A stretch of DNA of 64,000 nt, from assembly GCF_004022215.1 (NCBI RefSeq), contig NZ_SAUZ01000011.1:62001-126000 (forward strand), read 5' to 3'. Shown here piece by piece: positions 1 through 64,000 of the stretch (positions within the stretch are counted from its first letter, which is position 1; each line of letters begins with the position of its first letter). Origin of the DNA: Paenirhodobacter populi (GTDB taxonomy: Bacteria > Pseudomonadota > Alphaproteobacteria > Rhodobacterales > Rhodobacteraceae). The notes beneath the pieces are model-generated. The model was not told where the DNA came from, made no database searches, and worked only from the letters and a program-made list of their open reading frames with translations. The position numbers and the translations under genes were made by a program.

Positions 1-327
1 TCGGGCGTGCCGGTGGCGCTGTTCGGTCTGGGCGGCGTGCTGCACCGCTACAAGCCCGAGGGCGACGGCCGCGCCATCACGATGGTGGTGCTGTGTTCGC
101 TGGTCGTGCATCCCGGCATCGCCTATGTGCTGGGCCGCTGGGTGCTGGATCTGGACACCGGGCCGCTGCGCGCCGCCGTGCTGACGGCCGCGATGGCACC
201 CGGCATCAACGCCTATCTGTTCGCCGACATGTATGGCGCGGCCAAGCGCGTCGCGGCCTCCTCGGTGCTTATCTCGACCATCGCCTCGCTGCTGACGATC
301 TGGGTCTGGCTGTCGATCCTGCCCTGA
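1..327 (+). CDS. AEC family transporter, C-terminal part (5' end outside window)
   Basis: The reading frame is open from the first base and ends at a TGA at 325-327, so only about the last 108 residues are visible. They form three or four hydrophobic helices, with a glycine/proline kink (AAMAPGINAYLFADMY) of the kind found in the last helices of auxin-efflux-carrier-like (AEC) permeases. AEC proteins are inner-membrane exporters of organic acids such as malonate. The substrate cannot be told from this fragment. The gene converges on selD, with 17 nt between the two stop codons. The family call is moderately secure. Confidence 0.7.
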   Translation, partial: SGVPVALFGLGGVLHRYKPEGDGRAITMVVLCSLVVHPGIAYVLGRWVLDLDTGPLRAAVLTAAMAPGINAYLFADMYGAAKRVAASSVLISTIASLLTIWVWLSILP

Positions 328-344
328 CGGTCAGAGCCTGACGG

Positions 345-1421
345 TCAGAGGATGTGGAGCAGCGGCTCCCCGGCGATCACCCGCCCGATCGCCGTGGCCT
401 CGTCGAAGCCTTCGGCACGGAAGCAGGTCAGCACCTCGTCCGCCGCCTCGGGCGCGCAGGCGACCAGCAGGCCGCCGCTCGTCTGCGGATCGCACAGAAG
501 CGCCCGGTCGAGATCCAGCATCTCGTGCCCGAAGCGGATGCCCGCGCCATAGCTCGTCCAGTTCCGGCCGGAGGCGCCGGTGATATACCCTTGCCCCGCC
601 AGATCGCGCGCCCCTTGCAGGAACGGCACCGCCGCCCAGTCGATCTCCACCCCGTGACCCGAGCCCCGCGCGACCTCGAGCGCATGGCCGCCAAGGCCGA
701 AGCCCGTCACGTCGGTGATCGCGTGAACCCCCTCGATCCGCGCCAGATCCGGGCCGGGCGTGTTCAGCCGCGTCGTCGTCGCGATCATGCGCGCATAGCC
801 ATCGGCATCCAGCGCGCCCTTCTTCAGCGCGGCCGAGAAGATGCCGACGCCAAGCGGCTTGCCGAGGATCAGCACATCGCCCGGGCGCGCATCGGCATTG
901 CGGCGGATATGCGCGGGATCCACAAGGCCGATGGCGACGAGGCCATAGATCGGCTCGACCGAATCGATCGTGTGGCCGCCGGCGATCGGAATGCCCGCGG
1001 CGCGGCAGGCCTCGGCGCCGCCGTCGAGGATGCCGCGGATCGTGCCCTGCGACAGGGCGTTGACCGGCATTCCCACGATCGCCAGCGCAAAGATCGGCGT
1101 GCCGCCCATCGCATAGACGTCGCTGATCGCATTGGTCGCGGCGATGCGGCCGAAATCGCGCGGGTCATCGACGATCGGCATGAAGAAATCCGTCGTGGCG
1201 ACGATCGCCTGCCGGTCATTGAGCCGGTAGACGGCCGCATCGTCCGAGGTTTCGATCCCGACCAGCAATTCGGGCGGAACCGGCAGCGCGGTGGCGCCAT
1301 GCAGGATCTGTTCCAGAACGCCGGGGGCGATCTTGCAGCCGCAGCCCCCGCCATGCGCAAGGGAGGTCAGCCGCGGCTCGGTCGTCGCATCGGGGATCGC
1401 GATGGAGGATGTCTCGGTCAT
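345..1421 (-). CDS. selD: Selenide, water dikinase (selenophosphate synthase)
   Basis: SelD makes selenophosphate from selenide and ATP. Selenophosphate is the selenium donor for SelA. The protein is 358 aa if it starts at the ATG at 1421, which has an AAAGGA ribosome site about 8 nt upstream; a longer frame starting at 1463 lacks this. The N-terminus carries HGGGCGCK, so the catalytic position is an ordinary cysteine (Cys27) followed by Lys30, not selenocysteine. The AIRS-type ATP-binding and C-terminal domains follow (DAAVY, TDVTGFGLGGH, DPQTSGGLL). The gene diverges from fdnGHI-fdhE-selAB and supplies that operon's selenium donor. Confidence 0.96.
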   Translation of the reverse strand: MTETSSIAIPDATTEPRLTSLAHGGGCGCKIAPGVLEQILHGATALPVPPELLVGIETSDDAAVYRLNDRQAIVATTDFFMPIVDDPRDFGRIAATNAISDVYAMGGTPIFALAIVGMPVNALSQGTIRGILDGGAEACRAAGIPIAGGHTIDSVEPIYGLVAIGLVDPAHIRRNADARPGDVLILGKPLGVGIFSAALKKGALDADGYARMIATTTRLNTPGPDLARIEGVHAITDVTGFGLGGHALEVARGSGHGVEIDWAAVPFLQGARDLAGQGYITGASGRNWTSYGAGIRFGHEMLDLDRALLCDPQTSGGLLVACAPEAADEVLTCFRAEGFDEATAIGRVIAGEPLLHIL

Positions 1422-1630
1422 GGCGTGTTCCTTTCGGGCAAAGGTCCGGGATGTTCGCCGCACGATCCGGTTGTCGGGGCGTTCCGCCCTTTGCGGTGAT
1501 GGCGCCGGGACATCGAGCGATGCCGGGACGCCTGCTGCGTCTTTCTTAATGCCATTGCGGCGGCCCTACGGCAAGCGGCGCGCGCGTCCACGGTGTGCTT
1601 TGGCGCCGGAGCGGGGGGATGCCGATGTGG

Positions 1631-1690
1631 CGCAGGGGGCGCTGCCCCCTCGGCCTTCGGCCTCACCCCCGGGATATTTAGGGAAGAATG
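1631..1690 (+). repeat. Dispersed intergenic repeat, copy 1 of 6
   Basis: Layout: GCGC/CGCA lead, perfect hairpin AGGGGGC-GCT-GCCCCCT, a second small GC hairpin (CGGCC-TT-CGGCC type), then CACCCCCGGGATATTTA and a GGAA tail. Other copies lie near 22.6, 35.4, 48.4, 52.2 and 59.2 kb. This is the only copy between divergent genes. A terminator role is therefore not obvious here. Confidence 0.8.
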
Positions 1691-1901
1691 AAGGCGGAAA
1701 AGCGGATCACGGGGTGTTGAAGCTGGCTTTCGGGCGGGTTCGGGAGGGGGGCGTTCCTGCGGCGTTTGAGGGGGAATCCGCGCCCGAAATCGCCCGTCGG
1801 GGCGGTTTTGGGGGAATTCGATATAGCCATCGGAATATTACGGAACGGGCCGCAAGGCCCTGATGGACCGTCGTTTTATCGGCGTTGCCCCTAGGGTCAG
1901 C

Positions 1902-1930
1902 TTGACTCGATTGCCGGAAAAAGGGACCAT
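1902..1930 (+). promoter_or_regulatory. Possible sigma70-type promoter of fdnG operon
   Basis: TTGACT (1902-1907) and GACCAT (1925-1930) are separated by 17 bp, about 38 bp before the GTG start of fdnG. The -35 box is good and the -10 box is weak, so the call is tentative. Confidence 0.3.
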
Positions 1931-1968
1931 GAGGCACCAATCTATTCGACAGGTAACAGGAGGGTCTC

Positions 1969-4900
1969 GTGAATATCGACCTTTCGCGCCGCGGCTTTCT
2001 GAAGCTGGCAGGAGCGGGGGTGGCGGCGACATCGCTCGGGGCCATGGGCTTCGACGCGGCGGAGGCGGCGGAGGCCGCCCATGTCAGGGCCTTCAAGCTG
2101 GCCACCACCACCGAAACCCGCAACATCTGCACCTATTGTTCCGTCGCCTGCGGCATCATCATGTATTCCAAGGGCGATCTGAAGGCCGGGGAACATGCCG
2201 AGCTGATCCATATCGAGGGCGATGCGGACCATCCGACCAACCGCGGCACATTGTGCCCCAAGGGCTCGGCGCTGAAGGATTTCGTGAAATCCGAAACCCG
2301 CGCCACGCAGCCGCGCTACCGCGCCGCCCATTCGTCCGAATGGCAGGAGATCACCTGGGACGCCGCCTTCGACAAGATGGCCCGCGCCCTCAAGGATGAC
2401 CGCGACCAGAACTTCATCGAGAAGAACGAGAAGGGCCAGACCGTCAACCGCTGGCTGACCACCGGCTTTCTCGCGGCGTCCGGCTCCACCAATGAAACGG
2501 GCTGGCTGACCTACAAGACGGTCCGCTCGATGGGGATCCTCGCATTCGACAATCAGGCGCGCGTCTGACACGGCCCCACGGTAGCCAGTCTGGCTCCAAC
2601 TTTTGGCCGCGGCGCGATGACGAACGCCTGGACCGACATCAAGAACACCGATCTCGTGATCGTCATGGGCGGCAATGCCGCTGAAGCGCATCCGTGCGGC
2701 TTCAAATGGGTGACCGAGGCAAAGGCGCATCGCGGCGCCAAGCTGATCGTCGTGGACCCGCGGTTCACGCGCACGGCCTCTGTCGCCGATTACTACGCGC
2801 CGGTCCGCCCGGGGTCCGACATCGCCTTCCTCATGGGGGTGATCCGCTACTGCATCGAGAACGACAGGGTGCAGTGGGAATATGTCCGCAACTACACCAA
2901 CGCGGCCCTGCTGGTGCAGGAGGGCTTCGGCTGGAAGGATGGGCTGTTCGACGGCTACGATCCGGAAAAACGCGCCTATGACATGGACGGCTGGGATTAC
3001 CAGCGCGACGACGAAGGCTATGCGCTGACCGATCCGACGCTTCAGGATCCGAACTGCGTGTGGAACCTGCTGAAGAAGCATGTCGATGTCTACACGCCCG
3101 ATTTCGTGGCCGATGTCTGCGGCACGCCGAAGGACCGCTACCTGAAGATCTGCGAGATGATCGCGGAATGCTCGGCGCCCGACAGGGTGATGACCTCGAT
3201 GTATGCGCTTGGCTGGACGCAGCATTCCAAGGGGGCGCAGAACATCCGCGGCATGGCGATGCTGCAGTTGATCCTTGGCAATATCGGCATGCCGGGGGGC
3301 GGGGTGAACGCGCTGCGCGGGCATTCCAACATTCAGGGGCTGACCGATATCGGGCTGCTGTCGCATACGATCCCGGGCTATCTGAGCATGCCGAAGGACG
3401 ACGAGGTAGATTTCGAGACCTTCATGTCCACCAAGCTCAACAAGCCGACGCAGCGCGGACAGACGAGCTTCTGGCAGAATTACCGCAAGTTCATGGTCTC
3501 GTTCCAGAAGGCGATGTGGGGCGATGCCGCCACCGCGGAAAACGACTGGGCCTACGACTATCTGCCCAAGCTGGATGTGCCCTATTACGACATCCTGCGG
3601 TTCTTCGACATGATGTCGAAGGGACAGGTGAACCTGTATTTCTGCCAGGGGTTCAATCCGCTGATGTCCTTCCCCAACCGGGCGAAGCTGACCGAGGCGC
3701 TGTCGAAGCTGAAGCTCTTGGTGGTGATGGATCCGTTGCAGACGGAAACCGCGCATTTCTGGGAAAACCACGGGCCGTTCAACGATGTCGATCCGGCGCA
3801 GATCGCCACCGAGGTGCTGGAACTGCCCACCACCTGCTTTGCCGAGGACGAAGGCGCCACGGTGAATTCTGGCCGTTGGCTGCAATGGCACTGGCCGGGG
3901 GCGACCCCTCCGGGTCAGGCGAAGCCCGACACATGGATCCTGTCGAACGTCTTCCTGCGGGTGAAGGAGCTTTACCGGACCGAGGGCGGGCCTTTCCCGG
4001 ACCCGATCCTCAACCTGACGTGGGATTACGAGGATCCCTACGAACCCACGCCCGCGGAACTGGCGAAGGAGATGAACGGCCGCGCGCTCAGCACGCTTTA
4101 CGATCCAACGGACCCGGCCAAGGTTCTGGTCGAGGCGGGCCAGCAGTTGCCGAACTTCGCGGTGATGCGCGACGACGGGTCCACCATGTCGGGCTGCTGG
4201 ATCTATGCCGGCAGCTGGACCGAGGACGGCAACATGATGGCGCGGCGCGACAACAGCGATCCGGGCGATGTGGGGCTGTTCCTGAACTGGACCTTCGCCT
4301 GGCCGGCGAACCGGCGCATCCTCTACAACCGCGCCTCGGCGGACCTTGCGGGCAAGCCCTGGGATCCGGCGCGCAAGCTGCTCGAATGGGACGGCGAACG
4401 GTGGACGGGCTATGACGTGCCCGACATCTCGCCCACCGCGAAGCCCGGCGAGGTCATGCCCTTCATCATGACCGACGAGGGCGTGGGGCGGCTCTTCTCC
4501 CGCAAGGGGCTGAAGGACGGGCCGTTCCCGACGCATATGGAGCCGTTCGAAAGCCCGGTGCCGAATGCGCTGAACGCCTCGCTCAGGGGCAATCCGGTCG
4601 CGCGGGTCTTCTCGAACGATCTGGAGCAGATGGCCGGGATCGCCGATCCCGACTTCCCCTGCGTCGGCACCACCTACCGGCTGACCGAACATTTCCACTA
4701 CTGGACCAAGCACAGCCGGGTGAATGCCGTGTTGCAGCCGGAATTCTTCGTGGAAATCTCGGAGGAGCTGGCGGCGGAGAAAGGCATCCGCAAGGGCGGG
4801 CAGGTGCGCGTCTGGTCGAAACGCGGCGAGGTCTTTGCCAAGGCCGTGGTGACCAAGCGCATCCGGCCGATGCTGGTGGGCGGCAAGTCCATCCACGTGA

Positions 4901-5058
4901 TCGGCATTCCGATCCACTGGGGCTTCATGGGGGCGGCGCGCAAGGGCTACAGCGCCAACACCCTGACCCCCTTCGTCGGCGACGCCAATATCGACACGCC
5001 GGAGTTCAAGGCATTCCTCGTCAACATCGAGGCAGCAGAGAAAGGGCCACTCGCATGA
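1969..5058 (+). CDS. fdnG: Formate dehydrogenase-N alpha subunit, selenocysteine-containing
   Basis: This is the large catalytic subunit of membrane-bound respiratory formate dehydrogenase: molybdenum or tungsten bis-MGD cofactor plus one [4Fe-4S], acting on the periplasmic side. Translation starts at the GTG at 1969 after GGAGG. The N-terminus has a Tat signal (SRRGFLK, Arg7-Arg8). Cys54, Cys57, Cys61 and Cys96 would hold the cluster. The in-frame TGA at 2566-2568 falls in [20 protein letters not shown], exactly where E. coli FdnG has Sec196; here it is residue 200. With UGA read as selenocysteine the product is 1029 aa, close to E. coli FdnG (1015). Reading UGA as stop would give two useless halves, so this is recoding and not a pseudogene. 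Its stop overlaps the fdnH start. Confidence 0.97.
2566..2597 (+). promoter_or_regulatory. SECIS element: UGA(Sec) codon plus bacterial SECIS hairpin
   Basis: The Sec codon is TGA at 2566-2568. Eleven nt later comes a hairpin: GG(2580-2581) pairs with CC(2596-2597), U2582 is bulged, AGCCA(2583-2587) pairs with TGGCT(2591-2595), and the apex is GTC. The E. coli fdhF SECIS has the same 11-nt spacing, the same bulged U after GG, and a GU apex that contacts SelB. Geometry and position agree with recognition by the SelB encoded at 9055. Confidence 0.9.
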
Positions 5059-6047
5059 CCGACCGCGCCCCTCAACCCCTGACCGCGGCGGCGAATCCGC
5101 CGGTACAGCCGCTTGAGTCGAACCTGCTGCCCTCGGATGTCGTCCGCGTGTCGGCGACGAAGGATGTCCCGAAACCGGACCGGCAGCTGACCGAAGTGGC
5201 GAAGCTGATCGACGTGTCGAAATGCATCGGCTGCAAGGCCTGCCAGTCGGCCTGCATCGAATGGAACGACACCCATCCGACGGTCGAGGAAAACGTCGGG
5301 GTCTATGAAAACCCGCATGACCTGACCCCGGACATGTTCACCCTGATGCGGTTCACCGAATACGAGAACCCCGAGACGAACGAGCTGGAATGGCTGATCC
5401 GCAAGGACGGCTGCATGCATTGCGAGGATCCGGGCTGCCTGAAGGCCTGCCCGGCCCCCGGCGCGATCGTGCAATATTCCAACGGCATCGTGGATTTCAT
5501 CCATGAAAACTGCATCGGCTGCGGCTATTGCGTGACCGGCTGCCCGTTCGACATTCCGCGGATCTCGAAGACCGATCACAAAAGCTACAAATGCACGCTC
5601 TGCTCCGACCGGGTGGCGATGGGTCAGGGGCCGGCCTGCGCCAAGGCCTGCCCGACGCAATGCATCACCTTCGGCCCGAAGGAAGAGATGAAGAAACATG
5701 CCGAGGAACGGATCGAGGACCTGAAATCGCGCGGTTTCGAACATGCGGGGCTTTATGATCCGCAGGGCGTCGGCGGCACGCATGTGATGTATGTGCTGCA
5801 TCACGCGGACAAGCCCTCGCTCTATGCCGGGCTGCCGGACGAACCAGCGATCTCGCCCCTCGTGCGCGAATGGAAGGGGCCGGCGAAGACGGTGGGGCTG
5901 GCGGCGATCGGTCTGGCCGCCGTCGGCGCGGCGCTGCACGGCCTCTTCGGCCGCGCGCTCGAAGTGACCGAGCATGAGGAGGAAGAGGCGCAGGAACTGG
6001 TCGATGAAACGACCCCCGGCGCCCCGGCGGACAAGGGGGATGCGTGA
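5055..6047 (+). CDS. fdnH: Formate dehydrogenase-N beta subunit (iron-sulfur)
   Basis: This is the electron-transfer subunit of formate dehydrogenase, carrying electrons from FdnG to the cytochrome b subunit. The 330-aa protein shows four ferredoxin-type cysteine groups: [37 protein letters not shown], and CTLC with CAKACP, enough for four [4Fe-4S] clusters. A hydrophobic helix near residues 274-297 ([18 protein letters not shown]) would anchor it, as in FdnH/FdoH. An acidic tail follows. The ATG overlaps the fdnG stop (ATGA), so the two are translationally coupled. It has no Tat signal and would be exported with FdnG. Confidence 0.96.
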
Positions 6048-6736
6048 TGGCGCGCCGCAAGTTTTCCGCCCCCGGCGACGAGATCGAGACCCGTCATCCG
6101 GTGATCGTCAACCGCTACCGGGGGTTCACCCGGGTCAACCACTGGATCACCGCGGCCTGCATGATCGTGCTGCTGCTGTCGGGCTTTTCGCTGTTCCACC
6201 CGGATCTGTTCTTTCTGACCAAACTGTTCGGCGGCGGGCAGAACACCCGCTGGCTGCATCCGATCGTGGGGGTGGTGCTGTTCTTCAGCTTCGTGGGCCT
6301 CTTCGTGCAGATGTGGCGGCTCAACCTGCCGCGCAAGGAAGACGTGGAATGGACGGCGAACCTGCCGGAGCTGGTGCTCAAGGGCGATGAATCGAAAATG
6401 CCCGAGCTTGGCAAATACAACGCCGGGCAGAAGGTCGTCTTCTGGGGCATGTCGGTGATGATCGTGGTGCTGATCGTCTCGGGCGTGATGATCTGGGAAC
6501 AGTTCTTCCCGAAGCTCGTGCCGATCCCGGTGCGCCGCATCGCCGTCGCGGTCCACGCCTTCGCGGCCTTCGCGGTGATCCTGATCTTCATCATGCATGT
6601 CTATGCCGCCTTCTGGGCGCGCGGCACGATCAGCGCGATGACGCGCGGCACCGTCACCGGCGGATGGGCGTTCAAGCATCATCGCAAATGGCTGCGCGAA
6701 CTGGCTGGACGTTCGGACGGCGGATCGGCAAAATGA
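6047..6736 (+). CDS. fdnI: Formate dehydrogenase-N gamma subunit (cytochrome b556)
   Basis: This is the membrane anchor and di-haem cytochrome b that passes electrons to quinone. The 229-aa product has four hydrophobic helices and conserved histidines in or near them (RVNHWIT, WLHPIVG, VHAFAAFAVILIFIMHVYAAFW), as in FdnI/FdoI. I chose the ATG at 6047, which overlaps the fdnH stop and follows AAGGGGG; a GTG at 6044 would add one residue. Its position after fdnGH completes the three-subunit enzyme. Confidence 0.94.
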   Translation: MARRKFSAPGDEIETRHPVIVNRYRGFTRVNHWITAACMIVLLLSGFSLFHPDLFFLTKLFGGGQNTRWLHPIVGVVLFFSFVGLFVQMWRLNLPRKEDVEWTANLPELVLKGDESKMPELGKYNAGQKVVFWGMSVMIVVLIVSGVMIWEQFFPKLVPIPVRRIAVAVHAFAAFAVILIFIMHVYAAFWARGTISAMTRGTVTGGWAFKHHRKWLRELAGRSDGGSAK

Positions 6737-6770
6737 ACCGGGGCCGGACCTGCGCCGGCCGGAGGAAGAC

Positions 6771-7682
6771 ATGACGACAGAGCTGAAACCCGATCCCTCG
6801 GTCATCGGCGGTGTGCCGGTGGCGCCCTTCGCGCTTCTGCCGGAGCCGGAGAGGCTCTTTGCCAAGCGGGCGGCGCGGTTCGCCTTTCTGGCGCAAAGCT
6901 CGAACCTCGCGCCCTATCTGAGCTTCCTTGGCGATCTGACGCAGGTGCAGGCGCGGCTGGTGCCGGACCTGCCGCCCCCCGCCCTGCCCGATGCCGCGCG
7001 GATCGAAGTGGCCCGCGCCGCGCGCATGCCGCCCATCGACCGGCAGGCGGCGATCGCCGATCCGGTGCTGCATGAAACACTGGACCGGCTGTGCGCCGCG
7101 GCGGCGGCGATCGACATGCCCGCCCCCGCGCGGCAGGCGCTCGAGGCGGTGAGCCTTGCCCCGCGCGAGGATCGCGACTGGCTGCTGGGCAATGTCCTGA
7201 CCGACACCATCCCCGCCGACAGTGTCGCGCCGCATCTGTTCGCGGCGGCGGCGGCGCAGGTCCACATGGCGCGGATCGCGGCCACGCTGGATGTGGCGCA
7301 ACTCGTGCCGATCCGCACCGGCATCTGCCCCTGCTGCGGCGGCCGCGCCGCGACATCGAGCGTGATCGGCCTGAAGGAACTTGAAAATGTCCGCTACGCC
7401 GCCTGCGCCACCTGCGCGACGCAGTGGAACGAGGTGCGGATCAAATGCCTGTGCTGCGGCTCGACCAAGGGGCTGTCCTACCGTTCCGCCGAAACGGCCA
7501 AAGCGACGGTCAAGGCGGAAACCTGCGACGAATGCCAATCCTGGGTGAAGATCTTCTACACGCTGACCAATCCTGCGATCGAGCCGATCGCGGATGATGT
7601 CGGCTCGCTCGGGCTCGATCTCATGATGAAGGAGACGGCCTATCGGCGCGGCGGCTTCGATCCCTATCTGACGGGGTATTGA
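6771..7682 (+). CDS. fdhE: Formate dehydrogenase accessory protein FdhE
   Basis: FdhE is a cytoplasmic rubredoxin-like chaperone that binds the FdnG catalytic subunit before Tat export. The 303-aa product has four CXXC pairs in its C-terminal half (CPCC, CATC, CLCC, CDEC), the iron-binding knuckles of the family, after a helical N-terminus. An AGGAAG ribosome site precedes the ATG. It lies 34 nt after fdnI, and its stop overlaps the selA start, so formate dehydrogenase maturation and selenocysteine synthesis share a transcript. Confidence 0.94.
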
Positions 7683-9058
7683 TGCAGGCCCTGCGCGCGC
7701 TTCCCTCGGTCGATCAGGTGCTGCTGTCCGCGATCGGACAGGAACTGGTCGAACGGCATGGCCGCGCGCTGGTCGTGGCGGCGGTGCGCGCGCGGCTAGA
7801 GGCGGCCCGCGCCACGATCCGCGAAGGCGCGGCGGGGGCCGAGCTCGCGGCGGATATTCCCCTGCTCGTCGCGGGCGATCTGGCCCGCGCGGCGCGCCCG
7901 AAACTGCGCCCGGTGCTGAACCTGACGGGCACGGTGCTGCACACCAACCTTGGCCGCGCGATCCTTGCCGACGCGGCGATCGAGGCGGCCATGGCCGCGA
8001 TGGCCAATCCGCTGGCGCTGGAATTCGATCTGGATGGCGGCGGGCGGGGGCAGCGCGACGACCACCTGCGCGGCCTGCTGTGCGAACTGACCGGGGCCGA
8101 GGATGCCACCGTCGTCAACAACAACGCCGCCGCCGTGCTGATCGCGCTGAACACATTGGGTCAGGGGCGCGAGGCCATCGTCTCGCGCGGGGAGCTGATC
8201 GAGATCGGCGGCGCCTTCCGCATGCCCGACATCATGACCCGCGCCGGCGTGCGGCTGCATGAGGTGGGCACCACCAACCGCACCCATCCGCGCGATTACG
8301 AAGGCGCCATCGGGCCGGAGACGGGGCTGATCCTCAAGGTCCATACCTCGAACTACCGGATCGAGGGCTTCACCGCCGAGGTGCCCGCGCCCCGTCTTGC
8401 ACAGATCGCCCGGGCGGCGGGGGTGCCGCTGCTGAACGACCTCGGCTCCGGCTCGCTGGTCGATCTGGCGCGGTTCGGCCTGCGCCGCGAGCCCACCGTC
8501 GCCGAGGCGGTGGCCGAGGGCGCGGATCTGGTGACCTTCTCGGGCGACAAGCTGCTGGGCGGGCCGCAGGCGGGCTTCCTCGTCGGGCGCGGGGATCTGA
8601 TCGCGGCGATCAACAGGAACCCGCTGAAACGGGCGGTGCGGCTCGACAAGATCCGCATCGCGGCGCTGGAGGCGACCCTGCGGCTGTATCTCGATCCGGA
8701 CCGGCTGACCGAGCGGCTGCCGACCCTGCGCCATCTGGCGCGCCCGCAGGCCGAGATCACCGCGCAGGCCGCCCGCCTTGCGCCGCGGGTCGATGCGGCG
8801 CTGGCCCCGCACGGCTTTCGCGCCGGGGTCTGCGATTGCGCCAGCCAGATCGGCTCTGGCGCCCTGCCCGTCGACATGATCCCGAGCGCGGGGCTGCGGC
8901 TGACCGGCGCGGGCGGAGACGCGCCCGACCGGCTGTCGGCACGACTGCGCGCCCTGCCCGTCCCGGTCATCGGGCATATCCATGACGGCGCGCTGATCCT
9001 CGACCTGCGCTGCCTCGATGCGGATGAGGCGCTGACCGGGGCGCTGGCGGCGCTATGA
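7682..9058 (+). CDS. selA: L-seryl-tRNA(Sec) selenium transferase
   Basis: SelA is a PLP enzyme that turns Ser-tRNA(Sec) into Sec-tRNA(Sec) using selenophosphate. The product is 458 aa, near the 463 aa of E. coli. The PLP lysine is Lys290 in [13 protein letters not shown]; the N-terminal tRNA-binding region and the [14 protein letters not shown] segment are intact. The ATG at 7682 overlaps the fdhE stop (TGATG); the TTG just before it is a less likely start. The selB ATG overlaps its stop. Confidence 0.97.
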
Positions 9059-10959
9059 TCGTCGGCACGGCGGGGCATATCGACCACGGCAAGACCGCGC
9101 TGGTGAAGGCGCTGACCGGCACCGACGCCGACCGGCTGGCCGAGGAAAAAGCCCGCGGCATCACCATCGATCTGGGCTTCGCCTATGCCGATCTGGGTGC
9201 GGGCCGGGTGACGGGTTTCGTCGATGTGCCGGGGCATGAACGGCTGATCCACACGATGCTGGCGGGGGCCGGCGGAATCGACATGGCGCTTTTGGTCGTG
9301 GCCGCCGATGACGGGGTGATGCCGCAGACGCGCGAGCATCTGGCGATCCTCGATCTGCTGGGCATCCGGCGCGGGATCGTCGCGCTGACCAAGGCGGATC
9401 TGGCCGAGGCGCCGCGCCGCGAAGCGGTCACCGCGCAGATCCGCGCCGCGCTGGCGCCGACGGGCCTTGCCGAGGCGCCGGTGATCGCGGTTTCCGCCCT
9501 GACCGGCGAGGGGATCGGAGCGCTCCGCGACGCGCTGATCGCGGCCGAGGCGGAGACCACTGCCCGCCATGCGGCGGGGCCGATGCGGCTGGCCGTCGAC
9601 CGCAGCTTTACCCTGTCGGGCGCGGGCACGGTGGTGACGGGAATGATGCTGACGGGCCGCGTCGCGGTGGAGGATGTGGTGACGGTCAGCCCCTCGGGCC
9701 TGACGGCGCGGGTGCGCGGCATCCACGCCCAGAACCGCAAGACGCGCGAGGGGCTGGCCGGGCAGCGCTGCGCGCTGAACCTGACGGGCGACGGCATCAG
9801 CAAGGAGGCGATCCATCGCGGCGACGTGGTGCTGGCCCCCGCGCTCCATGCGCCGACCGACCGGATCGACGCGGAGCTGATGGTGCTGGGCGCCGAGCCG
9901 AAGCCCCTCGGCACATGGTTCCCGGCGCGGCTGCACAGCCATTCGGTCGAGGTCGGCGCGCGGATCGTGCCTCTGGGCGATCCGATCGCGCCGGGTGAAC
10001 GCGGCCCGGTGCAACTGGTGCTGGACCGGGCCATCGCGGCGGCGGTGGGCGACCGCTTCATCCTGCGCGACACCTCGGCCAGCCGGACGATCGGCGGGGG
10101 GACGTTCCTCGACCTGCGCCCGCCCGCGCGCAAGCGCCGCACGCCCGAACGGCTGGCGCGCATCGCCGCGGCGCGGGAAGGCGACCCCGCCCGGGCGCTG
10201 GCCGCGCTGGCGGCGATCGGGCCGGTCGACCTGCCCGCCTTCCTGCGCGACCGCAGCCTTGCCGCCGAGACGGGACCGGCGATCATGGCCGCTGCCGGGG
10301 TGGAGGCGATCGGGCCCTTGGTCCTGTCGGGCAACGCCTTGCGCGGGCTGCGCGCGGCGGTGGTGTCCACGCTGGAATCCTTTCACGACGAAAACCCCGA
10401 CCTGCCCGGCATGGGGCGGGAACGGCTGCGGATGGCGATCCTGCCGCGCCTGCCGAAGGACGTTTTCCTGACCTTCCTGCGGCAGGAGGCGGGGGCCGGG
10501 CGCGTCGGGCTCGACGGCGCCTTCGTCCATCTGCCGGGGCATGAGGTGCAGCTGACCCCCGAGGACGAGGCGCTGTATCGGCGCATCCTTCCGGGCCTTT
10601 TGGGCGAACACCGTTTCCGCCCGCCCCGGGTACGCGATTTCGCCCATGACTTCGGCCTCGACGAACGCGAGATCCGCCGGGTGATGAAGCTGACCCAGCG
10701 GCTTGGCCGCACCGACCAGATCGCGCATGATCACTTCTTTGCCCGCCCCGTCACGCGCGAGATGGTGGCGATCATCCGCGACATCGCGGCCGAGGCGGCG
10801 GACGGATGGTTCACCGCCCCCGCCTTCCGCGACCGGGTGCGGAACGGCCGCAAGGTGGCGATCGAGATTCTGGATTTCTTCGACCGGCACGGGCTGACCC
10901 TGCGCCGGGGCGACCTGCGCCGCATCAACCCGCACCGGATCGACCTGTTCGATGGCTGA
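9055..10959 (+). CDS. selB: Selenocysteine-specific elongation factor SelB
   Basis: SelB carries Sec-tRNA(Sec) to the ribosome and binds the SECIS hairpin in the mRNA. The 634-aa protein begins with an EF-Tu-like GTPase: G1 [11 protein letters not shown] at residues 4-14, DVPGHE for G3, TKAD for G4. EF-Tu-like domains II/III follow, then a winged-helix C-terminus that reads SECIS, usual for bacterial SelB. ATGA overlap with selA shows translational coupling. It is the last gene of the operon. The SECIS of fdnG in the same transcript is its expected target. Confidence 0.97.
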
Positions 10960-11266
10960 AACGACCCTGCGCGGGAGATTTTCCCGGCAACAGGTCAAAC
11001 AGGACGCATTTCCGGGAATTTGCGCGGAAAATCGGAAATTCATCCCTGATGCCCCCGCGCGCAGAGACATTATTCCATATACCCTGCCCCCGGCGACGGT
11101 TTCATACCACCGCAACCGCACGGCAGGAAAAAATCAACGCCTTGATTTGGCGTGATATTATGAAGGACAAATGCCCATCGTCGGCGCGCGCGCCGGCGGG
11201 GGGAATTGGAATTCGGCGCGAAACCTGCGAAAGCAGCCCCGTTACGAAGGGAATTGCAGCGAAAAG
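10960..11266. other. Intergenic region selB-cysD
   Basis: About 307 bases without a convincing gene. Short imperfect hairpins follow selB (for example CGGGA-GATTT-TCCCG near 10970). A small inverted repeat ACGCC-TTGATTT-GGCGT with TATTAT downstream lies near 11140-11160 and may be the cysD promoter region. No recognised riboswitch is seen. Confidence 0.4.
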
Positions 11267-12193
11267 ATGTCACAAGAAGCTCTTCATCCCGGCACGGACC
11301 GCCTGACCCATTTGCAGCGTCTTGAGGCCGAAAGCATCCAGATCATGCGCGAGGTCGTCGCCACGGCGGAAAACCCGGTGATGCTGTATTCCGTGGGCAA
11401 GGATTCCGCCTGCATGCTGCATCTGGCGAAGAAGGCCTTCTACCCTGCCCCGCCGCCCTTCCCGCTGCTGCATGTGGACACGACGTGGAAGTTCCGCGCC
11501 ATGTATGCCCTGCGCGACCGCGCCGCGCGGGAGGCGGGGATGGAGCTGATCGTCTACCAGAACCCCGAGGCGCTGGCGAAGGGCATCAACCCCTTTGACC
11601 ACGGCAGCCTGCACACCGACATGTGGAAGACCGAGGGGCTGAAGCAGGCGCTGACCCAATACGGCTTCGACGTGGCCTTTGGCGGCGCCCGGCGCGACGA
11701 GGAAAAATCCCGCGCCAAGGAACGCATCTTTTCCTTCCGCTCCGCCAATCACCGCTGGGATCCCAAGAACCAGCGCCCCGAGCTGTGGAAGCTCTACAAC
11801 ACCCGCAAGGCCAAGGGCGAAAGCATCCGCGTCTTCCCGCTGTCGAACTGGACCGAGTTGGACATCTGGCAATATATCCAGCTCGAAGGCATCGAGATCG
11901 TGCCGCTGTATTTTTCCGAGGAACGCCCGGTCGTGGACCGCGACGGGCTGCTGATCATGGTCGATGACGACCGCTTCCGCTTTCGCCCCGGCGAAAAGCC
12001 GGTGATGAAATCCGTCCGCTTCCGCACGCTTGGCTGCTACCCGCTGACGGGGGCGGTGGAATCCCATGCCAAGACCCTGCCCGAGGTGATTCAGGAAATG
12101 CTGCTGACCACCACCTCGGAACGTCAGGGGCGCGCGATCGACCACGACAGCGCCGCCTCGATGGAGAAGAAGAAGCAGGAGGGTTATTTCTGA
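11267..12193 (+). CDS. cysD: Sulfate adenylyltransferase subunit 2
   Basis: CysD is the catalytic ATP sulfurylase subunit, making adenosine phosphosulfate (APS) from sulfate and ATP. The 308-aa protein has the PP-loop ATP pyrophosphatase motif [10 protein letters not shown] and the family segments LHVDTTWKF and [17 protein letters not shown] start it at the ATG at 11267 (MSQEALHPG), which matches usual CysD N-termini; the frame is open upstream to 11171, but that stretch is low-quality. Its stop overlaps the cysNC ATG. The pathway feeds assimilatory sulfur metabolism or sulfation. Confidence 0.95.
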
Positions 12194-14130
12194 TGACCGC
12201 GCGCAACATGACCACGCCGGGGGATTTCCACGATCACGTCTATGTCGCCGACCGGCTGATCGCCGAGGACATCGACGCCTATCTGGACCGCCACCAGCAC
12301 AAGACGATGCTGCGCTTCATCACCTGCGGCTCGGTCGATGACGGCAAGTCGACGCTGATCGGGCGGCTGCTCTATGACACCAAGATGGTGTTCGAGGATC
12401 AGCTCGCCTCGCTTGAACATGATTCCAGGGTGCTCGGCACGCAAAGCGGTGGGATCGACTTCGCGCTGCTGGTGGACGGGCTGGCGGCGGAGCGTGAACA
12501 GGGCATCACCATCGACGTTGCCTATCGCTTCTTCGCCACCGAAAAGCGCAAGTTCATCGTCGCCGACACGCCCGGGCATGAACAATACACCCGCAACATG
12601 GTGACCGGCGCCTCGACCGCCGATCTTGCGGTGATCCTGATCGACGCGCGGCAGGGCGTGCTGACACAGACCCGGCGGCACAGCTATCTGGTGAACCTGC
12701 TCGGTATCCGCAACATCGTGCTGGCGGTGAACAAGATGGATCTGGTCGGCTATTCCGCCGACAGGTTCGACGAGATCGTCGCGGATTACCGCGCCTTCGC
12801 GCAGAAGATCGGGATGGAGGATTTCCTTGCGATCCCGATTTCCGGTCTGGCGGGCGACAACGTGGCCGCGCCCTCCGCGAACATGCCGTGGTATCGTGGG
12901 CCGACGCTGCTCGACCATCTGGAAACCGCGCCGCTGAACGACAGCCGCATGCAGGACCACCCGTTCCGCATGCCGGTGCAATGGGTGAACCGGCCGAACC
13001 TCGACTTTCGCGGCTTCACCGGGCAGATCGTTTCCGGTCAGGTCCGGCCGGGCGATGCGATCCGGGTGCTGCCCTCGGGCAAGACGACGACCGTCAAGTC
13101 GATCCCGACATGGGATGGCGATCTGGCCACGGCCGTCGCGGGCCAGTCCGTCACCCTGACCTTCGCGGATGAGATCGACTGTTCGCGCGGCGACGTCATC
13201 ACCGCCGCCGATGCGCCCTGCGAGGTGGCGGACCAGTTCGAGGCCACGCTCGTCTGGATGTCGGATGCCGAGATGCTGCCCGGCCGCCCCTATCTGCTGA
13301 AGACCGGCACCCAGATGCTGACCGCCACGGTGACCGAGCCGAAATACGAGGTGAACGTCAACACGCTGGAACAGCTTGCCTCGAAAACGCTGGCGCTGAA
13401 CGCGATCGGGGTGGTGAACATCTCGACCGACCGGCCCATTCCGTTCGAGGCCTACAGGGACAACCCCGATCTTGGCGGCTTCATCCTGATCGACCGGATG
13501 ACCAATGCGACCGTCGCCGCCGGGATGATCCATTTCGCGCTGCGCCGCAGCCAGAACATCCACTGGCAGGCGCTGGATGTCGACCGCGACGCCCATGCCA
13601 GCCTGAAGAACCAGAAGCCCGCGGTGATCTGGTTCACCGGACTGTCGGGATCGGGAAAATCGACCATCGCCAATTTGGTGGAGCGCAAGCTGCATGCGAT
13701 GGGCAAGCACACCTTCCTGCTTGACGGCGACAATGTGCGGCACGGGCTGAACCGCGATCTGGGCTTTACCGATGCCGACCGGGTGGAAAACATCCGGCGT
13801 GTGGGCGAGGTGGCGAAGCTGATGACGGATGCCGGGCTGATCGTGCTGACGGCCTTCATCTCGCCCTTCCGCTCGGAACGGCGCATGGTGCGGGAACTGA
13901 TCGCCGATGGCGAGTTCCTCGAGGTCTATGTGAACACCCCGCTGGAGGTGGCCGAGGCGCGCGACGTCAAGGGCCTCTACCGCAAGGCCCGCGCCGGCGC
14001 GCTGAAGAACTTCACCGGCATCGACAGCCCCTATGAGCCGCCCGAGGCACCGGAGATCGCGGTGAACACCGTGAGCCAGACCCCGGAAGAGGCCGCCGAC
14101 CTGATCGTCGAGGCCCTGCTGCGCCGCTGA
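12193..14130 (+). CDS. cysNC: Bifunctional sulfate adenylyltransferase subunit 1 / APS kinase
   Basis: A 645-aa fusion. Residues about 35-460 are CysN, a GTPase regulator of ATP sulfurylase (G1 [10 protein letters not shown] at 45-54, [14 protein letters not shown]). Residues about 470-645 are APS kinase CysC (P-loop GLSGSGKST near 481-489; [15 protein letters not shown]). Together with CysD the protein makes PAPS from sulfate. NodQ-like CysNC fusions are common in alphaproteobacteria. The ATG overlaps the cysD stop. Confidence 0.96.
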
Positions 14131-14241
14131 CCGGCATTCCCCCCGCCGGTCCTTTCCGGCCGGGGCCGCAATATGTCGGCCCGGTCGCGGCGCATCGCCC
14201 TGTCCCTTTACGGCATCGCGCGATCACATATCGGGCGGGCG

Positions 14242-14270
14242 TTGACAGGCCAGTTCACGCATTCCATACA
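14242..14270 (+). promoter_or_regulatory. Probable promoter of the 14308 glycosyltransferase
   Basis: A perfect -35 TTGACA (14242-14247), a 17-bp spacer and a CATACA -10 (14265-14270) lie 38 bp before the ATG at 14308. Transcription would begin near 14277. This favours the 14308 start over in-frame starts further upstream. Confidence 0.5.
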
Positions 14271-14307
14271 GGCCCGACAATCCGCTGTTCCTGTCCCGGT
14301 CTCCGCC

Positions 14308-15237
14308 ATGCTGCCCCCGATTTCCCTTCATGAGCGACAGACAGCGGATGTCAGCATCGCCGTGCTGACCAACGCCCCGGACAGCGTCATCCTGCATTTC
14401 ATCCGCACGAACCTGCGCCTTGGCGTGCGGCATGTGCATATCTATCTTGACGCGGCGCAATGCAGTGACACCCTGGATGCCATGAGAGGCGACACCGTGA
14501 GCGTCCACTGCTGCGATGACGCTTTCTGGGCTCAGTCGGATGCAGGCGTCCGGTCGCCTTTCGTGGAGGCGCGCCAGTCCGAAGCCTACCGCCACGCCTA
14601 CGAAAGATGCGCGACGGCATGGATCGGTTTTTGCGACATCGACGAATTCTTCGTGCCAAAAGCCGATTTCCGGACGCTGTTCGACGCCACACCGGAAGAC
14701 ATCGAGATGCACGTCGCCACCACCTGGGAGGCGGTCTGGGGGCCGGGCCACACAGGCTATGGCGACTTCAGCGCCAACCTCTGCCGCCGCGCGATCTGGA
14801 ACGAAGGCCGCCGCAAATGGCTGAGGCATAATCGTCCCTTCTATACCAGCTTCACCGGAAACGGCATTTGCGGACATTCCGAAGGCAAGGCACTGGTGCG
14901 CGCCGGTATCCCCGATTGCATTCCGGGTATCCACCGCGCCTTCCGGTTGGTGAAGGAGGAACGCAGGCCGCTGAAGCTTTTGGAAACGCAGATCAATCTG
15001 CTCCATTACGATGCGATCAGCTATCATCAGTGGAAGGATAAGTTCCTGCAACGGCGCAAGCCGGACGGCAAGATGGGCGGACAGTCCTACTGGCGCCGGG
15101 CCCTGACCGACCTGCTCTATCTGGGCAAGGGCGAGGATTTCCGTCTGGCGCTGTTCAAGGAACTTTACGGCGCCGAGGGTGACTATATGGACTGGATGCA
15201 GCAGCACGATTTCGTCCGCAGGATCGTCACCCCCTGA
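14308..15237 (+). CDS. Glycosyltransferase family 2-like protein
   Basis: A predicted 309-aa cytoplasmic glycosyltransferase of the Glyco_tranf_2_4 / family-92-like group. Visible marks are an N-terminal beta-alpha unit (SIAVLTNAPDSVILHFIRTN), a YLDAAQ segment and the acidic DXD-type motif CDIDEFFVP near residues 108-116 that would bind the nucleotide-sugar metal. The C-terminus holds an HRAF segment and basic residues. The acceptor is unknown. It follows cysNC, but a good promoter at 14242 suggests separate transcription. The start could lie up to 45 codons earlier. Confidence 0.7.
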   Translation: MLPPISLHERQTADVSIAVLTNAPDSVILHFIRTNLRLGVRHVHIYLDAAQCSDTLDAMRGDTVSVHCCDDAFWAQSDAGVRSPFVEARQSEAYRHAYERCATAWIGFCDIDEFFVPKADFRTLFDATPEDIEMHVATTWEAVWGPGHTGYGDFSANLCRRAIWNEGRRKWLRHNRPFYTSFTGNGICGHSEGKALVRAGIPDCIPGIHRAFRLVKEERRPLKLLETQINLLHYDAISYHQWKDKFLQRRKPDGKMGGQSYWRRALTDLLYLGKGEDFRLALFKELYGAEGDYMDWMQQHDFVRRIVTP

Positions 15238-16659
15238 TCGCGACGATGATCGGTGCGTTTCGGCACCGGGAAAATCACGATAACCGAGCCCCGAAACCGC
15301 AAAAGCCCCCGGCCATCACAGGATCGGCCAGAGGCCATGAGCGACAGACAGCCCACGGTAGAAACCTCTCTTGCAACAGAAGATCAGGCGGCGCACAACC
15401 TTCCAGCCACCATACCGGAACGGAATGATCCCGAAAGGCAGCCGTCCGCCACTCACCTCGGACGGCTGCCTGAACGTGATGAAAATATCTCCGTTTGAAA
15501 TGATGCAACTATAAGTTGAATATTGCTTGCATGTCTTTGATGTAGGTCACATCCGGCTGGCGGGAGCCAGTCGGAGGACTTACCGGATAATGAAAATGAG
15601 CGACGAATGGAGCCTGATCACGCATTCAATATGTGCCAGACCATTCACACGCGAACAACAATTCTGCGGGCAAGCCGTATTTCCTTGTCCCGCCATGAAA
15701 TATATCGCCTCCAAAATTGAAACGACGCGACCGTTTTCCGGTACGCAATATGATGCATGAGAGGTCTGTTGCCCGGTCTTTCGAGTCGAGCGACGACCCC
15801 TCATCCACCAACCACCACACCATTTAACGAATCAGCTCTAACCTGAGTCCTGCCCGCATGTCCCTGACAGGGTGAAGCGCCGGCTAACCAGAACCACGCG
15901 AGGCCTTTGCGTTAAGCGGTCCTATCACCCATATGGGTGATGAGAGCCGCGGAAATACGCTTTGCCGAAACCGCCGGTCGTCCGCCGCGCATGACGCGGA
16001 TGGATGGTCAAGGACAGTTGCCCCGGCACGGGAATGGCCACACACGAATACCTTGTGGCGGGTGGACCACGGATTTTCCGCGCGCCGCAAAGCCCCGGGA
16101 TACACAGATCCACAGCATCCCATACAGGAAAAACCTGCCCGCCGCTGCCCCTGCCGGACCGCTCAAAGAAAAGCCGGGTGAGCCGGAAGCCCACCCGGAA
16201 CCAGTTTCCAACAGGGAAGTGGATCCGTAACGCAACCGGAAGGCGAAGGTTCCACGGGAATCTGATTTTCCCCGCGGAAAGAATGCGCAGGCGCATCCCG
16301 TTCACCAAGACACATCAGACACTGCGCGGCAGGCCCATTCGCGGCGTCACGATCGGGGCGGATGGCGCATCCGCCACCAACCCGATGACACCGACTTCAA
16401 CGGACATGAGACGACGATGACGATGACGATCATGAAGATCTGCGGCAAGATCGACGAGCAACCACATGATATCTATATCATATCCAAACGGCACCCATCT
16501 CCCTGCCGCACGGATGCGGCGCCAGCGCAATGGCGACACCTCGGCCGCACCAAGATCGCGGTTCAGCGCCACGGGAACGGGACCGAAAGTTGAAGCGTTG
16601 ATGCAAAGCGGGATTGCCCGCCTCCACCTCGCAAAGTAAGTAGTTGTTTTATAAAGCTT
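15238..16659. other. Long gene-poor region upstream of selC
   Basis: About 1.4 kb with no frame that I can defend. The open frames are short, lack good ribosome sites, and differ in composition from neighbouring genes; the stretch 15480-15850 is noticeably AT-richer. It contains a strong hairpin (15436-15471), a perfect 16-bp palindrome TCACCCATATGGGTGA (15925-15940) and ATGATAT-CT-ATATCAT (16466-16481). It may be the remnant of decayed genes or hold an unrecognised RNA. I found no transposase motif. Confidence 0.5.
15436..15471. terminator. Strong 13-bp inverted repeat (terminator-like hairpin)
   Basis: AGGCAGCCGTCCG (15436-15448) and its exact complement (15459-15471) are separated by a 10-nt loop. 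No T-run follows on the + strand; on the - strand TTTCGGG follows. It lies about 200 nt after the glycosyltransferase stop. It could be a terminator or another structured element. Confidence 0.45.
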
Positions 16660-16755
16660 GGAGAGGAATCGTCCCCGGTGGGGCGGCCGGACTTCAAATC
16701 CGGTTGGGGCAGCGAGCCTGTCCCGGGTGGGTTCGACTCCCACTCCCCTCCGCCA
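16660..16755 (+). tRNA. selC: tRNA-Sec (anticodon UCA)
   Basis: This 96-nt sequence folds as bacterial tRNA-Sec: an 8-bp acceptor (GGAGAGGA with TCCCCTCC), a D arm around CGGT, anticodon stem CCGGA/TCCGG with loop CTTCAAA (UCA anticodon), a long variable arm (GGGGCAG/CTGTCCC), T arm GTGGG-TTCGACT-CCCAC, discriminator G and encoded CCA. E. coli selC is 95 nt and has the same anticodon loop. One acceptor pair, A5 opposite C, is mismatched. It decodes the UGA in fdnG together with SelA, SelB and SelD. A TATAAA sits at 16650-16655, and a glycosyltransferase starts 29 nt downstream. Confidence 0.96.
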
Positions 16756-16784
16756 CAGCCTGCCACCCCCGAACCGGCCTGCAG

Positions 16785-17777
16785 ATGACACCCGCGACGC
16801 CCCAGCCCTTCAACGTTTTCTGCGTCGTGCAGCGCGGCCGGCTGGAACTGGAGGCCGTGCTTTTCGCCCTGTCCTTCCGCGCCGCCAACCCGGATTTCCG
16901 GGGGCGTCTGCTGATGGCGGAACCGGTGCCGAACGACAAATGGCCACAATCGCCGCGGATCTCCGATCCGGTGCGGGACCTGCTGACCGGGGCCGGGGTG
17001 GAGATCGTCCCCTTCGAGAACCGGCATTTCGGCCAGTCCTACCCCCATGGCAACAAGATTGAGGCGCTCGCCGCCCTGCCCCCCGGGCCGTTCGTCTTCT
17101 TCGATACCGATACGATCTTCACCGGCCCGCTGTCGGGGGTGGGCTTCGATTTCGCGCGTCCCTCGGCTTCGATGCGGCGCAGCGCGACATGGCCCGAGCC
17201 GCCGCTGTACGGGCCGGGTTATACGCGGATCTGGAAGCGGCTTTACGAGGATTTCGGGCTGGATTTCGAAAGCTCGCTCGACCGGACAAAGCGCGACGAA
17301 TACTGGGAACGGTATCTGTATTTCAACGCCGGCTGGTTCTTTGGCGCGGATGCGCTGGCGTTCGGCGAGAGGTTCCTGAACTACGCGCACCGCATCCGCT
17401 GGAACACGCCGCCCGAGCTTGCCTGTCAGGCGCTGGACCCGTGGCTCGACCAGATCGCCCTGCCGCTGGTGATCCATTCCTTCGGCGGCGGGCGACCGGG
17501 GCCGGACCTCGCGGGGCTCGACGGCAATGTCAGTTGCCATTACCGCTGGCTCGCGCTGCTTTACGCGCGCGAAAGCGCGACTGCGGTGGAAATGCTGGAA
17601 CGCATCGCGGCGCCGGCGGAGGTCCGCGCCATCCTCGCCGGGCGCGAGGCGCACCGGGTGCTGATCTGCGACGGGCAAGGCCGCGCCCTGCGCGCCCGTT
17701 TCGCCCGAGACGGCCTGCCCCCGACCGAGGGCCTGCTGCGCGATGCGCTGCGCGACAGCGGGCTCTGGCTGCGGTAG
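16785..17777 (+). CDS. Glycosyltransferase-like protein with DXD motif
   Basis: A predicted 330-aa soluble protein beginning MTPATPQPFNVFCVVQ. It has alternating beta strands, a GNKIEAL segment and FFDTDTIFTGPL near residues 104-115, the DXD-type acidic motif of GT-A glycosyltransferases that hold a metal and nucleotide sugar. Further acidic and Trp-rich segments (YLYFNAGWFFGADALAFG, ALDPWLDQIALP) match proteins annotated as hypothetical or glycosyltransferase in Rhodobacterales. The frame is open upstream through selC, but that part is the tRNA, so I start at the ATG at 16785. No separate promoter is visible in the 29-nt gap. Confidence 0.6.
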   Translation: MTPATPQPFNVFCVVQRGRLELEAVLFALSFRAANPDFRGRLLMAEPVPNDKWPQSPRISDPVRDLLTGAGVEIVPFENRHFGQSYPHGNKIEALAALPPGPFVFFDTDTIFTGPLSGVGFDFARPSASMRRSATWPEPPLYGPGYTRIWKRLYEDFGLDFESSLDRTKRDEYWERYLYFNAGWFFGADALAFGERFLNYAHRIRWNTPPELACQALDPWLDQIALPLVIHSFGGGRPGPDLAGLDGNVSCHYRWLALLYARESATAVEMLERIAAPAEVRAILAGREAHRVLICDGQGRALRARFARDGLPPTEGLLRDALRDSGLWLR

Positions 17778-17947
17778 GGCGACATCTGGGGCCGAAGGCG
17801 CGCCCGTTTCCCAGAGTTTGTGGTCAAATTTGGCCGGATCGGCCGTATCGGGGGACGAGGCGGCTTTTCAGCAAGGCAAAACTGGATTACCAAGGAAAAA
17901 ACATCTGCGGTCCGGACAACGGGCTGCCCTGACCGATCGAGCCCCTG

Positions 17948-20572
17948 ATGACGCCAGAATTCGCGCTCAATCTTTCGCATGACGGGATTGGCCTGCTCTA
18001 TCGCAGCGCCGGGGAATGGGCGCTTCTGGGGCAGGTGTCCCTTGAGGCTCCGGATTTTTCCGAAGAGATGATGGACCTGCACGCCCGCGCGGCGAAAAAG
18101 GCCGAATTCGGCGTGCCGGTCAGCAAGATCATCATCCCCGCCTCGCAGATCCTTTACACGACGGTGCCGGTTTCCGCGACGGATGAGGCGGAACGGCTGG
18201 CCCAGATCGCCGCCGCGCTGGACGGGCTGACGCCCTATGCGGTCGAGGATGTCGTCTTCGACTGGTGCGCGGCCGAGGATCCGGGACAGGTGCGGGTCGC
18301 CGTGGTCGCCAAGGAAACCCTGCGCGAGGCGGAATCCTTTGCCGAGGACTGGGGCTTCAACCCCGCCTCTTTCGTCGCCGTGCCGGAGCCCGGCGCCTTC
18401 GACGGGGAACCGTGGTTCGGGCAGTCCGAAACGGTGACCGCCCAGCTGGGCGCCGAAGAGGGGGTGGAACGCGACGGCGTGCCGGTGCCGCTGGCCGCCG
18501 CCTATGCGGCTTTCGCCGCCGCGATGCCCGAGACCGCGGAGCCGGAAGCGACCGCCGCCAATCTGTTCGAGGCCGCGATCGCCAGCGCGGATATGCCGGA
18601 GGAAGCCCCCGCCGAGGCGACATCGAAAGACGATGCGCTGCGCAATCTCTTCGCGCTCGGAGAGGACGACTGGTCGGATCTTGACGAGGCGGACCAGCCC
18701 CTGCCGGATCCCGAACGCATCGCACAATGGCGCGCCGGCAAGCCGGGGATTGCCGTTGCCCCATACGTCGAACCCGAGGTCCCGGCGGAACCCGAAACTG
18801 CGGAACCGCCGGTGCCTGTCGCGGCGGAAATCGCCGCCCCGGAACCCGTTGTCGAGGAAATGCCCGTCGCCGCCGAAGCGGCACCGGAACCCGTTGTCGA
18901 GGAAACACCCGTCGCCGCCGAGGCCGTGCCGGAAGAGGCCAAGGAACCCGCGCAGACCGTGGACGCGCTTGCCCGCGTGACCGAATATCTTGCCTCCCAT
19001 AAAGAGGAGTCGAAGCCGGAAGCCGAGGTCGAGGCCGAAGCGGTCGTCGTCGAGGAGCTTGCCGAAGAAGAATCCGCCCTCGATGAAATCGTCGCGGCGG
19101 AAGAGGCCCTCGTCGAAGAGGAAGCCGCCGTGCCCGAAGAGGCCGCAGCAGAAGACGACATGGCGGCCGAGGATCTTGCGCCCCCCCTGCTGGCCGCGGC
19201 TGCGGGCGGCGGGGCGCGCGCCGCGCTGTCGCACCGTGCGACCGCGCGATCCGCGGGCAAGGCGCCGCGCCTTGGCGGGGTCAGCCGCGATGCGCTGCCG
19301 GCGGGCGGATCCTCGCACAGGCCGGAGATCGTCATGCCGGCCAGCACCGCTCAGGGCGATGGCCGGTTCGCGCTGGCAGGCCCCGGCAAACGGCCCGGAC
19401 GTGGTTCCCGCCCCGCCAAGACCGAGCCGAGGATCACCGCGCAACCGCGTCCGCCGGTCCAGTTGCAGACCGCCGCCCCGAAGACCCGCACCGCCCCCAC
19501 ACCGGAAGAGGCCAGCGACGCGCCCGTCCGGCGGGGCAAGCCGCGCTATCTGGGCATCATTCTGGTGGCGCTGCTGATCCTGTGCATGACCATCGTCGCC
19601 GCGCTGGCCGATACCCGTGCCGCGTTCCGCCCGGAGGCAGGCGCGGAAAGCCTGTCGACCCTCGCCCGGGCCGAAACGGTCACGCCCGAGCCCGTCCGCC
19701 TTGCGGCGAATGGCGCGATCCAACCGACCGAGGCGGGCGTCGTCCTGCCGCAGGGGATCACGCTGTTTTCTGGCAAGCCCGGCCGGGTGCCGCCGCCGCG
19801 CCCCGCGGCCCTGCTGTCCGTCCCGGCCGCCAGCACGCCGGCTGTCGCCGAAAGTACCCAGGACCGCGTGGCCCCTTCGACGCCGGGGCTGAACCTCAGC
19901 CCGCGTCCGGCGCTGCGGCCCGCCGCCATTGCCGGCGCCTCTGCGCCCGGGCCTGCCGCCGCGTCCGCAACCGTCGCACCCGCCGATCTCGCCGGGGCGA
20001 CGGCGCAGGCGGTTTCGGTATCGCGTCATCCGCCTTCGCGGCCGCGCACGTTCAGGAACTCGATCGATCAGGCGCTGGCCTCGGCCATTGCCGAACCGGC
20101 GCCCCAGCCCGTCGTGGCAGCGGCGCCCGCGCCGGCCCCCGCCCCCGCAGCGCCGGCGAAACAGGTGGTCCAGCTGCCGCAGCGCACGCAACAGCAGCCC
20201 GCCGCGCAGGCGCAACCGCAGGCCCCGGCACAGACCCGTCAGGCCGCCGTCGCCGTGCGCAAGCCCGACCCGACCGAGGCACTGGACGAACCCGAACCGA
20301 CCGAGGTGCTGCGCAAGATGCCCACCTCCGCCTCGGTCGCCAAGCAGGCGACGCAGACCAACGCGCTGGCCATGCGGCAGATGAATCTGATCGGGCTCTA
20401 CGGCGCCTCCAGCAACCGGCGCGCGCTGGTGCGGATGCCGAACGGGCGGATGATCAAGGTCGCGGTCGGCGATCTTCTGGACGGCGGCCGGGTCACGGCG
20501 ATCGGCGATGGTCAGCTGACCTATCAAAAGGGCGTGCGGCTCTATCAGCTGAAGATGCTGCAAGGCAGCTAG
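17948..20572 (+). CDS. Large bitopic Pro/Ala/Glu-rich membrane protein, unknown function
   Basis: 874 aa in three parts. Residues 1-165 form a folded domain (SHDGIGLLYRS, KIIIPASQILYTTVPV) that recalls GspL/PilM-type actin-like domains, but only loosely. Residues 166-530 are acidic and Pro/Ala-rich, with a 15-residue tandem repeat (EPVVEEMPVAAEAAP / EPVVEETPVAAEAVP). One transmembrane helix follows near residues 535-555 (YLGIILVALLILCMTIVAAL), then a Pro-rich stretch. The last 60 residues (LYGASSNRRALVRMPNGRMI, VGDLLDGGRVTAIGDGQL) look like a compact PilP/GspC-type domain. This suggests an envelope-spanning linker protein. No pilus or secretion genes are adjacent, so the function is open. Confidence 0.65.
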   Translation: MTPEFALNLSHDGIGLLYRSAGEWALLGQVSLEAPDFSEEMMDLHARAAKKAEFGVPVSKIIIPASQILYTTVPVSATDEAERLAQIAAALDGLTPYAVEDVVFDWCAAEDPGQVRVAVVAKETLREAESFAEDWGFNPASFVAVPEPGAFDGEPWFGQSETVTAQLGAEEGVERDGVPVPLAAAYAAFAAAMPETAEPEATAANLFEAAIASADMPEEAPAEATSKDDALRNLFALGEDDWSDLDEADQPLPDPERIAQWRAGKPGIAVAPYVEPEVPAEPETAEPPVPVAAEIAAPEPVVEEMPVAAEAAPEPVVEETPVAAEAVPEEAKEPAQTVDALARVTEYLASHKEESKPEAEVEAEAVVVEELAEEESALDEIVAAEEALVEEEAAVPEEAAAEDDMAAEDLAPPLLAAAAGGGARAALSHRATARSAGKAPRLGGVSRDALPAGGSSHRPEIVMPASTAQGDGRFALAGPGKRPGRGSRPAKTEPRITAQPRPPVQLQTAAPKTRTAPTPEEASDAPVRRGKPRYLGIILVALLILCMTIVAALADTRAAFRPEAGAESLSTLARAETVTPEPVRLAANGAIQPTEAGVVLPQGITLFSGKPGRVPPPRPAALLSVPAASTPAVAESTQDRVAPSTPGLNLSPRPALRPAAIAGASAPGPAAASATVAPADLAGATAQAVSVSRHPPSRPRTFRNSIDQALASAIAEPAPQPVVAAAPAPAPAPAAPAKQVVQLPQRTQQQPAAQAQPQAPAQTRQAAVAVRKPDPTEALDEPEPTEVLRKMPTSASVAKQATQTNALAMRQMNLIGLYGASSNRRALVRMPNGRMIKVAVGDLLDGGRVTAIGDGQLTYQKGVRLYQLKMLQGS

Positions 20573-20714
20573 GCTTCAGTCACAGCTTTGGAACCGGACG
20601 GGTTTTCCCGGTTTTCGGGCTTGTCGCCGGGGCGAAAACATCTAGGTTCGATCCATTCGCAGATGATCCCCCGCGCGGCCGCTTTCGCGGCCCGTGTTCC
20701 GAGTCCCGACAGTC

Positions 20715-22607
20715 ATGACCAGCTTTCTTTTTCAGGCGACCCTGTATCTGTTTGCAATGGTGATCGCCGTGCCGCTGGCGACCCGCGCGGGGCTGGGATC
20801 GGTGCTCGGCTATCTTTGCGCGGGGATCGTGATCGGGCCGGTGCTGGGGCTCGCGGGGTCGGATGTCAGCTCGATCCAGCATTTCGCCGAATTCGGCGTG
20901 GTGATGATGCTGTTCCTGATCGGGCTGGAACTGGAACCCAAGGCGCTGTGGCAGATGCGCGACAAGCTGGTCGGGCTTGGCGGGCTGCAGGTGGTGCTGA
21001 CGATGACGGTGGTCTGCGCGATCTGCCTTGCGTTCCATCTGAGCTTTCCGACGGCGCTGGCGCTCGGGATGATCTTCTCGCTGTCCTCGACCGCGATCGT
21101 GTTGCAGACGCTGACGGAAAAGCGGCTGTTGCAGACGGCCGGAGGGCGCTCCGCCTTTGCCGTGCTGCTGACGCAGGACATCGCGGTGATCCCGATGCTG
21201 GCGATCCTGCCGCTGCTGGCCCTGCCCGGCGCCCGGGCGCTTGCCAAGGCCGAGGCGGGCGACAATGCCGCGACGCATTTCATCGAATCCCTGCCCGGCT
21301 GGGGCGTGACGCTGCTGACGCTGGCCGCCGTCGCCTTCATCGTGATGGCGGGGCATTATCTGGTGCGGCCGCTGTTCCGCTTCGTCCACCTCGCCCGCCT
21401 GCGCGAGATCAATACCGCGATGGCGCTGCTGGTGGTGGTGGGCATCGCCTCGCTGATGAACCTCGTCGGGCTGTCGCCGGCGCTTGGCACCTTCCTCGCC
21501 GGGGTGGTTCTGGCCGACAGCGAATTCCGCCACGAACTGGAATCGGACATCGAGCCGTTCAAGGGCCTGCTGATGGGCCTGTTCTTCATCACCGTCGGCG
21601 CAGGGATCAAGTTCTCGGTCATCCTCGCGCAGCCCTTCCAGATCATGGGGCTGGTGATCGCGCTGGTGGCGGTGAAGGCGGCGATCCTCTACGTGCTGGC
21701 GATCGTCTTCCGGCTGCGCGGATCGGACCGGGGGCTGTTCACGCTCGGTTTGGCGCAGGCGGGGGAATTCGGCTTCGTGCTGGTCTCCTTCGCCGTCACG
21801 CAACGCATCCTGCCCGGCATCATCGCCGAAAAGGTGCTGGTGCTGATCGCCCTGTCGATGCTGATCACGCCGCTGCTGTTCATCCTGCAGGAACAGATTT
21901 CCCGCCGGATCCGGTCGGACGAGACGCGCGAGGCCGACCAGATCGACGAACAGCAGCCGATCATCATCGCCGGCATCGGCCGCTTCGGCCAGGTGGTGAA
22001 CCGGATGGTCACCATGTCGGGCTTTCCGACGACGGTGCTGGACACGGATCTCAAGACCATCCAGCTCATGCGCACCTTCGGCTTCAAGGGCCATTACGGC
22101 GACCCGACGCGGCCCGACCTGCTGGCGGCGGCGGGGCTCGGCAAGGCCAAGGTGCTGGTGGTCAGCCTCGACGACCGGGCCTCGGCCAACCGGCTGGTGG
22201 CCTATGCGCGGCAGATGCGGCCGGACCTGCATATCATCGCCCGCGCCAAGGACCGCGAACATGTGTTCGAGCTCTACAAGGCCGGCGCCAACGACATCGT
22301 CCGCGAGATGTTCGATTCCAGCCTGCGCGCCGCGCGCTACGTTCTGGAAAATGTCGGGCTGAGCGAATTCGAGGCGGCCGAGCTGGAACGGCTGTATTTC
22401 AAGTTCGACCGCGCCTCGCTGCGCGATCTGGCGCAATACTGGAAGCCCGGCGTGGCGCTGGCCGACAATCCGGACTACATCCGCCGCGCGCGCGAACTGA
22501 ACACCGAGCTCGAAGCGGCGATGATGGCGCGCTTTTCCCGCCGCGCGGATCTGGAGCCTTCGACGTCAGAGCCCGCGCCGGAAAAGCCCGCCCCGACCGC
22601 ACCCTGA
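20715..22607 (+). CDS. Monovalent cation:proton antiporter-2 family protein (KefB/KefC-like)
   Basis: An inner-membrane CPA2 antiporter of 630 aa. The first ~390 residues form about 12 hydrophobic helices with family marks (LRLG-type N-half, QDIAVIP, GTFLAGVVLADSEFRHE, QAGEFGFV). A cytoplasmic TrkA-N Rossmann domain follows, with the nucleotide motif AGIGRFGQ near residue 420. Kef systems exchange K+ for H+ and are gated by glutathione adducts; whether that holds here is not known. I chose the ATG at 20715 (MTSFLFQATLYLF). Transcription converges on carD. Confidence 0.88.
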   Translation: MTSFLFQATLYLFAMVIAVPLATRAGLGSVLGYLCAGIVIGPVLGLAGSDVSSIQHFAEFGVVMMLFLIGLELEPKALWQMRDKLVGLGGLQVVLTMTVVCAICLAFHLSFPTALALGMIFSLSSTAIVLQTLTEKRLLQTAGGRSAFAVLLTQDIAVIPMLAILPLLALPGARALAKAEAGDNAATHFIESLPGWGVTLLTLAAVAFIVMAGHYLVRPLFRFVHLARLREINTAMALLVVVGIASLMNLVGLSPALGTFLAGVVLADSEFRHELESDIEPFKGLLMGLFFITVGAGIKFSVILAQPFQIMGLVIALVAVKAAILYVLAIVFRLRGSDRGLFTLGLAQAGEFGFVLVSFAVTQRILPGIIAEKVLVLIALSMLITPLLFILQEQISRRIRSDETREADQIDEQQPIIIAGIGRFGQVVNRMVTMSGFPTTVLDTDLKTIQLMRTFGFKGHYGDPTRPDLLAAAGLGKAKVLVVSLDDRASANRLVAYARQMRPDLHIIARAKDREHVFELYKAGANDIVREMFDSSLRAARYVLENVGLSEFEAAELERLYFKFDRASLRDLAQYWKPGVALADNPDYIRRARELNTELEAAMMARFSRRADLEPSTSEPAPEKPAPTAP

Positions 22608-22640
22608 AAATGCCCAAAGCGCCAGAACGCGCTTCCTCCC

Positions 22641-22702
22641 ATTCGTGTTTCCATAAATATCCCGGGGGTGAAGCGCGGCACGCGCGAGGGGGCTGGCCCC
22701 CT
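22641..22702 (-). repeat. Dispersed intergenic repeat, copy 2 of 6
   Basis: On the minus strand: GAGGGGGC-CA-GCCCCCTC hairpin, a GC-rich middle, then CACCCCCGGGATATTTATGGAAACACGAA. It lies between the convergent antiporter and carD genes, next to a real intrinsic terminator. Confidence 0.8.
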
Positions 22703-22765
22703 CTCTTTCCATCGGCCAGCACTCCGTTTCCGCTTGTGAAACGCGCCCGCAACGAACCACGCCAT

Positions 22766-22793
22766 AAAAAAACAGGCCCCACCGGGGCCTGTT
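22766..22793 (-). terminator. Intrinsic terminator of carD
   Basis: Read on the minus strand: stem AACAGGCCCC (22793-22784), loop GGT, GGGGCCTGTT (22780-22771), then a run of seven T (complement of A22766-A22772). It lies 26 nt after the carD stop. This is a classic rho-independent terminator. Confidence 0.85.
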
Positions 22794-22818
22794 CACATCT
22801 ATCATCCAGATCTGCCGA

Positions 22819-23328
22819 TCAGGCGGCTCGGCCCAGAAGCACGTCGTCCACCTTCTTCGCGGCGCCGGCTTCGTCGGTGCCCGACACGGCGGCGACTTCG
22901 CGGGTCAGCCGTTCCAGCGCGGCTTCATACAGCTGCCGTTCGGAATAGCTCTGCTCGCGCTGGTCATCGGCGCGGTGCAGGTCGCGCACCACCTCGGCGA
23001 TGGACAGCAGGTCACCGGAATTGATCTTCTGTTCATATTCCTGCGCGCGGCGCGACCACATCGCCCGCTTCACCTTGGCCTTGCCCTTCAGCGTTTCCAG
23101 CGCCTTGAGCACCACATCCGGGGTCGACAGCCCGCGCATCCCGATGTCGAGCGCCTTGGCCGTCGGGACCCGCAGGGTCATCTTGTCCTTCTCGAAGGAG
23201 ATCACGAACAGTTCCATCCGAAGTCCGGCGATCTCCTGCTCCTCGATCGACATGATCTTGCCGACGCCATGGGCGGGGTAGACAACGAAATCGTCCGGAC
23301 GAAACTCGGTCTTCTTGGTCTTGGTCAT
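22819..23328 (-). CDS. carD: CarD/CdnL family RNA polymerase-binding regulator
   Basis: A 169-aa CarD-type protein. The N-terminal RNA-polymerase-interacting Tudor-like domain starts at FRPDDFVVYPAHGVGKI and the helical DNA-binding half follows (ALETLKGKAKVKRAMWSRRAQEY). CarD binds the beta subunit and stabilises open complexes, notably at rRNA promoters. Alphaproteobacterial homologues are generally conserved and important. It has its own likely promoter (23481-23508) and terminator (22766-22793), so it is a single-gene unit. Confidence 0.93.
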   Translation of the reverse strand: MTKTKKTEFRPDDFVVYPAHGVGKIMSIEEQEIAGLRMELFVISFEKDKMTLRVPTAKALDIGMRGLSTPDVVLKALETLKGKAKVKRAMWSRRAQEYEQKINSGDLLSIAEVVRDLHRADDQREQSYSERQLYEAALERLTREVAAVSGTDEAGAAKKVDDVLLGRAA

Positions 23329-23636
23329 TCAGTCGCTTCCTTGCAGCCGGTCCAGCGGCCCCCGTTCAGCGCAGAAAACACCCCCGTCGCCGAAGCGACG
23401 CGATGTTTTCTCAATCGTCACCGAAACAACCGATGGACAGATGTCCCATCAGGGGAGGGGTCGAATTCTTATGTGACAAGTATATAGCACAAAAATGCGC
23501 TATCTCAAAGCGCCGCCATGTCCCACGATGTGGTGAACAGCCGGATTCCCGCTAAAAAGCGGCCTTTCCGGTCGTTTCGGCAAGGGAAACGCCGCCCTGC
23601 CCCGCATCGCCGTGTTAGCGCCGCAACCGGGTAGAA
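23329..23636. other. Intergenic region fdxA-carD
   Basis: About 308 bases. They hold the carD promoter and a small hairpin (CCGCT-TTTT-AGCGG near 23550) in the 3' region of fdxA. No gene seen. Confidence 0.5.
23481..23508 (-). promoter_or_regulatory. Probable carD promoter
   Basis: On the minus strand: TTGAGA (23508-23503), a 16-bp spacer, and TATATA (23486-23481). The AT-rich -10 stands out from the GC-rich surroundings. It lies about 150 nt before the carD ATG. Confidence 0.5.
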
Positions 23637-23975
23637 TCAGTCTCCCGACCCCGGGTTGGGGGAGAAGTATTTTTCCAGCTTGCCGGTTTCGCCGTCATGC
23701 TGTTCGTGATCCGGCAGCGGATCCTTCTTTTGCGTGATGACCGGCCAGAGTTCCGCATATTTGCGGTTGAATTCAACCCATTCCTCGGCCCCCGGCTCGG
23801 TGTCCGGGCGGATCGCATCGGCCGGGCATTCCGGTTCGCAGACGCCGCAGTCGATGCATTCGTCGGGATGGATCACCAGGGTATTCTCGCCCTCGTAGAA
23901 GCAGTCGACCGGGCATACCTCGACGCAGTCGGTGTATTTGCAGGCGATGCAGTTATCGGTGACAACATAGGTCAT
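23637..23975 (-). CDS. fdxA: Seven-iron ferredoxin FdxA
   Basis: A 112-aa cytoplasmic ferredoxin. The N-terminal half has the two cluster motifs of [3Fe-4S][4Fe-4S] ferredoxins: [18 protein letters not shown] and [16 protein letters not shown]. The acidic C-terminal extension ([18 protein letters not shown]) is typical of alphaproteobacterial FdxA. It carries low-potential electrons; the partner here is unknown. It lies between the S4-domain gene and carD on the same strand, with a gap of over 100 nt from the former, and probably has its own promoter. Confidence 0.95.
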
Positions 23976-24086
23976 GGAAAACCCCGGATCATTCTTTCTT
24001 TGTTCGCCGGTTACCTAGACCCGGTTGCGGCATCAATCAAGGGGATCGGTGCGGGAAAGACCAGCCGCCGCAAAGCCGCGATCCGG

Positions 24087-24389
24087 TCAGGACGCCTGTT
24101 CGCCCATGCCGCCTTCCGGTGGAACCGCTGCCTCAAGATCAAGGAACAGCTCCGCCGCTTCGCCTGCCGGGCCGCGACGCAGACCGCAGTCGAGAATCCG
24201 CAGCAGACGGACGCGCCCGGCGACAGAGACGGTCAGCACATCGCCGGGCCCGACGGCCCGGCCCGGCTTTTCGATCCGCGCGCCATTGACCCGCACCTTG
24301 CCGCCCGACACCAGATCGGCGGCAAGGCCGCGCGTCTTGACCAGCCGCGCGTGCCAGAGCCATTTGTCGATGCGGATCCGCGCCTCCAT
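24087..24389 (-). CDS. S4-domain RNA-binding protein (Hsp15-like)
   Basis: 100 aa. The S4 RNA-binding domain covers residues about 5-65 (IRIDKWLWHARLVKTRGLAADLVSGG, split here as IRIDKWLWHARL, VKTRG, ADLVSGGKVRVNG). Relatives such as E. coli HslR/Hsp15 bind 50S subunits that carry a stuck peptidyl-tRNA. The ATG lies 6 nt after the helicase stop, so the two are co-transcribed: an RNA helicase with a ribosome-rescue-type RNA-binding protein. Confidence 0.85.
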   Translation of the reverse strand: MEARIRIDKWLWHARLVKTRGLAADLVSGGKVRVNGARIEKPGRAVGPGDVLTVSVAGRVRLLRILDCGLRRGPAGEAAELFLDLEAAVPPEGGMGEQAS

Positions 24390-24395
24390 CCCGCC

Positions 24396-27224
24396 TTATT
24401 TCTTGTCGCGCAGGGCGGCCAGAACGGCAAAGGGGCTGTCGGGATCGATCGGCTTTTCCTTCTTCGGCGGGCGGGCCTCGAAATGACGGGCGCCCTTGTC
24501 GGCGTCGTCACGGCGCGGCTTGCCGCCGGGTTTGCCGCCGAACTTCCCGCCGGGCTTTCCGTCGCCCCTCGGCTTGCCACCCTGTTTGCCGCCGCCCTTT
24601 TCACGGTCACCGCGGAACTCGGGCTTGCCGCCTTCGCGGCGGTTGCCACCCTCGCCGCCGGCATCGCGGCGCGGGCCGCGCTCGGGGCGCGGAGAACGCG
24701 GGCGCGGGGCCCAGACGAAGGTGTAGAACACCTCGACCTCGGGCGCGGCTTCCGCGGCCTCGGCCTCCGCCTCGGCGACGGGCGAGGTTTCCTCGGGGAT
24801 CGGGTTCGCGGCGGCTTCAGTGCCCTCTTCGGGCAGCTTCGGCTCCGGCGTCGGACGGGTCTTTTCGCGTTCTCCGCGTTCGCCCTTGTAGCCAAGCCCT
24901 TGCATCAGATCGGCGAATTGTTCCAGCGTCAGCCCGGTGATCGACAGCATGTCGGGATTGGCCTCGAACCCGCCGCGCGTGTCCTGCGTGCGCAGGATGT
25001 CGGCCAGCCGTTCCAGCATATCGATGCGGATCGCCCGCGCCCCCGCTGGACGATAGCCCGACAGCGTATAGGCCGAGGCCGGAACCTCGGGGATATGCGG
25101 GATCGTCACGAGGCCCGGAGGCGGGCTTTCGGGAAATTCCTGCAACCCGTCCCAGAGCGACGACAGCACCAGCCGCAGCCGCGTCGGCGCTGGTTTCAGC
25201 AAGGCCTGCTGGAAGATCGTATACTGGCCGAAGCGCACGCCATGCTTGCGCAGGCTGCCGCGCGCCTCCTGATCCAGTTCCTTGACCTCGCTGGCCACGG
25301 TCTCGCGCGGGATGATGCCCAGCCCCTCGACCAGACGGAAGGCGAAACCGCGGGCCAGGCCCGTCAGCGTCTCGTCCCGGCTCATCGCCAGAAGCGGCTC
25401 GAACAGCGCGGCGACCTTGCGGTCGATGAAATGCTGCAGACGGCGGCGCACCTTTTCGGCGACATCGGCCCCGGCCTCTTCGTCGACGAAGGGCTCGACC
25501 GAGGGTTTCAGCGGCTCCGGGCCCTTGACGAGCTTGCCCACCGCCGTGTCGCCCCACATCAGGCCACCCTGTTCGGTGAAATCCATCTCGGTGTCGGGCG
25601 CATTGTAGAACCGGTCCGCCCGCAGGCTGAACTCGGGCTTCAGCGCCTCATAGGCGGCGCGCGCCAGCATCTTCGCCTCGTCTGGCGAGGAAGTCCCGTC
25701 CTGCCGGAAGCGGAAGCCGTCCAGACGGCCGGCGAATTCGCCCTCGACCGTCACTTCGCCCTTGTCGTTCACCTCGGCCACGAGGGTCTCCTTCTGCTTG
25801 AGCCGGCGCAGAAGCACGGAAGTGCGCCGGTCCACAAATCGTTGGGTCAGCGCGCCGTGCAGCGCATCCGACAGGCGGTCTTCTACCGCGCGCGTCTCGC
25901 CGCGCCAATGGGATTCATCATCGACCCAGCCTTTGCGTTGCGCGACGTAGGTCCATGTGCGGATAAACGCCAGCCTGCGCGATAAAGCGTCAATATCCCC
26001 TCCGGTGCGGTCGATGCGTTCGATCTGTCCCCGCAGCCAGTCCGACGGCACGCCGTGCCCCGTCAGCAGAAAGCCGAAGATCCGCGCCAGAAGCGTTGCA
26101 TGTTCGGCCTCGGAAATCGAGCGGAAATCGGGAATCCGGCACACATCCCACAGAAGACGCACATCCGCGGGGTGGCGCAGACGGTCCGCGATCTCGGGCA
26201 AGGCGGTCAGCGTCTTCAGCGCGCGCAGGTCATCGGCCTCGCGCCCGCGGGTCAGCCACTGGTTCTGCGGGCTTTCCTCGAGCGAGCGGATCAGCCGTTC
26301 CGCGGTGCCGAATTCCAGCCGCGCATTGCGCCATTGCAGGCGATGGAGGGGCGCGAAGCGGTGGTCCTCGACCGCCTCGACCACCTCGGGCGGAAAGGGC
26401 GAAGCCTCGCCTGTCACGCCGAAGGTGCCGTCGCGGGTGTAGCGTCCGGCCCGCCCGGCGATCTGGCCGATCTCGTAGGGGAAGAGCGGGCGCATCCGGC
26501 GCCCGTCGAATTTCGCCGTGGCGGAAAAGGCCACATGGTCGATGTCGAGGTTCAGCCCCATGCCGATCGCGTCGGTGGCGACAAGGTAATCCACGTCGCC
26601 GTTCTGATACATCTCCACCTGCGCGTTGCGGGTGCGGGGGGACAGCGCGCCCATCACCACCGCCGCCCCGCCCTTTTGCCGGCGGAGCAGCTCGGCGATG
26701 GCATAGACATTCTCGACCGAGAAGCCGACGATGGCCGAACGCGCGGGCATGCGGCTGATCTTCTTCGATCCGGCCCAGGTGAGCTTCGACATCCGTTCGC
26801 GGCGCATGAACTGCACGCCGGGCACCAGCGCCGCGATCGCACCCCGGATCGCATCCGAGCCGAGGAACAGCGTCTCGTGCAGCCCGCGCATGTTCAGCAG
26901 TCGGTCGGTGAAGACATGGCCACGCTCCGGATCGGCGCAAAGCTGGATCTCGTCGATGGCGACGAAATCGGCGCCGACCTCGGGCATCGCCTCGGTCGTG
27001 GCGACCCAGTAGGCGGCGCGTTCGGGGACGATCCGTTCCTCGCCGGTCACCAGCGCGACGACCGATGGCCCGCGCGCCTTGACGATGCGGTCATAGACCT
27101 CGCGCGCAAGCAACCTCAGCGGCAGGCCGATGACCCCCGTGCGATGCGCCAGCATCCGCTCGATCGCGTAATACGTCTTGCCGGTGTTCGTCGGCCCGAG
27201 GACCGCGGTGATCCGCCCTGCCAT
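24396..27224 (-). CDS. SUV3-like superfamily 2 RNA/DNA helicase
   Basis: 942 aa. Walker A is GPTNTGKT at residues 9-16, motif II VAIDEIQ near 88-94, motif III FLGSDAIRG, and motif VI QIAGRAGRYTRDG near 250. The N-terminus closely follows SUV3, the helicase of the mitochondrial degradosome, which has an alphaproteobacterial origin. A long helical region follows. The last ~120 residues are a basic Gly/Arg/Lys-rich tail (repeats of KPGGK/GGKPRG type), likely to bind RNA. The upstream TPR gene is 24 nt away and the S4 gene follows at 6 nt, suggesting an operon in RNA metabolism. Confidence 0.88.
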   Translation of the reverse strand: MAGRITAVLGPTNTGKTYYAIERMLAHRTGVIGLPLRLLAREVYDRIVKARGPSVVALVTGEERIVPERAAYWVATTEAMPEVGADFVAIDEIQLCADPERGHVFTDRLLNMRGLHETLFLGSDAIRGAIAALVPGVQFMRRERMSKLTWAGSKKISRMPARSAIVGFSVENVYAIAELLRRQKGGAAVVMGALSPRTRNAQVEMYQNGDVDYLVATDAIGMGLNLDIDHVAFSATAKFDGRRMRPLFPYEIGQIAGRAGRYTRDGTFGVTGEASPFPPEVVEAVEDHRFAPLHRLQWRNARLEFGTAERLIRSLEESPQNQWLTRGREADDLRALKTLTALPEIADRLRHPADVRLLWDVCRIPDFRSISEAEHATLLARIFGFLLTGHGVPSDWLRGQIERIDRTGGDIDALSRRLAFIRTWTYVAQRKGWVDDESHWRGETRAVEDRLSDALHGALTQRFVDRRTSVLLRRLKQKETLVAEVNDKGEVTVEGEFAGRLDGFRFRQDGTSSPDEAKMLARAAYEALKPEFSLRADRFYNAPDTEMDFTEQGGLMWGDTAVGKLVKGPEPLKPSVEPFVDEEAGADVAEKVRRRLQHFIDRKVAALFEPLLAMSRDETLTGLARGFAFRLVEGLGIIPRETVASEVKELDQEARGSLRKHGVRFGQYTIFQQALLKPAPTRLRLVLSSLWDGLQEFPESPPPGLVTIPHIPEVPASAYTLSGYRPAGARAIRIDMLERLADILRTQDTRGGFEANPDMLSITGLTLEQFADLMQGLGYKGERGEREKTRPTPEPKLPEEGTEAAANPIPEETSPVAEAEAEAAEAAPEVEVFYTFVWAPRPRSPRPERGPRRDAGGEGGNRREGGKPEFRGDREKGGGKQGGKPRGDGKPGGKFGGKPGGKPRRDDADKGARHFEARPPKKEKPIDPDSPFAVLAALRDKK

Positions 27225-27248
27225 TGTTCCTCATCGCGGGGGGCGCGG

Positions 27249-27809
27249 TTACAGCGCGACGCCCGACAGTTCCTTTTCCAGCCTGACAATGGCGTCTTTC
27301 ACATCCTGCTGGTGCGGGTTCAAGGCGAAAGAGGCACGGAAAGCGGCAAGCGCCCGGGGCTTGTCATCCATTTCATCAAGCAGTCCCCCCAACGTCGACA
27401 GCGCCCCCCAGTGGCGGGGTTCAAGGCTCAGCACCCGGCGCAGGTCGGCGACGGCCGGGCCGTATTCGCCCGACATGGCATAGGCGGTGGCGCGCGCGTT
27501 CCAGCCCTCGGGGAAATCCGGGGCGTGATCGGTCAGCGCGGTCAGATGTTCGACCGCCGCCGCCGGATCCCCGGCATCGAGCGCATCCTCCCCCCGCTTC
27601 AGCAACAGATCCATCGGCGCGGACCCGGACCGCGACCACGCCATGCGGATTTCCGATTCGGCCCGCGACCAGCCGGCGTAACCGGGATCGGCCAGTTCAC
27701 CGAACTGCCGGTCCAACCCTTCGGTTTCCGCATGCAGGGGCTGCGCCATCAGCACTGCCGCGATCACGACCATAAGGATTGAATTGTTATTCCGCGCACC
27801 GATGCTCAT
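27249..27809 (-). CDS. Periplasmic TPR-repeat protein
   Basis: About 186 aa starting MSIGARNNNSI, with a hydrophobic signal peptide (ILMVVIAAVLMAQPLHAETE, cleavage after HAE or similar) and then two or three tetratricopeptide-like helical repeats (GWNARATAYAMSGEYGPAVA, HWGALSTLGGLLDEMDDKPR). It is likely a periplasmic scaffold. A TTG nine codons upstream is possible but less likely. It precedes the SUV3-like helicase by 24 nt on the same strand. The partner is unknown. Confidence 0.75.
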   Translation of the reverse strand: MSIGARNNNSILMVVIAAVLMAQPLHAETEGLDRQFGELADPGYAGWSRAESEIRMAWSRSGSAPMDLLLKRGEDALDAGDPAAAVEHLTALTDHAPDFPEGWNARATAYAMSGEYGPAVADLRRVLSLEPRHWGALSTLGGLLDEMDDKPRALAAFRASFALNPHQQDVKDAIVRLEKELSGVAL

Positions 27810-27908
27810 AAGACGAATGTAATCGAAGCGCCGCAAAAAGCGAGAGCCTTGGCCCCGGCGTTTCGTTCACTTTCAGCGGATGACGGACAGCGGATGACGG
27901 GGGAACAG

Positions 27909-28196
27909 ATGAGCACGGTGATCGACAAGGCGGTGGAGGCTTTGGCAAAGCGTCTGCCGGACGGATTTTCCCCGGTCGCGAAATTCGTGATCGAGGGCGA
28001 GGGCAGCATCATCGCCGATGCGCAGGGCGTGCGCGCCGGCGACGGCCCGGCCGAGGTGACGCTGAGCGCCGATCTCGACACGTTCCGCGGTCTGTTCGAG
28101 GGGCGGGTGAACCCGACGGTGGCCTTCATGCAAGGGCGGCTGAAGGTCGACGGGCCGATGATGCTGGCGATGAAGCTGGGATCGGCGCTGTCGTGA
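27909..28196 (+). CDS. SCP2 sterol-binding domain protein
   Basis: A single-domain SCP2 protein of 95 aa (MSTVIDKAVEALAKRL, GEGSIIADAQG, NPTVAFMQGRLKVDG). The fold binds lipids or acyl-CoA in a hydrophobic tunnel. The ATG at 27909 has GGGGGAA in the right place; upstream in-frame starts (27849, 27894) lack one. Its stop overlaps the GTG start of the hydrolase, so a lipid carrier and a lipase-like enzyme are coupled. Confidence 0.85.
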   Translation: MSTVIDKAVEALAKRLPDGFSPVAKFVIEGEGSIIADAQGVRAGDGPAEVTLSADLDTFRGLFEGRVNPTVAFMQGRLKVDGPMMLAMKLGSALS

Positions 28197-29137
28197 CCGA
28201 AGCCCCGCTGCGCAACGATCTTGCCCGCGGGCCGGATGGCGGGCGGGCCTTCTGGGTGACGACGGCGGACGGGCTGCGGCTGCGCGTCGGGCACTGGCCG
28301 GGGGCGGACAAGGGCGCGGACAAGGGCACGGTCTTCCTGCTGCCCGGCCGGTCGGAATATGTCGAGAAATACGGGCCTGCAGCCATGGAATTCGCGGCGC
28401 GCGGCTATGGCCTGATCACGATCGACTGGCGCGGTCAGGGGCTGTCGCCGCGCCTCCATGCCGATCCCGCGCGCGGCCATCTGCTGCGCTTCGGCGATTT
28501 CCAGCGGGATCTGGACGCGCTTCTGGCGCAGGGCGCGGCGCTGGACCTGCCGCGCCCTTGGTTCGTGCTGTCGCATTCGATGGGTGGCGCGATCGCGCTG
28601 CGCCGTCTGATGGGCGCGCATCCGTTCCGCGCCTGCGCCTTTTCCGCGCCGATGTGGGGGGTGGGCGTGCCGCGCTGGCTGCGGCCCTGGGCGCCGCAGC
28701 TTGCGCGCTGGCTGCGCGGCGGGCGCCTGTCCGAGGCCTATGTGCGTGGCACCACGGCGGAAACCTACGTCCTGCACGCCCCGTTCGAGGACAACATGCT
28801 GACCACCGACGCGCGGATGTGGGCCTGGCTCGTCGATCAGGCCGGCGCCGAGCCCCGGCTGGCGCTTGGCGGTCCGAGCTATCAATGGGCGGCGGAAAGC
28901 ATTCTGGAATGTCAGGCGCTGGCCGCCCTGCCCTCGCCCGCGCTGCCCTGCCTGACCGTGATCGGCAGCCATGAGCGAATCATCAACACCCGGCCGGTGC
29001 ATGAGCGCATGGCCCGCTGGCCCGGCGGCCGCCTGCTGGTGGTCGAGGGCGGCGAGCATGAGGTGATGATGGAAACGCCCGCCCGCCGCAAACGGTTCTA
29101 TGACGCGGTGGCGGCGCTGTTCGACGCCGCGCGTTAG
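28193..29137 (+). CDS. Alpha/beta hydrolase (lysophospholipase/monoacylglycerol lipase-like)
   Basis: 314 aa. The nucleophile elbow is SHSMGG (Ser near residue 126) and the oxyanion region is LLPGRSEYVEKYGPAAMEF, typical of the Hydrolase_4 (PldB / monoacylglycerol lipase) group; the catalytic His is probably in GGEHEVM near residue 285. No signal peptide. The GTG start overlaps the SCP2 gene stop. The stop overlaps the convergent Anbu gene by 4 nt. Confidence 0.88.
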   Translation: MTEAPLRNDLARGPDGGRAFWVTTADGLRLRVGHWPGADKGADKGTVFLLPGRSEYVEKYGPAAMEFAARGYGLITIDWRGQGLSPRLHADPARGHLLRFGDFQRDLDALLAQGAALDLPRPWFVLSHSMGGAIALRRLMGAHPFRACAFSAPMWGVGVPRWLRPWAPQLARWLRGGRLSEAYVRGTTAETYVLHAPFEDNMLTTDARMWAWLVDQAGAEPRLALGGPSYQWAAESILECQALAALPSPALPCLTVIGSHERIINTRPVHERMARWPGGRLLVVEGGEHEVMMETPARRKRFYDAVAALFDAAR

Positions 29138-29859
29138 ATCTGGATCTTGGTGAAGCCGTCGCGCAGCGCCTCGGACCACATCTCCGACATGCGCGAGAAA
29201 TCCGGATCGCCCTTTTCGATGCGGCGCCGTTCCGAAATCTGGCAATCGTCCTTGTGGATGATCACCAGATCGAGCGGCATCCCCACCGACAGGTTCGACC
29301 GCAACGTCGAATCCATCGACAGCAGCATCGCCTTGCGTGCCTCGTCCAGCGACATGTCCATCCGCGCCACGCGATCAAGGATCGGCTTGCCGTATTTGTG
29401 CTCGCCGATCTGCAGAAACGGCGTGTCTTCCGTCGCTTCGATGAAATTCCCCTCGGGGTAGACGAGGAACATCCGCATCCCGCCGCCGCGCCGCTGCCCG
29501 GCGACGATCATCGAGGCCGAGGTCGAAACCTTCGACGCCTCCATCTTCGATTCGATGTCCAGCCGCACCGAGGCCAACGCATTGCCGATGATCTCGGCGA
29601 CCTTCAGCATCGTCGGCGCCAGCATGATCGACTGATCCGGGGTGGAATCCTTGTCGTCGATCGCCTCGCGCAGGCGCGCGATCGTCGTCTGCGTCACCGA
29701 CAGCGAGCCGGCCGTCATGATGACGATCACCCTTTCACCCGGCTTCTCGAAGGTGAACATCTTGCGATAGGTCGCAATATTGTCGAGCCCGGCATTGGTG
29801 CGGGTATCGCTCAACAGCACCATGCCTTCGTTCAGCAGAAGGCCAACACAATAGGTCAT
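29134..29859 (-). CDS. Anbu peptidase (bacterial proteasome homologue)
   Basis: 241 aa, an Ntn-hydrolase of the proteasome beta/HslV superfamily. The N-terminus MTYCVGLLLNEGMVLLSDTR is diagnostic for Anbu; Thr2 would be the nucleophile after removal of Met. Anbu subunits form open helical rings in solved structures, and their substrates are not settled. It is the last gene of a four-gene operon (ATP-grasp, alpha-E, transglutaminase, Anbu), an arrangement known for this family and thought to link peptide-bond formation with cleavage. Confidence 0.93.
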   Translation of the reverse strand: MTYCVGLLLNEGMVLLSDTRTNAGLDNIATYRKMFTFEKPGERVIVIMTAGSLSVTQTTIARLREAIDDKDSTPDQSIMLAPTMLKVAEIIGNALASVRLDIESKMEASKVSTSASMIVAGQRRGGGMRMFLVYPEGNFIEATEDTPFLQIGEHKYGKPILDRVARMDMSLDEARKAMLLSMDSTLRSNLSVGMPLDLVIIHKDDCQISERRRIEKGDPDFSRMSEMWSEALRDGFTKIQI

Positions 29860-29908
29860 TTACGCTCTTCCCACGGGACAGGCGGCAGGGCTCGCAGATC
29901 GGGGCACA

Positions 29909-30721
29909 TTATTGCTGCACGGCGTCGAGGGCAACCGTGACTTCGAGTGCCTCTTCCCCCGCGCCCTGCGCCACGCCCTTGATCGGTGCCGCCTCGCGCG
30001 CATCGAGACCGGAGCCGAGCCGGATGTAATTCGCATCCGGGCAGCAGCGATTCGCCGCGTCGAACCCGATCCAGCCGATGCCGGCGACATGAAGCTCCGC
30101 CCAGGCGTGCGACGCCTCGTGCGATTCGCCGTCGTCGCGGGCATGGAGATAGCCCGAGACATAGCGCGCCGGCATGCCAAGCGACCGCGCCGCCGCGATC
30201 AGCGCATGGGCATGGTCCTGACAGACCCCCTCGCCCAAAGCCAGCGCCTCGGCCGCGGTGGTCTGCGCATCGGTGCGGCCGGGGGTGTAGGCGATCGCCT
30301 CGCTGACGGCACGCGACAGCCGGTGGGCGCGGCTCAGCGGATCGGTGACATCGCCCGCCGCCTCGATCGCCAGCGCGGCGATGGAGTCGTCGATCCATGT
30401 CGCCGTCGTCTCGCGCAGATAGGCCAGCGGATGCGCCACCTCGCGGTGGCCGCGCAGCACGCCCGCATTGTCGATCGTCTCGACCTGCCCCGAGACGGAA
30501 ATCGACACCTCGGTCACCGGGCCGCGGATCGACCAGCCCTCGACCTTGTCGCCCGCCCCGTCGCGGAAGGATCCGCCGCGCACGCCGCCCTCGACCGCGA
30601 CATCCCAGTGGATCGTCCGCTGCCCGTCGAAGCGCGAGGGGAACAGCCGCAGCGACTGCACCGCCGAGCGCATTGGCACTTCGTAACGATAGGTCGTCAC
30701 ATGGCTGACGGTGAAGATCAT
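29909..30721 (-). CDS. Transglutaminase-like family protein (Anbu operon)
   Basis: 270 aa. The N-terminal bacterial transglutaminase-like beta domain (MIFTVSHVTTYRYEVPM) is followed by the papain-like core with GEGVCQDHAHALIAAARSLG (catalytic Cys), SHAWAELHV (His) and GWIGFDAAN (Asp). The start at 30721 overlaps the alpha-E stop (ATGA); the open frame upstream to 31195 is the shadow of the alpha-E gene. It is presumably a cytoplasmic cysteine peptidase or acyltransferase acting with the ATP-grasp enzyme. Confidence 0.92.
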   Translation of the reverse strand: MIFTVSHVTTYRYEVPMRSAVQSLRLFPSRFDGQRTIHWDVAVEGGVRGGSFRDGAGDKVEGWSIRGPVTEVSISVSGQVETIDNAGVLRGHREVAHPLAYLRETTATWIDDSIAALAIEAAGDVTDPLSRAHRLSRAVSEAIAYTPGRTDAQTTAAEALALGEGVCQDHAHALIAAARSLGMPARYVSGYLHARDDGESHEASHAWAELHVAGIGWIGFDAANRCCPDANYIRLGSGLDAREAAPIKGVAQGAGEEALEVTVALDAVQQ

Positions 30722-31671
30722 CGGGATTCTCCGCTCAGATAAGCGTTGTAGACCATGTCCGAAAGTTCCCCGACATCGCGGATGAAGCGGGTGAGGAATT
30801 CGTGCAGACCTTCCTCGAAGACCTCTTCGATGTGCAGCTCGGACAATTCGCCCACCAGCGCGCGGGCGCGCATCTGCGCCGGGCCGGATTTGTGATAGGT
30901 GTGCGCCAAGTCGTCCAGATGATCCATCGCGGAAATCGTCGCGGAAATCAGCGACCGCGGGTTTTGCTGGTTCAGGATCAGGAAATGGGCGATCTTGCGC
31001 GCGGTGATGTCGCCGCCATAGGCCCAGTGAAAGGCCCGCGTGGCGGAAAAGGCGCGCAACAGCGTCTGCCACTGGTAATTGTCGAGCCCCGATCCCACCA
31101 GTTCGACCGAGGGCAGCAGCACGAAATACTTCACGTCCAGCAGCCGCGCCGTATTGTCCGCCCGCTCCAGCGCGAAGCCGAGGTTGAGGAAGCAATAGCC
31201 GTCGTTGCGCAGCAGTGTCGCCTCAATCGCGCCGCGCAGCATCGCCGCCTGCCGCATCACCCATTCGGTCAGCACCGTCAGCTCCAGCTCCGACCGGGGC
31301 CGGCGTTCGAGCTGGCGTATCTCCTGAAACGCGACGTTCAGCGCGTCCCAGACCTGCGCCGTCAGCGCTGTGCGCACGATCCGACCGTTTTCCCGCGCCC
31401 TCTCGATGCAGGACACGACCGAAGAGGGGTTGTCGCGGTCGAAGAACAGATAGCTTTCGATGTTGCGCTGCACCGGGTCGCCGTATTTCTCGGCGAAGCC
31501 CTCGGCCGTGCCCGATGCCTGCAAAAGGCTTTCCCATTCGCTCCTGTAGCCATGCCCTGCCGAGGGCATCAGCGCGATCCGCGCCCCCACCTCAAGCAGG
31601 CGCGCCATGGTTTCCGCGCGTTCGATGTAACGCGCGATCCAGAACAGATTTTCCGCCGTCCGGCTCAGCAT
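30718..31671 (-). CDS. Alpha-E domain protein (Anbu operon)
   Basis: 317 aa, all-helical. It begins MLSRTAENLFWIARYIERAE, the signature of the alpha-E (DUF403) family, which always travels with the circularly permuted ATP-grasp protein and is thought to be its partner in peptide or amide synthesis. It lies 4 nt after the ATP-grasp gene and overlaps the transglutaminase gene by 4 nt. No catalytic residues are known. Confidence 0.93.
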   Translation of the reverse strand: MLSRTAENLFWIARYIERAETMARLLEVGARIALMPSAGHGYRSEWESLLQASGTAEGFAEKYGDPVQRNIESYLFFDRDNPSSVVSCIERARENGRIVRTALTAQVWDALNVAFQEIRQLERRPRSELELTVLTEWVMRQAAMLRGAIEATLLRNDGYCFLNLGFALERADNTARLLDVKYFVLLPSVELVGSGLDNYQWQTLLRAFSATRAFHWAYGGDITARKIAHFLILNQQNPRSLISATISAMDHLDDLAHTYHKSGPAQMRARALVGELSELHIEEVFEEGLHEFLTRFIRDVGELSDMVYNAYLSGESR

Positions 31672-31675
31672 GGTC

Positions 31676-33088
31676 TTACTCCGCCAATACCCAGGTGTCT
31701 TTCACGCCCCCGCCCTGCGAGGAGTTCACCACGAGAGAGCCTTCGGTCAGCGCCACGCGGGTCAGCCCGCCCGGCACCAGTTCGATCTTTTCGCCGACAA
31801 GGCAATAGGGCCGCAGGTCGACGTGACGCGGCGCGATCCCCTCTTCGACAAAGGTCGGCGTGGTGGACAGCGACAGCGTCGGCTGCGCGATGTAATTGTC
31901 GGGATTCTCCTCGATCTTCAGCCGGAACGTCTCGATCTGGTCCTTGGTCGATTTCGGACCGACGAGCATCCCGTAACCGCCCGAGCCGTGAACCTCCTTG
32001 ACCACCAGTTCCGACAGATGTTCGAGCACATATTTGCAGTCGTCGGCCTTCGAGCATTGCCAGGTCGGCACGTTGTTCAGGATCGGCTCCTCGCCCAGAT
32101 AGAAGCGCACCATTTCCGGCACGAAGGTATAGATCGCCTTGTCGTCGGCCACCCCCGCCCCCGGCGCGGAACAGATCGTCACCCCGCCCGAGCGGTAGGC
32201 ATCCATCAGCCCCGGCACGCCAAGCATCGAATCCGGCCGGAAGCACAGCGGATCGAGGAAGGAATCGTCGATCCGGCGGTAGATCACGTCGAGCTTCTTC
32301 GGCCCCTCGGTCGTGCGCATCCAGACGAAGCCGCCCTCGACGAACAGATCCGCCCCCTCGACCAGTTCGACCCCCATCAGGTCGGCAAGGAAGCTGTGTT
32401 CGTAATAGGCCGAGTTGAAATGGCCGGGCGTCAGGATGCCGATCGTGGGTTCGCGGTCGCATTTCGCCGGCGCGACCGAGGCGAGCGTGCGGCGCAGCGC
32501 ATCGGCGTAACCGTCCACCGGCTCGATCCGGTTTTCGCGGAACAGGTCGGGGAACATCCGCATCATGATCTCGCGGTTTTCCAGCATGTAGCTGACGCCG
32601 GAAGGGGTGCGGCAGTTGTCCTCCAGCACGAAGAATTCATCCGCCCCGGTGCGCACGATATCGATGCCGACGATGTGGCTGTAGATCCCGCGCGGCGGGG
32701 TGAAGCCCGCGACGGCGCGTTCATAGGCCTCGTTCTGGTAGACGAGCGTCGCCGGGACCTTGCCCGCCTTGACGATCTCGGCCCGGCCGTAGACATCCAG
32801 CAGAAAGGCGTTGAGCGCCCGGGCGCGCTGCTTGATGCCCCGTTCCAGCTTGCGCCATTCGTTCTGGGTGAAGACCCGCGGGAACATGTCGAAAGGGATC
32901 AGGCGATCCGGGTCTCCACCCTCGCCATAGACGGCGAAGGTGATGCCGATCCGGCGAAACAATGCCTCGGCCTCCGCCTGCTTCATCTGCCGCAATTCGG
33001 CGGGCATCGCCCTGGTCCAGTCCTCAAGCCGTGCATAGGGCTCACGGACCTGACCGTGCTCGTACATCTCGTTGAAATAGGTGCTCAT
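31676..33088 (-). CDS. Circularly permuted type 2 ATP-grasp protein (Anbu operon)
   Basis: 470 aa starting MSTYFNEMYEHG, with a strong GGAGGAA ribosome site at the right distance from the ATG at 33088. Motifs VLEDNCRTPSGVSYMLENRE, ILTPGHFNSAYYEHSFLA and KEVHGSGGYGMLVGP match CP_ATPgrasp_2, which is proposed to make amide or peptide bonds with ATP. It is the first gene of the Anbu operon; the promoter must lie in 33089-33435. Confidence 0.93.
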   Translation of the reverse strand: MSTYFNEMYEHGQVREPYARLEDWTRAMPAELRQMKQAEAEALFRRIGITFAVYGEGGDPDRLIPFDMFPRVFTQNEWRKLERGIKQRARALNAFLLDVYGRAEIVKAGKVPATLVYQNEAYERAVAGFTPPRGIYSHIVGIDIVRTGADEFFVLEDNCRTPSGVSYMLENREIMMRMFPDLFRENRIEPVDGYADALRRTLASVAPAKCDREPTIGILTPGHFNSAYYEHSFLADLMGVELVEGADLFVEGGFVWMRTTEGPKKLDVIYRRIDDSFLDPLCFRPDSMLGVPGLMDAYRSGGVTICSAPGAGVADDKAIYTFVPEMVRFYLGEEPILNNVPTWQCSKADDCKYVLEHLSELVVKEVHGSGGYGMLVGPKSTKDQIETFRLKIEENPDNYIAQPTLSLSTTPTFVEEGIAPRHVDLRPYCLVGEKIELVPGGLTRVALTEGSLVVNSSQGGGVKDTWVLAE

Positions 33089-33435
33089 GGCGCGTTGATT
33101 CCTCCGGCCTTGAGTGAAGCTTAAGCAGCGGTTTCCGGGGAAGGAAGCACACCGCATCAGTTATTCCCTTTCCCACGGGGGCGTGTGACTATTTTTTACG
33201 ACATTGCCTATTACGTTAGCACATCCGCGACGGATTTCGACCAAATATTCGCAATACCGGCGATAACCGCCCAATTTTTCCGCAAGACGGCGCCCCTATC
33301 CCACCCGGGACACACGGGGATCGGGGGTGGATCCGGCCCCCGGCAAGGCAGGACATGACCCGGGCGGGGGCCTCGGCCCTTGCGCCCGGCCCACCCCCGC
33401 GCCTATCTGGAAGGCAACCGGAAAATGAGGACGCC
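33089..33435. other. Divergent promoter region, Anbu operon / pepF
   Basis: 347 bases without a gene. An AT-rich core (about 33185-33255, with a TTTTTT run) probably holds both promoters. I could not assign clear -35/-10 pairs. Confidence 0.4.
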
Positions 33436-35274
33436 ATGACCAGATATTCCCCCCTTCCCCTTGCCGATGCCAACTCCGGATCCGGGGCCGCGCCCGGCGG
33501 GGCGGGTGGCTTCGGCGCCCTGCCCGACTGGGATCTGAGCGATCTCTACACCGCGCCCGACGCGCCGGAACTTGCCCGTGACATGGGCTGGCTCGAAACC
33601 GAATGCGCGGCCTTCGCGCGGGATTACGAAGGCAAGCTCGCCACCCTCGACGCCGCCGCGATGGCCGAATGCATCCACCGCTACGAGGCGATCGACACCA
33701 CCGCCGGGCGGATCATGTCCTACGCCGGGCTGCGCTACTACCAGAACACCGTCGATGCCGGGCGGGCGAAATTCATGTCCGACGCGCAGGACAGGATCAC
33801 CGGCTACACCACGCCGCTGGTGTTCTTCTCGCTCGAATTCAACCGGATCGAGGATGCGACCTATCAGGCGCTCTTCTCGGACCCGGCGCTTGCGCGTTAC
33901 AAGCCGGTCTTCGACCGGATGCGGGCGATGAAGCCCTATCAGCTGTCGGATGAACTGGAGAAATTCCTGCATGACCAGTCGGTCGTCGGCGCGGCCGCAT
34001 GGAACCGGCTGTTCGACGAAACCACGGCGGCGCTGGAATTCGACGTGGACGGGGAAAAGCTGAACCTCGAAGCCACCACCACGCTGATGCAGGATCACGA
34101 CCGCGCGAAACGCGAAACGGCGGCCAAGGCGCTGGCCGGCGTGTTCGACGACAACCTCAAGATCTTTGCCCGGGTCCACAACACCCTCGCCAAGGACAAG
34201 GAGATCGAGGACCGCTGGCGCAAGATGCCCACCCCGCAGACCGCGCGCCACCTGTCGAACGATGTCGAGCCCGAAGTGGTCGAGGCGCTGCGCAACGCCG
34301 TCGTCGCCGCCTATCCGCGGCTCAGCCACCGCTATTACCGGCTGAAGGCGAAATGGCTCGGCCTCGACAGGCTGCAGATCTGGGACCGCAACGCCCCCCT
34401 GCCGACCGAAACCCCGCGCACCATCATGTGGGACGAGGCGAAAGCCACCGTTCTGGGCGCCTATGCGGATTTTTCACCGAAGATGGCGGAAATCGCGCAG
34501 CCGTTCTTTGAGCGGGGCTGGATCGACGCCGGGGTGAAGCCCGGCAAGGCGCCCGGCGCCTTTGCCCATCCGACCGTGACCACCGTCCATCCCTATGTGA
34601 TGCTGAACTATCTGGGCAAACCGCGCGACGTGATGACGCTGGCGCATGAACTCGGCCACGGCGTGCATCAGGTTCTGGCCGCGAAACAGGGGGAACTTCT
34701 GGCCTCGACCCCGCTGACGCTCGCCGAAACCGCGAGCGTCTTCGGCGAGATGCTGACCTTCCGCGCCCTTCTGGATCGCGCCAAGACCCCGGCCGAGCGC
34801 AAGACCCTGCTCGCCGGCAAGGTCGAGGACATGATCAACACCGTCGTCCGCCAGATCGCCTTCTACGATTTCGAATGCAAGCTGCATGCCGCGCGCGCCG
34901 AGGGCGAGCTGACGCCCGAGGATATCAACGCGCTCTGGATGTCGGTGCAGGCCGAAAGTCTGGGCGATGCCTTCGACTTCATGCCGGGGTATGAGACGTT
35001 CTGGTGCTATATCCCGCATTTCGTCCATACGCCCTTCTACGTCTATGCCTATGCCTTCGGCGACGGGCTGGTGAATGCGCTCTATGCGACCTATGCGGGC
35101 GGCCTGCCGGACTTCCAGTCCAAGTATTTCGCCATGCTGGAGGCGGGCGGCTCGAAACACCACAAGGAGCTGCTGGCGCCCTTCGGGCTGGATGCGTCGG
35201 ATCCGGCCTTCTGGAATCGCGGGCTGGACATGATCGCGGGCTTCATCGACGAACTCGAGGCGATGGAAGCCTGA
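33436..35274 (+). CDS. pepF: M3 family oligoendopeptidase F
   Basis: A 612-aa cytoplasmic zinc metallopeptidase that cuts short peptides. The zinc motif HELGH lies in LAHELGHGVHQVL, followed about 25 residues later by the glutamate in ETASVFGEML. The N-terminal helical lobe and the C-terminal FVHTPFYVYAYAFGDGLVNALY are as in PepF/M3B peptidases. The ATG at 33436 follows a GAGG ribosome site; the frame is open upstream to 33355 but unsupported. Divergent from the Anbu operon. Confidence 0.93.
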   Translation: MTRYSPLPLADANSGSGAAPGGAGGFGALPDWDLSDLYTAPDAPELARDMGWLETECAAFARDYEGKLATLDAAAMAECIHRYEAIDTTAGRIMSYAGLRYYQNTVDAGRAKFMSDAQDRITGYTTPLVFFSLEFNRIEDATYQALFSDPALARYKPVFDRMRAMKPYQLSDELEKFLHDQSVVGAAAWNRLFDETTAALEFDVDGEKLNLEATTTLMQDHDRAKRETAAKALAGVFDDNLKIFARVHNTLAKDKEIEDRWRKMPTPQTARHLSNDVEPEVVEALRNAVVAAYPRLSHRYYRLKAKWLGLDRLQIWDRNAPLPTETPRTIMWDEAKATVLGAYADFSPKMAEIAQPFFERGWIDAGVKPGKAPGAFAHPTVTTVHPYVMLNYLGKPRDVMTLAHELGHGVHQVLAAKQGELLASTPLTLAETASVFGEMLTFRALLDRAKTPAERKTLLAGKVEDMINTVVRQIAFYDFECKLHAARAEGELTPEDINALWMSVQAESLGDAFDFMPGYETFWCYIPHFVHTPFYVYAYAFGDGLVNALYATYAGGLPDFQSKYFAMLEAGGSKHHKELLAPFGLDASDPAFWNRGLDMIAGFIDELEAMEA

Positions 35275-35601
35275 TCGCCGAGGGGGCCTTCGGGCCCCTT
35301 CCGCTGCGGGCCATCCCGCCCGCAAACCGCACCAAGGTCCAGAATCCCGATCGCATGGCATGCGGATAGGGCGCAAGGGGGCGCTGCCCCCTCGGGCCGC
35401 TGGCCCTCACCCCCGGGATATTTAAGGAAAGATGAATGGAAGACAATCCGGTCGGGTGACTTTGAAAAAGCAAGGCCGACCGATTGGGGAATGCCGTTTC
35501 TTCGGATCCATGGTTGCGCAATTCCGGGCGTCAGTAACTGACCTGAAGTCAGCCCAAAGTATTCCCTGAGGCAGCGCGACGCCTCACCCGGATTGCAGAA
35601 C
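35275..35601. other. Convergent intergenic region pepF / ETC subunit
   Basis: 327 bases. It holds repeat copy 3 and no gene. Confidence 0.6.
35371..35440 (+). repeat. Dispersed intergenic repeat, copy 3 of 6
   Basis: GCGCAAGGGGGC-GCT-GCCCCCT, then GGGCC-GCT-GGCCC, then CACCCCCGGGATATTTAAGGAAAGATGAATGG. It lies between convergent genes. Confidence 0.85.
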
Positions 35602-35913
35602 CTAGTGGGTCCAGTTCCCCCAGCGGTCCGAGGCGAAATTCTCGCCATAGCCGCGCGGGCGGATGTTGGCCCCGCGCTTGTGCGGCTCGATCACCGTATA
35701 GTCGATGTTGTTCTCCTGCGCATAGGCTTCGGCGGCCTCGCGGCTGTCGAACCGTAGCCGGACCTGAGCCTGCGTATCGTCCGAGCTGGTCCAGCCCATC
35801 AACGGGTCCAGTTCCCGCGCATCCGCGGGCGGGAAATCCAGATACCAGGCCTTCGTCTTGGCCTGCCCCGACTGCATGGCGGTGCGGGCCGGCTGATAGA
35901 TGCGCGCGCGCAT
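35602..35913 (-). CDS. ETC complex I subunit family protein (NDUFS4-like)
   Basis: 103 aa. The sequence [36 protein letters not shown] and [10 protein letters not shown] is typical of the bacterial homologue of the 18-kDa accessory subunit of mitochondrial complex I (NDUFS4), found in alphaproteobacteria. It would sit on the peripheral arm near the NADH site. The Trp-Gly-Asn-Trp end is a family hallmark. The left end of the integrated element lies 120 bp from its start codon. Confidence 0.9.
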
Positions 35914-36033
35914 GGGGCGTCCTTTCGATGAGAACCTCCGACATCCGATTTACTAGCCGATCCGCATCCGAATGCAAGCGCGGCGCGAAGCCGGCGGGCA
36001 CAACCTGCCCCGCCGGCCCGCCCTGTCAGTTCG

Positions 36034-36058
36034 GCCCGTCAGTTCGGATTGTCCATCC
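36034..36058 (+). repeat. attL: left 25-bp direct repeat of the element
   Basis: GCCCGTCAGTTCGGATTGTC plus CATCC, identical to 45843-45867. It contains the last six codons and stop of the beta-helix gene (minus strand) that ends at attR. A partial tandem copy (GTCAGTTCGG) lies 13 bp to its left. Confidence 0.9.
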
Positions 36059-36175
36059 AAAACAAAAACTGGCGAAAACATTGGCATAAGTCACAAAAAG
36101 TATCGCGACAAAAAGGGAACGGCGGGTGAACATGATACCGCCATCCGAAAGCAGAAAAACGCTCTTTCCAGCTTC

Positions 36176-36547
36176 ATGAAACCCGAGCACAAGCGCATGT
36201 CGCGCATGCTCGGCTATACGCTGACGCTTGGCACCCCCGATGCCTGGTCCGATTTCCGTTTCGTCGCGGTAGCCCGGATGACCAAAGCCGAGCGGGCGAT
36301 GCTGGCCTGTTCGGCGCTCACCTCGCTCGATGCTGACACCGCGGCGATGACCGCCGCCGCCGCCATTGGCGCGACCGGCAGCCCCTTGCCCGCGTTCCTC
36401 GGCGGCATGGACGACGCCCGGTCGTGGGCGTCTTGGGCCTCGCGCAATGAGCTGAAGGCCTATGCGCTGGCCGCGTTCGAGGCGATGACGCCCAAGGATC
36501 AGGCGGCGTTCTTCCATCACATCAGCAATATCGAGGTGGCCGCATGA
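36176..36547 (+). CDS. Element protein of unknown function (first late gene)
   Basis: About 123 aa from ATG 36176 (MKPEHKRMSRMLGYTLTLGT). It is mostly helical and Ala-rich in the C-half. I do not recognise a family. Its stop overlaps the connector ATG by 4 nt, so it belongs to the head-gene transcript. It could be a scaffold, a small-terminase substitute or an assembly factor; this is a guess from position. The start is uncertain, since the ribosome site is weak. Confidence 0.6.
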   Translation: MKPEHKRMSRMLGYTLTLGTPDAWSDFRFVAVARMTKAERAMLACSALTSLDADTAAMTAAAAIGATGSPLPAFLGGMDDARSWASWASRNELKAYALAAFEAMTPKDQAAFFHHISNIEVAA

Positions 36548-36834
36548 ACGTTTCCGCCCTTCTTCCTGCTGCGAAGTTCCATGCGCGCATCGACTTCGCC
36601 GATGATGACGCCGACCTGCTGCTGATGCTGGCGGCGGCGGCTGGCGATGTCGCCCACGCGGCGGAATATACGCTACCCGAGGATGCGGGCGATCTGCCCG
36701 ATGACCTCAAGCTGGCGATCCTCGATCAGGCGGCGATGCTGTTCGATGCCCGCGGCGGCAGCACTGAGCGACCCGTGGGCCTGTCCCTCGCCGCGTCCCG
36801 TATCGTCGCGCGATATCGCGGGGTGGCGATATGA
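36544..36834 (+). CDS. Phage head-tail connector protein (gp6-like)
   Basis: 96 aa, helical: MNVSALLPAAKFHARIDFADDDADLLLMLAAAAGDVAHAA, seen here as segments KFHARIDFADDDADLLLML and LKLAILDQAAMLFDARGG. This matches the HK97 gp6-like connector fold that forms a ring under the portal. It overlaps both neighbours by 4 nt. A connector makes sense for a capsid meant to accept a tail. Confidence 0.75.
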   Translation: MNVSALLPAAKFHARIDFADDDADLLLMLAAAAGDVAHAAEYTLPEDAGDLPDDLKLAILDQAAMLFDARGGSTERPVGLSLAASRIVARYRGVAI

Positions 36835-37067
36835 CCTCGCTGGAACTGGACGAAATGCTGACCCTGCGCTGGCCCGGTGTGGTGCGCCGGGTGATGGGCG
36901 ACCTCGACGCGAATGACTTCGTGAGGGGCTTCGTGCGCTCGATCGCGAAGCACGGCAAGCGCCCGGACTGGCAACCGACCGCCAAGCAAGAGGCGATCAT
37001 GCGTCGCCTGCTGACCGAATACAGCGGCCCGCAGGATCCCGAGTTCAATCCGATCGAGGGGGACTGA
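36831..37067 (+). CDS. Small element protein, unknown function
   Basis: 78 aa (MTSLELDEMLTLRWPGVVRR to PEFNPIEGD). Predicted helical with charged ends and a KQEAIMRRLLTEY segment. I cannot place it in a family; given its place before terL, a small-terminase-like or DNA-binding role is conceivable. It overlaps the connector gene by 4 nt. A hairpin follows 12 nt after its stop. Confidence 0.6.
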   Translation: MTSLELDEMLTLRWPGVVRRVMGDLDANDFVRGFVRSIAKHGKRPDWQPTAKQEAIMRRLLTEYSGPQDPEFNPIEGD

Positions 37068-37079
37068 GGAAAGAAGAAA

Positions 37080-37101
37080 GCCCACCGTTGGCGCGGTGGG
37101 C
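37080..37101. terminator. Hairpin after the 36831 gene
   Basis: GCCCACC (37080-37086) pairs with GGTGGGC (37095-37101), loop GTTGGCGC. AAAGAAGAAA precedes it on the + strand, so a U-rich tract follows only on the - strand. It could be a bidirectional or minus-strand terminator, or a processing or pausing site in the late transcript. Confidence 0.5.
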
Positions 37102-37312
37102 CGATGTGCGCGGGACGGTTCAGACGGTGGCCGCTCACATTGAAGGAAGCATACCACGGGGTGGGGTCAGATGCAAAGGGCAGTCCGAAAGACCGAAGCC
37201 CGACCCCCCGCACAGCGTTCGAGTGCGGAAAGTAGCGGTCAATTCTCTGGCGAAGGACGCGCGCACAGAGAGGCCCTAAGCGGCGGCCCGGCTCCGGCCA
37301 GCAAGATCGCGG

Positions 37313-37364
37313 TGGGCATAGGGACAGCCACGGCCAAGCGCTGTGGGCTGTCGTCCTATGCCCA
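37313..37364. other. Long hairpin upstream of terL (candidate packaging site or RNA)
   Basis: TGGGCATAGG (37313-37322) pairs with CCTATGCCCA (37355-37364), and GACAGCC (37323-37329) with GGCTGTC (37346-37352). A GT bulge (37353-37354) separates the two stems, and the loop is 16 nt. With 17 pairs it is the strongest inverted repeat in the element, and it lies 58 nt before the terminase start. Role unknown: cos/pac recognition, a structured RNA, or control of terminase translation. Confidence 0.55.
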
Positions 37365-37421
37365 TCACAACAACCCTCACCATCCAGCAGGACGGTGGAA
37401 TTTAGAGAGGAAGGCAAAACG

Positions 37422-39071
37422 ATGATCGACCACGCCGCAGCCGCGGGCGACCTGTTCGGGGAAACTGGTCCCAATGCCCCCAAAGCTGCGGGACAGAGGA
37501 CCGGGGGCGGGAGTGTTCCTTTCTCTCTCCTGAAAAAAATCCGGGGAAAATCGCAGGCGATCCGCGCAATCCAGTTTTTGGGCCTTTTGTGCGTTCCCGA
37601 GGGGAAAAAGGCCGGAAAACCGCTGAAACTGGCCGATTTCCAGCGAAAATTCGTGAAAGGCGCTCTCGCGAAGAAAGTCATGGTCGGGGTGCTGTCGATC
37701 GGGCGCGGCAATGCGAAAACCGCACTCTCGGCAGGTCTGGCGCTGGCTGAACTGGTGGGGGCGCTTGAAGAACAGCCGCAACCCAAGCGGGAAATCATCC
37801 TCGCAGCCCGAAACCGCGATCAGGCCCGCACCGCATTCAACTTCCTTCTCGGCTACATCCAAGGACTGCCCGATGCGGATCAGGGCCAGTTCATCGTCCG
37901 GCGCGGCTCCAAGCTGGAAGTGGAATTCGCTGGCAACGGCGGTGGTCTGGCGCGGGTGATCGCGGCTGATGGCAAATCCATTCTCGGCGGCGCTCCGACG
38001 CTGGCGATCATGGACGAACGGGCGGCATGGGAACGCGAGAAGGGCGACAACCTCGAAAACGCGATCCTCTCCGGCCTCGGCAAGCGTGACGGGCGGGCGC
38101 TGATCATCTCGACCTCGGCCCCGGACGATGCCAACACCTTCTCCCGCTGGCTCGATGATCCGCCGCCTAGCACCTATGTTCAGGAGCATCGCCCGGCGTT
38201 CGGCCTGCCCGCCGATGATCTGGACAGCCTACTCATTGCCAATCCCGGCGCGACCGAGGGAATCGGCGCGACCCCGGAGTGGCTGGTGTCGCAGGCGCAG
38301 CGCGCAATCGCCCGTGGCGGCTCGGCCCTGTCCAGCTTCCGCAACCTGAACCGCAACGAGCGGGTTTCGACCGAGGATCGTTCGGTGCTGGTCACGGTTG
38401 ACGAATGGATGAGCGCCGAAGTCTCGCCCGACGATCTGCCCGAGCGCGAAGGCCCCTGCATCCTCGGCGTGGACCTCGGCGGCTCTCGCAGCATGTCGGC
38501 GGCGGCGTTCTACTGGCCGGAAACCGGGCGGCTGGAAGCCCTCGGCACTTTCCCGGCAACCCCTTCCCTCGCGGATCGCGGCGCGTCCGATGGCGTGTCC
38601 GACCGATATTGCCAGATGCAGGAACGCGGCGAGCTGTCGGTTCTGGGCGAGGCGACCGTGCCGCCCGGCCCGTGGCTGGCGCAGATCGTCCAGCACCTGG
38701 ACGGCATCACCCCGGATTGCATCGTCGGTGACCGCTTTCGCCATGCCGAATTCACCGAGGCGATGCAGGCGGCGGGGCTGGCCCGTGTCCCGTTCATCTG
38801 GCGCGGCTTCGGCTGGAAAGACGGCAGCGAGGACATTGAACGCTTCCGCCGCGGCCTGTTCGACGGCGAGGTGAAGGTGGCCCCGTCCATGCTTCTGCGC
38901 TTCGCCTTCTCGGACGCGATCACGCTGGTTGATCCGGCAGGCAACCACAAGCTGGCGAAGGCGCGCAGCCTCGGGCGGATCGACGCGGCGGCGGCAACTG
39001 TGCTGGCGGTGGCGCAGGGCGCCCGGATGAAAGCGGCCCCGGCCCGGAAAGCGAGGGCGCTATGGCTGTGA
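37422..39071 (+). CDS. Phage terminase large subunit
   Basis: 549 aa, the DNA-packaging ATPase/nuclease. The ATPase Walker A variant is SIGRGNAKTALSAGLALAEL (near residues 89-108) and Walker B is LAIMDERAAW near 192-201. The C-terminal RNase-H-like nuclease begins at CILGVDLGGSRSMSAAAF, with another acidic cluster in DCIVGDRFRHAEF. The ATG at 37422 has a GAGGAAGG ribosome site. Its end overlaps the HNH gene by 10 nt. No small terminase is recognised beside it. Confidence 0.9.
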   Translation: MIDHAAAAGDLFGETGPNAPKAAGQRTGGGSVPFSLLKKIRGKSQAIRAIQFLGLLCVPEGKKAGKPLKLADFQRKFVKGALAKKVMVGVLSIGRGNAKTALSAGLALAELVGALEEQPQPKREIILAARNRDQARTAFNFLLGYIQGLPDADQGQFIVRRGSKLEVEFAGNGGGLARVIAADGKSILGGAPTLAIMDERAAWEREKGDNLENAILSGLGKRDGRALIISTSAPDDANTFSRWLDDPPPSTYVQEHRPAFGLPADDLDSLLIANPGATEGIGATPEWLVSQAQRAIARGGSALSSFRNLNRNERVSTEDRSVLVTVDEWMSAEVSPDDLPEREGPCILGVDLGGSRSMSAAAFYWPETGRLEALGTFPATPSLADRGASDGVSDRYCQMQERGELSVLGEATVPPGPWLAQIVQHLDGITPDCIVGDRFRHAEFTEAMQAAGLARVPFIWRGFGWKDGSEDIERFRRGLFDGEVKVAPSMLLRFAFSDAITLVDPAGNHKLAKARSLGRIDAAAATVLAVAQGARMKAAPARKARALWL

Positions 39072-39400
39072 GCCGGAAGGAACACGCGCGCCATTCCAAG
39101 CATGTCACCTCGACCCGGCGCTGGCAGGTGCTGCGGCAACAGATCCTCGAACGTGACGGCTGGAAATGCCGGTGCTGCGGCGATCGGCGGCGGCTGGAAA
39201 TCGACCACATCAAATCCGTGCGGACGCACCCGGAATTGTCCTTCGACCCGCGCAATCTGCAAGCCCTCTGCGGTGCCTGCCACACGCGCAAGACCCGGAT
39301 CGAGTGCGGCCACAAAGAGAAATCCCCCGAGCGCAAAGCTTGGGCCGATGCCGTTGCCGATCTGGCAGCGGAAACTGCAACCCGAGCTGAAAAGGAATGA
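39062..39400 (+). CDS. HNH endonuclease
   Basis: 112 aa. The HNH core is RWQVLRQQILERDGWKCRCC, then RRLEIDHIKSVRTHPELSFD, then NLQALCGACHTRKTRIE: two CxxC pairs for zinc (CRCC, CGAC) and the His of EIDHI. HNH nucleases next to TerL work with terminase in cos-type packaging in HK97-like phages. This supports cos packaging here. It overlaps terL (10 nt) and the capsid gene (4 nt). Confidence 0.9.
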   Translation: MAVSRKEHARHSKHVTSTRRWQVLRQQILERDGWKCRCCGDRRRLEIDHIKSVRTHPELSFDPRNLQALCGACHTRKTRIECGHKEKSPERKAWADAVADLAAETATRAEKE

Positions 39401-40656
39401 CCATGCTCGATAGTGTCAAGATTGCCAAACGGCAGTCCGAAATCCGCCAGGCCATTGCGCCGCTGGCAGGCAAGACGAACCCGACCGAGGACGAAGTGCG
39501 CCAGATGGGCGACCTCGACCGGGAATACTCGACGAATGAAACCCGCTATCGTGCGGCGCTCATTGCCGAGGATACCGAACGGCGCGAGGCCGGGGCTGAT
39601 CTGGAAACCCGCTCGGGCAAGGAATGGGCGGATCTGATGGGCCGCTTCGAGGTGCGCCAGATCGTTCATGCGCTCGACACCGGCAAGATGCTCTCGGGGC
39701 AGACGGCGGAAATCGTGACCGAGTTGCGCAACCGCGGATCGTTTCAGGGGATGCCGGTGCCGCTGGCCGCTCTGGAACAGCGTGCGGGCGAAACCACTTC
39801 GGGCGGCATCACCTATCCCGGCCAGCTCTATGCCACGGTCGCGCGGCTGTTCCCCGCTTCTGTCGCGGCGAAGATGGGCGCGGCGACGATCAACGTCGAT
39901 GTGGGTGATGTGTGGATCCCCGTCACCTCGTCCAGCGTCACGGCGGGATGGGCTGGCGAGGCGGACAATGTTCCGGGGCCGGTGCCCTACACCGAGGAAA
40001 CCCGGACCCTGAAACCGGATCACAACCTCGGCGTGCATATGCGCATCACCCGCAACGCCCTGAAATACTCCGGGCAGACGCTGGAACAGTCGATCCGGTC
40101 GGACATGCTCGGCACGATCGGGGCCGAACTCGACAAGGCGGTGTTCCTCGGCACGGGCGTGGATGGGCAACCGCTCGGCGTCATCACCGGGGCGGCGGAT
40201 TACGGCATCACCGAACAGGCGGTGAGCGCTGCGGCCAGTTGGTCGGCGTTCCGCGCCGCAGTCGTGGCCTTCATGACCGGCAACGCGGCCGCCGCGGCTT
40301 CGGACGTGCTGGCGCTGATCCGGCCCGAGGTCTGGTCCAAGCTGGACGATACGCTCATCGCCGGCACCGCCGTTTCGGAATGGGACCGCCTGACCGGCAA
40401 CATTCCGGCGGGCAACATCGCCATGTCGGCAAACGCGCTGGCGGCTCCGGCGGCTTCGGCGACCACGGCGCTGCTGACCACGGGGGCGGGCGGCATCCCC
40501 CCGATCACGGTGGGCATCTGGGGCGCGATCGACGTGATCCGTGATCCGTTCTCGGACGCACAGTCGGGTGGCCTGCGGCTCACGGCGCTGACCACGGTTG
40601 ACGTGGCGGTGGCCCGCCCGGCGCAGCTGCGCGTCCTGACCGGGGTGCAGATCTGA
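39397..40656 (+). CDS. HK97-type major capsid protein
   Basis: 419 aa. The first ~100 residues are the charged coiled-coil delta/scaffold segment (SVKIAKRQSEIRQAIAPL and ERREAGADLETRSGKEW). The HK97 capsid fold follows: TSGGITYPGQLYATVARLFP, WAGEADNVPGPVPYTEETRT, AVFLGTGVDGQPLGVITGAA, and the P-domain/A-loop to LRVLTGVQI. The protease encoded next would remove the delta part. It overlaps both neighbours. The order capsid-protease-portal is the reverse of the usual portal-protease-capsid. Confidence 0.92.
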   Translation: MTMLDSVKIAKRQSEIRQAIAPLAGKTNPTEDEVRQMGDLDREYSTNETRYRAALIAEDTERREAGADLETRSGKEWADLMGRFEVRQIVHALDTGKMLSGQTAEIVTELRNRGSFQGMPVPLAALEQRAGETTSGGITYPGQLYATVARLFPASVAAKMGAATINVDVGDVWIPVTSSSVTAGWAGEADNVPGPVPYTEETRTLKPDHNLGVHMRITRNALKYSGQTLEQSIRSDMLGTIGAELDKAVFLGTGVDGQPLGVITGAADYGITEQAVSAAASWSAFRAAVVAFMTGNAAAAASDVLALIRPEVWSKLDDTLIAGTAVSEWDRLTGNIPAGNIAMSANALAAPAASATTALLTTGAGGIPPITVGIWGAIDVIRDPFSDAQSGGLRLTALTTVDVAVARPAQLRVLTGVQI

Positions 40657-41207
40657 TGCTCTGGGGCGATCACACGGGCAGCCTTGAGTTGCGGTCTGAT
40701 GGCGGGGCAACCCGCCTGACGGCCCGTTTCCCCTATGGCCGGGAAACTGAAATCGCGGCGGGGCGGCGCGAGGTGATTGCCCCCCGCGCCTTCCGCACCA
40801 GGATCGAGGCAGGTGACGAAATCCACCTGCTGTCCGGTCACGACTACGAAAAGCCGCTGGCCTCGCGCTCGGCCGGCACCCTGACACTGACCGATTCCGA
40901 TGATGCACTGACGCTGGAGGCGCGGATCGAGGGCGCCACCACATGGGCGCGGGACTTCCTCTCGGCCCATGCGGCGGGGCTGATCCGGGGACTTTCGCCG
41001 GGCTTCCGTGTTCCGAGTGGCGGTGAGCGGATCGAACGCCGGGGCGCTGACATCCTGCGCACCATCGCTTCGGCCGAGCTGTTCGAGCTGTCGGCCGTCA
41101 CCCGGCCGGCCTATTCCGAAGCCCAGATCGAGGCCCGCAACTGGCAGCCCGTGGGCGAGGTGGCGGAACGTGTCGTGGCGCATCACCTGAACCGCTGGAG
41201 GCTCTGA
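40656..41207 (+). CDS. HK97-type prohead protease
   Basis: 183 aa, a U35-family serine protease that matures the capsid. It has the strand region AAGRREVIAPRAFRTRI, the catalytic His in LLSGHDYEKPLASR, the catalytic Ser in IRGLSPGFRV, and SAELFELSAVTRPAY near the end, all typical. The start codon overlaps the capsid stop, and the portal start overlaps its own stop. Confidence 0.92.
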   Translation: MLWGDHTGSLELRSDGGATRLTARFPYGRETEIAAGRREVIAPRAFRTRIEAGDEIHLLSGHDYEKPLASRSAGTLTLTDSDDALTLEARIEGATTWARDFLSAHAAGLIRGLSPGFRVPSGGERIERRGADILRTIASAELFELSAVTRPAYSEAQIEARNWQPVGEVAERVVAHHLNRWRL

Positions 41208-42274
41208 TGTTCGGATGGTTCAAACGGCAGGTTGTCCCCCAGGTTGAAACCCGTTCGGCATCCTCGACCGGCTACACGGCGCAAATCCTTGCGGCGCGAC
41301 AGTCCTATATCTCGGGCGTTTCGGGCCTCGGGGAGCTGACGGCGGCGGTGCAATCGTCGGTCAGCCTGTGGGAAAGCGGCCTGAGCCTCGCGGATGTGAA
41401 GGGCACGGATCTGCTGTCCCGGAGGATGCTGGCACTCACCGCACGCTCTCTCGCGCTGCGGGGCGAAAGCGTCTGGCTGATCCGCGACCGGCTGGTGCCT
41501 TGCTCGGACTGGGATCTGACCACGCGCGACGGCGAGCCCCGGGCCTATCGGGTTTCCATCCCCGAAGCGGGCGGGCCGCGCTCCGACACCGTGCTGGCGG
41601 GCGAGGTGCTGCACTTCCGCATCGGCTCGGACGTGGTGGCCCCTTGGACCGGAACGGCACCGCTGCGGCGGGCGCGGCTTTCGGCGGATCTGCTGGAACA
41701 GCTGGAAACTGCGCTCCGCGACGTGTTCCGGGATGCCCCGATCGGCAGCCAGATCGTGCCGATGCCGGAAGGCTCGGCCGAGGATATGGCATCGCTGCGC
41801 TCTGCCTTTGTCGGCAAACGTGGCGCGACGATGGTTGTGGAAGGCGTAGCGCAGGCTGTCGGAGCCGGGATGCACCCGCAGCTTGGCAAGGCCCCGGATC
41901 AGCTTTCGCCGGATCTGTCCGATACGCTGGCGGACAAGATGCTGACCGAGGCCAAGGGCGCGATCTACGGCACCTTTGGTATCCTGCCCGGGCTGTTCAA
42001 CCCGGCGACCACCGGGCCGCTGGTTCGCGAGGCGCAGCGTCATCTTGCCCAGATCGTATTGCAGCCGATCGCCAATATCATGGCCGAGGAAGCGGCCGAG
42101 AAGCTCGGCGCAGGCGTTCAGGTCGACGTGGTGCGCCCGATGCAGGCTTTCGACGCCGGCGGCAAGGCCCGCGCGCTGGCAACGATGATCGGCGCTCTGG
42201 CGCAGGCCAAGGAAGCCGGGATCGACGGCCCTACCCTACAGGACGCGCTGTCATTCATCGACTGGCAGGACTGA
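41207..42274 (+). CDS. HK97-family phage portal protein
   Basis: 355 aa, the ring at the capsid vertex through which DNA enters. Matches to the family: FGWFKRQ start, LALRGESVWLIRD, VLAGEVLHFRIGSD, APLRRARLSADLLEQLETAL, FGILPGLFNP and REAQRHLAQIVLQPIANIMA. It is shorter than many portals (about 380-450 aa), but both ends look natural. It is the last gene of the rightward head module. Confidence 0.9.
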   Translation: MFGWFKRQVVPQVETRSASSTGYTAQILAARQSYISGVSGLGELTAAVQSSVSLWESGLSLADVKGTDLLSRRMLALTARSLALRGESVWLIRDRLVPCSDWDLTTRDGEPRAYRVSIPEAGGPRSDTVLAGEVLHFRIGSDVVAPWTGTAPLRRARLSADLLEQLETALRDVFRDAPIGSQIVPMPEGSAEDMASLRSAFVGKRGATMVVEGVAQAVGAGMHPQLGKAPDQLSPDLSDTLADKMLTEAKGAIYGTFGILPGLFNPATTGPLVREAQRHLAQIVLQPIANIMAEEAAEKLGAGVQVDVVRPMQAFDAGGKARALATMIGALAQAKEAGIDGPTLQDALSFIDWQD

Positions 42275-42429
42275 GTTTAGGCGGGGTGCGCCTGCGGCTT
42301 ATCCACGCGAAGCACCTGGGATTAGACGGTGAGTGCCCGGCGTCATACCCGAAAACCCCGTCAAGGCGCGGCCCTTCTGAACTTCCGGGGGCGCGGCGCA
42401 GATCGTCACGGTTATAGAGCCGGGGGCGA

Positions 42430-42639
42430 TCATCTGGCCTCGTCATGCTTCGCGCTGGCGGGGCCTTCATCGGCGAGATGTTTCCGCAATTCCAAAAGCT
42501 CCTGCGCCACTGCTTGCAGCACCGGTATCAATGATCTGTGTAAGTCGTTAGATTCCTCACGCAGTTCGTTCTGCTTTGCCAGCTTCTTTGCGATATCTTC
42601 CAACTCAGTGGCGATATCCTGCGCAATTCCATCATCCAT
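42430..42639 (-). CDS. Small coiled-coil element protein
   Basis: 69 aa, highly charged and helical with a heptad pattern (IATELEDIAKKLAKQNELRE, then LIPVLQAVAQELLELRKHLA). GAAAGGA lies about 10 nt before the ATG. No family recognised. It converges with the portal gene and lies downstream of XRE on the same strand, possibly with its own promoter in the AT-rich region to its right. Confidence 0.6.
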   Translation of the reverse strand: MDDGIAQDIATELEDIAKKLAKQNELREESNDLHRSLIPVLQAVAQELLELRKHLADEGPASAKHDEAR

Positions 42640-42834
42640 TATCGATGGTCCTTTCGTGGTTATCCACAGGTTCCGTCAGTTTTCCTGTTCCGTTCCGTGT
42701 GCTTTATTTTCTTATATTTTCTTTTCTTATCTTATAGTTGGTAACTGTTACCAATGTATGTGGAACAGTTATATTCTGTTCTGGTAACAGTTTCGGTAAG
42801 CGGTCCCACGATGGATAAGAAGCTTAGGCCCACG
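42640..42834. promoter_or_regulatory. AT-rich regulatory region with TGGTAAC repeats
   Basis: The only strongly AT-rich stretch of the element. It holds TTGGTAA-CTG-TTACCAA (42738-42754), GAACAG-N7-CTGTTC (42763-42781) and CTGGTAACAG (42781-42790). TGGTAAC thus occurs three times, twice direct and once inverted. These could be operators for an element regulator or an origin-like iteron cluster. Confidence 0.5.
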
Positions 42835-43083
42835 CTAAGATTTCTGCAACCTCACCCCGACGCCGCCGCCGTTCTCGGGGATGAACTCGACGCCAGCGGC
42901 TTCTAGGGTGCGGCACACAGCTTCGACGTTGTTCGCCATACCTACCGCAGGCCCCTCGCTGGCTTCCATACGTTTTAGCGTGGGCACAGAAATCCGCGCA
43001 ACTGCTGCAACTGTTGCTTGCGAGAGGCCTGCAAGAGCGCGGGCTGCGGCAAGTTGACGTCCGGTTGGGCGTTTTTCATCCAT
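42835..43083 (-). CDS. XRE-family HTH transcriptional regulator (candidate element repressor)
   Basis: 82 aa. The HTH runs over GRQLAAARALAGLSQATVAA, VARISVPTLKRMEASEG, followed by a segment like that of small XRE proteins (EAVCRTLEAAGVEFIPENGG). I start it at the ATG at 43083; a GTG at 43092 would add three residues. It faces away from the early operon, and a palindrome lies between them, as for a phage-type repressor. Regulation of its own and the early promoter is inferred. Confidence 0.82.
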   Translation of the reverse strand: MDEKRPTGRQLAAARALAGLSQATVAAVARISVPTLKRMEASEGPAVGMANNVEAVCRTLEAAGVEFIPENGGGVGVRLQKS

Positions 43084-43107
43084 AAGGATCACATTTATCC
43101 CGAGGTA

Positions 43108-43145
43108 TTGACTTTAAGCTTTTTCTGAGCCAATAGTATCATACT
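43108..43145. promoter_or_regulatory. Divergent control region, XRE / early operon
   Basis: TTGACT (43108-43113) could be a rightward -35 box, with CAATAG 17 bp later. The palindrome AGTAT-C-ATACT (43135-43145) covers the -10 zone and is a candidate XRE operator. Confidence 0.45.
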
Positions 43146-43172
43146 GAAACTTGAGATCAATGGAGTCCTGTC

Positions 43173-43364
43173 ATGCCGAACCCTGTTCCGGCAGCCGTCA
43201 CCGGCTTGCCTTCCGACCGCCTGAATGAAATCCACGACATGCTCACGCTGGCGCTGGACGCCACCGAACGCCCGACCGGCTACAGCCAGACCGAACGCGA
43301 AGCCCGCAGCTACATGCGCATCGCCCTGCGCCGGACCTGCAAGCTGATGGAGGTCCGGGCATGA
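43173..43364 (+). CDS. Small element protein 1 of early operon, unknown
   Basis: 63 aa (MPNPVPAAVTGLPSDRLNEI to RRTCKLMEVRA). GGAG lies 8-9 nt before the ATG. Helical; no family recognised. Its stop overlaps the next ATG, and it is the first gene after the XRE-controlled promoter. Confidence 0.55.
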   Translation: MPNPVPAAVTGLPSDRLNEIHDMLTLALDATERPTGYSQTEREARSYMRIALRRTCKLMEVRA

Positions 43365-43564
43365 TTGGCCGTGAAAATCACATGGACAGAATGCGGACAT
43401 GTTCCCGGCAGCTCAAAGCCGTCTTGGCGGCTCTTGATGCGGTCGTGGATGATCCTGACCGGATTGATCTTGCGTTGTGCCTCACTTCAGGCGCGCAGGA
43501 GCTGGCTCAAGAATTGAATGCCGGGTTGGATGTCGTCAATCTGCCGAAAGGTGAAGCAGCATGA
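43361..43564 (+). CDS. Small element protein 2 of early operon, unknown
   Basis: 67 aa (MIGRENHMDRMRTCSRQLKA to LPKGEAA), helical and acidic. Start and stop overlap both neighbours by 4 nt, so it is translated in the operon. No family recognised. Confidence 0.55.
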   Translation: MIGRENHMDRMRTCSRQLKAVLAALDAVVDDPDRIDLALCLTSGAQELAQELNAGLDVVNLPKGEAA

Positions 43565-43923
43565 TGCGCCGTGATCTTCTCTGTGTTGCCCCGCTCGCTC
43601 TTCTGCCCATCACCGCACCCGGGCAGGCCGATGCTACAGAAACTCCGGTCATGCGCCTCTTCCGCGCATGGCAGGCGGCAGAGGCCGAAGAATGCGCGGC
43701 ATATCGCGCGCACCCCGACACGCCGAAAGGCGACGCGATCTGTGAAGCCATGAGGAAACGCCGCACCGATATCGAAGACCGTATGATGGCCACTCCCTGT
43801 GTGACCGCCCAAGACTTCACGGCGAAGGTGGCCGCATGGACTAGCTTTGGCGTGTTTGGGCTGCCCAGTGAACGTGAGGCTCCGGGTTTCTGGGCAGAGG
43901 CGCGGGCATTAGTTTGGGCATAA
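43561..43923 (+). CDS. Small element protein 3, possible exported protein
   Basis: 120 aa. It opens MMRRDLLCVAPLALLPITAPGQADA, whose first residues (MMRRDLLCVAPLALLPITAP) look like a signal peptide with cleavage near GQADA. The rest is charged and helical with three cysteines (EECAAYRAH, AICEAMRKR, ATPCVTAQ). The frame ends at TAA 43921. No family recognised. An exported protein in a satellite's early operon is unusual; it could affect superinfection or host surface, but nothing proves this. Confidence 0.55.
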   Translation: MMRRDLLCVAPLALLPITAPGQADATETPVMRLFRAWQAAEAEECAAYRAHPDTPKGDAICEAMRKRRTDIEDRMMATPCVTAQDFTAKVAAWTSFGVFGLPSEREAPGFWAEARALVWA

Positions 43924-43927
43924 CTTC

Positions 43928-43972
43928 ATATGGTCAGTTGACAATATGCCTGACGCCGATATATGGTCAGGC
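43928..43972 (+). promoter_or_regulatory. Promoter and repeated operator of the MerR-like gene
   Basis: Perfect -35 TTGACA (43938-43943), a 16-bp spacer and TATATG -10 (43960-43965). ATATGGTCAG occurs twice as a direct repeat (43928-43937 and 43961-43970), 33 bp apart, one copy abutting the -35 and the other covering the -10. GCCTGAC/GTCAGGC (43948-43954, 43966-43972) form an inverted pair. This suggests autoregulation by the downstream HTH protein. Confidence 0.65.
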
Positions 43973-43989
43973 AACCATAGGGGGTTATC

Positions 43990-44538
43990 ATGAATATCTT
44001 TCACGCCAAGTTCTCCACGAGCCAAATTACCGAGGCCACCGGAGTGAACAACGACACGCTGCAAAATTGGCTAAAGCGTCAGCTGATTATCGGCCAAAAG
44101 GATATTGTAGGTGGGGGATCGCAAGGTCGCCACCGTCAGTACAGCTTTTTCAACCTGATCGAAATTGCCGCCGCCAAGGCTCTGGTGGATGCTGGCATGG
44201 GGGATCTTAAGTCGGCGTTTAAAGCCGCTAACATGTTTGCGCACACCGGGGGCGGCCCCCTTGGCGGCACCCCCGAACGCGTGCCCGGCTGCCCTTTCAA
44301 TAAGTGCCCCGGAATCACACTTTTGGTCGCTGGACCGGGCTGGTCCGATGAAGTTTTCATGGCGCCCAATGACTCGGCGCTTAAGCTCTACACCGACCTC
44401 GTATTCAAAGCGCCCGCTGGACGCGAAGGCTGCATTTTCGTGAATATGAGCGACGTATTCGACAGAGTCGTAGTTCGCGTGGGCTATCGCCCCGTCGAGG
44501 TTCTCGGGATCGCTTATCCGAAGGGGGCCACCGCCTGA
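43990..44538 (+). CDS. MerR-like HTH regulator with unknown C-terminal domain
   Basis: 182 aa. The N-terminus is a MerR/excisionase-like winged helix (FSTSQITEATGVNNDTLQNW, QGRHRQYSFFNLIEIAAAKA). Residues about 75-182 form a separate domain with CPFNKCPG and mixed strands (EVFMAPNDSALKLYTDLVF, RVGYRPVEVLGIAYP). GGGGG precedes the ATG. It has its own promoter with repeated operators, and its stop overlaps the next ATG. Likely the switch that activates the element's genes or directs excision. Confidence 0.7.
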   Translation: MNIFHAKFSTSQITEATGVNNDTLQNWLKRQLIIGQKDIVGGGSQGRHRQYSFFNLIEIAAAKALVDAGMGDLKSAFKAANMFAHTGGGPLGGTPERVPGCPFNKCPGITLLVAGPGWSDEVFMAPNDSALKLYTDLVFKAPAGREGCIFVNMSDVFDRVVVRVGYRPVEVLGIAYPKGATA

Positions 44539-44747
44539 TGAGCCGCGTGCCCCCCTTCTATGTGAACGAGAAGAACGCCGCCGCCCTGCTGGATATGGGC
44601 GTCGCGGAGTTCCGTTCGCATGTGGAGGCGGGACACCTTCCGCGTGGCCGGGAAATCGCCCCCGGTGCGATTCGGTGGAGTGCCGAGGCCCTGCGCATGA
44701 TCGGGAACGGTGACGCGGTGGAAGGGATGGGAGGCGTGCAATGGTGA
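44538..44747 (+). CDS. Small excisionase/AlpA-like HTH protein
   Basis: 69 aa (MSRVPPFYVNEKNAAALLDM). The helix-turn-helix pattern VNEKNAAALLDMGVAEFRSH, then AGHLPRGREIAPGAIRWSAE, resembles short excisionase/AlpA-type winged helices that work beside integrases. It overlaps the MerR-like gene and the integrase gene, so it is probably the recombination directionality factor. Confidence 0.65.
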   Translation: MSRVPPFYVNEKNAAALLDMGVAEFRSHVEAGHLPRGREIAPGAIRWSAEALRMIGNGDAVEGMGGVQW

Positions 44748-45739
44748 AAAAATACTTGTGGAGGCACCCCTCGGGACGCATCTATTTCCGCAAGAAGGGC
44801 ATGAAGCTGATCCGCATCGATGCCCACGAGGGCACGGAAGCGTTCGATCAGCAGTATTGGGAAATCCTGACCGGAAAGCGGTTCGAGGCGAAAACCTCAT
44901 GGGCCGCGCTGATGGATGACTACCGGACCTCGGATCGCTGGACGAGCCTCAAGCCCCGCACGCGCTCGGACTACGACAGGGTGATGGACTACCTGCGCGA
45001 AAAGATCGGCACCCGGGACGTGAAGGCGCTGAGCCGCTCCGATGTGATCGCGGCGCAGAAGGCGAACGCGCACCGCACCCGGTTTGCGAACTACATCCCC
45101 CAGATGCTCGTGGTTCTCTGCGAACACGCGATTGACCTGGGGTGGATCCAGAACAATCCGGCGAAAGGTGTCCGCGCGCTCAAGACGCCCACTGAGCGGA
45201 AGAAAGAACATCTGCCTTGGCCCGATTGGGCGGTGGACAAGTTCCGGGCCGAGGCCAAGCCGCTTCCCCGTCTGATCTTCGAGATCGGCGTGGGCAGTGT
45301 CCAGCGCCCCGGCGACTGGGTGGGCTTCCGGTGGGGTGACTATGACGGCGATTCCCTCACCCTGCGTCAGAACAAGACCGACAAGCCGCTGGTGCTGCCC
45401 TGCACTGCGAACCTCAAGGCCGCGTTGGACTGCGCCAAGGCGTCGCTCGGCGCCGTGCCGATCGCCGCCCGTTCCATTCTCATCACGCGGGACGGGAACC
45501 CCATGAACTACAACGGCATGTCCCACCTGATGCTTGCCGAGCGTCAGCGCCTCGGGCTTGAGGCCTATGACCTGCATGCCCTGCGCTATCGTGGCGTGAT
45601 GGAATTGGCATGGGCAGGCTGCGATGACGACGAGATTGCCGCCTACTCCGGCCACGCCACGAAAAAGATGGTCATCAAGTATGCAGGCGAAGCCCGCCAG
45701 ATCGTGCGTGCGCGTCAGGCGCGGGAGAAACGCCAGTGA
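44741..45739 (+). CDS. Tyrosine recombinase (element integrase)
   Basis: 332 aa. An N-terminal arm-type domain (KYLWRHPSGRIYFRKKG), a SAM-like core-binding domain (WTSLKPRTRSDYDRVMDYLR) and the catalytic domain: Arg in GSVQRPGDWVGFRW, HALRY (His-x-x-Arg), SGHATKKMVIKYAG with the nucleophile Tyr. GGGAGG precedes the ATG. It ends 104 bp before attR and reads toward it, the usual place for an integrase. Confidence 0.92.
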   Translation: MVKKYLWRHPSGRIYFRKKGMKLIRIDAHEGTEAFDQQYWEILTGKRFEAKTSWAALMDDYRTSDRWTSLKPRTRSDYDRVMDYLREKIGTRDVKALSRSDVIAAQKANAHRTRFANYIPQMLVVLCEHAIDLGWIQNNPAKGVRALKTPTERKKEHLPWPDWAVDKFRAEAKPLPRLIFEIGVGSVQRPGDWVGFRWGDYDGDSLTLRQNKTDKPLVLPCTANLKAALDCAKASLGAVPIAARSILITRDGNPMNYNGMSHLMLAERQRLGLEAYDLHALRYRGVMELAWAGCDDDEIAAYSGHATKKMVIKYAGEARQIVRARQAREKRQ

Positions 45740-45842
45740 ACAGAACAGGCACAGAACAGAAACGTGATACCCTTGGTGATACCCTTGGCGAAGCGTGCTC
45801 CGCCAAGGGACTGAATTATATGAATATTGACCGGGAAAAGAT

Positions 45843-45867
45843 GCCCGTCAGTTCGGATTGTCCATCC
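45843..45867 (+). repeat. attR: right 25-bp direct repeat of the element
   Basis: Identical to 36034-36058. On the minus strand it encodes the end of the beta-helix protein (RMDNPN-stop; the stop is at 45848-45850). The element therefore entered at the gene's 3' end without breaking it. Confidence 0.92.
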
Positions 45868-48139
45868 GCAGCACCATCTGCACCCGCCCGATCGCCGGCT
45901 CCGGCCAGTTCAGCGTCACGTTTCGCCGGGCGGTGCCCTGCTCGACCTGAACGAAGGGCATTCCCGTCACGCGCGCGCCCGCGCCATTGGTGATCGGCCC
46001 CTCGCTGACCACGCTTTCGACATTCCGCGCCCAGCCGGCGAAGGGCAGATAGGCCCCCGCCGCAACGGTCCAGACCGACTGCGCCGTGGCCTGGTTCACC
46101 TCGACCATCACCGGATTCGCGGTCAGCTGGTTCACCCCGTTGAACGCGTTCCCCGAGAACCGCACATTGCGCATCCTCTCGTTGTCGAGCGTGGCGAAGG
46201 TCGTATCCACCGCCTCGATCCGGTCGATGGTGCAGTCGACGGTGCGGAACACGTTGCCGGACACGTTCAGACCATGGATGAAATGCCCCGCGCCATAAGG
46301 CTTCACCGAGAACCAGGTGAACCAGGACGTGGTGCGGATACAGACGAAGGTGTTGCCCGTCACCGTCAGCCCGCCAAAGGAATATTCCGTCCCGAACTTC
46401 GGATCCGGCGCATATTCGTTGGTCCATTCGATGGTCGAATTGTCGATGTAATTGCCCGTCACCGCCGATTGCACGTTCGGCTGGCAGAAGACCAGCCCCG
46501 GCAGCCGCGGCCCCAGCGTCGTGTCATCCCCCTGGAACCAGTGCGAACCGACAATCAGATGCCCCGTCCCGGCCAGCAGCATCGTATGGCGGAACCGCAC
46601 AAAGCGGCTTTCGCGGATCTTCACGTCATTCGCATTGACGTTGAGCGCGATGGACACCCGCTCGGGCGCCGCCACCGTCATTTCATTCGACAGGAACTGG
46701 CAGCGGTCCACCAGCAGATCCTGACAGCCGCGCCCGATCGAGGTGATGCCCTTGTCCTTCGGCCGCACCACGTAGCAATCGCGGATCTGGAACATCTCGC
46801 CCGAGGGCGGCAGCATGATGCAGCTTGCCGCGCCATTGCACAGGAATTCGACGTCATCGATGTTGAACCGGTCGAGCTTCGCCAGCCCGGAAAAATCCAG
46901 CACATATTTGTGCCGGGTGAAGGTCAGCACCTGCGTCCCCGAGCCACCGTAGAACGGCTGCGACAGCGTGAGCGAGCCCGCCCCCACATCCACCGCCAGC
47001 ACATAGACCTCGCGCCCGACGCCGGTGCCGGTCACCCGCGCGCCGACGGGGATATTGGCGATATTCGCCACATTGGTCAGCACCTTGGGGTTCAGCGTCG
47101 AATAGGTCGCCTGCGAGGTCACGACCGTGTCGTTCCACGCCGTCCCCTCGATGATGTTGAACTGACCGTTGCGCAGCACCCTCCGGTTCGAGAAAGAGGT
47201 GATGTCGGGTGCCAGCGCCTTGACGTCGATCGGCTCGGTCACCTCGATGCGCCGCCCCTTGAGGTCGAGCGTGTTGTGGTCGGTATAGGCGAACAGCGCC
47301 TGCAGGGCCTTCTTGAAGCCCAGAAGCTCGTTGCCGAAGGCCGCGGCATAGGTCGGGAAATCGTAGCTCCCCTGCAAGATCAGGCGCGCCGCGACCGGCA
47401 TTGCCACCGTTCCCGCAAACCGCACCGGGGCGGTGATCGTCAGGCTGCTGCCGATATAGTATTTTCCCGCCGGCACCACGATCGAGCGCCCGTTCGCGGC
47501 CGCATCCGCCGCGGCGAAGGCCGCGCGGTCATTGGTCACGCCGTCGCCCTTTGCGCCATAGTCGCGCACGTCGACCCAATCCATCATCGTGCGCAGGAAG
47601 ACGTCGGTCACATCCTCGATCTGGATATCGTCGATCCGCACGACGCCGCCGTTCAGCCCGATCAGGTCGAGCCCGAAATGGCCATAGGCCGGCGCGGTGC
47701 CCCAGACCATGTCCACCCCGCCCCGCGCACCGGTGCCGACGATCGCCGAAACGGTGGTGACCCGGCCGTAATCCGACAGGGTGACGGTGCTGCCGACCTC
47801 GGTCAGCCCGCCGACATGCGCGCCCGCGGCATTGACCGCATATCCCGCGATCCGCACATTCGGACGGTTGCCGCTCATCGCCTTGAGCCGCGCGGTGATC
47901 CGCAGATAGCAGCCGGGCAGGATCGGCGTCTGCCCCATGTAGCGCAGCTTTTCCGTGCCGAGCGTCTTCACCAGTTCAAGACAGGAACCGAAATCGGGAT
48001 CCGCCGCCACGACCGCCGCCGTGCCGGAGCCAAGATAGGTCGCCGATCCCGGCAGACCGTCCTCCCGCGACCATACGCCCAGACCCGCCTCGAATGCGGG
48101 TGGCATCAGTGCCAGCCCGTCGGTAACCGCCATGTTCAT
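45848..48139 (-). CDS. Right-handed beta-helix protein (pectate-lyase-like fold)
   Basis: 763 aa, starting at ATG 48139 after AGGGGAA. The segment VDVRDYGAKGDGVTNDRAAF near residues 210-230 is the entry motif of the Pectate_lyase_3 / GH28-related fold, and the later part is rich in strand-turn repeats (VRIDDIQIED, NFNVSGNVF-like, VRFSGNAFNGVNQ). An N-terminal jelly-roll-like region precedes it. No classical signal peptide is seen. It may be a phage-tail-spike-like or surface polysaccharide enzyme; the substrate is unknown. Its 3' end is the attachment site of the element. Confidence 0.8.
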   Translation of the reverse strand: MNMAVTDGLALMPPAFEAGLGVWSREDGLPGSATYLGSGTAAVVAADPDFGSCLELVKTLGTEKLRYMGQTPILPGCYLRITARLKAMSGNRPNVRIAGYAVNAAGAHVGGLTEVGSTVTLSDYGRVTTVSAIVGTGARGGVDMVWGTAPAYGHFGLDLIGLNGGVVRIDDIQIEDVTDVFLRTMMDWVDVRDYGAKGDGVTNDRAAFAAADAAANGRSIVVPAGKYYIGSSLTITAPVRFAGTVAMPVAARLILQGSYDFPTYAAAFGNELLGFKKALQALFAYTDHNTLDLKGRRIEVTEPIDVKALAPDITSFSNRRVLRNGQFNIIEGTAWNDTVVTSQATYSTLNPKVLTNVANIANIPVGARVTGTGVGREVYVLAVDVGAGSLTLSQPFYGGSGTQVLTFTRHKYVLDFSGLAKLDRFNIDDVEFLCNGAASCIMLPPSGEMFQIRDCYVVRPKDKGITSIGRGCQDLLVDRCQFLSNEMTVAAPERVSIALNVNANDVKIRESRFVRFRHTMLLAGTGHLIVGSHWFQGDDTTLGPRLPGLVFCQPNVQSAVTGNYIDNSTIEWTNEYAPDPKFGTEYSFGGLTVTGNTFVCIRTTSWFTWFSVKPYGAGHFIHGLNVSGNVFRTVDCTIDRIEAVDTTFATLDNERMRNVRFSGNAFNGVNQLTANPVMVEVNQATAQSVWTVAAGAYLPFAGWARNVESVVSEGPITNGAGARVTGMPFVQVEQGTARRNVTLNWPEPAIGRVQMVLRMDNPN

Positions 48140-48264
48140 CCACGTTCCCCTTTGCGCTGCGCCTGGGCCAAACCGGACCCCGACGCCGGACCGATGCCCG
48201 GATCGCGCAAAAGGTGCGTCGAAAGCGTTGAGAAGCACTGAGACGACCGAACGCCGGAAATGAC

Positions 48265-48294
48265 AAAACGCCCGGCGCGGAGCCGGGCGTTTTT
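48265..48294. terminator. Bidirectional intrinsic terminator
   Basis: Stem ACGCCCGGC (48268-48276) with GCCGGGCGT (48282-48290), loop GCGGA, flanked by AAA on the left and TTTT on the right. It can stop leftward transcripts from lysK before the beta-helix gene. Confidence 0.8.
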
Positions 48295-48334
48295 GTGGCG
48301 CATTCAGAAACGGGACCGTGATACGCGCGGAGGA

Positions 48335-48398
48335 CGCGCAGGGGGCGCTGCCCCCTCGGCCGTTCCGGCCTCACCCCCGGGATATTTATGGAAACGCG
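48335..48398 (+). repeat. Dispersed intergenic repeat, copy 4 of 6
   Basis: CGCAGGGGGC-GCT-GCCCCCT, CGGCC-GTT-CCGGCC, CACCCCCGGGATATTTATGGAAACGCGA. It lies between lysK and the beta-helix gene (both -), oriented +. Confidence 0.85.
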
Positions 48399-48464
48399 AT
48401 GGGGAGGACGACCGCACAGACGATTTTAAATATAGTTTTATCGCAATAGGTTGCGCGGCGATCT

Positions 48465-50072
48465 TCAAGCGCCCGCCAATTCCCCGGTCAGCGCCCTTTC
48501 GATCAGCGCGATGCTTTCCTTCACGCCGTAAAGCGCGATGAACCCGCCGAAACGCGGCCCCTGCGACTGCCCCAGAAGCACCTCATACAGCGCCGTGAAC
48601 CAGTCGCGCAGCGGCTCGAATCCATGCTCCTTGCCGACCGCGAAGACGATGGTCTGCAAGCCCTCGGCCGGATCGTCCTCGAAGATCTCGGCCAGCGGCA
48701 GGTCGGGCAGCGCCTTCAGCCGGGCCACCAGATCCTCCATCGCCGCGCGTTCCTTGTCCGAGGGCAACCGGAACGTCCGCGTCGGCGCCACGAAATCGTT
48801 GAAATAGCGCACCGCGAAGCCCGCCGCCTGATCCAGATCCGGGTTCGCCTCCGGCGTCGCCTCGGGCGCATAGCGGCGCATGAAGCCCCAGAGCGTGTCC
48901 TTGTCCTTCGCCCCGGATACCGAGGCGAGGTTCAGCAGCATCGCGAACGGCACCACCATCGTCGATTTCGGCGGCTGGCCGCCGTGGATGTGCCAGACCG
49001 GATTGTCGATCTGCTTGTCCAGCGGCTGCGCCTCGAACGCCCGCAACTGCTGGTGATATTCGTCCACGGCCTTGGGGATCACGTCCCACCACAGCCGTTT
49101 CGCCGTCTTCGGCTTCTGATACATGAAATAACCAAGGCTCTCGGTCGCCGCATAGGTCAGCCACTCGTCGATGGTCAGCCCGTTGCCCTTGGACTTCGAG
49201 ATCTTCTCGCCCTGCTCGTCCAGGAACAGCTCATAGACGAAATGCTCGGGCGCGCGGCCCCCCAGCACCCGGCAGATCCCGTCATAGATCGGCGTGTTCG
49301 AGCTGTGATCCTTGCCATACATCTCGAAATCGACGCCAAGCGCCGCCCAACGCATGCCGAAATCCGGCTTCCATTGCAGCTTCACATGGCCGCCCGTCAC
49401 CGGCAGCGTCCATTCCCGCCCGTCCTCGTCGTCGAAGGTCACGGTGCCGGCCTTGGCATCCACATGCTTCATCGGCACATAAAGGACCCGCCCCGTTTCC
49501 GGGTGGATCGGCAGGAAGCAGGAATAGCTCTGCTGGCGTTCCTCGCGCAGCGACTTCAGCATGATCGCCATGATGTCGTCATACTTCTCGCAGCAGCGGA
49601 TCAGCCAGTCGTCGAACTTGCCCGATTTGTAATATTCCGTCGAAGAGGCGAATTCGTATTCAAACCCGAACGTGTCCAAAAACCGGCGCAGCATGGCGTT
49701 GTTATGCGCCCCGAAGCTCGGATATTCGCCGAAGGGATCGGGCACCGAGGTCAGCGGCTTCTGGATATTCGCGCGCAGCATCTCCTGCTGCGGGACATTC
49801 TCCGGCACCTTGCGCATGCCGTCCATGTCGTCCGAGAAACACAGAAGCTTCGTCGGGATGTCGGAAATGATCCCGAACGCCCGACGGATCATCGTCGTGC
49901 GCGCGACCTCGCCGAAGGTGCCGATATGCGGCAGGCCCGAGGGGCCGTAGCCCGTCTCGAACAGCACATAGCCCTTTTCCGGCGGCGCTTTTTCATACCG
50001 TTTCAGAACCCGGCGCGCTTCCTCGAAAGGCCAGGCTTTGGAGTTCATCGCAGCGTCGCGCAGGGTCGTCAT
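48465..50072 (-). CDS. lysK: Lysyl-tRNA synthetase, class I
   Basis: A 535-aa class I lysine-tRNA ligase. HIGH-type motif: [14 protein letters not shown] near residues 40-55. KMSKS-type motif: [10 protein letters not shown] near 290. Rossmann core and C-terminal helical anticodon domain follow. The ATG at 50072 has GAGAGG 7 nt upstream. Class I LysRS is the archaeal-type form that also occurs in many alphaproteobacteria, where it is the only LysRS. Confidence 0.95.
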
Positions 50073-50192
50073 GGTCACCTCTCGGGGCGCCCCATGCGCC
50101 CTCACGCGCCTCACCTATTGAACGCCCCGGCAATCGTCAATAATTCTTGGGCGAAAATCCCGGAAAGGCCCGGGTCCACGAAAGGATTGCCC

Positions 50193-50621
50193 GTGACCGA
50201 TACCCTCCCCTCGCTTTCCCCGCAGGATGCGCTGATCGCCGTGATGGTGGCGGTTTCCGCCTCGGACAGCAATATCCGCACCTCGGAACTCGTCGCGATC
50301 GAGCGCACGGTAAACCACATGCCGGTCTTCGCCGGTTACGACATCGACCGGATGCGCGTCGTCGCCCAGACCGTCTATTCCCTGTTCGAGGAGGAAGAGG
50401 GGATCGAGGCGCTGTTCGGCCTCGTCCGCGACGCGCTGCCCGAAAAGCTGTTCGAGACCGCCTATGCGCTGGCCTGCGACGTGGCCGCGGCGGATGGCCG
50501 ACTGTATCAGGCCGAACTCCGCATGCTCGAGGAAATCCGCGGCGAGCTGGCCGTGGACCGGCTGCACGCCGCCGCCATCGAATGGAGCGCCCGTGTCCGC
50601 CACATGCGGCTTCAGGCGTAA
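50193..50621 (+). CDS. TerB-like (tellurite resistance family) protein
   Basis: 142 aa from a GTG at 50193 with AAAGGA 7 nt before it. All-helical TerB fold: LSPQDALIAVMVAVSASDSN, ELVAIERTVNHMPVF, LACDVAAADGRLYQAELRML (the DG in the second half is an acidic metal site of the family). The function in this setting is unknown. It diverges from lysK and overlaps the 3' end of dacB by 10 nt. Confidence 0.82.
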   Translation: MTDTLPSLSPQDALIAVMVAVSASDSNIRTSELVAIERTVNHMPVFAGYDIDRMRVVAQTVYSLFEEEEGIEALFGLVRDALPEKLFETAYALACDVAAADGRLYQAELRMLEEIRGELAVDRLHAAAIEWSARVRHMRLQA

Positions 50622-52054
50622 AGCGTCCCCCAGCGTTCCAGAAGGCCGCTTTGCAGGATCTTGGACCGCGCGACCCATGCCTTGCCGCCCGGCGGATCCT
50701 CGACCCCGATCGCCTGCGCGCGCCGTTTCAGATCCCCGGTGAAGATCGCAAAGACCAGATCGCGCCCGCCCGGCGCGGTCACATAGCCGGTGAGGGTCGA
50801 GACGAAGTTCAGCGTGCCGGTCTTCGCCGCGACCTGCACTGGCCCCGCCTGCGTCGGCCGCCCCTGCGCGTCGCGCAGCGCGAAAGGCTTCATCAGCCCC
50901 TTCAGCCCGGCCTTGGGGCCGAGCAGCACCACCGCCTGCGCCATTTCCAGCGGCGCGATCCGGTTGTCCGTCCCAAGTCCGGAATGATCGACCAGCCGCG
51001 CCGTCCCGCCGCCCATGCGGCCGCGCAGCCAGGCGCTCATCGCCGAGCCCGAGGCCCCGCGCGTCGCCGTCTGCCCGCGGCGGAGCGTGGCCGTCATCCC
51101 CACCGTCTCCGCCGTCAGGTTGGTCGAATATTTCAGCATGTCGCGCAGCAGCACCGGCAGCGCGTCCGAGCCCCGCTCGACCAGCAGCGTGCCCTGCGGC
51201 AGACCGCCCACCCGTTCCGGCATGGGCAGCGCGATCCCCTGCGCGCGGGCCAGCGTCTGGAACACGTCGCCCGCATAGCCCACCGGATCGCGCACCGGCA
51301 GCCAGCGGCTCCCCGAGGCGCCAAGCGCGCCTTGCGCCACCGTCCATGCCTCGCGCCCCTGCCCGCGCTTGTAGGTGAACAGCGGGCTCTGCCGCTGCGC
51401 CACCGCGACGCTGGCCGTGTAGACCTTGGGCACCGCCGTCCGCCCGCGCGCATCCATCGACAGCGCATAGCCCGAGGCCGCGCGCTTCCATTCGAAATAG
51501 ACCCGGTTGTAGTTCAGGTTCAGCCCGGAAATCGCCGGGTTGTAGCCCGCATAGACCGGCTGATCATCGGCGATCTGTTCGGCATAGGGCAGGCTCGCGC
51601 CGAAGACCAGATAGCGCCCGGTCACCCCGATGATCCCCCGCCGCGCAAGCTGCGCCGCCATATCCGCGAGATCATCCGTCGAGAGCGTCGGGTCACCGCC
51701 CCCCGCCAGAATCAGATCGCCGCGGATCTTGCCGCCCGACACCGGCCCCGTCGCGATCAGCCGCGTTGGAAAACGCCAGCTGGAGCCGAGCGTTTCCAAC
51801 GCGTAAAGCGTCGTGATCGTCTTGACCGTCGAGGCGGGGGGCATGGCGCGATCGGCGCCTTGCGCCTCCAGCACCTTGCCGGTGCGCGGATCGACGACGG
51901 CGAAGCCCACCTCGCCCGAGAGTTGTGCCGCCGCCAGAAGGTCGGACACCGATCCGACGCGGACCGTCGCCGCCTGCGACCAGCCCGCCCGCGGCAATGT
52001 CCATGCCATCGCACCGCCCGCCAGCGCCCCGAGCGCCCCCCGTCTTGTCAGCAT
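50612..52054 (-). CDS. dacB: D-alanyl-D-alanine carboxypeptidase/endopeptidase (PBP4 type)
   Basis: 480 aa, exported: MLTRRGALGALAGGAMAWTL has a twin-Arg-like start and a hydrophobic core. S13-family peptidase motifs are complete: STVK (in PPASTVKTITTLYALE), STN (KYSTNLTAETVG) and KTG (VAAKTGTLNFV). PBP4 trims or cuts peptidoglycan cross-links in the periplasm. An in-frame ATG at 52132 exists, but the signal at 52054 is better. It lies downstream of nadD on the same strand, with a repeat copy between them. Confidence 0.93.
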   Translation of the reverse strand: MLTRRGALGALAGGAMAWTLPRAGWSQAATVRVGSVSDLLAAAQLSGEVGFAVVDPRTGKVLEAQGADRAMPPASTVKTITTLYALETLGSSWRFPTRLIATGPVSGGKIRGDLILAGGGDPTLSTDDLADMAAQLARRGIIGVTGRYLVFGASLPYAEQIADDQPVYAGYNPAISGLNLNYNRVYFEWKRAASGYALSMDARGRTAVPKVYTASVAVAQRQSPLFTYKRGQGREAWTVAQGALGASGSRWLPVRDPVGYAGDVFQTLARAQGIALPMPERVGGLPQGTLLVERGSDALPVLLRDMLKYSTNLTAETVGMTATLRRGQTATRGASGSAMSAWLRGRMGGGTARLVDHSGLGTDNRIAPLEMAQAVVLLGPKAGLKGLMKPFALRDAQGRPTQAGPVQVAAKTGTLNFVSTLTGYVTAPGGRDLVFAIFTGDLKRRAQAIGVEDPPGGKAWVARSKILQSGLLERWGTLYA

Positions 52055-52205
52055 GTCCGTCCCGGCCCTCGCCCAGATTCCGCGCCCGCCCGGCGCCATG
52101 GTCATCTTGCGCCTGCGGCAACCGGCCTTCAAGCCATGTCAGTCTGCGGCAGGGTGGTTAAGGATATGTTTCGGGATCAAAGCCACCGCGACGCGGGGCT
52201 GAGAG

Positions 52206-52272
52206 GGCGCAAGGGGGCCAGCCCCCTCGCCGGCGGAGCCGGCTCACCCCCGGGATATTTATGGAAAAACGA
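52206..52272 (+). repeat. Dispersed intergenic repeat, copy 5 of 6
   Basis: GCGCAAGGGGGC-CA-GCCCCCT, GCCGG-CGGA-GCCGGC, CACCCCCGGGATATTTATGGAAAAACGA. It lies between nadD and dacB, oriented opposite to both genes. Confidence 0.85.
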
Positions 52273-52308
52273 CGGCAGGAAGGCGCTCGGAATGCCGAGG
52301 CGGGGCCT

Positions 52309-52917
52309 TCAGATCCGGCCGTGCCAGCCGCCGTTCGCCCGGATCGCCGAGGAGGAAAGGTCCGACATCGGGATCTGCACGAAGCACCATGCGGGCAGCA
52401 GCGCCTCGGGCAGGCGCTTCGCCTGTGCGGCATCGAGCCGCGCTGAGGCATAGATCCGCGCCGCACGCGCATGGCGGACCGCGAGCTGCGCACCCGGCCG
52501 CGCCAGCACGCCCACCGGCACCATCTGCATGATCGCCCGCCAGTTGTCCCAGCGGTCGAATTGCAGCAGATTGTCCGCCCCCATCAGCCAGACGAAATGC
52601 ACGCCGGGATAGAGCGCCAGCAGCCGGCGCAGGGTCTGCGCGGTGTAGCGTGTGCCCAGGCGCGCCTCGACATCGGTGATGACCACGCGCGGGTCGGGCA
52701 TGATGCGGCGCGCCTCGGCGATGCGCTCGGCCATCGGCGCCGGGCCCTGCGCCTTCAGCGGATTGCCGGGCGACAGCATCCACCACACCCGGTCAAGCCC
52801 GAAGCGGCGCATCGCCTCGCGGGTGATATGGGCATGCCCTTCGTGGGCGGGATCGAACGATCCACCCAGGATGCCGATCCGCATCCCCCGATACGCAATG
52901 GGAAATCCCTCTCTCAT
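52309..52917 (-). CDS. nadD: Nicotinate-nucleotide adenylyltransferase
   Basis: 202 aa, the NaMN adenylyltransferase of NAD synthesis. The nucleotidyltransferase fold has [17 protein letters not shown] (HxGH) near residues 14-30, SPGNPLK near 50 and [16 protein letters not shown] at the end (the SSSxIR motif). The start at 52917 could be shortened to 52884 (MRIGILGG). Confidence 0.95.
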
Positions 52918-53002
52918 GCCGGAGCCCTAGCCGATCGTTCGCGGTCTTGGAAGGTGGAATGTGATGCAGCCGCGTCTCGGCAGGCCGCCGCCGCCGGGGT
53001 GG

Positions 53003-54040
53003 CTAGCCAGCCCCGATTTCCCCTGCCATGACGCAGCGCCCCCGGCCGCCGCGCTTGGCGGCGTAAAGCGCGCGGTCCGCCGCCTCCATCAGCCGCTGCG
53101 TTTGCTGGCCGTGATCCGCCGTTTCCTCGATCGGGAGGGAGACGGCGATCCCGATCGAGGCGGAGATCTGGCAGGTCTTGCCCTCGAACGTATAGGGCTG
53201 TTCGAGCCGGTGGATCAGCCGTTCCCCCAGCCGGCGCAGGGCCGCCTCGTCCGTGCCGCCGCGCAGCAGCAGCAGGAATTCGTCCCCCCCGGTGCGCGCC
53301 ACGATATCGCCGCGCCGCAGTTCCCGCGTCAGCCGCTGCGCGACGATCATCAGCACATGATCCCCGGCGGCATGGCCCAAGGTGTCGTTGACCTGCTTGA
53401 AATAGTCGAGGTCGAGATGCGCCACCGCGAAGGCCGACCCGCCCTGCGCCAGCGCGGCCATTTCGGCGTCGATCGCCTGATCCAGTCCGCGCCGGTTCGC
53501 CAGCCCGGTCAGCGGATCGCTCAGCGCCTGCGCCTCGGCGGTGCGGCGCGCCATTTCCAGCCGGCTGGTCAGCGCCCCAAGCTCGCCCAGCACCGCCACA
53601 TTCGCCTCGGCCATGTAAAGCAACTCGATCGCCATGTCGGAGGCGGCGAAATCCGTTTCCGTCAGATCGAAGGCCCGCACCGCCTCGGCCAGATGGATGC
53701 CGAAGGTCAGGTTGATCAGCACGCGCCCTTCCCCCAGCTCGACCGAGCTGCCGCGCAGGACGATTTCCGGCCGCGCCCGCAGGACGAGATGCAGCCGCCG
53801 CCGTGTTCCCGCCACGCGATCCGGGCTGTCGCCTTCCTCCGTCTGCGCCACGCGCAGGGTGAAATGGCTGGTGAGCAGCGCGCCCAGAGCCGCCTCCCCC
53901 CCAAGGATCTTCTTCATCGTGGGGCCGAGCGCGTCGATCCGGCCCTGCGCGTCGCAGATCAGGAACATCGGCATCAGCCGGCCGAGAGCGTCGGCGCTCA
54001 GCACGACGGACCCCTGTGGCGTGGCGGCGGGCGGCGTCAT
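53003..54040 (-). CDS. GGDEF diguanylate cyclase with HNOBA-like N-terminus
   Basis: 345 aa. Residues about 1-165 are PAS-like and match the H-NOX-associated (HNOBA) domain in layout, ending in FDLTETDFAASDMAIELLYM and a helical linker. Residues about 175-340 form the GGDEF cyclase: DPLTGLANRRGLDQAIDAEM, HLDLDYFKQVNDTLGHAAGD, RTGGDEFLLLL (intact GGDEF). A possible I-site Arg lies just upstream (RRGDIVARTGGDEF has RRGD, an RxxD). It overlaps the H-NOX-like gene by 4 nt, so the pair forms a split sensor/cyclase. Confidence 0.88.
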   Translation of the reverse strand: MTPPAATPQGSVVLSADALGRLMPMFLICDAQGRIDALGPTMKKILGGEAALGALLTSHFTLRVAQTEEGDSPDRVAGTRRRLHLVLRARPEIVLRGSSVELGEGRVLINLTFGIHLAEAVRAFDLTETDFAASDMAIELLYMAEANVAVLGELGALTSRLEMARRTAEAQALSDPLTGLANRRGLDQAIDAEMAALAQGGSAFAVAHLDLDYFKQVNDTLGHAAGDHVLMIVAQRLTRELRRGDIVARTGGDEFLLLLRGGTDEAALRRLGERLIHRLEQPYTFEGKTCQISASIGIAVSLPIEETADHGQQTQRLMEAADRALYAAKRGGRGRCVMAGEIGAG

Positions 54041-54630
54041 GCCGCGCCCCGGGATCGCGGGGCCGTCAGGGCGAAGCCCCTGTCGGTGTTGAACTCGGGA
54101 TCGAGCAGCAGGACCTGCACGCGCTCGGCCCCATGACCGGCCAGTTCCTGATCCTCGATCAGCGCGAGCGCACCATAATCATCCGCCATGGCGCGCAGCA
54201 GTCCTGCTGTAACCGCTCCCCATCCGCATATCGCTCCTCGTACCTCGAACAGGAACCGGCCACCGCATTGCCGTATCAAGAACAGGGAGGGCAATTCCAG
54301 ATCGCCAAGCGCCATCCTGCCCCGGTCCTGCAGTTCGTTCAGAGAAAACAGGAATTCACAATAGTCGACTCCGCCGAAGCGCAACAGCCGCCGCACGGTG
54401 TCGAAGGTGACAAGATGGGCACCGATATCCTCAAGCAGCGCGTTCCGCGGGCGGTCCAGCACCGCACAGGCGGCGTCGATCAGATGTTCGGTCAGGGAAT
54501 CGTCATAACGCAGCATCGCCTCGAATCCTTCGACGCCGATGCCCGCGCGATGCGCCACCTGTGCCCAGAGGGCAGATCCGTAATTGTCGCGTAAAAATGC
54601 CTGCACGGATTTGTTGATGAGCCCATACAT
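54037..54630 (-). CDS. H-NOX-like (haem NO-binding fold) protein lacking the usual haem ligand
   Basis: 197 aa. The N-terminus MYGLINKSVQAFLRDNYGSA and the helical arrangement fit the H-NOX fold. In functional H-NOX proteins a proximal His lies in a segment like LDALHDHL or LDNIHHEV. Here that segment is FLFSLNELQDRGRMAL, with Gln101 at the His position. The YxSxR motif for the haem propionates is also absent (FLFEVRGAICGWG instead). It therefore probably binds no haem in the standard way. It is translationally coupled to the HNOBA-GGDEF gene and presumably still controls it, by an unknown signal. Confidence 0.75.
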   Translation of the reverse strand: MYGLINKSVQAFLRDNYGSALWAQVAHRAGIGVEGFEAMLRYDDSLTEHLIDAACAVLDRPRNALLEDIGAHLVTFDTVRRLLRFGGVDYCEFLFSLNELQDRGRMALGDLELPSLFLIRQCGGRFLFEVRGAICGWGAVTAGLLRAMADDYGALALIEDQELAGHGAERVQVLLLDPEFNTDRGFALTAPRSRGAA

Positions 54631-54706
54631 CCCGACAATACCCTATTGGATCAATCCTCGCAGGGTACGGTTCGAGCGTTAATGAAACAGAAATCACCCC
54701 TGGAAA

Positions 54707-56440
54707 TCAGGGGAGGATCGTCAATTGCCGAGATCCCAGCGGCAGAGCCTGCAATTCGGCCGGCGCGGTGGCACCACCGCCCGCCACCAGCGCGTCGATC
54801 AGCGCCCCCCCGGAAGGCGGCACCCCCGCGCCCAGAAAGACCGGCCGCGCCCCGATCCAGCGCGCCCCGCGTTCCTGAAAGGCGAGGACGGTCCCGAACC
54901 CCTCCTGCCGCAGGAACAGCGCGTCACGCCCCGGCCGGCGCGGGTCGAAATCCCCCACGACCGCCAGACAGGCCGGGTTGCCCCCGGCCGTGCGCTGCAT
55001 GCAGCCCTGCGCCCAGTCGGCCTCGGAGGCGCGCGCGATCGCCGTCAGCAGCCCGTCGGGCAATGTCTCGCCCGCCGGCAGGACGGGGATGACACCGCGC
55101 AGTTCCTCGGCCCGGGCGGCGATCGAGGGCTGTCCCTCGGCCGCCGCGTCGCCCCGGCTCTGCGCCCGGTCGAGCACGGCCAGACGCCGCGCCAGCGCCT
55201 CTTCGCCCGGCCGGTCCGCCCTTTGCCGCAACCGCGCCACGGCGCGTTCACCCGGCCGGCCCCATTCATGGGCGAATTCCCACACCGGCAGCCGGTCCGC
55301 CGGCAGGCGCCCGTCGGCATAGCGCGCCATCTGCGAGCGCACCGACAGCGCCTCGGCGGACAGCAGCGGCGTCAGCCACAGCGCCCCCACGGCGATCACC
55401 ACCAGCGCCATGCCGATATTCGCCCGCCGCAGCCGCGCGCGCCAGTCCGCCCCGCGCAACACCGCCCCCGCATAGCACAATGCGTAACCGCCGATCAACG
55501 CGATCATCGCCGCCGTGCCGATCCGCGGCGGGGTCCAGCCAAGCGCCCCCACGCGCAGCGACAGCGCCCAGCCCGCCAGTGCCACCAGCACCGGCAGCAG
55601 CAACGCCAGCCCGCGCGCCGACCATGTCAGGATCCGGCCCCGCGCCGCTTCCTCGTCATTCTCGTCCACCGCGATCGTCACCAGCAGGATCGAGGCCAGC
55701 GCCGTCGCCACCAATATCCCCGCCGGAGAGATATAGCCGAACAGATGGCCAAGCCCGCTCGCCGGCAGGACCGCGACGAAGACCACCTCGACCAGCAGCA
55801 CCAGCGGCAGCAAAAGCCGCGCCAGCCGCAGCAGCAGATAGGGCGAGATCATGTCCGGCAGTTCCGTCACCACCGCCAGCGCCAGCCCCGTCGCAGCCCC
55901 GCTGACCAGCCAGACCACCGGCGCGCGGGTCAGGAAACGCCCCACCGCCTCGATCCCCACCAGTTCCAGCAGCGACCACAGCAGCCACAGCACCAGCCAC
56001 AGCACCGCGACGAACAGCCACGCCGCCGCATAGCGCACGACGAGGTTCCAGCTTTCGCTGAACAGGCAGGCGTAATCCTTCCAGCCGTCGCGGCCCTTCT
56101 TCGCCAGCGCGATGGCGAAGGGCACGGGCAGCACCATCACCACGGCCAGCGCCACCGCGATATGGCCGGTGCGCAGCATCTGTTCGACATCGGCGAAGCG
56201 ATGCGACGCCAGCAGCGTCAGGGCCGCCGCCGGCACCGCGATGGCCAGCGCGGCGATCAGCGCCCGGCGCAGGCCCAGCTCGCCCAGCATGCCGAGCGTG
56301 CCGCCAAAAAACGACAATGCCAGCACCGCCACCGCGGCGAAGGCCCGGGTTTCCTGCACGGTGAAGGGAAGCTCCGACAATTGCCAGAAGGCGATCCCGG
56401 CCAGCAGGCCCAGAAGGATGAATTGCAGTCTGCGCGCCAT
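54707..56440 (-). CDS. DUF4153 polytopic membrane protein
   Basis: 577 aa with about 11-12 hydrophobic helices in the first 400 residues (YAAAWLFVAVLWLVLWLLWS, LLPLVLLVEVVFVAVLP) and a soluble C-terminal part of about 190 residues. The family is DUF4153, of unknown function, common in Rhodobacterales. The ATG at 56440 follows GGAGGA at an ideal distance; the frame is open 24 codons further, but those lack support. The DUF sits in the inner membrane. Confidence 0.85.
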   Translation of the reverse strand: MARRLQFILLGLLAGIAFWQLSELPFTVQETRAFAAVAVLALSFFGGTLGMLGELGLRRALIAALAIAVPAAALTLLASHRFADVEQMLRTGHIAVALAVVMVLPVPFAIALAKKGRDGWKDYACLFSESWNLVVRYAAAWLFVAVLWLVLWLLWSLLELVGIEAVGRFLTRAPVVWLVSGAATGLALAVVTELPDMISPYLLLRLARLLLPLVLLVEVVFVAVLPASGLGHLFGYISPAGILVATALASILLVTIAVDENDEEAARGRILTWSARGLALLLPVLVALAGWALSLRVGALGWTPPRIGTAAMIALIGGYALCYAGAVLRGADWRARLRRANIGMALVVIAVGALWLTPLLSAEALSVRSQMARYADGRLPADRLPVWEFAHEWGRPGERAVARLRQRADRPGEEALARRLAVLDRAQSRGDAAAEGQPSIAARAEELRGVIPVLPAGETLPDGLLTAIARASEADWAQGCMQRTAGGNPACLAVVGDFDPRRPGRDALFLRQEGFGTVLAFQERGARWIGARPVFLGAGVPPSGGALIDALVAGGGATAPAELQALPLGSRQLTILP

Positions 56441-56536
56441 CGGATCCTCCGTTGGACAGTCGGCTTCGGCCCCAACTAGCCCCGGGATCGCCCGAATGCC
56501 AGTCTTTCGCACCTCGTCGGCGCAGAGGGCGCGGGA

Positions 56537-57256
56537 TCAGGCGGGCTTCCGAAACACCCGCGCGCCGGAATCGAGCCAGCCCGGAAGGCCGCCGATATCG
56601 GGCAGAACCACATCCGCGGCCGGTGCCAGCACCGATTGCGTCGCGGGGCCGGTCAGCACCCCCACCGCCCGCATGCCGGCCGCGCGCGCCGCCGCCAGAT
56701 CATGCAGGCTGTCGCCCACCATGGCGATCCGCGCGGGCGCGATCCCCACCGCATGGGCGAAGGCCAGCAATTGCCCCGGCTCCGGCTTCGCCCCGTATCC
56801 GCTGTCATAGCCCGCGATGAAATCGAACAGGCCCGCCACGCCGGCGCCATGCAGATGGGCCCGCGCGCCCGCTTCGGAATCGTTGGTGACAAGGCCAAGC
56901 GGCAGTCCGCGCGCGCGCAGACCGCCAAGGCAGGCGGGCAGATCGACCGCCGGCGTCTGCGGCGCGTCGCAGGACAGCCGGTTCAGTTCATCCGCAAGCT
57001 GATCCACCCCGAAATGCGGCAACAGGGGTTGAAGAAGATGCGCCACCTCGCCCGTCGTGCCGGCAATAACCAGCGAATCCGGCGCGAAACGCTGCGCGAC
57101 CGGATCGTAGCGCATCGCCCGCGCCAGCCGGTCCGCCAATGCGCTATCCCCCCCGGCCAGCGTGTCCAGCGTCGCCGCCGCCCAGCCCCCCCAGGTTTTC
57201 TGGAAATCGAAAAGCGTGCCATCCTTGTCGAAGATGACCGCCGAAATATCCGTCAT
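56537..57256 (-). CDS. HAD-family hydrolase (phosphoglycolate phosphatase-like)
   Basis: 239 aa. HAD motif I is VIFDKDGTLFDF (Asp9, Asp11), motif II LGLVTNDSE, motif III near KPEPGQLLAFA (Lys), motif IV MVGDSLHDLAAARAAG. Gph-like enzymes remove phosphate from phosphoglycolate formed in DNA repair or photorespiration; the exact substrate is not proven. It is followed on the transcript by DUF4153 and preceded by DUF3572 at 9 nt. Confidence 0.9.
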   Translation of the reverse strand: MTDISAVIFDKDGTLFDFQKTWGGWAAATLDTLAGGDSALADRLARAMRYDPVAQRFAPDSLVIAGTTGEVAHLLQPLLPHFGVDQLADELNRLSCDAPQTPAVDLPACLGGLRARGLPLGLVTNDSEAGARAHLHGAGVAGLFDFIAGYDSGYGAKPEPGQLLAFAHAVGIAPARIAMVGDSLHDLAAARAAGMRAVGVLTGPATQSVLAPAADVVLPDIGGLPGWLDSGARVFRKPA

Positions 57257-57265
57257 GCGCGCCTC

Positions 57266-57544
57266 TCAGGTCCAGTGCATCCGATCGTGCCCGCCCAGAA
57301 CGGCCCGGGCCAGCCCGATCTCCTGCGGAGGCTGCCCCGCCGCCGCGGCCGCCGCAAGCACCCAGTCGTCGCTTTGCAGCACGAAATCGAGGACCGAGAT
57401 CAGGAAGGCCGGTTTTTCCGCCCCCGCCCGCACGTCATCGAGGCTCGCCCCCGTCGCGCCAAGAAAGGCGCCGAAGATTTCATCCTCCGACGCGAGCCAT
57501 CCCAGAACCTTCAACCCCGTCACCTGAGCGGAATCCCGCCGCAT
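57266..57544 (-). CDS. DUF3572 protein
   Basis: 92 aa from ATG 57544. Helical; segments KVLGWLASEDEIFGAFLGAT and FLISVLDFVLQSDDWVLAAA match DUF3572, a small alphaproteobacterial family of unknown role. It is 9 nt upstream of the HAD phosphatase gene and probably co-transcribed. Divergent from the PleD-like gene. Confidence 0.85.
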   Translation of the reverse strand: MRRDSAQVTGLKVLGWLASEDEIFGAFLGATGASLDDVRAGAEKPAFLISVLDFVLQSDDWVLAAAAAAGQPPQEIGLARAVLGGHDRMHWT

Positions 57545-57658
57545 CGCCTGTCCCTGCCCTCTTCGCGCCACTTCCTGCCCAATTTGAGCAAGAGTTTATT
57601 AACTAATTGGTCCGAAACATAACCCTATTCGCATGTCAGTTGAAGGAGTGCAGGCGTC

Positions 57659-59044
57659 GTGGCCGGGAAAATCCTGATCGTTGATGACGTCGCCACGACC
57701 CGCATCGTGCTGAAGTCGCGACTCGCCCGGGCGAGCTATACCGTGCTTCTGGCGCGCTGCGGGGTGGAGGCGCTGCGCCTGATCCGTGATGAACAGCCGG
57801 ATCTGGTGCTGCTCGCCGCGCAGCTTCTGGATTGCGACGGGTTCGACATGTGCCGGCGCCTGCGCGCCCTGCCCGGCTTTGCCGATCTGCCGATCATCAT
57901 GACCTCGGCGCAGGCGGATCTCGCGCTGGTGCGCGATGCGCTTCAGGCCGGGGCGGACGATCTCATCCCCCATCCCTGCGACGAGACGGATCTGCTGGCG
58001 CGGGTGCGCACGCTCATGCGCACCCGCGACGCCGGCCGCGACCTGCTGGTCGAGGAGGATTTCGGCCTTGCCGAAGCCGGGGCGGCCTTCGCCCATCCGG
58101 GGCGGATCGGCATCGTCACCGCCGATCGCGAAACCGCGCTGAGCTGGAAGGTGACGCTTGGCCGGCATCTTCCGGGGGATACGCTGCTTGCCCTCGCCCC
58201 CGAAGAGGCGCTGGCCGCCGCCTCCGCCGCGAACTGCCCCGAGGCCTTCCTGATCGCCGCCGACCTGCGCCACCGCAACGAAGGGCTGCGCCTGATGTCG
58301 GATCTGCGCGCGCGGACCGGCGCCCGCCACGCGGCGATCTGCATCGCCCTGCCGTCCGAACGTCCCAGCCGGGTGTCGGCGGCTTTCGACCTCGGTGCGG
58401 ATGACCTGCTGGTCGGGCCGGTCCACCGGCCGCTGATGGCGGAACAGGCGGCGCTGCGTCTGCGTCGGCTGATCGCGAAGAAACGTTCCTCGGACCGGCG
58501 CCGGGAAAACCTGCGCACCGGGCTGCGGCTGGCCGTCACCGATCCGCTCACCGGGCTGCACAACCGCCGCTACGCGATGCCGCAGCTGCTGCGCATGGCG
58601 GACCGGGCGCGGCGGCTTGGCCAGACCTTCGCAGTGATGGTTCTGGATCTGGACCGTTTCAAGGCGATCAATGACACCTGGGGGCATCTGGCCGGGGATA
58701 CCGTGCTGATCGAGGTTGGCCAGCGCCTGTGCCGCAGTCTCGGCCCCGGCGATCTTCTGGCCCGGATCGGCGGCGAGGAATTCCTGATCGCCATGCCCGA
58801 CACCACTCTGGCGGCGGCAAGCCGTATCGCCGACCAGATCTGCGAAACCATCCGCGCGCGGCCGGTGGTCCTTGGCGGCAGCAATGGGGTCATCCCCGTC
58901 ACCGCCTCGATCGGTCTGGCGATCGGCGGCGACAGCGCCGACACCTCGATCGAGGAACTGATCGACCGCGCCGATCACGCGCTGCTGGATTCCAAGGCCG
59001 ACGGGCGCAATCAGGTCACGGTCTTTCGCCGCACCGCGGCCTGA
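57659..59044 (+). CDS. PleD-like response regulator/diguanylate cyclase (REC-REC-GGDEF)
   Basis: 461 aa, GTG start with AAGGAG upstream. Domains: receiver 1 (residues 1-120, ILIVDD at start), receiver-like 2 (about 150-285), GGDEF (about 295-455: DPLTGLHNRRYAMPQLLRMA, VLDLDRFKAINDTWGHLAGD, RIGGEEFLIAM). The receiver 1 phospho-acceptor Asp of PleD (Asp53) is Ala53 here (LVLLAAQLLDCDG). Receiver 2 also lacks a clear acceptor. The I-site RxxD before GGEEF is GPGD, so product inhibition is probably lost. The GGEEF active site is intact. Activation would have to be phosphorylation-independent. Confidence 0.88.
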   Translation: MAGKILIVDDVATTRIVLKSRLARASYTVLLARCGVEALRLIRDEQPDLVLLAAQLLDCDGFDMCRRLRALPGFADLPIIMTSAQADLALVRDALQAGADDLIPHPCDETDLLARVRTLMRTRDAGRDLLVEEDFGLAEAGAAFAHPGRIGIVTADRETALSWKVTLGRHLPGDTLLALAPEEALAAASAANCPEAFLIAADLRHRNEGLRLMSDLRARTGARHAAICIALPSERPSRVSAAFDLGADDLLVGPVHRPLMAEQAALRLRRLIAKKRSSDRRRENLRTGLRLAVTDPLTGLHNRRYAMPQLLRMADRARRLGQTFAVMVLDLDRFKAINDTWGHLAGDTVLIEVGQRLCRSLGPGDLLARIGGEEFLIAMPDTTLAAASRIADQICETIRARPVVLGGSNGVIPVTASIGLAIGGDSADTSIEELIDRADHALLDSKADGRNQVTVFRRTAA

Positions 59045-59152
59045 TCCGGGTGTCTGACGCCGTTCAAAACCCGGCCGCAGCGCGGACAGGTCCTGATGCG
59101 ATCGCTGCTGTTGGCGTCAGATCGCCCCGGGGCCGCTGCGCGCGCGGACGGG

Positions 59153-59289
59153 TCGCAGGGGGCGCCGCCCCCTTCGGGCCGCTGGCCCGGCGCGGCCACG
59201 GGCCGCGCGTTCGCCGGGGGCGGTCTTCCACCGGAAGACCGCCCTCTCCCGGCTCACCCCCCGGGATATTTATGGAAACACGAAAGGGA
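59153..59289 (+). repeat. Dispersed intergenic repeat, copy 6 of 6 (expanded)
   Basis: Starts GCAGGGGGC-GCC-GCCCCCT and ends CACCCCCCGGGATATTTATGGAAACACGAAAGG like the others, but the middle is about 70 nt longer. It includes a perfect 12-bp hairpin GGGCGGTCTTCC-ACC-GGAAGACCGCCC (59218-59244). It lies between convergent genes. Confidence 0.8.
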
Positions 59290-59318
59290 AAGGGCGCGCC
59301 CGGCGGAACTGAAACGCT

Positions 59319-59813
59319 CTAATCGCCCTGCCCGGGCGACGGGGCGCGGGACAGGAGCCGGTCGAAGCGCGCCCGCAGTTTTGCCGCATAGGCCTGGCGT
59401 TCCTCCGGGCTCATCGCCGAAAGCCGGTCGATCATCACCTTTTCGCCCAGTTCGGCGCGCCGCTCGGTCCGGACCCGCATCTCGGCCAGCGACTGTTTCA
59501 CCCGGTCGGGATCCCAGGGCTCCGCCGTCAGCGCGGCCAGCAGCGCCTGCATGTCCTGCCGCAGGCTGTCGCGCATCATGCCCAGATCCGCGCCGGCTTT
59601 TTCCGCCTCGCGCATCATCGCGGCCCGATCCTCGCGCGAAAACGCGCTGCCGAGCGGGCCGAGCGCCATGTCCGGCGGTTGCGGCGGGCGCGGCGGGGAT
59701 TGGCGGTCCAGCCCCAGATAGCCGCCGACCGCCACCCCGACGACCAGAACATTGACCGCCAGCGACGCAATCAGAAGCATTTTCATGGATTTGCCCATCG
59801 AACCGTCCGTCAT
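59319..59813 (-). CDS. Spy/CpxP-like periplasmic protein (heavy-metal sensor family)
   Basis: 164 aa. A membrane-spanning or signal helix at residues 10-32 (KMLLIASLAVNVLVVGVAVG), a Pro-rich linker, then an all-alpha periplasmic domain with charged helices (REDRAAMMREAEKAGADLGM, SLAEMRVRTERRAELGEKVM, LSAMSPEERQAYAAKLRARF), as in the CnrX/ZraP/Spy group. It is the third gene after the ECF sigma and the anti-sigma-like gene, a typical CnrYXH-like set. Confidence 0.8.
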   Translation of the reverse strand: MTDGSMGKSMKMLLIASLAVNVLVVGVAVGGYLGLDRQSPPRPPQPPDMALGPLGSAFSREDRAAMMREAEKAGADLGMMRDSLRQDMQALLAALTAEPWDPDRVKQSLAEMRVRTERRAELGEKVMIDRLSAMSPEERQAYAAKLRARFDRLLSRAPSPGQGD

Positions 59814-59816
59814 CCC

Positions 59817-60179
59817 CTATTGTGCCGCCAGAACCAGAATATCGCTGTCTGCGAGGAACGAAGAGCCTGCGTCCGCCTCGACCAGACCCGCCGCGCTGTC
59901 CGTCACGGGCAGCAGGCGTTCCACCCCCGCGAAGCCGATCCAGAGCCCGGCCACCGCCGCCGTCGCCAGCCCGCCGACCGCCTTCCAGCCGCCAAGCAGC
60001 GCAAGCCAGCCGGTGAACCGCCCGCCCGCCGCGCGCCGCTGCGGCCGGGCGGGCAGCGCCGCCTCGGCCTCGTTCATCAGGACCGTCAGAAAGGCCGGCT
60101 CCGGCACCGGGGCCGCGTCGCGCGCCGCCGCGAAGAACCGCTCAAGCATCCGGTCGTCGTCCGTGCGTTTGTCAGTCAT
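59817..60179 (-). CDS. Anti-sigma-factor-like membrane protein
   Basis: About 120 aa. A cytoplasmic N-terminus (MTDKRTDDDRMLERFFAAAR), a single transmembrane helix near residues 70-90 (AVGGLATAAVAGLWIGFAGV) and a short periplasmic tail. I start it at ATG 60179 (GGGG at 8 nt); 60185 is the alternative. Topology and position, overlapping the ECF sigma gene by 8 nt, mark it as the cognate anti-sigma factor, though sequence alone is weak. Confidence 0.7.
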   Translation of the reverse strand: MTDKRTDDDRMLERFFAAARDAAPVPEPAFLTVLMNEAEAALPARPQRRAAGGRFTGWLALLGGWKAVGGLATAAVAGLWIGFAGVERLLPVTDSAAGLVEADAGSSFLADSDILVLAAQ

Positions 60180-60756
60180 GGCCATACCCCAGTTCCTCGC
60201 GCCGGTCCCGCAGCAGGGCCGCCAGCGCCCGCTTGCCGCGCGATGTCAGACTTTCTACGGCTTCGACGCCAATTTCCATCGCTGCGGCGATCTCCGGATT
60301 CGACATTCCCTCCAGATGGCGCAGCACCACCGCCTGCCGTTGCCGCGCCGGCAGTTGCGCCAACGCCAGATCAAGCGCCCGCGCCCGGTCCGTCTCGATC
60401 ATCCGTTCCAGCGCCGAGGCCGTCTCGTCCGGCACCTCCGGCGCCTCGTCCAGACCCACGCCCCGACGCCGCCGCAGCCGGTCCGTCGCCAGATTGGTCA
60501 CCACCCGGTAAAGCCAGGTCGAAACCTTTGCCTCGCCCCGCCGCCAGTCGGGGGCGATCTTCCACAGCCGCAGCAAGGCTTCCTGCGTCAGATCCTCTGC
60601 CTCCGCCCGGTCGCCCAGCATCCGCAGCGCGACCCGGTAGGCCAGCGGCCCGAGCCGCAGCGTCAGCGCGCGCGCGGCCCGCCCGTCCCCCTTGCCATAG
60701 AGGATCAGCAAAGTCTCGTCCGAGACATCGTCGCGCGCGTCAAAGGCCATATCCAT
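60172..60756 (-). CDS. ECF-type RNA polymerase sigma factor
   Basis: 194 aa. Sigma-2 region: AYRVALRMLGDRAEAEDLTQ, EALLRLWKIAPDWRRGEA, STWLYRVVTNLATDRLRRRR. Sigma-4: LAQLPARQRQAVVLRHLEGM, SNPEIAAAMEIGVEAVESLT. Alone it would direct polymerase to envelope or metal stress promoters; the target genes are not known. Starts at 60756 or 60750. Confidence 0.92.
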   Translation of the reverse strand: MDMAFDARDDVSDETLLILYGKGDGRAARALTLRLGPLAYRVALRMLGDRAEAEDLTQEALLRLWKIAPDWRRGEAKVSTWLYRVVTNLATDRLRRRRGVGLDEAPEVPDETASALERMIETDRARALDLALAQLPARQRQAVVLRHLEGMSNPEIAAAMEIGVEAVESLTSRGKRALAALLRDRREELGYGHD

Positions 60757-60827
60757 TCCGTCCCGGTCTTACCCCGAGGAAGATCGGCATGCAAACCCGG
60801 CCCCGCGAAAGGGGCCGGGCCGGCATC

Positions 60828-61499
60828 TCAGTTCGCGTCACCCTCGGCGGGCGGCGCGGGCGGGGCATCCGCCGGCGCGGGCCGGTTGCCCGGCTTGCCG
60901 GCGGACCCGTGATCCGCCCCGTGGCCCGGCCCCTGCCGGCCGGCCTGCTGCTGTCCGCGGTCGCCCGGACGCCCCTTCGGCCCCTGCGCCTGCATGCGCG
61001 GCATCATCCGCTCGTGCATGGCGCGCATTTCCTCGCGCGTCACAACCCCGTCGCCATCGGCGTCAAGCCGCTCGAACATCCGTTCCGGCACCGGCGGCAT
61101 GGCGAGTTCGGCGGCCGACAGCAGCCCGTCGCCGTCGACATCCAGCGCCTGGATCCGGGCCTGCACCCGGGCCTCGATCCGCGGACGAAGGCGCTCGATC
61201 TCGGCGTTGACCATCTCCTCGGCGCTCAGCTTGCCGTCGCCGTTCGCATCCAGCGCAGCGGCCTCGGCCCGGCGCTTTTCCTGAATCTCGGCCAGCGAGA
61301 CGCGGCCATCGCCATCCGCGTCGAAGCGGTTCAGATCGAATGCCGGCCAGCCGCGTGCGGGGCCGGGACGCGCACCGGGTTGCGAGGCCCCGGCCTCGGC
61401 CTCGGGCGCGGGCGGCGGCGCCTCTTGCGCCAGCGCCGGAATGGCGGTCGTCAGTGCCAGAAATCCAGCCAGAAGCGTCGGCCTGATCGTCGGTTTCAT
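60828..61499 (-). CDS. Exported EF-hand calcium-binding protein
   Basis: 223 aa with a signal peptide (MKPTIRPTLLAGFLALTTAI, cut after ALA). Four EF-hand loops: DADGDGRVSLAE, DANGDGKLSAEE, DVDGDGLLSAAE and DADGDGVVTREE, all with the Asp/Gly pattern for Ca2+. The C-terminal 50 residues are Gly/Pro/Gln-rich. It sits 71 nt upstream of the ECF sigma gene on the same strand and may be under the same regulation. Confidence 0.88.
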   Translation of the reverse strand: MKPTIRPTLLAGFLALTTAIPALAQEAPPPAPEAEAGASQPGARPGPARGWPAFDLNRFDADGDGRVSLAEIQEKRRAEAAALDANGDGKLSAEEMVNAEIERLRPRIEARVQARIQALDVDGDGLLSAAELAMPPVPERMFERLDADGDGVVTREEMRAMHERMMPRMQAQGPKGRPGDRGQQQAGRQGPGHGADHGSAGKPGNRPAPADAPPAPPAEGDAN

Positions 61500-61654
61500 G
61501 TCTGCTCTCCTCTGTCCTCACGGCGCCTTGGCCGCGGATGCAGGAAGAACGCGCCGCGCCGGGGGATCCGTCGCGCCCTCTCGCGACCGTGAAGGCGCAT
61601 ATCCGTTGCACACCCCCGGCCCGCCCGGATAGAGATCGGATCGGGGAGGTGCCG

Positions 61655-62305
61655 ATGATCCGTGATGCCGCATCAATCGTCGTGGTCCGCCACGACCGGC
61701 CCGAAGGGCCTGCCGTGCTGCTTGGCCGTCGCGCGGCGCGGGCCGCCTTCATGCCGTCGAAATTCGTCTTTCCGGGCGGCGCCGTGGATGCGGCCGACGC
61801 GCGGGTGCCGCTGGCCGCGCCGCCGGGCGGCGACAGCCTGCGCCGGCTGGGCGCGATGGCGCCCGCGCTGGCCGCCGCGGCGATCCGCGAATTGTGGGAG
61901 GAAACCGGCCTGATCCTTGGCCGTCGCGGCGCCTGGCCCGATCCACCCGCCGGCTGGCAAGGTTTCGCCGCCGCCGGTTCGCGGCCGGACGCGGCGGGGC
62001 TGCGCTTCATCTTTCGCGCCATCACGCCGCCCGGCGCGCCGCGCCGGTTCGACGCGCGGTTCTTTCTGGCCGATGCGGGGCTGCTGTGCTGCGACCCGGA
62101 CGACCTGTCCCGCGCGGATGGCGAACTGTCGCCCCTGCAATGGATGCCCCTCAGCCGCGCACGTCAGCTCGACCTGCCGTTCATCACCGAACTGGTGCTG
62201 GCCGAGGCGCTGGCGCTGTCGGCCGAAGGCCCGGCGCGGGAGCCATCCTCGGTGCCGTTTCTGGATACGCGCGGGTCGGGCGTGGTTCTGGAACGGCTCC
62301 GTTAA
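61655..62305 (+). CDS. Nudix hydrolase
   Basis: 216 aa from ATG 61655 (GGGGAGG 6 nt before). Nudix elements: KFVFPGGAVDAAD and, after an insertion of about 35 residues, AAIRELWEETGLIL with the catalytic REL-EE-GL. The split box is like NUDT19-type enzymes, which cleave CoA derivatives or other nucleoside diphosphates. The substrate is not proven. The 3' end overlaps the convergent lipocalin gene by 4 nt. Confidence 0.88.
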   Translation: MIRDAASIVVVRHDRPEGPAVLLGRRAARAAFMPSKFVFPGGAVDAADARVPLAAPPGGDSLRRLGAMAPALAAAAIRELWEETGLILGRRGAWPDPPAGWQGFAAAGSRPDAAGLRFIFRAITPPGAPRRFDARFFLADAGLLCCDPDDLSRADGELSPLQWMPLSRARQLDLPFITELVLAEALALSAEGPAREPSSVPFLDTRGSGVVLERLR

Positions 62306-62802
62306 CGGGTGATCCGGCGGACGTCATATCCATTGAAATCAAGCACTTCGCGTGCGGCGTTCATCAGGTCTCCGCGCGGCGGCAGGCTGCGCGACAGGAC
62401 CATGCCGAAATATCCGGACGGCGTGCCCAGAACGGCGACGCGGTAATCCTGATCCATCCAGAGCACCCAGACCGGCTCACGCCCAAAGGCGCTGTCGGGG
62501 GTGAAGCGCGCGCCCGGCCCGGTCAGCGCCACGCGCCCGCTTGCCGTCGCCGCACGCCCGCCGGAACAATCGGTTCCCGACAGTCGCCAGCCCTGCCCGT
62601 CCTGAACCCAGTCCTGCCGCGCCCCGGCGCAGCCCGGAACGCCGCTCGCCGCGACATACCATGTGCCCGCGAACCGCGCCGGATCGAACAGCACCGCCGA
62701 GGAGATCCATCCCTTCGGATCGCGCAGCGCCACCGGCTCGGGCGCGGGTTTCTGCCCGCAGGCCGCAAGCGCCAGAACGGCGGCCCAGATCAATCGACGC
62801 AT
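62302..62802 (-). CDS. Lipocalin-like lipoprotein
   Basis: 166 aa. Signal peptide with lipobox LALAACG (Cys15 lipidated). The mature part has the lipocalin start FAGTWYVAASG (G-x-W) and ends in a strand-turn pattern (VWVLWMDQDYRVAVLGTPSG). Similar to Blc-type outer-membrane lipocalins, which bind fatty acids or lysophospholipids. Ligand unknown. Confidence 0.82.
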   Translation of the reverse strand: MRRLIWAAVLALAACGQKPAPEPVALRDPKGWISSAVLFDPARFAGTWYVAASGVPGCAGARQDWVQDGQGWRLSGTDCSGGRAATASGRVALTGPGARFTPDSAFGREPVWVLWMDQDYRVAVLGTPSGYFGMVLSRSLPPRGDLMNAAREVLDFNGYDVRRITR

Positions 62803-62832
62803 GTGATGTCCTTTGTATGGGCCGCCGGGGGA

Positions 62833-63873
62833 TCAGAACGGCATGGGATGGTCGCGGTGGACCTGATCAATCGCCTCCAGCACCGGCTGCGGCAGGTCGA
62901 ATCCCGCCGCGTCGAGCGATTTTTCCAGCTGCGCGCAGGATGTCGCCCCGATGATCGGGATGATCGGAAAGGGCCGCGTCCGCAGCCAGGCGATGGCCAT
63001 GGTCACCGGGTCGATCCCGGCCTCGCGCGCGATGGCGACATAACGGTCGGCGATCTCGAAGGCGCGCGGCCGCGCCCGTCCGCCCAGATCGGGCGTGCGC
63101 GACATGCGCGAGCCCGCAGGCACCGCGCCGCCAGAATATTTCCCGCTCAGCATCCCGGCGGCAAGGGGCGTATAGGCCAGCAGCGTGACCTTTTCCTGCT
63201 GGCCCAGCTCGGCCAGATCGGTGTCGTAAAGGCGGCACATCAGCGAATATTCGTTCTGGATCGATACCGCACGCGGCCCCGGCCCGGCCAGACGCAGCCA
63301 TTCCGCCATGCCCCAGGTGGTTTCGTTCGACAGGCCGAAATGGCGGATCTTGCCCTCGGCCACCAGATCGGCCAGCACGGCGAGGCAGGCGGCCATGTCC
63401 TCCTCGACCTCGGCTTTCGAGGGCTGCTTGCGCGGATCGAAATCCCAATTCTGGCGGAAGGAATAGCTGCCGCGCTGCGGCCAGTGGAATTGGTAGAGAT
63501 CGACGTAATCCGTCCGCAGCCTGCGCAACGAGGCTTCGAGCGCGCGGCGGATCGAGGCGGGCGTGATCCCCTCGCCGTCGCGCACCTGCCTGCGCCCCTC
63601 GCCGGTGATCTTCGTCGCCAGAACGAAGGCATCCCGCCGGCCCGTCTTGGCGATCCAGCTGCCGATATAATCCTCGGTCAGGCCGATGGTTTCGGCGCTG
63701 ACGGGGTTGGTGGGATACATTTCCGCCGTGTCGATGAAGTCGATGCCGCGGCCGAGCGCGAGGTCGATCTGGGCATGGGCCTCGGCCTCGGTGTTCTGCG
63801 TGCCCCATGTCATCGTGCCGAGGCAAAGCTCCGAAACCATCACTCCGCTGCCGCCCAATTCGCGCTTTTCCAT
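62833..63873 (-). CDS. Aldo/keto reductase (Tas-like)
   Basis: 346 aa, the length of E. coli Tas. NADPH-dependent (alpha/beta)8 barrel. The tetrad is visible: Asp and Tyr in DFIDTAEMYP, Lys in LATKITGEG, His in YQFHWPQRGS. The start MEKRELGGSGVMVSELCLGT follows AGGGGA. Tas restores a function lost in tyrosine auxotrophs of E. coli; the natural substrate is unknown. Alone on its strand. Confidence 0.92.
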   Translation of the reverse strand: MEKRELGGSGVMVSELCLGTMTWGTQNTEAEAHAQIDLALGRGIDFIDTAEMYPTNPVSAETIGLTEDYIGSWIAKTGRRDAFVLATKITGEGRRQVRDGEGITPASIRRALEASLRRLRTDYVDLYQFHWPQRGSYSFRQNWDFDPRKQPSKAEVEEDMAACLAVLADLVAEGKIRHFGLSNETTWGMAEWLRLAGPGPRAVSIQNEYSLMCRLYDTDLAELGQQEKVTLLAYTPLAAGMLSGKYSGGAVPAGSRMSRTPDLGGRARPRAFEIADRYVAIAREAGIDPVTMAIAWLRTRPFPIIPIIGATSCAQLEKSLDAAGFDLPQPVLEAIDQVHRDHPMPF

Positions 63874-64000
63874 ATCGGTCCCCTGTCGTGTCGGCGCGAC
63901 CCTGCCACAGAGCGGGGCGGCGGAAAAGCCCCGATCCTGCCCCAACGTCAGTCGGCACGAAAGGCCCATCGACCGGCGCCAAGCGCGGGCGCCGCCGTTC
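63874..64000. other. Right edge of window
   Basis: 127 bases upstream of the aldo/keto reductase gene. I see no complete feature. Confidence 0.4.

Follow-up and report, generated by a model that had tools for sequence, protein, structure and literature searches.

The window (i.e., the whole 64,000-nucleotide stretch of Paenirhodobacter populi DNA analyzed here) contains a 9.8-kb block at positions 36034 to 45867 that is bounded by exact direct repeats of 25 bp. An identical-repeat search (D12) located attL at 36034..36058 and attR at 45843..45867 (no strand assigned to either), as had been claimed in an earlier interpretation of this DNA without database searches (the sequence-only reading). 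By our own estimate, ~2e-7 exact 25-mer pairs are expected by chance in 22 kb. The right repeat overlaps the 3' end of a minus-strand gene for a pectate-lyase-like protein (45848-48238), whose last codons it covers. This gene has a homolog in 18 of the 18 genomes of the genus, and eight of the remaining 17 genomes have a recognizable 25-bp site at it (5 or fewer mismatches); no element adjoins the gene in the five relatives in which its neighbors were read. Since the left flank shows no synteny in relatives, an empty site can be demonstrated from the right side only. Outside the repeats lie NDUS4 and other host-type genes.

Genes were identified by Pfam, PHROGs, and NCBIfam profile matches. 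The leftmost, hyp123 (36176..36547, plus strand), is conserved and of unknown function; its all-helical model had no meaningful PDB match, and a relative recognized by eye (20% identical in the alignment) lies in the resident siphoprophage next to its primase-like gene. It is followed on the same strand by a short form of the head-tail adaptor (36544..36834; PF05135, 1e-6), in which the alignment shows the middle part of longer relatives to be missing, and by hyp78 (36831..37067), a three-helix protein closely linked with a conserved structured RNA of ~245 nt (37146..37391, plus strand). Just downstream of this RNA are the plus-strand genes for an HK97-type terminase large subunit (TerL; 37422..39071, alternative start at 37395; PF03354, 1e-9; PF20441, 1e-5; phrog_9, 1e-54), an HNH endonuclease (39062..39400; PF01844, 2e-9), an HK97 family major capsid protein (MCP; 39397..40656, alternative start at 39403; PF05065, 1.5e-14; TIGR01554, 3.6e-14), a prohead protease S78 (40656..41207; PF04586, 7e-23), and a portal protein (41207..42274; PF04860, 5.5e-9, just below the Pfam cut-off; phrog_12, 2e-7). 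The MCP family profile matches the solved phage capsid 8gta (3.7e-11).

Two minus-strand genes separate this head block from the integration module, i.e., one for a small protein of unknown function, of which a few other elements carry relatives (42430..42639), and an Xre-type repressor (42835..43092; PF13560, 9e-8). The plus strand then carries three small unknown genes without a convincing family match (63, 67, and 120 aa; 43173..43923), a MerR-like regulator (43990..44538; PF13411, 2e-4), a small HTH protein that weakly resembles AlpA or an excisionase (44538..44747; phrog_66, 0.04; PF12728, 0.23), and a tyrosine integrase (44741..45739; PF00589, 3.7e-10; phrog_1, 8e-23). The integrase, repressor, and regulators named in the sequence-only reading are thus backed by Pfam and PHROGs matches. 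Its statement that no tail, lysis, or replication gene can be recognized also held, in that the Pfam, PHROGs, and NCBIfam profiles identified none between the repeats. Its "full" capsid and packaging set fared less well: the connector, TerL, HNH endonuclease, MCP, protease, and portal are present, while the set cannot be called full because neither a small terminase (TerS) nor a head-closure protein (stopper) was recognized in the window copy by these profiles (a very divergent TerS could escape them). We considered hyp78 and hyp123 as TerS candidates and left both unassigned because no meaningful fold match emerged for the AlphaFold model of either. A PADLOC search for defense cargo yielded generic HNH and HTH matches only.

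Relatives of the element and exchange of head cassettes

Relatives of the MCP occur in 42 of 394 genomes of the same family. Among 192 viral contigs examined (excluding L020, L214, and L327 to L333, which are distant relatives or were drawn in via the tape measure), 165 carry all four core head genes, 111 of them together with an integrase. Two of the scans took in the best 80 of 544 and the best 80 of 486, respectively. Gene calling relied on a simple finder based on codon usage, so that some TerL starts lie too far downstream and gap lengths are partly too long. Direct repeats of at least 17 bp surround 24 of the 34 testable copies (inverted control, 0/34) at a spacing of 9,317 to 11,276 bp, and in 13 of 13 loci picked for a tRNA-like repeat, the repeat overlaps a tRNA gene. 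A check for circular viral contigs detected no identical ends of at least 15 bp in the 90 contigs tested; two of the 90 have a 20- to 21-bp repeat near both ends. The gene order and the ~10-kb size recur at different sites across many genera, and the search for the same tail-less gene set elsewhere that the sequence-only reading proposed has thus been answered by dozens of ~10-kb relatives at other sites without recognized tail genes.

L006 shares 6.1 kb with the window element at 97.3% identity (i.e., the head half), while the integrase half is mostly unrelated. The MCP genes of the two differ by 23 synonymous changes and 1 replacement change, and both MCP and TerL are under strong purifying selection. 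Taken alone, the adaptor (dN/dS, 0.52) and the HNH gene (0 synonymous changes, 1 replacement) give no sign of strong selection. As judged from these sequences, head cassettes are exchanged between integration modules. The assertion that the element is functional rather than a ruin gains support from the dozens of ~10-kb relatives and from the selection on MCP and TerL.

A structured RNA upstream of the terminase gene

The RNA, which the sequence-only reading had missed at 37146-37391, is covarying and pseudoknotted, with two helices that pair a loop with a distant strand. It precedes the terminase in 59 of 234 relatives and never occurs together with a helicase gene. The RNA model search took in 12 of the 21 other stopper loci. 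The genome also holds a second satellite, with a lambda-type head, in which a weaker copy of the RNA (44.9 bits) occurs besides a Nu1-type TerS. No Rfam match overlaps the window RNA. RF02932 (Betaproteobacteria-1 RNA) has no match in the window; its best score is 32.8 bits (gathering score, 49.4) with partial overlap only, and its subthreshold matches in 4 of 20 loci include three that start ~42 nt upstream of our RNA model.

A coding gene at this position was ruled out because the alignment shows one- and two-base indels and changes on both sides in 27 of 52 pairs. The idea that the RNA replaces TerS is weakened by the co-occurrence of RNA and Nu1-type TerS in the second satellite. Since the RNA occupies the position upstream of TerL where other members have a replicative helicase, we think that it most probably acts in cis, for the element's replication or expression, and this is the weakest step of our model. 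Only tentatively, we entertain a wider joint reading in which the satellites of the Rhodobacteraceae would have a shared chassis (i.e., hyp123, hyp78, the RNA, and the integrase) and swapped tail-less head cassettes (i.e., the HK97 type of the window, an unrelated lambda type, and a diverged HK97 type), the RNA being a new class that acts for a replication protein or, alternatively, for a packaging or antitermination factor. Taken boldly, this reading would have the RNA substitute for the replicative helicase.

Stoppers, helper phages, and the nature of the element

We compared 96 structural genes from four siphophages, resident prophage C9, and the gene transfer agent (GTA) with the 234 loci. 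The strong matches were five stoppers, each found in 31 to 48 of the 234 loci (at up to 57% identity). Siphophage-type stoppers, which match isolated siphophages and the resident siphoprophage, are present in 48 of the 234 relatives, while the remaining structural genes of these phages have weak matches or none. Another stopper-type protein, unlike the first, occurs in 31 of 234, so many relatives lack a recognized stopper. In the stopper tree, from which five of the 48 satellite stoppers (identical or of odd length), L338 (a second satellite copy), and L351 (too short) were left out, satellite stoppers are interleaved with prophage stoppers, and the GTA stoppers form a separate clade. The control was mixed: in three of six siphophage pairs the stopper, not the MCP, was more similar, and stoppers are hence exchanged among phages too. 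The kinship of satellite and siphophage stoppers, with the GTA stoppers apart, suggests siphophage helpers; the window copy itself has no recognized stopper. Prophage C9, which resides in the same genome and whose tail module is related to the one in phage Pthi1, is a candidate helper.

We consider it probable that the element is a functional tail-less satellite that builds its own head and obtains a stopper and tail from a siphophage helper. What sequence comparison shows is the anatomy of the element and its repeats, the uniform size of the family, the fact that almost no relative has a recognized tail gene, the selection on MCP and TerL, the cassette exchange, and the stopper kinship in part of the family. 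Excision, particle formation, induction by a helper, and the use of a helper stopper and tail by the window copy are inferred, no excision, particle, or packaged DNA having been observed. Also weighing against this model are the missing TerS, the missing stopper of the window copy, the mixed stopper control, the nearness of the adaptor profile to the GTA adaptor, the match of the MCP family profile to a phage capsid, and the selection data for the adaptor and HNH gene. Integrated where a host gene ends, the element would be silenced by its own repressor until a helper siphophage growing in the same cell leads to its excision. A small HK97-type head would then be built from its own MCP, protease, portal, and adaptor, the ~10-kb element DNA would be packaged by its own TerL and HNH endonuclease, and closure of the head with the helper stopper and tail would yield an infectious particle.

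The tail searches bear on another origin, i.e., a deletion derivative of a tailed HK97-type prophage, without its former tail module and now decaying. Twenty-one tail-protein queries matched none of the 42 genome loci and two of the 192 viral contigs (L150 and L216), and no tail family appeared among the first 25 of 95 PHROGs and the first 25 of 48 Pfam families listed in a scan covering 135 of the 174 non-core representatives drawn from the first 57 loci. The tail-type genes of L216 lie on the opposite strand. In L150, the same MCP-protease-portal block is followed, 10 bp behind the portal, by a 610-aa tape-measure-like gene (PF06791, 1.5e-5, under the Pfam cut-off), so that one lineage or more may represent tailed phages. 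The sequence-only reading had named close relatives with an added tail module as one of its refutations; one incomplete contig of 192 touches on this point and remains unexplained. L150 and the decayed look of some copies (e.g., L070, L075, L081, and L083) favor a prophage derivative; however, the rarity of tail homologs, the recurrence of one gene order and size in many genera, the strong purifying selection, and the absence of any MCP match in 50,697 phage records (E, 1e-5) make it very unlikely.

The tail could also be that of a GTA, on which the head of a GTA satellite would dock. Most Rhodobacteraceae encode GTA tails, and the adaptor family profile matches the RcGTA adaptor alone in the PDB (6e-17) and, besides the element itself, has its best match in the adaptor of the GTA-like cluster of its own genome (1e-13). 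The stopper profile reaches the RcGTA stopper (6e-3), behind 2kz4 (2.5e-5). However, 11 of the 13 GTA genes, the genome's own GTA stopper among them, have no match in the 234 loci (the adaptor has matches in 6 loci and a single tail gene has one in L216), and GTA stoppers stand apart from those of satellites and siphophages. We regard a GTA satellite as unlikely. Finally, DNA-packed heads might leave through lysis or vesicles without any tail donor, which would fit the window copy and the many relatives in which no stopper was recognized; the adaptor and the siphophage-related stoppers in part of the family would then have no evident use, and we give this possibility the least credence.

With an MCP relative in ~1/10 of the sampled genomes of the family, such elements would be common vehicles of gene transfer there. 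The shared stopper indicates which phages to try as helpers. The RNA, structured and associated with mobile elements, yields sharp predictions, and head-cassette swapping makes satellite origin testable. The Rhodobacterales are a group known for GTAs. We found no account of head-building satellites in this order, in keeping with the sequence-only reading, to which none described in the family was known, within a literature coverage that lacked two key papers on capsid-forming PICIs (cf-PICIs) and satellite surveys.

Comparison with known systems

An AlpA-type activator, to which only a weak HTH match corresponds in the window element, is a feature of cf-PICIs, whose capsids fall into three radiations. 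According to the accessible portions of two reports, cf-PICIs are integrated elements that encode an MCP, protease, portal, head-tail connector, TerL, and HNH endonuclease but no tail, which a helper phage supplies (PMC10690885, PMC11389934). The window element likewise has an integrase and flanking direct repeats; its own MCP, head protease, and portal; TerL and HNH endonuclease; and a head-tail connector (the adaptor, no siphophage-type stopper having been found); and no tail gene was recognized in it. Unlike cf-PICIs, it has no recognized small terminase, and its order is adaptor, RNA, TerL, HNH, MCP, protease, and portal, with the conserved structured RNA. Of the "hallmark of capsid-forming PICIs" seen in the sequence-only reading, the likeness in gene content stands. 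That the element works like a cf-PICI is our proposal, made without comparison to any cf-PICI sequence; in the absence of a recognized small terminase, we do not claim membership.

Head-building satellites are reported to be widely distributed across bacteria, as far as the available part of the source goes (PMC10690885). The same part describes the Mulch/Flayer satellites of Streptomyces phages, which encode capsid, portal, terminase, and head-tail adapter; MulchRoom has an integrase but is not known to carry a primase, and the tail of its particles resembles that of its helper. Unlike the window element, Mulch/Flayer satellites have terminal repeats, virulent helpers, and an encoded TerS and scaffold (PMC10690885). 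The stoppers of the siphophages Shpa and Pthi1 (Paracoccus), Rivra (Agrobacterium), and RcapNL (Rhodobacter) share 39 to 57% identity with their respective best matches among the stoppers that part of the family carries. These phages differ from the element in being tailed and 38 to 44 kb long, and their MCP, portal, protease, and tail genes are unmatched at an E of 1e-5, with a weak match for the Shpa TerL (26%). The element is also unlike a tailed HK97-type prophage, as no tail gene was recognized beside its head genes.

GTAs have a full tail and no integrase or repressor, unlike the window element with its integrase and no recognized tail. The E. coli cf-PICI capsid groups by structure with the RcGTA capsid, according to the part of that study available (PMC12846349). 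RcGTA differs from the element's family in its stopper, which belongs to a separate clade, and resembles the element in adaptor homology and host family.

Gene content, spread and integrity of the element

The 9.8-kb block is bounded, as the sequence-only reading had it, by direct 25-bp repeats, which are exact (36034-36058 and 45843-45867). From left to right, it carries hyp123 (no assigned function), an adaptor gene, hyp78 (no assigned function), a non-coding stretch, and the genes for the large terminase subunit (TerL), HNH, the major capsid protein (MCP), protease and portal; beyond these lie a repressor gene in divergent orientation, small genes, a MerR-like regulator gene, a gene for a small HTH protein and, last, the gene for a tyrosine integrase. 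That no tail, lysis or replication gene is recognised between the repeats held on reanalysis, and no defence system was found in the element, the HNH and HTH matches obtained being generic. The right repeat lies at the 3'-terminal end of a gene resembling pectate lyase, a homologue of which occurs in 18 of 18 genus genomes; the 25-bp site is recognisable there in 8 of 17 relatives of the genus, and the element is absent beside this gene in the five relatives whose neighbouring genes were read. Since NDUS4, the left neighbour of the element, was not found in relatives within the ~1.5 kb fetched around the gene, the empty site is shown from the right side only. Outside both element ends lies a 55-nt repeat (85% identical; 35376-35430 and 48340-48394), and the window holds a tRNA-SeC gene at 16659-16755.

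MCP relatives (E 1e-20) were detected in 42 of 394 genomes of the host family (own genome counted; a few are only 29 to 32% identical) and, in a class-level sample, in 4 of 385 genomes (the window's own genome plus three from other families, of which one gives a strong match). We examined these 42 genome loci and 192 viral contigs (234 loci). All four core head genes are present in 165 of the 192 contigs, 111 of which also carry an integrase; the stored contigs, some stored in part, reach 21 kb at most, with a median length of 10.0 kb. Gene maps of the first 57 loci exhibit a common gene order, with most genome copies flanked on both sides by other genes. Direct repeats of at least 17 bp frame the element in 24 of 34 testable genome loci (0 of 34 in a control with one flank inverted), at a spacing of 9,317 to 11,276 bp, and this narrow size range suggests, by inference, a fixed head volume. 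The repeat overlaps a tRNA gene in all 13 loci run through a tRNA finder, which were picked from the 24 because the repeat looked tRNA-like. Spread, uniform size and framing repeats in relatives support the earlier view of a functional element rather than a ruin, function itself being inferred. Five family copies look decayed or interrupted (L070, L075, L081, L083, and L059, with a TAG within the MCP frame), and one satellite-bearing contig contains, by eye, a transposase-like gene pair (L009:4583-5670).

In a comparison with one relative, L006, the left halves align over 6.1 kb at 97.3% identity. Synonymous and replacement changes number 23 and 1 in MCP, 14 and 7 in TerL, 45.5 and 14.5 in portal, 7 and 10 in the adaptor, and 0 and 1 in HNH. 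Apart from 370 bp, the two do not match at the DNA level in the right half, which holds the integrase, and the integrases are 24% identical. Thus, by these alignments, head cassette and integration module recombine as units.

The sequence-only reading proposed looking for the same gene set at other sites without tails, and held that close relatives with the same genes plus a tail module, this copy being a deletion derivative, would refute it. When 21 tail queries (from the own-genome GTA-like cluster, two resident prophages and the contig L150) were compared with all 234 loci, the gene set recurred without tail matches except in two contigs, L150 (its match to itself set aside) and L216. In L216, a shortened TerL is neighboured by tail-type genes (218-2228) of opposite orientation; a tail operon may have received an insertion here, or the contig may be chimeric. 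In L150, a tape-measure-like gene (3123-4955) begins 10 bp behind the family's portal gene, and the contig stops 426 bp past it; searches with the L150 tape measure and MCP found no longer contig of this lineage. Tape-measure homologues occur in 34 of 384 genomes, on contigs other than those with satellite copies. Either L150 is a satellite that bears a single tail gene, or it covers the edge of a tailed-phage genome, and its tape measure is the main unexplained result against the tail-less satellite reading.

A structured RNA upstream of TerL

The gap between hyp78 and TerL is at least 287 bp in all 39 neighbour pairs with a gap (window included; called TerL starts can fall too far downstream). 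The window's stretch matched 50 loci by blastn, and the longer matches beyond L005 and L006 are 67 to 94% identical over most of its length. It contains a predicted structured RNA (37146-37391; window fold, z = -3.1). In 25 aligned sequences, a seven-helix structure pairs 99.2% of cells (35 to 41% when partners are slid 1 to 3 columns), with changes on both sides in 27 of 52 pairs; the observed values were reached by 0 of 500 shuffles. The structure was picked on the alignment on which it was scored, which inflates pairing. In two helices, a hairpin loop pairs with a distant strand: columns 48-52 with 96-100, where 3 of 5 pairs are changed on both sides, and columns 75-79 with 115-119, where 4 of 5 are.

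A covariance model (E 0.01) detected the RNA in 12 of the 42 genome loci, in 41 of a first set of 98 viral contigs and in 6 of the other 94, always on the TerL strand (59/59) and within 700 bp upstream of a TerL match in 55 of 59; seven matches score below 30 bits and may be false. The model did not find it in four isolated siphophages, the own-genome siphoprophage C9, C89, the GTA-like cluster or 12 other stopper loci searched. No Rfam match overlaps the RNA in the window, and RF02932 matched 4 of 20 other loci, each time below threshold. Of the 167 loci in which 1.5 kb of sequence precedes TerL, 48 carry the RNA, 48 a helicase and none both (Fisher p = 3e-9); hyp78 is present in 46 of 48 loci with the RNA versus 19 of 119 without. 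Relatedness confounds these counts; the RNA/helicase label needs six changes on a FastTree TerL tree (100 rows), so the exclusion is not one split. The alternation favours a role in replication, and its constant position ahead of the head operon speaks for a leader or an antiterminator; both are readings without functional data. Replacement of the small terminase subunit (TerS) by the RNA is unlikely, because one carrier has its own TerS.

In 295 family genomes, the model located the RNA at 29 places in 25 genomes. One is a second tail-less head-encoding element in the own genome (C10:48888-60591; 11.7 kb; 48-bp direct repeats; RNA match weaker, 44.9 bits over 163 nt), which encodes hyp123, hyp78, Nu1-type TerS, gpA-type TerL, lambda-type portal, a protease-capsid fusion, a cement protein (Pfam) and an integrase, and does not match the tail queries used. 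L400 and L401 are of this lambda-type head (46-bp repeats in L401; none beyond control in L400). L397 has a third cassette, a diverged HK97-type head with 51-bp repeats, its MCP being distantly related to that of the window family. Further loci (e.g., L390, L391 and L398) have the RNA behind an integrase and a small HTH gene, and no terminase is recognised in the vicinity; mobile elements other than these head-cassette satellites may use it. By eye, L390, L391, L393-L396 and L398 have the RNA near integrase/HTH or ParB-like and TerS-like genes, without these head cassettes.

Candidate helper phages

We queried the 234 loci with 96 structural genes, presumptively named from gene order, from four isolated siphophages (Shpa, Pthi1, Rivra and RcapNL), C9 and the GTA-like cluster. 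Five head-closure proteins (stoppers) match 31, 39, 48, 48 and 48 loci (best, 57% identity, 5e-30), four adaptors match 1 to 6, one TerL has a 26% match in 36, and one GTA gene matches L216; the other 85 have no match at E 1e-5. A control among C9, Pthi1, Rivra and Shpa was mixed: MCPs are recognisable in all six pairs (E 1e-56 or better), and MCP similarity exceeds that of the stopper in three (C9 versus Shpa, 62% and 49%) and falls below it in three (C9 versus Pthi1, 35% and 60%). RcapNL matches the other siphophages in its stopper and not in its MCP. Thus, stoppers move between siphophages, and the satellites take theirs from the same pool. In a tree built from 67 stoppers, five label changes are needed for the 43 that come from satellites, at least two of them forced by well-supported branches; the protein is short and many forks are open.

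From these similarities, we infer that the helpers would be siphophages of this stopper-sharing kind. The window copy has no stopper and would thus have to use its helper's. A GTA might serve instead, since the element's adaptor family is nearest to the adaptor of the Rhodobacter gene transfer agent (RcGTA), and this keeps the idea alive at low probability; against it, the seven GTA stoppers form a clade of their own (support, 100/99). Profiles of the family MCP reach 8gta (3.7e-11), a Dinoroseobacter siphophage capsid, and those of the portal reach 9i8c (1e-4) and the RcGTA portal (4e-3). For siphophage helpers, C9 (G000:C9, ~93.5-113 kb; L098), which encodes TerS, tail proteins and a stopper akin to those of the satellites, is a candidate, not demonstrated. 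A by-eye hyp123 relative lies in C9 beside a primase-like gene.

Comparison with capsid-forming satellites

A literature search, which did not reach the original cf-PICI and satellite-survey papers, found no account of such elements in Rhodobacterales, in line with the earlier statement that none was known from the host family; the word "satellite" is absent from the available part of a paper on the Paracoccus virome. According to published accounts, capsid-forming PICIs (cf-PICIs) carry their own genes for capsid protein, protease, portal, connectors, HNH and the two terminase subunits, and need a helper to supply tails (PMC10690885), and three capsid radiations are reported (PMC11389934). 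The sequence-only reading took the gene content for the cf-PICI hallmark. Unlike cf-PICIs, which have both terminase subunits, the window element yielded no TerS when one was sought; because of this, and because membership of a capsid clade is not established, we do not file it as a cf-PICI. By analogy, the element is nonetheless predicted to work like cf-PICIs.
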